Source: a virus
Direction: 5' to 3' (one strand)
DNA length: 35,995 bases
IMG/VR virus record: IMGVR_UViG_3300010883_027110
Location: 1-35,995 of that record
The notes under the pieces are model-generated. The model was not told the DNA's origin. It worked only from the letters and a program-made list of their open reading frames with translations, and searched no databases. Positions 1 to 35,995 of the stretch are shown here, piece after piece. Every line of letters begins with the position of its first letter. Within the stretch, counting starts at the first letter, position 1. A program made the translations under genes and the position numbers.

Positions 1-3000
1 TATAATGACAGATGACAGGTTAGATGGCTCAGCCTCCCTTGTCTTTAGTATGCTTATTTTTGAACTTGGAATATCATAGCCATTATTTGTCTCCAGCGTA
101 TTACTCGTTAGGCTTATAACCTTATTACACCTTCTGGAAGACAAACCAAAGGTCTCTATGTAAACCTCCAAATTGGAGTACTCTACAGTTTCTACGTAAG
201 TACACGTATCCTGGTCTAAACCTACGAAGTCTATAACGCCCGTATCTATATTAGCCCTATACTCCGGGTTTATCAGGTTGTCGCCCTTTAGAACATCTAC
301 GAAACCATTGATGGTGGAGTATAAAACACCTCCCATTTCATGACTTTTCTGCATCGAATCCTTTCTGAATACTGCAAATTTAGAATTCTTTATATCCGTC
401 ATAATTCTTGTCTCGACACCAGATGATGGCGCAAAACAAAATGATATTTTTGAATCAGAGGAGTTAAAAGTAACAACCTTCATTGAGTCTGAATCTAAAA
501 ACGATACATAGTTGCCATGAACACCGCCTATTATATAGGATTTGCCAACCATGTCTGTCGCTATAGACGCAGACTTTATAATAATAGACCTTCCGAGCAT
601 GGACTCTGTAAATTTCGCACCATCGGAATAGAAGAAGCTAGAGTTTGCAGAAATAGTTCCATCATCAAAATTTCTATAAAATGAAACTTTACTTATTTCA
701 AAATTATGCAAAACCTCCCTGCCTATGTCAGAAAACCTATTGTTTATCAAAACCGGAGCACGGCCTCCAAATTTAAATATGTTCGGAACCTCTAGACCGT
801 CAATAAACAGATGCATTGAATCTTTTTCATCTAAAGAATTAAGTTTCCAACTTGCGGCTATATGGTGCACCTCTTTTGGTTTAAAGCTCTTTATGTTTGT
901 CGCTATATTATATAACTCATATATGTTACTGCTTGAATCTTCATGTATTCTGAAATTTAAAAATCCCTTGCCATCTTTGAATATAGAGATTCTGTTTTTA
1001 AAATCAGAGTCACCCATATCAATAATATATCTCAACTTGTCTGAAGACATAAGTATCTCATTCAAAACAGGCCTAATGGTGAAGTTTTCAAAATACCCAT
1101 CTGCATAACCGTCAATTGGAACGGAGAGTATTCTAGGCCCCAGTTCACCAAGTGGCCCAGGCAACCTTATATATTTAGAACCGGGCAATTTCACTGGAAA
1201 GACATCAGAAGTGTACGCATATCCATCATATCCGTCATATCCGTCATATCCATCTATATCTTCTATGGCAAATTTACACGCTATGTTCTCTCCGAAGGAG
1301 AAATCTACCTTGTGGTCATCACTAATAAATATATCATCATCAACATTTATTTTCGAGTCATAATCCCTTTTAGATGCAAACAATATATGATCTATGTCAA
1401 TAACCGTTGAACTATTTTCAGTATGAAATAAATCATAATCAATCAATGCGCTATCAAATAAATGTATTGATATAAACGGCTCTGTTTCGTTTATATTTTC
1501 GAATTCAGGCTTTTCAAAGTCTGAGTATGGCAGCCTGCTTATAATTTCATTATCAACATATATAGTTATAATATTTATATCTGGATCTAATAATATTTTA
1601 TAATCATGAAATTTAGAATTATTCCAATCAAACGAGGATATATCTAATATTGAATTAGACTCTCCATCTATAACCAAAACTATACCCTCACCTGAATTTG
1701 AAACTGATAGTGATAATTTTATATTTAATAAATTATTGCAAAAATGCAATGGTACAACTCCGGTCATGTTTCCAGATACAGCTCCAGAAAATGCGCCAGT
1801 GGAGCCGAAAGCTATATCTTTGGAAAGATCAGCCACTCTGAGCGATATTGAAAAATCCGTACTTCCGTTTAGACATGGATTTCCAGTTCGAACAAGTACG
1901 CCAGACTTTCCGTCATCAAGGCTTTTGATTATCTTATTTTGGCTAGCCTGGATTCTCATTCTGTATATTCCGCCATCTGCTTTAGCCCCTATCGGCCCAA
2001 CAACCTTCCATGGGGCGCTCATCGACTCTGCACCAATGCCAAGTACATTCACAAGGCTCGATTGACTATCATGTATACAATTCCACCCATCCTTATGCAG
2101 ATCAAGGCTTCCATTATATCGAAACTTTCTTTCGCATGTTTTATCTTCATAGCAATCTTCACCATCATCTACCTTCATAGACCTAATTACTGATGAAAAC
2201 TCCCCGTCAGTCTCTATTGTTCCAGACACCTTGTATGAAACATATACATTTTCATATTTTGTTTTAAAGTCATAAGTGTCTAATGGGTTGTCAGCCCTCA
2301 ACGCTATATAGTTCTTACCAAGAAATGACAAGATAGAGGCCCAGTAGCCGCCATATAGAGAATTAAAGATTGATCGATCGCCGCCATAATGGCCTCGAAC
2401 TATCATGTCGCCAGAGAGCCTGTCTTGAAAATATGTTCTGAATATCTCAGAAGAGTTGGTTATTATATATTCTTCATCAAGCGTGCTCGTGATTAGCAAT
2501 ATTGGCAACTTTGGGCTAGACGCTCTGGATAGGTAGTTCAAATCGATCCCTATCTTGTCAAAGTATTCTTCAAGATCCCCTACTGATGACCACACCTTAT
2601 CCCTGTTCTTAGCTTTTTCTTTGCCCCCAAATGTTGGAGATATTAGGATTAATCCAGAAATATCCTTTTTTAACCACTTTGATGCCGCATATGTTGAAAT
2701 AACCGCGCCATCAGAAAGCCCGGCTATACTTATCGACCCCTCATCAATATCGCTCTTCGTCTGAAGATATATAAATGCATTTTTAACTATCCCATCTGCC
2801 GCAGCCCACTTCTCTGTTCCGCGCTCACCAGCAAGTTTTGTTATTATCGGAATTAGTGCAGCGTGGCCCGAGTTTACAATAGATTTTGCAAAATTATCTA
2901 AGTCATATCCGAGCTTTTTGGAATCATCATATCCAACATTGCTGATCATCTCACTATGGTTATATATTATAGCAGGCATTTTGATTCCAGGGTTTGGATG

Positions 3001-6000
3001 ACAATATATTGCCTCAAAAAATTCACCAGAATCTGTTTTTATAGAAATAAGCTTTGGAACGAATGGCGTTTCTGTTTCATCTATTTCTATTTTAATCTGT
3101 TTGTTTTTTGCACCATAGCTTCCATCTGGAAGCTTGGATGGTAGCGAAAGATATTTCTTAGAATATAAAGAATACGCCTCTGGGTCCCTCAGCTCAACAT
3201 CCTTCTTGGTACACAGATTCCAGGTGCCAATCTGCGTGACCTTTACAATATCCGACTCTTCGACTCTAACTACGGCGCCAACCGTCTCGATAATTTCAGT
3301 GGAGACAACCTTGTCCTTCAGCGTATTTATATATAAATCAGACATTATATCGATAATATCTCTATATCCGTATATCGCTTCATTTTCTAGGTCTATTCCT
3401 GAGTTATAACTATAATTTTCCCTTGGGTATACATCCAACACAGTCCCGTCTTCATCATATACGTAGGTTGGAGACTCTTCATCATATATTCTGCCCGCCC
3501 CAAAATACTCTTCTGACATTTCGCCAAGGACTACCCTGAACTTTAGAGTATTGTACAAGCCCCCATATGTGCCCTTAACCTTCCACAAAAACCTAAGCTT
3601 TGTTGGTGTAGTAAGATTTATAATAACCGGCTCTGATATTCCTAACTCGTCAGTCTGAACCTGAGCGTAGGCATACCCACTGCCTATAGCCTGCTTGTTC
3701 GTTCCAACGTCTGCAGATCCATTATTTCCGGTATATAGTAAAGAATCAGATTCATCATAAATGTAAAAATCATACTTACCGTTCGTTCCATACAAAGTTG
3801 GAAAGAATATATCAAAGGTTATCTTTCCAGAAAGTTTTGTAGTGGTAGTCCACTCTCTAAAATAACCATTTTTTGGCTCATAATTTATTGGCGTCCAAGC
3901 GACCTTTGAATAATGGAACTGCCCCTCTGTGTTGGAATCTTTGAACACACCCTCGTTCTCTGACTGCCTTAGTGTTTCCGTTACGAGGTTATATATCAAG
4001 ATACCATCTGCAATTTTCGAAGCCTCATTGATCTTCATTCTAAATATAGACGGGTCTACCGGAGAGCCCCATGCATATGCCCTTTCTTGCTCTATAAAGT
4101 TAACATTACCCATATTTTTTCTAACCATGTTCAGGACTTTTGTGTAATGAGCTATAGAATGATCCAGTGGATCTCCAGTTAGATTCTTTGGGTATACAAG
4201 TGAAATTGAGCTTAAATGGTCAGAAACTGACTTAATGGAAGAGCTTCTGGCTATCATTTTTGTTGACGGTATATAACCTTCTGCGAAGTTCTTATCATTA
4301 ACAAAAAATGACGGTTCGGATAGCTCTTCTGTTATCGATTCCCCGTCATTAGAAAGCTCTATATCCCAAAACCATAGAGTCTTTGGTACATTTGTACTTG
4401 CGGGATCTTCGCTATCGTTCCATAGCCTAAACTCTATCTCATTAAGTCCGTCTACAATATATGAAGATAAATCACCTGATTCGAAAAATGATACTATATT
4501 GTCCCTATTGAGATTTTCAGAGAATACCAAATTTCCATTAATATAACAATCAGTAGAGACCCTTTCCGCATTCAATTTCAGTATTTCTACAATTTCTGCA
4601 GCCTCGGCCTCAGTGTAATCCGGATCACCCTTATACTTATCCTCATACTCTTGTGGCTTAAAATTAGATTGGAATGAAAACGATAGCGTTAAAGAGCCTA
4701 TGTCATCAGGCTTGGCAAACCTATAGTATGCCGAGGCCCCCTCTGGGCCCAGAGGAGTGCCATAGTCTGATGCTCCAGGTCGCAATCCTACATATATTCC
4801 CTCAACATCTGTTTTCTGCCCCAACTCTATTCCATCCTTGGAGAATAGAGCTCCAAATTTTTGATAATACATTGTCGGGATAAATTCAAAATTGGGATTT
4901 ATATCTCTTGCGGCGTTAACTATGCTTAATATCTGGCTTGGGATATATCCAAACGCATAATCACCCGGCTCGGAGAGGCCGTCGCCAACAGAATTACTTG
5001 TATCATCATGTAGCAAGCCTATAAGGTGATCGAATCCCATCCCACCCTCTTCAACCGGCAGGGTTAGTCTCGCAAGCTCTCTCATCCTGAGAATCATGCT
5101 GTCTGTGGATTCAGACGGTGTTGAGTTTTTGTGCATACCCCACCGATCTGGATATATAATATATGTCCCATCTCCATTGTCCTTGGGCTCACTAAAGTGG
5201 TGCTTTTCACCAGAACCCGCATATATCTTTATCCCTGTCCCCTTTGTCTCATTGAGAATCTTTATAAATTCATCCCACGCAGATTCTGACTCGTACCCAC
5301 CAGAAATATCATATTCTGCTGTAAAATTTCCATAGTCCAGAGGATGTACGGCGCTTCCAAATCTAACGCTTCCCCCATTATAATGTGCATCTCCTAAAGC
5401 CTCTATGCTTGGGCTAACACCCTCTGCACATGGATGGCAATACAAATTGCACCCGGTATCTTTTAATATCTGCACAACCGCAGCCTGGTCTTCCCTGTAC
5501 TTCCCTACGGAAACCGTCCCATCGAATGCCGTCCATGCATACGAACCAAATAGCTTAGTAGGCCTTCCGGACGTTTCAACGCTTTCCACCGTAGTAGTCG
5601 TAGTTTCCTCTGGACTAACGACAATCTCTCTCCTATCGGTACCCACAACCGTCTCTACTGTTCCGCTTATTTTTGTACACCTGGACTCTTGAGCACCTAG
5701 TTTTGAAGTTATGGCCCAATACACATAGTCGAGCATCTCGCTATTTGCGCTTCCAGAGATTCCAGATACCGGCCTATACCACGGGTCCACAGCCCCTCCT
5801 CTTCCGGTCTTCGCATCACTCATCAGTTTTGACGTTGCTGAATTATTATTTAAACCAAATATGTCCGGATATACTTTGAAATAACCCTCTTTCAATATAA
5901 ACTTTAGAACATCTTCAAGAGTATAGTCAAAGCCAGAGCCCTCGGTTGTCACTATTCCATTTTCTTTATACGATTCTATATAATCTCTAGATATTCTGTC

Positions 6001-9000
6001 TGAAAAGACAACATGTATTGAGTCATATCCGGAATTGCTTAATAATTTCTTATTTATTTTTTTAAAATCATCTTTATCTTTTAATATAATAATAAAAGAC
6101 GAGTTACTTACCATTTTTTGCACAATATCTATATTATCAGGAATCCCGTCTAGGTTGTTATCCAAATACATAGATAATATGTTTGAAACATGCTCAATAT
6201 CCTTCAACGCTACGGCTCCAAAGGAATTGCCTAATGGCGATGCTCCGGAAGATTCCACCGTCGAGAAGACGTGAACTCCGAATATATTCTGATATGCATT
6301 AAACCCCGCCGCCCTAAACACGGATAGGTACTCTGGGATTGAAGATACACCCTTCGCCTGATTGACATACATATAATAGTCTTCGTCATAAGTTCTTTTT
6401 TCAACAAAGCCACTGGGAATGAGTTTTGGAGACACGACCACTTGACTGGGAATCTTTATTACATCATCTACATTAGTTCTCATAAACCATTGGCCACCCT
6501 CTACGCCATCTTCATAAAATGGTGACTCGCACATATCATCGTAACCTATGAATACGCCCTTCGCCTTATTTATATTAAAGGGAACGCCCGCTGGAGACTT
6601 CGGATAATCCTCTCTGTTTAGCGAAAAACTAACTGAGCCACTTGCTAGTCCAGACGCAGATGGGTTTATAGCATTGCTACCTATGTATATATCGTTTTGG
6701 TCAAATCTTGATGTTATCTTATAGTCTAATTTTTTTACATCAAAAGAGGATATTCCGCCTCGGCCCAGAGAGCCTAATGATACTGAGTTTGATAGCTGTG
6801 TTGGATTTTCTATATTTATTTCAGAAAATAATTTTTCTGAGTCTATTAAGTTTGAATAATAAAAATTAAGCTTACTTTTATTAATTCCAACTACCAATTT
6901 ATTTTTTTCTATATCCTTCTTTATAGAGATTGCCGTCCGGAGTGACCAATCTACTACATTTTTAACCTTGTTTCCAAATCTAACCGATGAAGAGTCGTCT
7001 TCAGGGTTCATCACTATTTCTATATTTTTATACAAAAAAGTAATTGCCTCACTTGGTAATTCTTTTATAAAAATGTTAGACGTGTCATATTCATTCAATT
7101 CTTCATTATATGTATAGGAAACGTTATTTAGCTTTCTCTTGACATAAACAGAAGTAGCCGAAGGGGGTATATTCTTATACATAATATTCCCGCCTGATAC
7201 TTCAAACGCTATAACTTCAAATATATTATCATTTGTATCAATAACACTAAACACACTTGGGTGATCTGTAATTATGTTATTATATAGAAGGAAGTTATCA
7301 AAATATATCGGGCTGGATAACTCTATCTTTATCACCATGTCATTATAAGATTCAAGAATATCTATGCTATCTGTAATGCTACACTTGCACATTCTCGTCT
7401 GATGAGGCCTTTGAAAGCTCTCAAAGTCATCATGATCGAGGCTTTCTTCAAGAATATTATATTGTATCGCGTCACCATTTGTATATTCAATCAACGTGCT
7501 GTAATAAAATGGAATAAATATTGATTTATTACAATCATCAGCAAGAATAAAGGCTGGGCTCAAGTCGTTGATATAAGCGCCATCCTCGTAATCCTTATCT
7601 ATGCCATATACAAAATCAGAGCCAAGCTCTAAAAATCTTCCATATATATATTCTTCAGAATACTCTGGGATATCTGCCTCGTCACGATTCGAAATATTTC
7701 TCAAATGTGACCAGTTCTTTGCGGATAATTCAACAGAGCAATCGATTGCCATACTGAACAAACTGGTTACATTCAAGGTTTCTTCTTTTTTGGTCAATAT
7801 GAAACTACTTGGGATTATCACTTGAGTGTCATCAATTAATGATGATTTATAATTATTTATTCTAGCAGAATCTCCTGAGTGATCAACTGATCCGGAAGAC
7901 TCAGATGATGATATAACATTAAAGTTATTTTTTTGATTAAACAGATCTTCTCCACCTTTAAAGGAAAAGACCTTATATCCAAAATTTTCAATATTAAAAG
8001 TAAGTGTTGCATCATTATTTATTCCAGCCCAGTCAGGCCTAACCCAGGATTCAAAAGTGCCTTCTTGCAGATTGATATTGGAGTTTCTAGGTATGTAAAC
8101 TGCATTTTCATCAGATATATACAACCCATCATCAAATCTTCCGTCATAGAAATTCAAGTCTCCTGAGTAATTTACAGAGCCTGGACTCAAATGGTCTCTT
8201 CCTAAAATCCAGTTTCCAAATACCATTTCATCTATTGTTGGCTCAATAGACGTAAATGAGCTTACAAGTTTTTCAAATGCCGGAATCGTGGGCCCCCTGG
8301 CAAACGCCTGGAGCGAGCCCTCAAGTGCGCTCCTATAAAGCTCTCTATCTATAGTCAATGGAAATGATTCAAAGAATGGAATTTTTGTCAATGCTCCAAA
8401 ATTCCTTCTCAGTGCGCTCCTTAGGGCTCCATATTTATATGTAACAAAGTAATCCTCTCCTTCGTCAATCGCACTACCTATGCTCCAATCTATAGAGTTA
8501 TCACCATATTCATATGATATAAACAACTCATCTTTAATATTATTATAATCAAAATATAATTTGCCAGCCCTATAGTCTACAGACAGTGGTGTTCCTATTT
8601 CTGGAACAGATTCTTTTATATACTTTATCCTAACTATATCTCCCGGACTTATGTAGTCAAGGTCCTCCATTTCTACCGATATTGAGCTTTTAGATATACT
8701 TATTGTAGGCTTGGTTATTATGTCTATAGTATCATTATCTGATAGGGTTGGCGAAGTCTTAAGAATGTTTCCTTCGGCGGGGGTCTCTATAGTTATAGTT
8801 GAGTTTGTAATGCTTGAGTCAACTATCTTAAACCTGTTTGAGTCGCTATCAAGCACAAAGTTTTTATCCAAGTATATATTTTTAATAGAAAAATCTGGAT
8901 GCAAATACACCAACATCCTTGAGTCGGATAGGACTGATGTCTGCATTACAGAAACATCTTTGTTTTTCTCTAAATTTAACTTTTCATCAAAAATTATAGA

Positions 9001-11898
9001 GCTGTTTTTCATTAGCGTTACATCATAAAAGGAATCTATGTTGGAATCTTTTATTTTAAATACTAACTTGCCGCCCCTCTTTTTTATAATTTTATCCTTA
9101 TGGGTTTTTAAGTCAATAACATTGCTAGCGAAGCTGCTTTTCGTAGGATCGTATATATTTTTTCCGCCATTATCATATAATGATAATAAGTCTTTTGTAG
9201 CTGACTCCAAAATTCTTAAATTCTTATTCTCGCTATCTAAACTTCTTCCGAACAAGTCATCTATTTTGTTTATCGAATTTATAGATGATATAACAGTAGG
9301 AACAACAACTGTATAGTCCGGAAGAACCTCACATGATTGTTTATACTCCCCAATTAAATTTGGATATTCATCTCCAGCACTAAACATATATGTTGTATTT
9401 TCCAGATCATTTATTGATATATCACTGACACCAAATGTAATATTTTCATATTTTTTTGTAGCATACTCTATAGAGTCAGAAGATGAGATCTTTTTCACAA
9501 TAGACCCAACTCCTATTATATTTTTGTTATTTACAATATGTGAATTACACGAGTAAGAAGCGCTCCCCAAATCTGTTGTATCATTACTCTCAACAGCTAC
9601 GTAAACAACTCCATTTTTATAATCTATTGAATAATCACCAGACCTCCTAAGCCTAGTTAGGTTTGAATATAAATCCTCATTCAATGATGATTGTATTACG
9701 GATGCTATTCCACCATGCTCTGTTGCCGCAAAACCATATGTTGATAAGATGGGTTTAAAAAACTTCTCCTCTTCAAAGATATCTTCTTTATCAAAAGTAA
9801 TTGACGAATTAAGTGATGACCCAACCGCATCCATGCTATTATTCAATATGGATTTATTATCAAGATTAATTGTGTAACACCTCATCCCTATTATAATCTT
9901 CGTGCCCACGCTTGGAGCGGTATAAGATGATATAATTCCCAATGAGTTTATAATTCCGTTCGAATCTTCATCTCCAAAGAATTTAATGCTTACGTCCTCT
10001 ACTCCAACTGGTGTAGAGCTATCGGTAACAACTCTGATATAATAATCTTCAGAATTCTTGTTTATAAATTCAGACGGAATTCCCGGCTCAAACATAATGC
10101 TATTGTTTGAGGAATTTGATGTTATCTCAGATGAAAACGCTGGGGATACAAATTCTCCTACGACCGATAGGTTTTCGTTTATAACCTTCTTAAAGTTTGC
10201 ATTTTCGAAATAATTGTTAACTACCTCTGGAGACCTATTACCAGAGAAGAAAACCTCTGTATCTGTATGATACAGCGGAGAGTAAACCTCTCCAGTTGTC
10301 TGGTTAAATATTCTGAAAACATCAGTTATCGGAGTATTTTTTGGCTTTATGCTAAAAGACGTAATTATATTATTATCTACTGGTTCGTTGATAGACTCAA
10401 CGTGTGATAAAACTTTATAATCCTGGCCCTCTGCATATACCTTGTCATACTTAAACCCTATACTTGCCGCCTCTCCAGCCAAATATCTTCTATCATTTAC
10501 AACAAAATCATTATTATCTATGCTATAGTCCAAATCCTTTACGAAGCTGTGTCTATATGAGTATGATGCTATGTAATTGTTATCCCCAGTTCCCAGCTTT
10601 TCATCATCAGCACCAACGACAAAAACCTCACCTGTTTTATAATCTACAGAGTACTCTCCTGGCTCACTCGGAAGTTTTGATATATCAAATTTTAACTCAA
10701 CTATAAACTCATCTGGAGATATTTTGTTATTTTCACTTTCATAAAAAGACACACCACCTAAGTCGTATACGTCATTTGAATCATTAACTATTGGCGCATT
10801 ATCTAAAAAGAAATTAGATATATTAGAAGGAATAGACTCAGAGGCCTGAGCCTTTATTCTATATACATCAACCGTATCCTCTATAATACACTTTCCAAGA
10901 TCTTTATAAACATATGATGCGGTTATCTTGTCCCCAACCTTAGGCCTATATATATCAGAAAACTCTGATAACAGAATCTGATTACTATCTAGCTCCGAAT
11001 ATGAATAAGAGTGTAGCGGATCGTGTCTATTGCTCAATATTGCGTATTTAAACCTCTCTATATCATATACGTTTCCAGCAACTCCATCACAGTCCTCAGA
11101 GTCTTCAGCTCTAACGAGCTTAAGTGACAGCAACTTTAATATGTTCTTATTTTTGAAACTAATCAAATATCCTTTAAATCCGTTATCTTCTGAGAATTCA
11201 GATATTTCTTCATCCTGTACAATAACCCTCCTTAGGGATACCGGATGAGAGGGGGTGGTCTGCTCCCTTGAGAAGCCAGAGTTTATTGAAAATGATATAA
11301 CTTCCTTTACAGACGCGGTGGCGGTCTCACTACTCGAAACCCTATCTATAAAATATGCGCCCTCGTTTGAAAGCCTATCTCTTGGAGATGACGTTCTAAC
11401 TCTCCTTTCGTCCAAAATATTTACTGATATATAGTTATCGCTCAATGCCTGGCCTATAGAGTTTTGAGCTTTGAATATTTCATTTGCGTGAGCAGATAAT
11501 ATCTTCTTCACGATAGAGTTTTTCTCTATATCAAAAATCTTTGGGACTAGGGAGTAAATTCTGTCTCTTATCGGATTTATAGAGTCTACCCCTACAAAAA
11601 ATAATTGACGTATGGACTCGCTATTTAGAAGTCTTATCGATCTGTCACTTTTGAACGTGCTATCATCAGTATCTAATAATTTTAATAAATAGTAATTTCC
11701 AGATATCTGAGGCTTTGTCTTTATAACTACAACACTATTTGATATAGCTATTCCAGTTACCTCCAAATCTTTGGAGTTTCCGCTTAAAGACTCTACGTTG
11801 AAATTATCTTTTGATAGAGTAGATGATACATTTTCACTAAAAGTTACCTTTAACTCCGTAGTTGATGGTATTGAAAACGCTATTGGCTTAAATATCAT
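1..11898 (-). CDS. Giant multidomain tail fibre / receptor-binding and depolymerase protein (partial, C-terminus off left edge)
   Basis: The frame starting at ATG 11898 has no stop down to base 1, giving at least 3966 residues; the true C-terminus is outside the window. The start follows GAGGA five bases upstream, overlapping the TAG of the gp6/J-like gene. Order seen: an Ig-like N-terminus (residues 1-80, with VTFSENV); a helical part around residues 100-190; beta modules each carrying a YxxDYxxG motif near residues 419, 759 and 1108; a conserved-looking linker around 1150-1225; LamG-like (about 1225-1470); an uncharacterised domain (about 1850-2080); a beta/alpha barrel (about 2112-2385); beta-sandwiches; an alpha/beta-hydrolase (about 2940-3195); a ConA-like part (about 3270-3510); four DGY repeats; and a LamG-like part (about 3570-3770). 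Its position after gp25 and gp6/J is that of gpI/gp7/tail-fibre genes, so I infer a baseplate-attached host-contact protein that binds and perhaps degrades surface polymer. The reading frame is certain; the role is inference. Confidence 0.85.
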   Translation of the reverse strand, partial: MIFKPIAFSIPSTTELKVTFSENVSSTLSKDNFNVESLSGNSKDLEVTGIAISNSVVVIKTKPQISGNYYLLKLLDTDDSTFKSDRSIRLLNSESIRQLFFVGVDSINPIRDRIYSLVPKIFDIEKNSIVKKILSAHANEIFKAQNSIGQALSDNYISVNILDERRVRTSSPRDRLSNEGAYFIDRVSSSETATASVKEVISFSINSGFSREQTTPSHPVSLRRVIVQDEEISEFSEDNGFKGYLISFKNKNILKLLSLKLVRAEDSEDCDGVAGNVYDIERFKYAILSNRHDPLHSYSYSELDSNQILLSEFSDIYRPKVGDKITASYVYKDLGKCIIEDTVDVYRIKAQASESIPSNISNFFLDNAPIVNDSNDVYDLGGVSFYESENNKISPDEFIVELKFDISKLPSEPGEYSVDYKTGEVFVVGADDEKLGTGDNNYIASYSYRHSFVKDLDYSIDNNDFVVNDRRYLAGEAASIGFKYDKVYAEGQDYKVLSHVESINEPVDNNIITSFSIKPKNTPITDVFRIFNQTTGEVYSPLYHTDTEVFFSGNRSPEVVNNYFENANFKKVINENLSVVGEFVSPAFSSEITSNSSNNSIMFEPGIPSEFINKNSEDYYIRVVTDSSTPVGVEDVSIKFFGDEDSNGIINSLGIISSYTAPSVGTKIIIGMRCYTINLDNKSILNNSMDAVGSSLNSSITFDKEDIFEEEKFFKPILSTYGFAATEHGGIASVIQSSLNEDLYSNLTRLRRSGDYSIDYKNGVVYVAVESNDTTDLGSASYSCNSHIVNNKNIIGVGSIVKKISSSDSIEYATKKYENITFGVSDISINDLENTTYMFSAGDEYPNLIGEYKQSCEVLPDYTVVVPTVISSINSINKIDDLFGRSLDSENKNLRILESATKDLLSLYDNGGKNIYDPTKSSFASNVIDLKTHKDKIIKKRGGKLVFKIKDSNIDSFYDVTLMKNSSIIFDEKLNLEKNKDVSVMQTSVLSDSRMLVYLHPDFSIKNIYLDKNFVLDSDSNRFKIVDSSITNSTITIETPAEGNILKTSPTLSDNDTIDIITKPTISISKSSISVEMEDLDYISPGDIVRIKYIKESVPEIGTPLSVDYRAGKLYFDYNNIKDELFISYEYGDNSIDWSIGSAIDEGEDYFVTYKYGALRSALRRNFGALTKIPFFESFPLTIDRELYRSALEGSLQAFARGPTIPAFEKLVSSFTSIEPTIDEMVFGNWILGRDHLSPGSVNYSGDLNFYDGRFDDGLYISDENAVYIPRNSNINLQEGTFESWVRPDWAGINNDATLTFNIENFGYKVFSFKGGEDLFNQKNNFNVISSSESSGSVDHSGDSARINNYKSSLIDDTQVIIPSSFILTKKEETLNVTSLFSMAIDCSVELSAKNWSHLRNISNRDEADIPEYSEEYIYGRFLELGSDFVYGIDKDYEDGAYINDLSPAFILADDCNKSIFIPFYYSTLIEYTNGDAIQYNILEESLDHDDFESFQRPHQTRMCKCSITDSIDILESYNDMVIKIELSSPIYFDNFLLYNNIITDHPSVFSVIDTNDNIFEVIAFEVSGGNIMYKNIPPSATSVYVKRKLNNVSYTYNEELNEYDTSNIFIKELPSEAITFLYKNIEIVMNPEDDSSSVRFGNKVKNVVDWSLRTAISIKKDIEKNKLVVGINKSKLNFYYSNLIDSEKLFSEINIENPTQLSNSVSLGSLGRGGISSFDVKKLDYKITSRFDQNDIYIGSNAINPSASGLASGSVSFSLNREDYPKSPAGVPFNINKAKGVFIGYDDMCESPFYEDGVEGGQWFMRTNVDDVIKIPSQVVVSPKLIPSGFVEKRTYDEDYYMYVNQAKGVSSIPEYLSVFRAAGFNAYQNIFGVHVFSTVESSGASPLGNSFGAVALKDIEHVSNILSMYLDNNLDGIPDNIDIVQKMVSNSSFIIILKDKDDFKKINKKLLSNSGYDSIHVVFSDRISRDYIESYKENGIVTTEGSGFDYTLEDVLKFILKEGYFKVYPDIFGLNNNSATSKLMSDAKTGRGGAVDPWYRPVSGISGSANSEMLDYVYWAITSKLGAQESRCTKISGTVETVVGTDRREIVVSPEETTTTTVESVETSGRPTKLFGSYAWTAFDGTVSVGKYREDQAAVVQILKDTGCNLYCHPCAEGVSPSIEALGDAHYNGGSVRFGSAVHPLDYGNFTAEYDISGGYESESAWDEFIKILNETKGTGIKIYAGSGEKHHFSEPKDNGDGTYIIYPDRWGMHKNSTPSESTDSMILRMRELARLTLPVEEGGMGFDHLIGLLHDDTSNSVGDGLSEPGDYAFGYIPSQILSIVNAARDINPNFEFIPTMYYQKFGALFSKDGIELGQKTDVEGIYVGLRPGASDYGTPLGPEGASAYYRFAKPDDIGSLTLSFSFQSNFKPQEYEDKYKGDPDYTEAEAAEIVEILKLNAERVSTDCYINGNLVFSENLNRDNIVSFFESGDLSSYIVDGLNEIEFRLWNDSEDPASTNVPKTLWFWDIELSNDGESITEELSEPSFFVNDKNFAEGYIPSTKMIARSSSIKSVSDHLSSISLVYPKNLTGDPLDHSIAHYTKVLNMVRKNMGNVNFIEQERAYAWGSPVDPSIFRMKINEASKIADGILIYNLVTETLRQSENEGVFKDSNTEGQFHYSKVAWTPINYEPKNGYFREWTTTTKLSGKITFDIFFPTLYGTNGKYDFYIYDESDSLLYTGNNGSADVGTNKQAIGSGYAYAQVQTDELGISEPVIINLTTPTKLRFLWKVKGTYGGLYNTLKFRVVLGEMSEEYFGAGRIYDEESPTYVYDEDGTVLDVYPRENYSYNSGIDLENEAIYGYRDIIDIMSDLYINTLKDKVVSTEIIETVGAVVRVEESDIVKVTQIGTWNLCTKKDVELRDPEAYSLYSKKYLSLPSKLPDGSYGAKNKQIKIEIDETETPFVPKLISIKTDSGEFFEAIYCHPNPGIKMPAIIYNHSEMISNVGYDDSKKLGYDLDNFAKSIVNSGHAALIPIITKLAGERGTEKWAAADGIVKNAFIYLQTKSDIDEGSISIAGLSDGAVISTYAASKWLKKDISGLILISPTFGGKEKAKNRDKVWSSVGDLEEYFDKIGIDLNYLSRASSPKLPILLITSTLDEEYIITNSSEIFRTYFQDRLSGDMIVRGHYGGDRSIFNSLYGGYWASILSFLGKNYIALRADNPLDTYDFKTKYENVYVSYKVSGTIETDGEFSSVIRSMKVDDGEDCYEDKTCERKFRYNGSLDLHKDGWNCIHDSQSSLVNVLGIGAESMSAPWKVVGPIGAKADGGIYRMRIQASQNKIIKSLDDGKSGVLVRTGNPCLNGSTDFSISLRVADLSKDIAFGSTGAFSGAVSGNMTGVVPLHFCNNLLNIKLSLSVSNSGEGIVLVIDGESNSILDISSFDWNNSKFHDYKILLDPDINIITIYVDNEIISRLPYSDFEKPEFENINETEPFISIHLFDSALIDYDLFHTENSSTVIDIDHILFASKRDYDSKINVDDDIFISDDHKVDFSFGENIACKFAIEDIDGYDGYDGYDGYAYTSDVFPVKLPGSKYIRLPGPLGELGPRILSVPIDGYADGYFENFTIRPVLNEILMSSDKLRYIIDMGDSDFKNRISIFKDGKGFLNFRIHEDSSSNIYELYNIATNIKSFKPKEVHHIAASWKLNSLDEKDSMHLFIDGLEVPNIFKFGGRAPVLINNRFSDIGREVLHNFEISKVSFYRNFDDGTISANSSFFYSDGAKFTESMLGRSIIIKSASIATDMVGKSYIIGGVHGNYVSFLDSDSMKVVTFNSSDSKISFCFAPSSGVETRIMTDIKNSKFAVFRKDSMQKSHEMGGVLYSTINGFVDVLKGDNLINPEYRANIDTGVIDFVGLDQDTCTYVETVEYSNLEVYIETFGLSSRRCNKVISLTSNTLETNNGYDIPSSKISILKTREAEPSNLSSVII
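600..1185 (-). other. LamG-like domain 3 of the giant protein
   Basis: Residues about 3570-3770. FTIRPVLNEILM, RISIFKDGKGFLNFRI, EVHHIAASWKLNSL and SMHLFIDGLEVPNI are the canonical laminin-G strands ('x-H-x-A-x-x-W' then 'L-x-x-D-G'). This is the third ConA/LamG-type unit of the same protein. Confidence 0.6.
1219..1254 (-). repeat. Four tandem 9-nt repeats encoding DGY x4
   Basis: Four in-frame units differ only at a synonymous Asp codon base (GAT or GAC) and encode Asp-Gly-Tyr four times at residues 3549-3560. They lie between concanavalin-like domains 2 and 3. The likely role is a flexible or aromatic linker; the copy number may vary by slippage. Confidence 0.9.
1360..2090 (-). other. Concanavalin-like domain 2 of the giant protein
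   Basis: Residues about 3270-3510. The segment contains APWKVVGP, FSISLRVADL, KLSLSVSNSGEGIVLVIDG and FHDYKILLDPDINIITIYVD, a strand series typical of ConA-like jelly rolls, in which 'H-x-Y-x-I-x-x-D' precedes 'I-x-V-D-x'. It follows the hydrolase directly, so it may hold glycan substrate close to it. Confidence 0.5.
2300..3080 (-). other. Alpha/beta-hydrolase (dienelactone-hydrolase/esterase-like) domain of the giant protein
   Basis: Residues about 2940-3195. The fold order is visible: strand KLISIKTDSGEFFEAIY, strand MPAIIYNHSEM (oxyanion-hole loop), helix-strand SGHAALIPI, helix KWAAADGIVKNAFIYLQ, strand SISIAGLSDGA with the G-x-S-x-G nucleophile elbow, strand ISGLILISPTF, strand LPILLITSTLDEEY, and GHYGGDRSIF. 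The candidate triad is Ser3062 (codon 2713-2715), Asp3141 (2476-2478) and His3170 (2389-2391), with spacing and order normal for the superfamily. In a tail fibre this suggests removal of acyl groups from a surface glycan or cleavage of another ester. That role is inference; the fold and triad are well supported. Confidence 0.75.
4330..4745 (-). other. Galactose-binding-like beta-sandwich after the barrel
   Basis: Residues about 2385-2523. Strand ASAYYRFAKP opens a region that later has CYINGNLVFSE, DLSSYIVDGLNEIEFRLW and LWFWDIELS. The 'y-NG-x-V ... dls-y-i-xG-x-N-x-I' pattern is typical of jelly-roll carbohydrate-binding or accessory domains appended to glycosidases. It supports reading the neighbouring barrel as carbohydrate-active. 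A second beta-sandwich-like stretch follows at about 3490-3835. Confidence 0.45.
4745..5565 (-). other. Beta/alpha-barrel (glycoside-hydrolase-like) domain of the giant protein
   Basis: Residues about 2112-2385. Alternating strands and helices can be followed: strand KLFGSYAW, helix GKYREDQAAVVQILKDTG, strand CNLYCHP, helix WDEFIKILNET, strand GIKIYAG, helix MILRMRELARL, strand FDHLIGLLHDD, helix SQILSIVNAARDINP, strand FEFIPTMYY, strand DVEGIYVGLRPG. This is the rhythm of TIM-barrel glycosidase-like families such as DUF4434. The His2297-Asp2298-Asp2299 triplet at the end of a strand is the best candidate for active-site acids. Substrate and activity cannot be told from the sequence. Confidence 0.5.
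5660..6345 (-). other. Uncharacterised extracellular-type domain of the giant protein, with Ca-loop-like motif
   Basis: Residues about 1850-2080. It has IPEYLSVFRAAGFNAYQN, then DNNLDGIPDN at residues 1913-1922, which matches a DxDxDG-type calcium loop. FDYTLEDVLKFILKEGY and YVYWAITSKLGAQ follow. From memory this layout resembles an uncharacterised secreted-protein family that carries a 'TLEEILH' motif. Here the position of the family's His is Lys, so if that family is a metalloenzyme this copy may be inactive. The family match is a recollection, not a search result. Confidence 0.35.
7490..8226 (-). other. LamG/concanavalin-like domain 1 of the giant protein
   Basis: Residues about 1225-1470. 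The segment DGRFDDGLYI followed by GTFESWVRPDW is the usual start of a concanavalin A/laminin-G jelly roll: a coloured-in ligand face, then the conserved 'E-x-W-x-R-P-x-W' strand. Such folds bind glycans. It directly follows a helical linker containing GALRSALRRNFG and GPTIPAFEKLV, which may join the fibre to the baseplate-proximal part. Confidence 0.6.
8500..10700 (-). repeat. Repeated beta module with YxxDYxxG motif, about 345-residue spacing
   Basis: Within the giant protein three similar motifs occur: EYSVDYKTGEVFV (Asp419), DYSIDYKNGVVYV (Asp759) and PLSVDYRAGKLYF (Asp1108). Spacings are 340 and 349 residues. The first and third are followed by an aromatic-rich strand (ASYSYR, ISYEYG), and the second by ASYSC. 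This looks like a beta-rich module repeated along the shaft. Only the motif is clearly conserved by eye; the rest of each module has diverged. Confidence 0.5.
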
Positions 11899-11902
11899 AT
11901 CT

Positions 11903-11907
11903 TCCTC
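11903..11907 (-). promoter_or_regulatory. Shine-Dalgarno GAGGA of the giant fibre gene
   Basis: GAGGA lies four to five bases before ATG 11898 and shares its first base with the TAG stop of the gp6/J-like gene. It fixes the start of the giant gene and suggests that the two are translated in tandem. Confidence 0.75.
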
Positions 11908-14900
11908 TATGTTAGCCTAAAATTTTCTCTTGTAACAGATTCAAATAATATTGTTCCTGCAGATATGGTCTGATTGTCTAACGATTTTATAAAACTCTTT
12001 TTACCAGACTCTCCGCTAACATTAAATTTCGATATATTTATCGAATCAACTCCATTAACAGAGGTTGCTGCGGAAACTATATCTGAGTAATCAACAGTGG
12101 AACCAAGCCTGGATGTGTTTAGTAAATTTGTGATCTGACTAGATACGTTCTCCACAATAGTAGCAGAATTATTGATAGAATCTTCGTTAATTAATATTTG
12201 ACCGTCAACGTCTATTAGAATCTCTGACGCTTCTTTCGCCAATACATCTGCAGTTATGGACCTAACCTGTTCAAGTGATGCCGTTACGTTTGGCAAAATA
12301 ATATTATTATTATACCTTACAGTAATCCGCTCGCCTTCTTTTGGAGCTGAGAAGTTATAGCTAGCGTTATAGGCGCTTCCAGATAATGGCTGATTGGAGA
12401 TGAGTGCAGATATAGAACCGATTAAAACACCGCTAGAATTTCTGAATCCAGATGGTATCGAAACTCTATCTATCCTTGAGAACATTTTTTCAGTAAATAT
12501 TGACTCGTTTCTTCTAAAAAATATTTCTTCAAAATCATTCTCATTGGATATTAACACAGATACCCTTAGCTTTGTTCCTCCGGTTATATCAATACCTGAG
12601 TTTTTTGTTGTATCTTTTATTACAAAAGATCCGGCATCCAAAAGCGGATCAGATAAAGAACTCCTTGTGTCAAAGTTGTTTTTAGAAATAGTGTATCCCA
12701 GTATATCAAGATGCCCTTCTTCGCTTCCAAATACATCTAGCTTAGCTACGGAATCCACTCTTGCGATTGATATATTTGACGGAAGCTCTCCTAACCCGAA
12801 AAACTCTTTAATCTCAGATCCTATATCAAACGTCAAGTCTCCAGAGTATCCTGAAGACGAGCCAGTTACGGATATTGCAGTATCAACATCAAAAACAGCT
12901 CTCGTAAAAGTTGTTCCAAGAACTTTAACCTTTCCAGACTTAACCACACCTGTTGTGGTTAATTTTATTTTAGATGGACAAAACCTCATGATTCCACTAA
13001 CAGCCCCAGAAACATTAAAGTTGTACAATAAAGGCTGATAAGAGTTGTCTATTTGAGATAGCCCAGAGCTCAAAAGGGAGTTTGTGGTGTTATTTCCACG
13101 TATGGGAAATCCTGAAAAATCTGTTTCAGGAAAAACATTGGAAATATCCGCTATATAGTCTATATGCAAATTATCATCTAAATCTGATATCTCTTCCACT
13201 AGATCTAGTAATCCATTTTCAGAAAGTATATCTTCTGATGGAAGAGTGACTAAGTTTTCAGAAAATGAAGCGTCACTTTGTTCTATAAAAAATAATTCAT
13301 TTTTATTATAATGAACATAAACTTTCTCCCCGGAGGCAACCGGACTGTCAGTTGGAAGGTATATTGTCCTAGAGGAAAATGTCCCATCACTCTTATTAGT
13401 ATTATAAGCCTCCAGCCCAGACTCTGTTCTTATGGACACTATATTCTTTACTTCATTCATTTCTGAGTTCAATATAATTGCTACAAATGTGGACTCCTCT
13501 ACCTCCACCACCTCTGTATCTAGCTCCTCAACTACCTTTGAATATAAAGAAGATATTCTCGATATAGGGTGCTGAGCAGATATCTGATACTCAAGATCAT
13601 CAGCCGTCCTCGCGAGCAGAGCCTCTTCTCCGGATATTCCAGATGAAACACCCCAATCTATTGAGTCAGTTACGTATGGATCCTTATATATTGAGTTAGA
13701 TTCTGCGCCATTATACTCAATATACTTATCAAAATATCTCCTCCACAGGTAGTCTACCGATAGTATATCCGCAGAAGTAGGTAGGTTCTTTCCAGATATT
13801 ACAACCTGAGCATCTTCGTTAAGGCCAGACGTGCTATCTATATTTTGGGACTCAACCACATAAATCTCACCAGTTGTTCTGTTGGTAACCCTAGAGACCG
13901 TCACAACTGGCCCATGATTTAGGTTCACAACCCCTCTGTCTGATATGTTGATTTTAGAATTTTCTCCACTAATTACAAGATCCTGATATACCTCATCCAC
14001 TCCCTGTATATCTGAAAATCCAAGAGAATCTGCGGAATTGAAAGACCCCTTTGTTAGGGAATCTGCAATTACATTTTTTTTACTTAATATCCAATGTAGC
14101 TTATCAAAACAGAACGGACTTCCTCCGGTTTCCGGATTATCATCCTTCAGCAGTTCATAATTTCCAGAAGTAGACCCGTCAGAGTTCGTTACCTTTGATG
14201 AGAATATTCCAGACTCTGTTCCTACGACAGATACCACAGAATTAACTGGTTGGGCTGGTATGTTTCCACTTTTAAAAGTAGATACCCTCCTCTCTTCTGA
14301 TGTTAAGTTTTTATATATAGAGCTATCTTGTATTCCAGATAGTCCGAGCACGACATCATTTCTATCATCTTCTGCAGTCCCAGAGCCGGAAAGATCCGTA
14401 TATATGAAGGACTCTATATTTTCTTTTAACCTGGTCCCAAGAACATACATATCTACTTTTCCACCAGTTCCCGAACTCAATATTCTGAATGAGCCGTCAT
14501 TTATCTCTATCGTCTCTGTGCCATCCCTGAGCATTAATGTGCTTCCGGGTTCTGCAACTAGGACATCTAAAACTCCATTCACGGCTAATGCTGCATTTCT
14601 ATAACCAGCGGCAGTCCCCGTATTAGAGCCACTAAACACTGCTAAAATTCTAGCCCTAAATGATAAATCACTCTCACTATTTACCCCCCCACTAAGAGAG
14701 GACAGGTTTATAACCTTTAGCGAGGAACCAAGGCTGTGGCTAACTATTTGCAAAGAACTTACGTTTCCAGACTGCCCAGCCCTCGTGGCTTCAACCGGAA
14801 CCTCTAAGGAGAAAGAATCATTTATTCCTGCCGTATTTAAAGCGCTCCTAAGCCTTGTTGCGTTTGCCGCATAAAGATTTTTTTCTACGGAAGAAATAAC

Positions 14901-15269
14901 ATAATTACCTATAGTTTTATATGCTAGCCCATTCCTTGCTGTAACTATTGTTCCAGATGGAATTGGAACATCTGAAATTACATCATTCGTGGTAAAGACG
15001 ACGACCCCTGTTGATGGAGTTCCGCTATTTCTCGATATTCCAAAGTTCCTGGCAAGCCTGTCGAGGTCCCTGCCAGATGCTGTTCCAAATGATTGTTTTT
15101 CACTTATCAGCGACAAGGCCTTGTGCAGGCGCTCTATCTGGTCTGCTTGTATGTCGATAAATAAATCTCTAGCGACAGTTCCGGGCTTTGTATCTAAATT
15201 CGGCTGTGTTAGCCTTAATCTTTCAATCATAGAAGATACTATTTCACTAAAAGATCTGAATATAGCCAT
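11907..15269 (-). CDS. Baseplate wedge protein, baseplate J / T4 gp6-like
   Basis: A 1120-residue protein assembled into the baseplate wedge ring that joins hub to fibres. The N-terminus (residues 1-290) shows the J-family layout: FRSFSEIVSSMIERL, KPGTVARDLFIDIQADQIERL, a Gly-Arg-Asp-Leu-Asp-Arg-Leu-Ala turn, PIPSGTIVTARNGLAYKT and SESDLSFRARILAVF. The C-terminal part (about 955-1090, from ITVRYNNNIILPNV to VNGVDSINISKF) is also J-like. Between them lies a beta-rich insert of about 650 residues, making the protein much larger than usual J proteins (about 300-500) or T4 gp6 (660). ATG 15269 has GGAG six bases upstream. It directly follows the gp25-like gene, the normal W-J order. Confidence 0.85.
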   Translation of the reverse strand: MAIFRSFSEIVSSMIERLRLTQPNLDTKPGTVARDLFIDIQADQIERLHKALSLISEKQSFGTASGRDLDRLARNFGISRNSGTPSTGVVVFTTNDVISDVPIPSGTIVTARNGLAYKTIGNYVISSVEKNLYAANATRLRSALNTAGINDSFSLEVPVEATRAGQSGNVSSLQIVSHSLGSSLKVINLSSLSGGVNSESDLSFRARILAVFSGSNTGTAAGYRNAALAVNGVLDVLVAEPGSTLMLRDGTETIEINDGSFRILSSGTGGKVDMYVLGTRLKENIESFIYTDLSGSGTAEDDRNDVVLGLSGIQDSSIYKNLTSEERRVSTFKSGNIPAQPVNSVVSVVGTESGIFSSKVTNSDGSTSGNYELLKDDNPETGGSPFCFDKLHWILSKKNVIADSLTKGSFNSADSLGFSDIQGVDEVYQDLVISGENSKINISDRGVVNLNHGPVVTVSRVTNRTTGEIYVVESQNIDSTSGLNEDAQVVISGKNLPTSADILSVDYLWRRYFDKYIEYNGAESNSIYKDPYVTDSIDWGVSSGISGEEALLARTADDLEYQISAQHPISRISSLYSKVVEELDTEVVEVEESTFVAIILNSEMNEVKNIVSIRTESGLEAYNTNKSDGTFSSRTIYLPTDSPVASGEKVYVHYNKNELFFIEQSDASFSENLVTLPSEDILSENGLLDLVEEISDLDDNLHIDYIADISNVFPETDFSGFPIRGNNTTNSLLSSGLSQIDNSYQPLLYNFNVSGAVSGIMRFCPSKIKLTTTGVVKSGKVKVLGTTFTRAVFDVDTAISVTGSSSGYSGDLTFDIGSEIKEFFGLGELPSNISIARVDSVAKLDVFGSEEGHLDILGYTISKNNFDTRSSLSDPLLDAGSFVIKDTTKNSGIDITGGTKLRVSVLISNENDFEEIFFRRNESIFTEKMFSRIDRVSIPSGFRNSSGVLIGSISALISNQPLSGSAYNASYNFSAPKEGERITVRYNNNIILPNVTASLEQVRSITADVLAKEASEILIDVDGQILINEDSINNSATIVENVSSQITNLLNTSRLGSTVDYSDIVSAATSVNGVDSINISKFNVSGESGKKSFIKSLDNQTISAGTILFESVTRENFRLT

Positions 15270-15277
15270 AATATCTC

Positions 15278-15709
15278 CTAAACTATTCTTATAGTTATTA
15301 CTTCACTAATTGTACTTAATTTTTGAGTTAAAACAGATATAAAAACATTATACATTCTCGGATCGGCCCCATCTCTCTCTACCGAAACTGAAGTAACTTC
15401 CAATATCTTTTCACCTGATGTTAAAAACTGCTTTTTTAATTGAACTTTTTGCATAGATATTAAGTTAGAAAGAGCTCTCCTGACCGAAGCTTCTAAATCA
15501 GAGTCTATAATGCTTCTGTCTGTAACTCCACCTATTTCAAGAGCCCCAACTCTGCTTCCATAAAACTTATGGAATTTATTCTCTCCAAGGTCCGTAAGGA
15601 GTATTTTTACAATATCTTGCCTTAACTTTGTATTATTATTAACTAACTTCATGGATCCATCAGCATCTATGCCCAAATCACCATTTCTAATTCTTAAATC
15701 AAAAGACAT
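15278..15709 (-). CDS. Baseplate wedge protein, gp25 / gpW-like
   Basis: A 143-residue protein, the usual length for this family. It opens with FDLRIRNGDLGIDADGSM, then KLRQDIVKILLTDLGENKF and YGSRVGALEIGG; the helical 'DI-x-x-x-L-x-x-x-x-GE' and the G-S-R-V-G turn are the family signature. These proteins form the inner wedge and contact the sheath initiator ring. AGGA lies seven bases before ATG 15709. Its TAG stop overlaps the ribosome-binding site of the J-like gene. A terminator-like hairpin sits in the 100 nt upstream, so this gene may open a new transcription unit. Confidence 0.85.
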   Translation of the reverse strand: MSFDLRIRNGDLGIDADGSMKLVNNNTKLRQDIVKILLTDLGENKFHKFYGSRVGALEIGGVTDRSIIDSDLEASVRRALSNLISMQKVQLKKQFLTSGEKILEVTSVSVERDGADPRMYNVFISVLTQKLSTISEVITIRIV

Positions 15710-15750
15710 TTCTATATCCTATTTGCTTAAACAAGCATCATGTTTATCAT

Positions 15751-15791
15751 ATAAAATAATAGAAAAGAACAAGACAGCTAGTTGTCTGTTC
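15751..15791 (-). terminator. Probable rho-independent terminator after the 585-aa gene
   Basis: On the minus strand GAACAGACA and TGTCTTGTTC can pair (nine pairs with one bulged base) around a six-base loop at 15767-15791. A T-rich tail, TTTTCTATTATTTT, follows. It lies 19 bases past the TAG of the 585-aa gene, in the only 100-nt gap of the middle part. The stem is not GC-rich, so read-through is likely. Confidence 0.6.
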
Positions 15792-15809
15792 TATATGTGC
15801 CACTACCCA

Positions 15810-17567
15810 CTATAGCTCTTGTGAAAGATAATTTAAAAATAAAAAATAAGAGTCTCTAATTTGCTCAGAAAGTGCATTTAAAGACTCCCTCATATCTTGC
15901 TTTTCAGCATTTCCATCATTTTCTGATATATAACTCATCTCTATATTCATAAAATTTTCGTATTGCTCATTGGTTAAAAGACCAAGTAAGGCCTCCTCAT
16001 CTAAAGTAAATAATGCTAAAGTAAATACCGCGATATCTATAGGCCCAACTCCAGTAGTCATCCCGATTGTGGTATTTGCATCACTCACCGCCCTTTGAGT
16101 AGCGGGTATTTCATCGCAGCGATCTTCTGTTATTTCATCAATCCTATTGTCTATTCCAGTTGATATAGACCTTATTATCGACATAAGCGGAGACATAAGA
16201 TGCCCATCTCTTAGTCCGGAATTTCTTTGGGTTTCCGACTGAAGGTCCAAAGAGGCCGAGTTCTCTCCTCCAAAAAATAAAAGTAGAGCATCTTCAATTG
16301 TTTTGGCCTGAAATAAAAGAGACAGCTCCGGCCTCTGCAGGATACTCCGATCATTCTCCGCTGCCGCGCAAGAATCATCTGCGCCCGGGGTATTATTCTC
16401 AGATGGAGTATCTGGGTTAAGCTCCCTATCTCGCTCAATATGCATTAGGCCTTCGGCCTGACTCTCCATAATGTGATGAATTTTTTCTGAAATATCATCA
16501 GCCATAATTTGAAGCATTATGTCTAATCTTGTTATAATTAAACTCTCAATTATTCCCCATTCGTTTACTACATCACTATACCTTACTTTATTTTCATCGT
16601 CATCATCTCCAAGCCCAAAGTCAATTGTTTTGTTTTCTTTCAAAGATTCGGCCGGACTTGACCACTGAGTTCCCGTCGCCCTATCAAGTCTAATTCTTAT
16701 AACAGATTCTAAAAACGACTGTTTTGTTCTTTGCTGATTGACCGTTCTGCCCATGGTTGTTGAAAATGGCTTTGCAACTATTTTGCCTGGCTCGTTAATG
16801 CATTTAGAGATTCTAGCATCCTGTATTGGCGGTATTAATAAGTATGAAAATTTAAAAAAACCACTTGGCTGGTCAATATCAAGAAGGCTTGCTGTATATA
16901 GAGCTACACCCCCTGCTGCGGCCTCAATTGCCGCAGACGCATCTCCCCCTAGGCTATCAAGCTGCTCTTCGGCGGATTGCACACCGCTCCCCTCATCATC
17001 CAAAGCTGCATCAAGTTCTTCCTGTGTTAATGGCGTAACCTTTACTCCAGAAAACGAAAAGGAATTACTGCTTACTGCAACCTCTCTTGTGCCAAATGGC
17101 TTGCTTCTTTCGTCCAATATCCTGGTTTCCACTGCATATAAAGTTGTCGTCTCTGATTGCTCCAACTCCCCAGTTGTATGATCCAATATCGAGAGCTCTC
17201 CACTTTGCAACTCTTCAGCGTCCGACATAGGCATGCCAAGCATTCTCATAAATGCATTTTCATTAGACTCTTTTGGAGCCTGGGAATTTGATATATTTCC
17301 AGAAAAAATCTCAGAAGCTACTCCCATATTTCCAAGAAGCGCCTCTGCTGCACCAAGCGCCGCAACATTAGAGCTGAAAAGATCCGCAGGAAGGTACGAG
17401 GACCTAATCCTCTGTATACTCGTAGGAATGGAGCTAAATATTTTAGACGGGTCTCCGGCTTGATCAAATAGCATTCCAAACAGCTCTCTGTCGAAGTTTG
17501 TGCCAAATGAGTCTTCTATTATAATGTAAATATCTTCTATTATCTTCGAAACAAGGTTGCTACTCAT
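15810..17567 (-). CDS. Virion-associated protein of unknown function (585 aa)
   Basis: I do not recognise this protein. ATG 17567 has GGAG eight bases upstream, and the gene follows the 2405-aa gene after two bases. It is acidic, with an Ala/Glu-rich middle (AAIEAAAGGVALYTASLLD, residues about 213-231) and an Asp run DDDDEN near 322. Its best-ordered part reads FFKFSYLLIPPIQDARISK, then a Gln/Arg-rich stretch (NQQRTKQSFLESVIRIRLD). The helical C-terminus holds several Glu/Gln-rich segments. No signal peptide, membrane segment or catalytic motif is visible. Position between spike/hub genes and gp25 argues for a structural or assembly role in the baseplate. Confidence 0.6.
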   Translation of the reverse strand: MSSNLVSKIIEDIYIIIEDSFGTNFDRELFGMLFDQAGDPSKIFSSIPTSIQRIRSSYLPADLFSSNVAALGAAEALLGNMGVASEIFSGNISNSQAPKESNENAFMRMLGMPMSDAEELQSGELSILDHTTGELEQSETTTLYAVETRILDERSKPFGTREVAVSSNSFSFSGVKVTPLTQEELDAALDDEGSGVQSAEEQLDSLGGDASAAIEAAAGGVALYTASLLDIDQPSGFFKFSYLLIPPIQDARISKCINEPGKIVAKPFSTTMGRTVNQQRTKQSFLESVIRIRLDRATGTQWSSPAESLKENKTIDFGLGDDDDENKVRYSDVVNEWGIIESLIITRLDIMLQIMADDISEKIHHIMESQAEGLMHIERDRELNPDTPSENNTPGADDSCAAAENDRSILQRPELSLLFQAKTIEDALLLFFGGENSASLDLQSETQRNSGLRDGHLMSPLMSIIRSISTGIDNRIDEITEDRCDEIPATQRAVSDANTTIGMTTGVGPIDIAVFTLALFTLDEEALLGLLTNEQYENFMNIEMSYISENDGNAEKQDMRESLNALSEQIRDSYFLFLNYLSQEL

Positions 17568-17569
17568 AA

Positions 17570-20500
17570 TTAATTCTCCAGCTTAGTTCCAAAGGTCTGT
17601 GGATTAGACTTGGCAAGGAGAGCATCATCATCCTCCTTGCTTGACATGTCCGAAAGGAGCATCTCATCTCCCTTTCCGGTATCGACAAAGAACACACTCA
17701 GAACCCTATCTACCCTAGACAAGCCTCCGAGCGGTGTCTCGACCTCTGACATTATATCTGCGTCTACACCATCTTCTATGCAATCAACTGCGGATTCTGC
17801 AGATGAGAGTTCTTCCACTATATCTTCAAATCCAGAGAACGCTAACGCCTGAATTGTCTTTCCACAAACAGATGCCTTTATCTTTATCTCACCAATTGCG
17901 TCTGAAGTTATTCTAGCGTAAACGCTATTCCCTTTGGCAAGATATCTTGCAACCGTTCCACCATCATCTTCTTCATAATCTATGAACCTAGCAGAGCCTG
18001 TTCCGTCTGATAATATTTCCATCTCAACCTTTTCTTCGAATTTCAAACCTGGCGCTACATTCCCATAACACTCTCTTGGTGTTAATTCGATAGTTGCAAA
18101 CTCTCCTATTTCTATGATCGCACTGTCACCGTCCCCAGAGGCGTACTCTCTTGCTCCAATATATCTTGGGCCATATTCTTCTGGCGCATCACCAACAACT
18201 CCTGGCCCAGCTATTATTTCTGCCGGAGTTATCATCGTTGAGAACCCAGCAACAGGGGTTATGTCTTCATCCTCAAGAACCTTAAATGATGTTGATAGCT
18301 CATTAACAACAAAAACACAAGTTTTGTTCGCTATATCCTCTATGCACAATTGAAGCTCCTCTCCTGCAGCAACAATGTCCCCTATAGGTATTAGATCGGG
18401 AAGCAATTTGGTTTCCGGATAGGCCGCAATGGAGGCCCTAACCTTCGAAGTAGCGGCCTTGATTGTTATAGGATACTTCTCTACACAGTCCCTAGCTTCC
18501 TCAATCAGTTTTGTTACAGCAGATGTATCTTCTTCGGAAGGTATAGCTGACTGATTAATCGTAGCATTTGTGCACATCTGCTGAATCTCTTCCTCCGCCT
18601 GTCTTACGTCTACAAAATATAGCTTTGGAAAATCTAATAGAGGAATATTATCAATGGCCTTTCCTGGAATGACCGAAATCCCATCGCCATCAACAACCTT
18701 TATGAAGTCCTCAACAACCTTCTCTGTTACAAGCGCGATATGAGCGTTGTTATTAAGATTTGGTTTTTTTGGAATTCCACCTTCATCTGCTGGCCAGCCT
18801 TCTGCAGTGACTAATGGCTTGAAATAAGAATTTCCGTCATCGCATACTTTGAATTGTGCTGAAGATAAGTCACTGATTATCTCATCCGGAGAGCTGCCGC
18901 CGTCAAACAATGCTGCAAGCCCAGAGGCTGTCGCACCCGTCCAGAAGCCACCTCTCTTCTCTTTGTGTGTAAACAAGTATTCAAGACCAACTTCGTTAAC
19001 CATTACGATGCTCTCTCTTGATGTAGCATGTTTTGGAGCAGCAGGATGATTTTGCATGACAGCTTTTATCTCAAGAATGACATTATTTTGTTCAGTATCA
19101 GGGTCTTCTCCGAATACAATGCCGTCTTCTTTTATATAATAAAGATTAAACTGATCATCCATTATAGCCATTCTAGGAATGCCATCAAAAGTTTTGTACT
19201 CCGTTCTGGTTTCTATAAGATCCAACTCTCCCGTGTCTGGGTTTACTTCATATATTGGAAAATCTATAGGAAGTATTAGCGGCTTAACGGATGCGGTATC
19301 TCCATTGAAATCCAGGAAGTCATCGTGACCATCTATAGGACTAACAAACTTCCCCTTGCCCGAGGATCTAATGCTTATATCATCTCCACTTTTATTAAGA
19401 AGTGTTATTGGAGAATCTAATGTCTGATCCGGATCAAAAGCTTTTCTGAAAAACCACCAGTCAATATTCGTTCTTCCCTTTTGATTGAACTTAAATGTTA
19501 CAGCTGCAGGATTTGACTTTTTCCATGACCCACCCTTCTTTGACTTAGAATACGAAACCTCGAAGGTTCCGTGGTTCTTCTTCCCTAGCTTGGCAGAATC
19601 AGAACCTGGATCGTTATATACAGAGTTGATTCTCAAGGTATCTTCCTCTTCATCTCCGGAGCCAATCTTCACCATGTCCAAAGCATCTATAAATAGTCCA
19701 ACATCGCTTAGAAGATCACCCTCCTCTCTTTCGTATAGGTCATCTGCCTCAACAACATCGTCTTCAGAGAAATCTTTCCTTATTAGTGTCGTTCCCAAGT
19801 TATCCTTAACGTCTATAAGGTCCGTACCACCACTATCTGCATCCGGATATGGCTCATTATCAACCTTTATAAACGCTAACGGCTCAACGCTTATAGATTG
19901 TGCAACAGGAAGCGCGATATCAGGAGTTATGCTTCCCCCTGGGGCCAGCTTTCCTCCTAAAATTCCGGCCAATATTGTTCCATCGACTCCGCATTCCGCA
20001 TCTCCAGTTCCAGGCGTTATTTCGCATGGGAATCTAAAGAACATTTGAAGCAGCTGAAGAAATATTGCCAAAATTGTTATAATAGGCTCAAGAACCTGGA
20101 GATCAGCTTCAACTGAAAATAGATACTCGGACAAAACCTCTTCTAGCGCTTTTATTGCCGGCCAGTTTTTGTACTTTATGGCCCTATCAATTGCTTTTAT
20201 AATCTCGTTTATTGCAGTTATAATTCCAAGTATTTTTTGGATAAGACACTCAAGAAGGTCCAGTAAGTGCAGGAGTAGTCTTAAGAACATTACCGGCACG
20301 GATAGCTGTGGTAATAATAATATCAAATCAAATAAACACTGAAAAAGCCTTATTATTGCTTTTGCCAGCTTAAATGGATTTAATAGCGCACATATAACAT
20401 CTATAATACAGAAGATAACCTGAATCGGGATTAGAAGAACCTGAAAACCTCTGAGGTGTGCTTGAAGCTCTGCTGTCAAATGGAAGGATATGTCACAAAA

Positions 20501-23500
20501 GCTTTGTATGATCTCTTTCAAGGCGGCGACTTTATCCATCAAGACATTTATAAACTGCAGTGGACCCTCCAGCAGTTTGTTCAGAAGTTCTTCTATATCT
20601 GCCAACTTATCCTTAAGAGGCCCGAGTATAAGATCTTCAAATATTTGCTCCAGATCTAGTGTGAACCCGTCACCCAAGAGGGCCCTAACTCTATTTCTCT
20701 CTGCATTTGAATTTGATGCAGCAAGTGTCAAACAATCATCTACATTGATAAATGCTAGAGCCTTTGGAACCACTATCTTCGCCTTAAGGACACCATTTTC
20801 CATCCTTCTGGATATGACACGACATCTTATATCGTTTATTGTTATTGAAGCATATCTTCTCGCTCCCTTAACATACACTATAAGCCTTTCTTTCGCTTCA
20901 AACGTTAGGTTTTCAAAATCACCAGCCTCAAAGACCTCATTGTTGTTTTTTCTAACGACTTTGATTATTTCAGGTATGTTGTACTCTATTGCTGCATAGT
21001 TTGATACCTGTGCTTTTAAAAATAATTTTGCTGTTGCCGATTCTGTACTGTCTAAAGAATATGCGGATCTTGGTATCTCTACTCCAGAATCCAACTTAAC
21101 AGTTGATGGCACCAACAGGTCTTTAGCTCTAGCAATTCTGGAGATATCTGAAGTTGTTACACCCTTCATTAAGGTTGAGTATGATAACTTAGACCCAACC
21201 CTGGAATCCTCTACACTATCTGAAGATTTTGCAATCATCATCTTAAAGTCAAAGTTAGTTGGAGTTATAGAAACTGGAATCTGTAGTACATAATCTGAGT
21301 TAGCCATAGGCCCATCAGATGCAGATTCGCTAGTTATCATCAACCCATTTCCCTCCCCAAATAGAAGCGAGCCATGTCCAAGTGCTGCCCCATCAGCAAT
21401 TGTAAACGGAGCCTCTCCTACAAACGCCGCTTTTTCATCCGTGGAGTCTCCAGTAACTATCTCACTCACCCAAGCAGATGATAGGATTAGGGAATCCGTC
21501 TTGGGATCTATGGTATAAAGATCGCTAGGAATATCTGTGGTCGTAAGTCCTATATACAACTTATCAGATGTCATAGTGACTTTGAATTTTTTATATTTTG
21601 ACTCAACAGTTATTGACATATACCCATCTGTAGACGATGATAGATTTCTAAATCCAGCTACCAGCTTGCCAGATTCCTGTTCTGAAGAAAGCGCTCTGAT
21701 TTTGCCAATTCTTTTTTTATTTATCTTTTGAGTTCCGAATTTAAATTTATGCTTAGCTTTAAAATCATGACCATTAAAGACTATTACGGCCCTCTGTATC
21801 TTCGATATAGCAGAATGTTTTGTGCTTTCAACAATTTGACCAGTAGCCGCCTGATCAAACCCATAGTTAGATAACATGCCCCTCAGCGTATTTGACACTG
21901 AAGACGAAGATGTTCTTACTATTTTGCTCTCACTTTCATTGTTTGGACCGGATTTGTCACCAAGAACCATATTTGTTATTATTGGAGGCCCTACAAAGGG
22001 GGGCATTTTTTTATCAGAGTCCGCCCTCTCGGTTATTTTAAAATAAGCATAAGAGCCATTATCCTTGTATGATTCAGACGTAGCCCACGTATCTGAAGAA
22101 CCTGGGCTTGCAATCTCGTCTATTGCCTTATTGACTACAAAAACATAGGCCGATTCTGCGCTTATTACGCTATTCCAATTATACTTTGCATATTTAGTGC
22201 CAGGTAGCATTAATTGGGCCTTCCTATTTGAAAGCCTTATAAAGTCGGCACCCTCGTCTAAAACATATTTCAGTGTTTTTGGTATATATAATGTTAGCCC
22301 ATCTTCAGTTTTTGTAACAACGGTCACAATATCTGATTCCGCAGAAAAATGCTTTGCGCTATCTTCATCTGTAAATGCCAAATAACAATGCACTTTTGAG
22401 TTCTTCTTAAATACTCCGCCCTTATACTTTAGCTTCAGCTTACTACTCTGTCCGTCCATGGGAATGGGAATACCAGATGCCTCATTAACCCCGGTTTCGT
22501 CATTCTTCTTGCTTATTCCGGCTAATTTCAAATTCTTTGACTCTTTGAAGAATGAAAGATAGCTCTTTCCCGGCTCAGGCGGCAGGTCCGATTTCTCAGT
22601 TCCTGGCTCTGCAATGTATACTCTTATGGCCGCGCTTTCTGCTCCATATTTATTAACCGCCCTAACAAAGTATGCTCCCGACTCAAGACCTAATGTTGTT
22701 AATGGCAAGTCTATCTGAGCAGTAACCGCTCCAGATGTTTTGGCAAACCAGCCCTGGTCTTGCAAGACACCAGGGATATTTTCCCTAACCTCAAGCACCT
22801 CGGTCATGTCTTCGTTATAAAATTTAAAGGAAAAGATACCGTCTAAGTCATTTGTGCTTGACTTAAACCTAAACTGAGGCTGTCCGTCTGAAGAAACAAC
22901 AGGCCCTCCATAATATCCATTTGGGCTCATTGAATCAAGATCCGGGCTCTTGACCGTTAGCGCTATATTTGGACCAGGAACTCTTACCATTTGCCCAATG
23001 TTGTCAATAATATACATCGAAAACATATACTCTGAAGTCCCGACATCATCTCCGGGGTAATATATATCTGCAAACTTATCTTTACTAAATGTCGCTATAG
23101 CAGTTTCAGAATCCTCTTCATATGTTATGTCACCCTCTATCCAGAATGGCTCTGCAGGGACTTGTGGCTCAGACACGTCTAAAAGGCTTGGCCTTGCAGA
23201 GGCTAGCAACTCTCTAGCCCCATAGACTTTTGGATTTGAGAACTTATCATTATTCCTTGCAAATCCGGACGAGGCTTGAATATCCCTATTTGAAATTAAC
23301 AAATCCGGCCTTCCCATTTCCCCTGCCATATCCATTATTGTTCCAGATAGCTGAGATGAGACAGATAGCGGAAAGCCCAGGTCTGTAACCTCTATATTAT
23401 ATTTATCACCAATTGCCAAAGTATTCCATGCTGTAATTTCGGTTACATCCGATGTATCACGTGGCTTAAATATGTTAAATATATTATCCGGTAACGCGGA

Positions 23501-24787
23501 AAGCTCTCCTATTTTTCCAGCAATATCCTCTGTATGGTCTGCGGAAAACACCCCCTTTCCGTCACCGCCCGATTCCCAAATTCCAGATTCCATCGGCTTA
23601 GTCAGTAATGGTGCTGAGAATATCTCTACCATACTATCCTGTGTCTTTCTAAACCCAGCAATCCTGCCCAGAGAGGAAGTTGCCATTACAGATAGGTAAA
23701 CCTTCGAGCCAGAGTTGTTTGAAAACTGCCCAGACAGCTCAATGTTTAAATCAGGAGAATCAGATTCTGTTGGCAGGTCATAACCAACCTCTATAAGCTC
23801 CAATGCTGGGGGAGGCATGTACTCTATGGAGGTTCTTCTAGCCCCATCGTCAGTTATCATCTCTATAAGAAGAATTGGGGGCTCGTCCTCTGAGAATATA
23901 TCAGAAGTAAAGCCAGAAGAGTCTCTTCCGGTTAGATCCGGCATCTTTATATATATGGTATCGTTTCCGGCGCTATCTCTAAACACCGTAAAGTACCCAC
24001 CCAGATCTGGGTTGAAGCTGTCATTTATAATCTGCTCTTCTGACATATTATATATTGGCAAGAACTCAAGAAGACAGCCTTTGATCATCTCATCATTTAT
24101 CTTTGAAGAATCAAGGGCTCCATCTGTTCCGAAGAAGTCCCCTATTTCTCCGAACGTCTTTCCAGTCACTCCGTAGAAGTCTTTAAACTTATCCTTTAGC
24201 ATGCTAGATATCTTCCCAAAGACATCTAGTGGAATATATGTTAACTCTGCAAATCTGTTTATTTCATGATTAATTCCAGGATGAGTTCCATCTTCTGGAG
24301 TTATAGTATCTATATCTCCATAATAAGTAGAAATATATACCCTAGGTATTTCGCGGAAAGTTGCATTAACGTTTGAATTTGTAAGTCCTTTTTTTGATAT
24401 ATTAAATAGTGACTTATTTATTTTATTTCTTACAGAAACCAAATTTGATAAGTTTGCGCTATCTCCGACCTCATTTACAACCCCCTCAATAGATGAAAAC
24501 TCTGCTTTTACTTCATCTATTTGCGGCGCCCACTTATCATCGTCTATGCTACCGTCCGTTCCTCCGTATCTTACAATTTGTATATTTTGACCACCTGTTC
24601 CAATTTTAACAATAGCGCCGCCAACCAGGGGAAGCTTTCCGGCGCTAACAGCAGCCTTTGGGAATAGGATTCCAGAATCTGGAGATGCAGTTATATCTTG
24701 AGTAGTAACTGCCTCGAAGCAGCTAACTCTAATTGAGCTAGCCGCGTCTTCCGAAATCTTCATTGGCACTGCGCCTACTAAAATCAT
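17570..24787 (-). CDS. Giant virion structural protein with membrane-like helical block (2405 aa)
   Basis: ATG 24787 is chosen over the Met eight codons in because GAGGTT lies eight bases upstream. No overall family is recognised. Residues 1-1340 are beta-rich, with FN3/Ig-like stretches (for example FSFKFYNEDMTEVLEV to GAYFVRAVNKYGAESAAI, about 640-730). Residues about 1370-1590 are almost all helix-forming and hydrophobic, including VIFCIIDVICALLNPF, LFDLILLLPQLSVPV and IITILAIFLQLLQMFF. The C-terminal 800 residues return to beta-rich, acidic sequence with a bacterial Ig-like part (about 2185-2320). Position just after hub and spike suggests a hub-associated or tail-lumen protein, possibly delivered to or inserted in the host envelope. 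That is inference. Confidence 0.7.
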   Translation of the reverse strand: MILVGAVPMKISEDAASSIRVSCFEAVTTQDITASPDSGILFPKAAVSAGKLPLVGGAIVKIGTGGQNIQIVRYGGTDGSIDDDKWAPQIDEVKAEFSSIEGVVNEVGDSANLSNLVSVRNKINKSLFNISKKGLTNSNVNATFREIPRVYISTYYGDIDTITPEDGTHPGINHEINRFAELTYIPLDVFGKISSMLKDKFKDFYGVTGKTFGEIGDFFGTDGALDSSKINDEMIKGCLLEFLPIYNMSEEQIINDSFNPDLGGYFTVFRDSAGNDTIYIKMPDLTGRDSSGFTSDIFSEDEPPILLIEMITDDGARRTSIEYMPPPALELIEVGYDLPTESDSPDLNIELSGQFSNNSGSKVYLSVMATSSLGRIAGFRKTQDSMVEIFSAPLLTKPMESGIWESGGDGKGVFSADHTEDIAGKIGELSALPDNIFNIFKPRDTSDVTEITAWNTLAIGDKYNIEVTDLGFPLSVSSQLSGTIMDMAGEMGRPDLLISNRDIQASSGFARNNDKFSNPKVYGARELLASARPSLLDVSEPQVPAEPFWIEGDITYEEDSETAIATFSKDKFADIYYPGDDVGTSEYMFSMYIIDNIGQMVRVPGPNIALTVKSPDLDSMSPNGYYGGPVVSSDGQPQFRFKSSTNDLDGIFSFKFYNEDMTEVLEVRENIPGVLQDQGWFAKTSGAVTAQIDLPLTTLGLESGAYFVRAVNKYGAESAAIRVYIAEPGTEKSDLPPEPGKSYLSFFKESKNLKLAGISKKNDETGVNEASGIPIPMDGQSSKLKLKYKGGVFKKNSKVHCYLAFTDEDSAKHFSAESDIVTVVTKTEDGLTLYIPKTLKYVLDEGADFIRLSNRKAQLMLPGTKYAKYNWNSVISAESAYVFVVNKAIDEIASPGSSDTWATSESYKDNGSYAYFKITERADSDKKMPPFVGPPIITNMVLGDKSGPNNESESKIVRTSSSSVSNTLRGMLSNYGFDQAATGQIVESTKHSAISKIQRAVIVFNGHDFKAKHKFKFGTQKINKKRIGKIRALSSEQESGKLVAGFRNLSSSTDGYMSITVESKYKKFKVTMTSDKLYIGLTTTDIPSDLYTIDPKTDSLILSSAWVSEIVTGDSTDEKAAFVGEAPFTIADGAALGHGSLLFGEGNGLMITSESASDGPMANSDYVLQIPVSITPTNFDFKMMIAKSSDSVEDSRVGSKLSYSTLMKGVTTSDISRIARAKDLLVPSTVKLDSGVEIPRSAYSLDSTESATAKLFLKAQVSNYAAIEYNIPEIIKVVRKNNNEVFEAGDFENLTFEAKERLIVYVKGARRYASITINDIRCRVISRRMENGVLKAKIVVPKALAFINVDDCLTLAASNSNAERNRVRALLGDGFTLDLEQIFEDLILGPLKDKLADIEELLNKLLEGPLQFINVLMDKVAALKEIIQSFCDISFHLTAELQAHLRGFQVLLIPIQVIFCIIDVICALLNPFKLAKAIIRLFQCLFDLILLLPQLSVPVMFLRLLLHLLDLLECLIQKILGIITAINEIIKAIDRAIKYKNWPAIKALEEVLSEYLFSVEADLQVLEPIITILAIFLQLLQMFFRFPCEITPGTGDAECGVDGTILAGILGGKLAPGGSITPDIALPVAQSISVEPLAFIKVDNEPYPDADSGGTDLIDVKDNLGTTLIRKDFSEDDVVEADDLYEREEGDLLSDVGLFIDALDMVKIGSGDEEEDTLRINSVYNDPGSDSAKLGKKNHGTFEVSYSKSKKGGSWKKSNPAAVTFKFNQKGRTNIDWWFFRKAFDPDQTLDSPITLLNKSGDDISIRSSGKGKFVSPIDGHDDFLDFNGDTASVKPLILPIDFPIYEVNPDTGELDLIETRTEYKTFDGIPRMAIMDDQFNLYYIKEDGIVFGEDPDTEQNNVILEIKAVMQNHPAAPKHATSRESIVMVNEVGLEYLFTHKEKRGGFWTGATASGLAALFDGGSSPDEIISDLSSAQFKVCDDGNSYFKPLVTAEGWPADEGGIPKKPNLNNNAHIALVTEKVVEDFIKVVDGDGISVIPGKAIDNIPLLDFPKLYFVDVRQAEEEIQQMCTNATINQSAIPSEEDTSAVTKLIEEARDCVEKYPITIKAATSKVRASIAAYPETKLLPDLIPIGDIVAAGEELQLCIEDIANKTCVFVVNELSTSFKVLEDEDITPVAGFSTMITPAEIIAGPGVVGDAPEEYGPRYIGAREYASGDGDSAIIEIGEFATIELTPRECYGNVAPGLKFEEKVEMEILSDGTGSARFIDYEEDDGGTVARYLAKGNSVYARITSDAIGEIKIKASVCGKTIQALAFSGFEDIVEELSSAESAVDCIEDGVDADIMSEVETPLGGLSRVDRVLSVFFVDTGKGDEMLLSDMSSKEDDDALLAKSNPQTFGTKLEN
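20020..20680 (-). other. Hydrophobic helical block in the 2405-aa protein
   Basis: Residues about 1370-1590. An amphipathic lead-in (LEQIFEDLILGPLKDKLADI) precedes several hydrophobic helices broken by Pro (LLIPIQ, LLNPF, LLPQLSVPV). Five or six Cys are scattered through it, and it closes with FRFPCEI and a Cys pair. A Gly-rich stretch, ILAGILGGKLAPGG, follows. In most tailed phages such segments sit in the tape measure protein; here the tape measure lacks them. Confidence 0.7.
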
Positions 24788-24828
24788 TTTAGATTAACCT
24801 CATACTGTAACTTTATATTTTTCATAAC

Positions 24829-27216
24829 CTAGGTTGACACCGAAGCGTTTCCAGAAGTCTTGCTTTCTCCAGCACCCCTCGGCTTCTTGGCGCCTTCTAC
24901 AATTCTAACCATATTTCCTTTTAAAGTTAGGTCTCCAGATGCACTCTCAATTAGCAAATTACCATCATTCCTTATAATCATATTAGCAGTAGGGTTCATT
25001 CCGGCGATAACCATTCCATGCTTTCCGATAGATATAATATAGTCAGAGGCGTATAGAGGGTTTCCATCTCCACCTTCAACGTCTATAGGAACAACGTTTC
25101 CGTCTGCATCAGTAACTGGATCGAAAGTTGTCGTTGTAAACCCCTTATCTGTAACATTAACCCTCAAGTCAAACCTTCCTTCATTAAACCCCCTTGAGGC
25201 TGAAGTTTCGGGATCTGAACCCGAGTAGCCACCGCCAACGTTTATCAGCATATCTCCATCTGTCTGCATTATCATGCTTCTTCCGTTAGCATCTTTTCCC
25301 AGCCAGGCTATCATTGCGCCAGCGGCATCCAGAACAATACTTTTCATATCTTGATTATCTGCGCCAACCGATACGTCGATAGAGCCTTCAAAGTTTATAT
25401 TAGCACTCTTGCCGCCAGTCTTCTGCCCCCCTTCATCTGGAACCACATTTCCATCAGAAACCGAAAAGCCGTTAGTATAGCGAGGTGAATTTGTCTTGCT
25501 TCCGGCCACAATGAGCTTTCCCCCATTATACATAGCCGGAGATTCAGGCTCAACAGCGACTGTTCCCCCATATTGTGGAAACTGGCTAATCTCTTCCGTT
25601 TTAAAATTCTCAGTCCTCTCAGTTCCCTCCGGAAAGGGAACCTCAAAAACGTTTAAATTAGAGGTATCAGTTGCAAGGCTTAGCTTTAAAAATAATGGGT
25701 TATCTCCAGGATCGCTAGTAGTAAGCCCTCCCGGCCCAATCCAGTAATTAGTAGTATATTGAGTTGGGATTAGAATATGATGTATGGTATTGGCTATCAA
25801 GGCTTCTGCCGCAGCATACATATTGTGGTGTCTTGTGTGATTTACACTTACCACGTTCTCTCCCAGTCCGGCATTGAAATACCCACTATTATTCGAATAA
25901 GAAATCCCAGTTCGCCGCAAACCAGGTGTATCACTTACAACCTCTCCGGTATTTTCATCTGCCGAAGGAAATACAATTTTCCCATCCTGGTCTCTGAGAG
26001 TTACCGGGACCCCCTCTTCAGAAGACTCTAGTAGCGGCAGCGTTTCCATTTCAACCGCATTTTTATGCATTGAAAAATCGGCACTAATTGGATATAATAT
26101 ATTTCCAGTATCACTTGTTTTTGGAACGTGCATTCTGAACGCACCCTCTTTGTCCATGCAAAATACAAAGCCTTTGTCACTAGTATATTCTTTAGTTTCA
26201 GAATGTGTAGAGTTCGTAGATAACTGAAAGTGAACGCCAAGACCCCTTCTAGACAACAGCTTTGCTTCAGTCATAGCGTCACTATCGGTTGGCGGAGAGC
26301 CAAGGTGTATGGGGTTGTAATTTATATCTAATTTATTCTTGTTTAGATCAACAACATTACCATATATAGTTTCAGTTAATTCATTTTCAGCCAAAAGAAG
26401 CAGGTTGTCCGCAGCCTTTATTCTATTTTTCCCACCCAAAATTCCGGGATATGGAGGGGAGAAGCTTCTTTGTTTTAGGTTAAGCTCTCCGTTTATTTTG
26501 CCTATTTCATCTTCAAATCCAGAAAAATGATATGATTGGGAAAACTCATGAGATACGAATCTAACTTCCGAAAGCTCAATGTTTCTTTTGGTTCCTAATA
26601 TGCCACCTACCTTTGTCGGCCTCGATTGCTCTTCAAACAACCCAACTCTTTTTGACGCTATATGAAATTTAGTATCTGCACCTTCCGCTACAGATTCTCT
26701 CTCGGTAGACACATGGCTTCTTCTGACTGGCCTAGAGTATGTTTTTGAAGCAGAGGTATTTTCAGACATTCCTTCGTATACATCATAGTAATAAACCCCA
26801 GATCTCTTATCTCTAGATAAGGTAGAACCAAATATACCGCTGGAAATTTTAAGCCCTCCGGATTTATCTGCACAAAAGTAGGATTCCGAATCTCCAACCC
26901 TCTTGCTACCTCTTTTTAGCTTTCTTGAAAAGGGGACGGTTCCCGCCTTAGCGTCAGTACCCTTCTTTCCCTGATTTACATTTGGCAAAAGGCCGACAAT
27001 AATATATCCAAACCCAGAGCCTGGATCTACCAGACTGCATGCCACTCGGTCACCTTCATCATATACAGAATTGGTGCCATGGTCAAGGCTCACGGCTTCG
27101 AGGTTGGAATAGGAGGTTCCATCTACAGATATAGAGTATTTTATAGGCCCTCTATCATCAGAGTCGATAACTTTAAGTATCGTCCCTACTTTGCCCATTC
27201 TATTTATTCTTGACAT
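24829..27216 (-). CDS. Central baseplate spike, gp5/gpV-like with N-terminal OB-like domain
   Basis: A 795-residue protein. Residues 1-85 look like the OB domain of tail spikes: GKVGTILKVIDSDD, then GDRVACSLVDPGSGFGYIIV. The C-terminal part (about 630-775) has short strand repeats such as MIAWLGKDANGRSMIMQTDG, MVIAGMNPTANMIIRNDGN and LLIESASGDLTLKGN, like the trimeric beta-helix/prism of gp5 and VgrG-type spikes. No lysozyme domain like that of T4 gp5 is visible. His-rich HTRHHNMYAAAEALI lies near residue 455. The gene follows the hub gene after 12 bases, as gp27-gp5 partners often do. The start has only a weak AGGT ten bases upstream. Confidence 0.75.
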   Translation of the reverse strand: MSRINRMGKVGTILKVIDSDDRGPIKYSISVDGTSYSNLEAVSLDHGTNSVYDEGDRVACSLVDPGSGFGYIIVGLLPNVNQGKKGTDAKAGTVPFSRKLKRGSKRVGDSESYFCADKSGGLKISSGIFGSTLSRDKRSGVYYYDVYEGMSENTSASKTYSRPVRRSHVSTERESVAEGADTKFHIASKRVGLFEEQSRPTKVGGILGTKRNIELSEVRFVSHEFSQSYHFSGFEDEIGKINGELNLKQRSFSPPYPGILGGKNRIKAADNLLLLAENELTETIYGNVVDLNKNKLDINYNPIHLGSPPTDSDAMTEAKLLSRRGLGVHFQLSTNSTHSETKEYTSDKGFVFCMDKEGAFRMHVPKTSDTGNILYPISADFSMHKNAVEMETLPLLESSEEGVPVTLRDQDGKIVFPSADENTGEVVSDTPGLRRTGISYSNNSGYFNAGLGENVVSVNHTRHHNMYAAAEALIANTIHHILIPTQYTTNYWIGPGGLTTSDPGDNPLFLKLSLATDTSNLNVFEVPFPEGTERTENFKTEEISQFPQYGGTVAVEPESPAMYNGGKLIVAGSKTNSPRYTNGFSVSDGNVVPDEGGQKTGGKSANINFEGSIDVSVGADNQDMKSIVLDAAGAMIAWLGKDANGRSMIMQTDGDMLINVGGGYSGSDPETSASRGFNEGRFDLRVNVTDKGFTTTTFDPVTDADGNVVPIDVEGGDGNPLYASDYIISIGKHGMVIAGMNPTANMIIRNDGNLLIESASGDLTLKGNMVRIVEGAKKPRGAGESKTSGNASVST

Positions 27217-27228
27217 TTCTAAATATAC

Positions 27229-30200
27229 CTATTTGATTATGCTTCCACTCGTAGACGTGCTATTACCACTCTGAGATGACTGACTTGTAGACGGAATGTT
27301 TAAAATTCCAATTTCAATTATGTTAGACATTTGCGTTAGATTATCTCTAATATCTAACCATGTAGACTGCCTTGGGCCATCTTTTGGAAAAATTGCAACA
27401 TAATCTTGCTCAGTATATTGCTCATCCGAATCTCCTCCAAACTGTATCATCTCGGAGCTATCCCCATCCAAAGTGTGGGAACCATACAGCAGCCTATCCA
27501 TACAAAGTATTTTTGCCTCTCCAAACTCGTCGCTTCTTCCGGTAAGAAGTGTTATCTGCTCTATTATATTTGACGGGTCTATCGGTGTGGCCTGAAGTCC
27601 GTTCGGAAGCATCATGGACGAGGTGCCCTTAGATGTCCCCACTCCAACTCCAATGCCGTTTAGCATACCTCCAAATACGTCTGCCAGGTCTCCCACCGGG
27701 CTAGTCTGAGTTATCTGAACCGGGTCTTGAAGCAATTGTTTTATTACAGATAAATTATCCCTAACCTTGGATTCATCTCCACTAGTTTTTGCAAAGCCTC
27801 TTATCAGTATTTTCCTTGAGCCCATTACTGATGCGGACAAATCTAACATTATATTAAAAAATCTTTCTTGGTTATTTCTATATGATAAAAGTGTTGCTAT
27901 GTCTCCATTATAATTTGGAGGAAACACTATTGCGCAATCTGGAGATAAAACCCTGTATAGATCATCCTCTTTCTGACCTCTATACGTGAGAATCCTTCCT
28001 CCTAGGGGGTTGGTTGTCAGCTGTCCACCTATTACATCTAGAGGGCTAGGCAAGTATTGTCCCGGAGGGTGCCCATAATTCAGAGACAATGATGTCTGAA
28101 AGCTAGAGCCATATGTAAACTGCTGTTGAACACTCTCTATATAATACAGAAGCCCTTTTTCTGGTATAAAGACAACGTCTCCGGGCTGATAAAACTCATT
28201 TCCGGCAACTGTCACATTGGCTTTGTTTATCTTTGTTCTTTCTAATTGCAATTGCAGTATTGCATATGGTCTAGACTGAAGCTCTGCATCGTTAGAGAAT
28301 GGCAATCTTATTGTCTCTGGCTTATACCCATACTGCCTCCATAAATCAAAGTCTGTTGCTCCTGCCCAAAAATACATACCATCCATACCCTTATTTAGGC
28401 TGTCCTCAAGCCCAAGAGGCGCAGAACCGAAAACATCAATTCTTGTGGCGTTGGGCGGAGATTCTGTAAATGTAACAGAAATTATTTCATCATCATTAAT
28501 TACGAATCTTCTTCCAGAGCCTGCACCTAAAAAATTCCTCTCATCATTTTCAATCAGATAGTCTAACGAAGATGACGAATCACTGTCTATATCTCCATTT
28601 AATAATGACTTGACCTTCTTTATCTTATCCAAAGATTCATTTAAGTCTATTCCTAAAAACTCCACGCTTAGCTCAGGCTCTCTGCTGCTAGATGTTGCGT
28701 CTGTAAATTCACCACTAACTATCGACTCTATGGCTTCAATCTCATCTAATTTTTCCCGATTCCTTTTTAAAATTGTAACAAGGCTATCTCTTTTTGAAAT
28801 CGTAATGGCTAATTTTTGAAATAATGAATTTATTTTTGTAAGTTTTTGAGAATCACTATCTAAATTCTTAACAAAATCCTCATCCTGAAAACCCTGCTCT
28901 CCCACCCCTAATCCGGCTGCGGGATCCATGCCATAATTTTTCCTAAATGTATTTCTGAGCGAAGTTAGCGATGACGCACTCACAATCTCATCGTTATTAA
29001 CGGGATGAGACCCGAGGCTTACTGCTCTCAAAACGCCGTCATGAACTCCTATCCCAGCTCCACCAAGCGTTGTCTCTTGGAATACCGGATCAAAATCTCC
29101 AAGAACCGTCTCCGTATCACCATATAAAACATCTCCGTCATCACTCCATGATACATTTAACGACATACCACTTCCGCTACTCTGATCGCCTTCGCCACCA
29201 ACAGTGAAGTTTGCCTTTTCACCCTCTCCGAATAACGCTTGTGATATGCCAGATGTTGGGCCGCCAAGGGTTACGGCTCCATCATTTATCCTAACTCCAA
29301 AAAATTCTAGAGCCTTCTTTCCAGAATTAACAGGCCTTGCAGCCCCGGTAACTCCCGGTATTAGAGTCTTATCTGGATATTTATTCATTAATAATGATAT
29401 TATAACTATATTAATATTTAAAGAATGTATTTCCAACCTCAGAGAATCAGACCTAGTGTTGAAAACATTCGACAGAAAGTCTGGTATTACCTTCCTTTCT
29501 TCATTTAATTTAAATAACCCTTCCAATACAGTTAATGGTGTTTTATTCCATTGTGGAGGCCTAAACTCAATATGACCCTGTGAATTACAAAAAAATTCAA
29601 AATTTATATAACTACAAGCAGCCTTGCACCTCTCCAAAACACTTGTGTATGACGAATCAAACAAGTTCCAGCTAGAGTCTCTAAGCTTTAACAAAAACGG
29701 CCTAATGTCCGTGCTGCTATCGTATTGATCAGAAACTATAAAAAGATTTTTATCTCGATTCAATCTAACATCTTCTATTCTTCTTTGTGCTCCAACCAAG
29801 GATACGGCCTTTGTAAAAGACGGATCCTCATTCATGTCTTCAGATAAATTTACAATTTTTGGAGAACCATCTAGGTTGAAACTTATGTGTATTCCTTCCG
29901 CAGAGCTCAAGATCCCTTGTTCATTTATTAAAGATAACTGCTGCTCTATGCCCTTTCCTATTGAATCTATTTCAACATCCAAAGCGTTGGCAAGAATATT
30001 GCTTGCAATGGCCTGTTCATTTGGAGATACATCTGACTCATCTACGGTTATTATTTTTGACCTCTGAGCTCTAAGCTCCGCCCTGCGAGATTGAAGTCCG
30101 GATATTGCGCTATTAACCTGGCTCTTCATAATAGAGTCCGCTGATATTTTACTCGCAACATCATTACTCATCGTAATTCTCCTATATGGCTTAAAGTTTC

Positions 30201-32313
30201 CATAAAAAGAATTCTGTCTTCTTGTTGTCTCTATAATCGCAGTCAAAGGATCTGCTGGGTTTAGCGTTAGTCCGGATGTCGCACTTCGTGTCATAGCCTC
30301 TAAAGTTTGCTCCATGTAGGTTTGTACATTGTACGGCTCACCAACAATCAACAGGCTCAGTATGTTTGCTACGTCCAAATTACTAAGTGGCGTGTCAGTT
30401 GCTGCAAGAGCATAGCCCTGATTAAAAGTTTTTGTATTTGAAACGCTAGTTGATCTCTCATCAATCACTGTAACTTCGGTTGTTGCAGTTATAATACCAT
30501 CCTTCCATCTATACACAAACCCGTTCGGGTGCTGAAGTATTCCTGCGCCATACAAGGATCCGGAGCCAGAAAACTGTCCCTGTATTAGATTCCCCTCAGA
30601 GGCTGTCTTTCCTGCCAATAATCCTGAGCCATAAGAAAGTAATCCAGACTGAAGAAGGGTCTTGTTTTCACTCAGAAGCTCTGGGCCCTCCTCTGCCATA
30701 ACCCTTCCTGAGTCATCAACTTTTAGTTTGTATGGGGTAAGCGGATCCTCCAGGATACCCTTTGCGTCTTGAAGAGCTGGATTTTCAACATACTTAGACC
30801 AATCAAGCCAGCCCATATTGTCCGAGCAATTAATCGATAGCGACCACTTACCCGCATTGAATGATTCCGAAGTATCTGTAACGTAACCTCCAAATACATG
30901 AATCATCCCAAATGAATTATCAGAATAAGTTCTTATCTTCTTATAACTTTCAAAATCTATTCTTCCAGAGGTATAAAGCCTTCTCTCTGCTTCTAGTATA
31001 CTGTCATCTATCGCAAGATATGAATCATCAAATGACGACTCCCCTCCGGTTCTTGAGCTCCAAACAGAGCCAAACTGATTGGAGTCGTCTTGCTTAGTCT
31101 TGTTTCCTCTTATATAAAAATGAACACCATCTGCAGGGTTTATAAACGGTTTGCCCAGATAAAACGTCCTAAGCCTATCCCTAACTCTGTCCATATCCAA
31201 AGAATCATCCATTCCGCCGAGCCCGCCCTGCTCTAACGCTGCAGATAGCATAGACGAAGTATCTAATGAAGGGGTTCCAGACCCTCCGTTAAATAAGTCA
31301 TTAAAAAGCCCCACAGTTCCCTGCAAAGCCTCCTCTATTGCAATTTCTATATCATCATCATTTATCGTCATAACCCTATATGGATCTTCAATCTGAATAC
31401 TTGCACTACCAATAGAGCCCGCGCCGATTGAGCAAGAGGTTGAAAAGCTTGCAAATGTAGACACCTCTATGACTCCAGTTCCTGGTCCAACTCCATAGTT
31501 ATCTAGACTGTCTGGGTCTATTATCCAAGTTGTGAGCCTGCTGTCTATAGAAAAAGCATTTCTTTTTATTATATCTAAAACATCATCTCTATATGCCTCA
31601 TAATCAAGGTCTTCTAATGTTGAAGTAGCAATATTTTTTAGGCTATTAAAGGTAGAGCCGAGACTGCTAAAGTCAGATATATTGCTAGCGTCATTTGCTT
31701 TTTTCGATAATTCATCAAACCTAGCCTTGTCCTCTTCGTACTGACTCTGTTCATCCATAGTAAGCCCTTCTCCTAGGCTTATCTTGCCCTGCCAATCATA
31801 ATAAATGGTAAACCTAAGCCTATTAAGCTCGGACGCCTCCCTGTCCGTAAGGGTTCCCTGTGCTCCGGATACCATATATTTCGTTTGGTCTAAAGCTTCT
31901 GCCAATAGGCCCATGTGAATTTCTTTATATTTATCAAAATGATTTTCAAACTTGGTCAAGCTCTCATAAGCCCTTATTTGGGCAACTTTGTATGCAAACA
32001 AAGCCTTTGTTGCCCTAAGTAACATTTTCTCTGTTTTGTCCATAAAGCGTAAATCATTATATCCACCAAGGGTGGAGAACGCCTTTTTCTTGATCAAGAT
32101 TGTGGCATCGGGGGACATAGAAACTATGTTTCTAGTCTTCGGAGTTATGGACTTTGCTTTATTCTGCTCTAAAAAAACAGAATACCCGCTCTCTGTAAGA
32201 TAAGATTCACTTGGTCTTTGGCCAACGAAAACAGAGTAATCTCCGGCCTGTACATTGCCCATCTTGTCTATAAGACTTGAGTATTTTTTCTCTAACTTTT
32301 TGTTGAATGACAT
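27229..32313 (-). CDS. Baseplate hub protein, gp27 / gene D / XkdQ-like (1694 aa)
   Basis: Hub domains are spread through a much enlarged protein. GSASIQIEDPYRV (about 303-315) and IHVFGGYVTDTSESFNAGKW (about 468-487) form the first beta-barrel. NFEFFCNSQGHIEFRPP (about 890-905) and PGDVVFIPEKGLLYYIESV with FQTSLSLNYGHPPGQYLPSP (about 1370-1427) match the closing domain of late-control-D/XkdQ hubs. Residues 1-250 are helical and charged; 1430-1694 form a further domain. Hubs of T4 and P2 are about 390 residues, so this one is over four times longer. It makes the trimeric ring at the tail tip that the spike plugs. The only upstream Shine-Dalgarno is a distant AGGT, so the start is less certain. 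Confidence 0.75.
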   Translation of the reverse strand: MSFNKKLEKKYSSLIDKMGNVQAGDYSVFVGQRPSESYLTESGYSVFLEQNKAKSITPKTRNIVSMSPDATILIKKKAFSTLGGYNDLRFMDKTEKMLLRATKALFAYKVAQIRAYESLTKFENHFDKYKEIHMGLLAEALDQTKYMVSGAQGTLTDREASELNRLRFTIYYDWQGKISLGEGLTMDEQSQYEEDKARFDELSKKANDASNISDFSSLGSTFNSLKNIATSTLEDLDYEAYRDDVLDIIKRNAFSIDSRLTTWIIDPDSLDNYGVGPGTGVIEVSTFASFSTSCSIGAGSIGSASIQIEDPYRVMTINDDDIEIAIEEALQGTVGLFNDLFNGGSGTPSLDTSSMLSAALEQGGLGGMDDSLDMDRVRDRLRTFYLGKPFINPADGVHFYIRGNKTKQDDSNQFGSVWSSRTGGESSFDDSYLAIDDSILEAERRLYTSGRIDFESYKKIRTYSDNSFGMIHVFGGYVTDTSESFNAGKWSLSINCSDNMGWLDWSKYVENPALQDAKGILEDPLTPYKLKVDDSGRVMAEEGPELLSENKTLLQSGLLSYGSGLLAGKTASEGNLIQGQFSGSGSLYGAGILQHPNGFVYRWKDGIITATTEVTVIDERSTSVSNTKTFNQGYALAATDTPLSNLDVANILSLLIVGEPYNVQTYMEQTLEAMTRSATSGLTLNPADPLTAIIETTRRQNSFYGNFKPYRRITMSNDVASKISADSIMKSQVNSAISGLQSRRAELRAQRSKIITVDESDVSPNEQAIASNILANALDVEIDSIGKGIEQQLSLINEQGILSSAEGIHISFNLDGSPKIVNLSEDMNEDPSFTKAVSLVGAQRRIEDVRLNRDKNLFIVSDQYDSSTDIRPFLLKLRDSSWNLFDSSYTSVLERCKAACSYINFEFFCNSQGHIEFRPPQWNKTPLTVLEGLFKLNEERKVIPDFLSNVFNTRSDSLRLEIHSLNINIVIISLLMNKYPDKTLIPGVTGAARPVNSGKKALEFFGVRINDGAVTLGGPTSGISQALFGEGEKANFTVGGEGDQSSGSGMSLNVSWSDDGDVLYGDTETVLGDFDPVFQETTLGGAGIGVHDGVLRAVSLGSHPVNNDEIVSASSLTSLRNTFRKNYGMDPAAGLGVGEQGFQDEDFVKNLDSDSQKLTKINSLFQKLAITISKRDSLVTILKRNREKLDEIEAIESIVSGEFTDATSSSREPELSVEFLGIDLNESLDKIKKVKSLLNGDIDSDSSSSLDYLIENDERNFLGAGSGRRFVINDDEIISVTFTESPPNATRIDVFGSAPLGLEDSLNKGMDGMYFWAGATDFDLWRQYGYKPETIRLPFSNDAELQSRPYAILQLQLERTKINKANVTVAGNEFYQPGDVVFIPEKGLLYYIESVQQQFTYGSSFQTSLSLNYGHPPGQYLPSPLDVIGGQLTTNPLGGRILTYRGQKEDDLYRVLSPDCAIVFPPNYNGDIATLLSYRNNQERFFNIMLDLSASVMGSRKILIRGFAKTSGDESKVRDNLSVIKQLLQDPVQITQTSPVGDLADVFGGMLNGIGVGVGTSKGTSSMMLPNGLQATPIDPSNIIEQITLLTGRSDEFGEAKILCMDRLLYGSHTLDGDSSEMIQFGGDSDEQYTEQDYVAIFPKDGPRQSTWLDIRDNLTQMSNIIEIGILNIPSTSQSSQSGNSTSTSGSIIK

Positions 32314-32364
32314 AGCATAATTATTATACCTACTGTGACTTATATTAACTTGTCTTTAAAAGAA

Positions 32365-33321
32365 TTAAGAATTATCCGAAAGACTCGCGTAAACATCCAG
32401 AGACTGCTCATTTGTATCCTCTCCGGAGTCTCCTGTTAAGCCTTCATTGGAATTAAAACTAGATGTAGGCTTTTGAGATATTAGCCCGCTCGCAGTTCTA
32501 TATGCCCTCTTATACTCTTCGCTAACTGGAAATGTATAATTATCTAAATCTGTCATATCTTCGGCCATGGGACCAAGAGACTTCTGAGGCCTGCCATCCA
32601 CACCTCTTGGGTTTCTATGCCATGGCATAAAGTTTGTTCTAAGTCCACTCTTTCTTGTTGCAGTAAATTGAAAGCTATATTCGAAAATACCAGGAGAATT
32701 TGCAGACTCTGTTAATGCAAATGAAATAAAGTAACCTCTATATGTTTCGCCATGATGATATAAGTCTATAGATGTAGCAAAGGAAGCTAGTGTTGGTGGC
32801 ATCTGAAATGTTTCGGCTGCGGTTTGTCTAGAGGGACCTGACGCTGCATCAGTTATATAATCAATAGTGTTACTAACTCCATCCATCAGGTTTGATATAG
32901 CGCCTCCAGTAAGAGCATCTCCAAATAATTGGAGACCGGATGATGCATTCGATGAAGAAACATCTGTTAGTGTATCTATAGACTGTTCCTGGAAATCTTT
33001 TGCTTTTTTTATCATAAGATCTTTAAATATTATCTGCTCATGTCTATATACATCTCTTAATATATTTACAGCCTCAATTCCTCCGGAACCAGTAGTTCCG
33101 GATACATTTATATTTATAAGCCTTTCTCCCCAGTATTGAACTATATACCCGCCCTTTGTCATAGTATCAGATATCAGCTTTCCCTCTGTAATTTGAATAC
33201 TCTGAGGGTTTATATACAGAGGAACTATCTCTCTGCTCGCAACACCCTCGCTACCTATTGAGCTTATATCAACAGGAAGAAAGAACTTCATTATTTTTCT
33301 TTCATAAATAGTATTTGACAT
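32365..33321 (-). CDS. Tail/baseplate protein between tape measure and hub (318 aa)
   Basis: Two conserved-looking beta parts are present. The first is PLYINPQSIQITEGKLIS, TKGGYIVQYWGERL and ISGTTGSGG-type sequence (residues about 28-85), then an Arg-His helix. The second is SIDLYHHGETYRGYFISF, SPGIFEYSFQFTATRKSG and FMPWHRNP (about 185-245). The C-terminus is Ser/Asn-rich and probably disordered. AAGG lies eight bases before ATG 33321 and overlaps the tape measure stop. The slot between tape measure and hub is where XkdP-type or gp53-type tube-to-baseplate connectors sit; no LysM motif is visible. Function is inferred from position only. Confidence 0.6.
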   Translation of the reverse strand: MSNTIYERKIMKFFLPVDISSIGSEGVASREIVPLYINPQSIQITEGKLISDTMTKGGYIVQYWGERLININVSGTTGSGGIEAVNILRDVYRHEQIIFKDLMIKKAKDFQEQSIDTLTDVSSSNASSGLQLFGDALTGGAISNLMDGVSNTIDYITDAASGPSRQTAAETFQMPPTLASFATSIDLYHHGETYRGYFISFALTESANSPGIFEYSFQFTATRKSGLRTNFMPWHRNPRGVDGRPQKSLGPMAEDMTDLDNYTFPVSEEYKRAYRTASGLISQKPTSSFNSNEGLTGDSGEDTNEQSLDVYASLSDNS

Positions 33322-33326
33322 TATGT

Positions 33327-35213
33327 TTACCTTTTTCTTGCCTTGAACTCAAGCTCAGAGTCAATCTCATGAGTCCCCCTTACCTTTCCATCTATATCTT
33401 GTAATACTATTACTATTGGCTTGCCGCCATTGAGTTGAACATCCAATGAGCTAGTTGCACCGGGTGCCATTTTCCTGTCACCTTCTCTATTAAATGCGCC
33501 AATATTTGCGAGGGGGTCTCCGCCAATCAAAGTCCCCTTGAGAAGATCTCCAATGTTTTTTACCGGGTCAGCAAGAACACTTTGTGCTTTAGACGCATCA
33601 CCACTCTGAATAAAGATATTTGCCTCATCGTCCATTTCGGTAAGCTCCTTTGTTAAGGCCTGAAGACCCTTTCCATATAGGGTCGTTACGCCAGTTCTTC
33701 CGGCCTCCCCCATACCCATCGCCATCGTAGTAATACCCCTAGTCTGAAGTCTGGAGTGCATCAGCATAGCGTTTATCTGCCTATTTAGTTTTTCCATTTC
33801 GCCAAGAGTCTTATCCCTACCCTCAATCTCTTCGTCGATTTGTCTTTCGAGCAGCGTGGCAGCATCCTCATCTCCCGTCGACCTAGCAGTCTCCAGTCGA
33901 TCCAAATAGTCCAGTATTCTTGTTTGGCTTTGAGGATCCGAGACTCCGAATTGACTGCCTAGTAATTGCTGCTGAGAATAAAAAGCCATCTGCTTGGAAG
34001 GATCATCAGCAGCTTGACTTGCGGTAACAATATCGCCCCCAGTAAATGACCGTAAGGTGTCCGCCATAGCCCCAGTAAGCATTTTTGACATGCCCGCCTG
34101 ATCTCCAGTTTGCTCAGCTTCGAGCATTTGAGCCTGAAGCCCTATGCTAGCACCAAGCAAACCGCCGCCTCCTCCAAAATCCAATCCGCTTCTCTGCTGT
34201 ACCACGAAAGCTGTTGCATAATCTGTAGTGAGTTTTCCGAGGGCTCCGGATAAATCCGAAGTAAGGCCTGTTGCGTTTTCAATTCCCAACCCAAGGTCTT
34301 TCATTGTGTTGGTAAGACCTTCCAAGAGTGGCCTTCCAAAGTCCGCAGACATTCCAAGTTTCGTAAACTTAGAAGCAGCGTTATTAAGTGTTGAAGTCAC
34401 TGTATCTACGTTTAGTCCAGTTTTTGAAGCAATATCTGAAAATGTCGCAAGCTGTTCTATGGCCTGCTGCCCCGTAAGACCCTGTTTTGCCATAGCAGTC
34501 TCAAGGGCTCTGGTATATTGACCAAGCTCCATATTCATAGCACCAGCCTGCAATACGGCTGCAGCATATAGGTCCATATCCTTTGTGCCGATCCTAACCG
34601 TTGACATCGCATCCTCAATAGAGACATCTATATGCTGAAACTGCTTTGCTGATGCCGCCAACTCTTCTTTGCTTAAAAATCCAAACTCAAGAGTTGAATA
34701 AGAGGCCATGTTATTAACAAATCTATCTGTATAATATTGGGCGTCTTCAAATGTTTTTCCAAAAGATTTTGCAAGATCGAAATTTGCTTCGTCTAGATCT
34801 CTGTGAAAGGATGTAATAGAATCTACAGACTCTAGCGTGCCACTTACAAAGTCTGTTATTTGGCCAAATACCCCTGCGCCCAGTCCAAGGGCTTTGTTAA
34901 ACGTTTCCCCCAGGCCTTCAAATAATTTACCGACACCAGGGATGTTTCCACCTAGTGACCCCATCGCTTTTGCAAGCTGGCCAAACCCCTGTGTTGATTT
35001 GATTGCCGACTCATTTAAATTATCAAAAGCACCTTTAGATGAAGATAAGGCTTGGTTATAAGAGCCTAGTGCTTCGGTACCTCTTTTCGCTGCTCTGTCT
35101 ACACTATCAAGAGTTCCGCCAACTGGCTTAAGGATGTTTGCGGCCTCCTCGGCCTGGGCTTGTGTAAACGTTCCTCCGTCAACCAGTCTTCGTATGTCTT
35201 CTTGCCTGCCCAC
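33327..35213 (-). CDS. Tape measure protein (TP901-like, GTG start)
   Basis: A 628-residue protein directly after the chaperone locus. The helical N-terminus (TFTQAQAEEAANILKPVGG, SYNQALSSSKGAFDNLN) is followed by a Gly-rich hydrophobic stretch, GKLFEGLGETFNKALGLGAG (about 95-115). Residues about 165-335 match TP901-type tape measure cores: FLSKEELAASAKQF, AAAVLQAGAMNMEL, IASKTGLNVDTVTSTLNNA. The C-terminus ends in KPIVIVLQDIDGKVRG and a basic tail. At about 1.5 angstrom per residue the family rule gives a tail near 95 nm. There are no strong membrane helices. The start codon is GTG with AAGGA eight bases upstream; the next in-frame Met is far downstream. Confidence 0.85.
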   Translation of the reverse strand: MGRQEDIRRLVDGGTFTQAQAEEAANILKPVGGTLDSVDRAAKRGTEALGSYNQALSSSKGAFDNLNESAIKSTQGFGQLAKAMGSLGGNIPGVGKLFEGLGETFNKALGLGAGVFGQITDFVSGTLESVDSITSFHRDLDEANFDLAKSFGKTFEDAQYYTDRFVNNMASYSTLEFGFLSKEELAASAKQFQHIDVSIEDAMSTVRIGTKDMDLYAAAVLQAGAMNMELGQYTRALETAMAKQGLTGQQAIEQLATFSDIASKTGLNVDTVTSTLNNAASKFTKLGMSADFGRPLLEGLTNTMKDLGLGIENATGLTSDLSGALGKLTTDYATAFVVQQRSGLDFGGGGGLLGASIGLQAQMLEAEQTGDQAGMSKMLTGAMADTLRSFTGGDIVTASQAADDPSKQMAFYSQQQLLGSQFGVSDPQSQTRILDYLDRLETARSTGDEDAATLLERQIDEEIEGRDKTLGEMEKLNRQINAMLMHSRLQTRGITTMAMGMGEAGRTGVTTLYGKGLQALTKELTEMDDEANIFIQSGDASKAQSVLADPVKNIGDLLKGTLIGGDPLANIGAFNREGDRKMAPGATSSLDVQLNGGKPIVIVLQDIDGKVRGTHEIDSELEFKARKR

Positions 35214-35217
35214 TTAC

Positions 35218-35673
35218 CTAGTCCTTATCTTTTATATAGCCTGATAAATCTGATAAGTCACTCGGCATTCTTTTATATCGATTACCGGTTATATCATTGC
35301 CCATACTTTGTGCTTTATAATTAGCATGTAAATCCTTATTAGATTCGATAATTGATTTGACCAAGTCGCTATCTTCGAATCCTCTGCTTTCAATCATATC
35401 CTCAAACTGCTCATCGGTCATAAACCTCTCGCTTTCTTGCTGTTCCCTAATCTCCTTGATCTTCATTACAGCTTCCGCGTTCCAGAAGGACGCTAGATAA
35501 TCCGCAATATTGACCATCTGTTCCAGGTCCTTCTCTCTTTCCATAGATAACATAGAGGCGTACCACCGCCATTGGAGTGGGTCTATATCGAGGAACCTCT
35601 TATCATCAACTGCGCAATTCCAGGTTTTACACAGCTGCCAACGAAGCCAACTAAAAGGTTCCGATGCTATTTT
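35218..35673 (-). CDS. Tail assembly chaperone, -1 frameshift extension (gpT-like part)
   Basis: This frame is open from just past a TGA near 35686 to the TAG at 35218. Read after a -1 slip on the run at 35670-35679 it adds 151 residues to the upstream ORF. The 40 residues before the first ATG (35553) look like real protein and are Trp-rich, with SWLRWQLCKTWNCAVDD and LDIDPLQWRWYA, a pattern seen in gpGT-type extensions. The rest is helical and charged (NIADYLASFWNAEAVMKIKE). ATG 35553 lacks a good Shine-Dalgarno, so expression as a fusion is more likely than a separate protein. The fusion would bring the chaperone coat to the tape measure during tail assembly. Confidence 0.8.
   Translation of the reverse strand, partial: KIASEPFSWLRWQLCKTWNCAVDDKRFLDIDPLQWRWYASMLSMEREKDLEQMVNIADYLASFWNAEAVMKIKEIREQQESERFMTDEQFEDMIESRGFEDSDLVKSIIESNKDLHANYKAQSMGNDITGNRYKRMPSDLSDLSGYIKDKD
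35222..35226 (-). promoter_or_regulatory. Shine-Dalgarno AAGGA that decides the GTG start of the tape measure gene
   Basis: AAGGA sits eight bases before GTG 35213 and overlaps the last codons of the chaperone frameshift ORF, whose TAG lies between the two. A nearby in-frame ATG is absent. Confidence 0.7.
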
Positions 35674-35995
35674 TTTAAATTTTCGTCACTCTTTTCTTCT
35701 TCTGGAATCACCATCTGGTTATATTCAATAAACAGCCTCTCTACTACAGTAAACTGCATATCAGAAATAAGCCTACCCCTCTTCTCAAGAGGTGTTAGGC
35801 TATCCAGGCCATCTCCCACATACAAGTCCTCTAGCGGCTCTCCATTGACAGAAACAATGGCCCTGCTCAAAACAGCCTCCCGCATACTCGGCACCCTTTC
35901 ATCATCAGATAAGGTCATAACATCTTTCATCATGCTTCTTTGTTGTCCGCTAGTAAGAGTTGCTATACTAAAACTAACGCCATCTACATCGACAA
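35667..35995 (-). CDS. Tail assembly chaperone, gpG-like (partial, N-terminus off right edge)
   Basis: The frame is open through the right edge, so the Met at 35933 is internal or an alternative start. Visible residues include a VSFSIATLTSGQQRSMMKDV-type lead, then SRAIVSVNGEPLED and LISDMQFTVVERLFIEYNQM, and the Glu-rich end PEEEKSDENLKK. The 'A-x-V-S-I-N-G-E-P' strand is common in tail chaperones of this kind. The stop TAG follows directly on the slippery run. Most ribosomes would end here to make the short form; a minority would shift into the -1 frame. Confidence 0.75.
   Translation of the reverse strand, partial: VDVDGVSFSIATLTSGQQRSMMKDVMTLSDDERVPSMREAVLSRAIVSVNGEPLEDLYVGDGLDSLTPLEKRGRLISDMQFTVVERLFIEYNQMVIPEEEKSDENLKK
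35670..35679 (-). promoter_or_regulatory. Programmed -1 frameshift site, T TTA AAA AAA TAG
   Basis: In the zero frame the mRNA reads T TTA AAA AAA TAG. T TTA AAA and A AAA AAA both fit the X XXY YYZ rule and are followed at once by the stop, which should pause ribosomes. A -1 slip at either gives the same continuation, Lys-Ile-Ala-Ser. A purine-rich AAGAG nine bases upstream could act as an internal Shine-Dalgarno stimulator. No downstream pseudoknot was established by eye. Confidence 0.8.

Follow-up and report, generated by a model that had tools for sequence, protein, structure and literature searches.

A likely alpha/beta-hydrolase-type domain carried within a loop insert of a giant phage tail protein

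Does a giant phage tail protein carry an enzyme of the alpha/beta-hydrolase type, and in what setting does that domain lie? These questions were raised by a 35,995-nucleotide stretch of viral DNA (record IMGVR_UViG_3300010883_027110), which was analysed whole and is referred to here as the window. The original prediction had placed an alpha/beta-hydrolase with a Ser-Asp-His triad at 2300-3080, in a tail protein of at least 3966 residues. The codons of all three residues were found inside this interval on the minus strand, namely Ser3062 of the GLSDG motif (2713..2715), Asp3141 following LLITSTL (2476..2478) and His3170 (2389..2391). The size also held, as the open reading frame of the protein, P0001 (1..11898, minus strand), runs off the window after residue 3966.

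The setting in a giant tail protein was borne out by the neighboring genes, all on the minus strand. The P0001 gene lies directly downstream of a baseplate J / baseplate wedge gene (11907..15269; Baseplate_J, 3.6e-25; phrog_6, 1.4e-47), beyond which a sheath initiator / gp25-like baseplate gene is found (15278..15709; Sheath_initiator, 7.7e-6, below its cut-off; phrog_2669 baseplate protein, 2.1e-12). P0001 is probably the adsorption protein of an uncultured giant phage with a contractile tail, and since its gene comes after that of baseplate J, the protein is presumably located on the baseplate or the fibres. Its full length was estimated at about 4700 residues from the 766 residues that extend past the last aligned position in a related contig (L008).

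Most of P0001 consists of conserved backbone. The N-terminal part (residues 1-1823; 6430..11898, minus strand) shares approximately 30-47% identity with relatives in viral contigs, with a few pieces at 24-29%. A left-flank profile, of which the window itself is one row, matched residues 1638-1823 with an E value of 7.3e-59. No match to residues 1-1232 was obtained among the named phages of the phage collection. The C-terminal part, likewise delimited from relatives, comprises residues 3215-3966 (1..2256, minus strand). ConA-like modules had been predicted next to the hydrolase; in the Pfam search, the window's own pieces matched no ConA-like family, including Laminin_G_3. However, a Laminin_G_3 match was present in 7 of 19 family members (best E 4.9e-4), in a region that corresponds to residues 3608-3966 and begins about 400 residues past the hydrolase.

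The alpha/beta-hydrolase-like domain was delimited at residues ~2933-3205 (2284..3102, minus strand) from Pfam, profile and alignment data. At E <= 10, it was matched by four Pfam families, all of them alpha/beta-hydrolases and none over its cut-off. The best match was Abhydrolase_3 (PF07859), with an E value of 5.7e-4 and 20.1 bits against a cut-off of 25, followed by Hydrolase_4 (7.4e-3), Abhydrolase_2 (0.2) and BAAT_C (0.27); we take BAAT_C and Hydrolase_4 to have the alpha/beta-hydrolase fold. An SGNH/GDSL assignment was not supported, with no such profile among these four families. The dienelactone hydrolase family (PF01738), which had been named originally, was less well supported than first stated: it gave no match in the window record and none up to E 10 on the domain, and matched only cellular relatives (L267 and L244).

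A profile of three cellular alpha/beta-hydrolases scored the domain at 27.1 bits, compared with 6.0 bits for the best of 1000 shuffled sequences (451 of which were reported at all) and -0.8 bits for the best reported among the 280-residue pieces of P0001 that do not overlap the domain (24 of 53 reported). This test is not independent, because the three hydrolases were themselves obtained or selected through their resemblance to the domain, whereas the Pfam evidence does not depend on that selection. The C-terminal third of the domain was scarcely covered by the profile, the second piece scoring -3.1 bits. A PDB search with a profile built from the domain and three relatives retrieved 132 sequences at E <= 0.1. 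The 60 listed carry labels such as hydrolase, esterase, lipase or cutinase, the exceptions being two 'uncharacterized' entries and MGS-M1; relatives make up three of the four rows of this profile, and the result speaks more for them than for the window domain. As a single sequence, the domain retrieved two unrelated endonucleases from the PDB at E 0.07. AlphaFold2 without relatives yielded a pLDDT of 38.4 and the model was discarded. For the supporting strands of the original prediction, backing therefore comes from alignment, in the domain's first half, and not from a model. Taken at the level of sequence, the data support a domain of alpha/beta-hydrolase type.

Likeness was greatest to bacterial Abhydrolase_3 / DLH-like esterases (L267, L244 and L230), whose elbow and central strands align with the window domain at 21-22% identity. 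L267 and L244 match Abhydrolase_3/DLH-type Pfam families, while the window domain stays below the Pfam cut-offs; it is much diverged from all three, strand 6 and the acid being further apart in its sequence and the spacing around the histidine being different. The intervening stretch of about 35 residues reads as a possible lid.

In viral contigs, no relative of the hydrolase could be confirmed (0 of 6 stretches, and 0 of 63 with the four-sequence alignment A4), nor was one seen in genome contigs (0 of 49) or in 17 genomes or records. Weak matches were limited to two phage records (E 0.7), one plasmid record (E 0.7) and single hits in 1 of 296, 1 of 235 and 3 of 246 genomes. A search of the retrieved loci with the domain's profiles singled out two remote hydrolases, L117 and L109. 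A second copy of the phage hydrolase was not found in the viral contigs, genomes and records searched.

Comparison with relatives showed that the hydrolase is part of an insert of about 1390 residues (~1824-3212; 2263..6429, minus strand), located in one loop of the otherwise conserved backbone. The insert begins with a domain, designated domain A, that is split by an 813-residue cassette, and the hydrolase follows directly. This arrangement, a one-loop insert shared by the hydrolase and a zincin-like domain that has in turn been interrupted by a further insertion, had escaped the original prediction. Apart from this loop, no insert of 60 residues or more was detected in the backbone by a coverage criterion applied to 38 relatives, some of them incomplete.

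Both parts of domain A were recognized by a profile of its cellular family together with the copy from L028: the first at residues 1859-2078 (5665..6324, minus strand; 117 bits) and the last at residues 2892-2930 (3109..3225, minus strand; 22.1 bits, model positions 247-285). A structure model of the L028 copy reached a pLDDT of 93. Its best fold match was to zincin metallopeptidases with short catalytic domains (PPEP-2, 6fpc), with a Z score of 8.3 over 151 residues, an rmsd of 4.2 and 9% identity; the best Foldseek E value was 0.021. The 50 fold matches listed were mostly metallopeptidases or toxin domains of the zincin fold, which for some of them is our own assignment. Nothing was obtained at E <= 0.001 from the viral library. 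On this modelled structure, domain A appears zincin-like, although the HExxH metal motif of zincins is absent. Instead, the cellular family carries EExxH (E in 80, E in 77 and H in 77 of 80 copies), which is changed in four of five phage copies; in the window it is replaced by EDVLK (5902-5916, minus strand), with two of the three motif residues changed. The window also exposes domain A as a conserved cellular protein family, for which neither a Pfam entry nor, by sequence, a relative of solved structure was found.

The nested cassette occupies residues 2079-2891 (3226..5664, minus strand), its approximate bounds being set by the two domain A matches. With queries slightly larger than the cassette, no match was found in Pfam, NCBIfam, PDB, plasmids or phages, nor in viral contigs (0 of 6). 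In genomes, the counts were 0 of 194, 0 of 247 and 2 of 246, the last at 15-16 bits and taken as chance. By eye, the cassette contains putative TIM-barrel-like and beta-sandwich pieces.

The same loop was compared in 40 other contigs in which both flanks were present. It was a linker of 9-26 residues in 35 of them, and held domain A alone (about 260 residues) in the remaining 5. Of the six loci obtained when viral contigs were searched for domain A, five belong to contigs already included and the sixth lies on a small contig of unclear nature (L277). In trees, the five phage copies of domain A formed one clade while the corresponding backbones did not, which suggests that one docking loop has been reused. 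Simple descent of domain A is disfavored, the filled phages not being grouped in the backbone trees; these trees were midpoint-rooted and modestly supported, with L022 absent from the right-flank tree. A tentative history, which we regard as possible but short of probable, is that in this lineage of very large phages the loop serves as a reusable docking site for cell-captured enzymes. The zincin-like domain would have entered once, passed between phage lineages at this one site, decayed and become the chassis for the ~810-residue module and the alpha/beta-hydrolase, one virion activity thus replacing another.

With respect to catalysis, the nucleophile motif alone is weak evidence, because G-x-S-x-G occurs twice in the 3966 residues of P0001 (GNSFG at 1890 and GLSDG at 3060, the latter sequence being present once). 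Alignment was more informative. In all three alignment modes, Ser3062 fell on the nucleophile and Asp3141 on the catalytic aspartate of 18 of 18 relatives, which were chosen for the comparison and include some near-duplicates. His3170 fell on the catalytic histidine in one mode of three (18 of 18 relatives there) and was off register in the other two. In alignment A4, both Asp3141 and His3170 were off register, and hmmalign to the three-relative profile left everything past about residue 3093 unaligned. His3170 is the sole histidine between residues 3141 and 3215. In the usual alpha/beta-hydrolase layout, as described in the available part of one source, the acid follows strand 7 and the base follows strand 8 (PMC7034887). 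The predicted triad thus stood in part: comparison of sequences supports the fold and places Ser3062 and Asp3141 in catalytic positions, with His3170, the proposed base, in a fitting place.

We consider it moderately probable that the hydrolase-type domain is cargo of the adsorption protein and works as a predicted serine carboxylesterase on acyl groups of the host surface. The domain would project from the backbone beside domain A and would strip acyl groups (O-acetyl being the likeliest) off a surface polymer or lipid as the phage adsorbs, and the host surface would be held by lectin-like parts of the backbone and by the other inserted modules.

Alternatively, the fold may have been kept merely as a binding or structural module that is catalytically inactive. 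The loss of two motif residues, nearly fixed in the cellular family, from the adjoining domain A of the same insert is in line with this reading, as are the insecure alignment of His3170 and the sequence YNHSEM, which in alignment A4 replaces the YNHGGL of the three nearest relatives. Nevertheless, serine and aspartate remain in their motifs and a histidine in the expected loop despite strong divergence elsewhere, and retention of all three triad residues is not what one would expect of a dead domain. An inactive module is regarded as unlikely.

Less likely still is an active serine hydrolase with a substrate other than a glycan ester, either envelope lipids (lipase/phospholipase-like) or peptides (prolyl-oligopeptidase/S33-like), that would help the tail through the envelope. 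The alpha/beta-hydrolase fold serves all of these reactions, Hydrolase_4 (serine aminopeptidase S33) and Abhydrolase_2 (phospholipase/carboxylesterase) were the second and third Pfam matches, and the stretch before the acid could form a lid. On the other hand, many of the nearest PDB sequences listed for the profile that includes relatives carry esterase labels, and the tail-borne esterases in the available text of two reports act, or are proposed to act, on acetyl groups of polysaccharides (PMC13123978, PMC8471582).

An assembly chimera or a chance match is very improbable. In its favor, the hydrolase comes from a single contig, the near-identical record IMGVR_UViG_3300009705_000030 stops before the insert, and third-position GC is higher in the cassette (0.387) than in the backbone blocks (0.289-0.330). 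Against it, the frame stays open across the ~1390 inserted residues, departing from the backbone and returning to it at the same loop where other phages have domain A, and codon usage in both hydrolase and cassette falls inside the range of the backbone blocks.

Tail enzymes determine the surface through which a phage enters. If the docking site proves real, comparing giant phages would yield a catalogue of natural enzyme cargoes and would point to places at which an enzyme can be inserted into a very large tail protein. By titles and abstract openings, no tail protein of the make-up of P0001 turned up among the open-access papers listed. In DepoScope, according to the available text, 1,926 phage proteins were screened against folds that included the alpha/beta-hydrolase; the folds given as found in its figure legend are four others, although 4 of 26 proteins missed in the benchmark were counted as alpha/beta-hydrolase (PMC11326577).

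The closest functional parallel is offered by the SGNH/GDSL tail esterases, represented by phage G7C gp63.1, Aristophanes gp41 and the fibres of Klebsiella prophages, in which a serine esterase domain is likewise part of a tail adsorption protein. As far as the available texts go, esterase activity was demonstrated for two Klebsiella prophage tail fibres of the SGNH type (PMC13123978), and the Aristophanes tailspike is a deacetylase (PMC8471582). These enzymes deacetylate the host surface, and by analogy the window domain may do so, whereas their fold and motif differ from its own. The location also differs: in Aristophanes gp41 (993 residues), the enzyme is described as the C-terminal part (PMC8471582), while in P0001, with its 3966 or more residues, the enzyme is inserted within the chain. 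The window would add a likely alpha/beta-hydrolase to tail-borne esterases that, in the accessible portions of these reports, are otherwise SGNH (PMC13123978, PMC8471582).

The location of the hydrolase domain is more unusual than the domain itself: a giant, conserved tail protein has a single variable loop, and three foreign pieces are lodged there. This protein is encoded at positions 1-11898 (minus strand) of the 35,995-base virus record, as a frame of 3966 residues that is stop-free up to the window end. Upstream of it lie a baseplate-J gene (11907-15269, minus strand; Baseplate_J E 3.6e-25, phrog_6 1.4e-47) and a gp25/sheath-initiator-like gene (15278-15709, minus strand). Because of its position and these neighbours, it is probably an adsorption protein of a contractile tail.

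The near-identical contig IMGVR_UViG_3300009705_000030 (L002) matched the window at 99.96% over 17,430 aligned columns (6 mismatches and one gap) and reached only about the first third of the giant protein. At 17570-24787 (minus strand), the window carries a single 2405-residue frame, whereas this contig has two (883 and 1478 residues), probably owing to a one-base error in either sequence. The 1694-residue protein encoded at 27229-32313 (minus strand) gave a short match only, to phrog_14367 (E 1.5e-7, unknown function).

Two query alignments were employed for the backbone. The first, A1, comprised the first 665 residues of the giant protein and one relative and retrieved 39 viral loci; the second, A3, comprised the last 359 residues and 18 relatives and retrieved the best 80 of 113 viral loci. 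Contigs reached 406 kb in the A1 set and 481 kb in the A3 set, the longest in each being distant members. More distant relatives of about 2280 residues (L041-L044) aligned in pieces only.

As determined by BLAST, residues 1-1823 and 3215-3966 form a conserved backbone, and the stretch between them is absent from nearly all relatives extending that far. By the coverage criterion, no further stretch of at least 60 residues private to few members was found in the backbone; the exceptions, relatives L022, L028, L029 and L030, each fell at the place corresponding to the window insert. The site was then measured with profiles of both flanks, counting the 40 contigs that carried both and leaving out single-flank rows, including L022 and distant, shorter members. 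The flanks were separated by 9-26 residues in 35 contigs and by 257-267 residues, matching domain A, in the remaining five; in the window, 1393 residues lay between the flank matches. Merging by left flank at a 90% identity threshold gave 30 clusters, of which 27 were empty and three filled.

Domain A is a single family to which both the short phage inserts and the initial section of the window insert belong; it also has many cellular members. Among 172 matching stretches in genome contigs, 125 encode domain A relatives; the best 80 of these were kept, under record titles naming Poribacteria, Planctomycetota, Verrucomicrobia, Flavobacteriales and further groups, in frames mostly of about 280-360 residues (L046-L125). 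A stand-alone domain A gene was also observed at positions 1-864 of L277; this contig of 16.6 kb is listed among viral sequences and may be cellular DNA.

A Pfam scan of 62 domain A members revealed no family matching more than one member, and a PDB search with the domain A profile returned no sequence at E ≤ 10. The model of the L028 copy, built from 62 rows (five phage and 57 of the 80 cellular), reached pLDDT 93. Foldseek found nothing for it at E ≤ 0.001; a second structural aligner placed zincin metallopeptidases on top, with PPEP-2 at Z 8.3 (151 residues, rmsd 4.2), a middling score by the aligner's own note. The three residues of the EExxH motif were present in 80, 77 and 77 of the 80 cellular copies, in which two cysteines and a C-terminal PDGxY are also conserved. 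Among the five phage copies, the motif was kept in L022 (4060-9954), whose contig terminates within the insert, after the start of domain A, and not in L028, L127, L143 or the window.

In the window, the domain A profile gave two separate matches, one at residues 1859-2078 (model 42-245) and one at residues 2892-2930 (model 247-285), and a cassette of about 813 residues (3226-5664, minus strand) therefore lies inside domain A, bounded by the two matches. No family was detected in this cassette; on visual reading, its sequence looks like a TIM-barrel enzyme broken up by beta-sandwich pieces. The hydrolase starts directly after the end of domain A.

The five phage copies formed a single clade in the domain A tree (support 0.89, L022 outermost), and the filled phages were ungrouped in both the left and right flank trees, a comparison marked by modest supports, midpoint rooting, two long phage branches and the fragmentary L022. 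This conflict fits either many losses or phages having exchanged the cargo at a single site. We read the loop as a possible docking site because two sorts of cargo occur in it, the first being domain A by itself and the second domain A together with cassette and hydrolase; in the collections searched, the hydrolase turned up in one copy only.

GxSxG occurs twice within the giant protein and is cheap by chance, so the sequence around GLSDG was tested. At E ≤ 10, the hydrolase stretch matched four Pfam families, all alpha/beta-hydrolases and none above its own cut-off. Bacterial-genome hydrolases aligned with the central part of the domain, and a profile of three of them scored it at 27.1 bits, compared with at most 6.0 in 1000 shuffles and at most -0.8 for the reported non-overlapping pieces of the giant protein. 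A profile of the domain and three relatives matched 132 PDB sequences at E ≤ 0.1; among the 60 matches listed, labels were hydrolases, esterases, lipases, cutinases and the like, except for two 'uncharacterized' entries and MGS-M1. The predicted structure reached pLDDT 38.4 only, because relatives were lacking.

At the sequence level, the alpha/beta-hydrolase-type domain of the original prediction was supported, and its Ser3062, Asp3141 and His3170 were found where it had placed them. In alignments with 18 hand-chosen relatives, each of three MAFFT modes placed Ser3062 on the catalytic nucleophile and Asp3141 on the acid of every relative. For His3170, a single mode gave a match to the catalytic histidine, again in every relative, and the other two left it off register; the claim of an intact triad stood for serine and aspartate and less firmly for histidine. 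Against the register counted a four-sequence alignment, with Asp3141 and His3170 both displaced, and hmmalign to the three-relative profile, which left residues past about 3093 unaligned. His3170 is the single histidine between 3141 and 3215 and the probable catalytic one. Sequence comparison leaves the predicted fold family, Ser3062 and Asp3141 well supported.

The hydrolase would be displayed from the insert loop and, as we infer for its activity and substrate, could act as a serine carboxylesterase on host-surface acyl groups. ConA-like modules had been proposed beside it; beyond the insert, Laminin_G_3 matched in seven of 19 family members and in none of the window's own pieces, which lends partial support to putative lectin-like neighbours.

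In a survey of 40 alpha/beta-hydrolase families, the acid follows strand 7 and the base strand 8 (PMC7034887), and the layout proposed for the window hydrolase agrees with this. Tail-borne precedents with an SGNH fold include two fibres from Klebsiella prophages that are active esterases; the paper describing them cites phage G7C gp63.1 as a deacetylase (PMC13123978). A further one, also of SGNH fold, is the deacetylase tailspike of Aristophanes (PMC8471582). In contrast to the SGNH fold of these precedents, the window domain is by its sequence of alpha/beta-hydrolase type.
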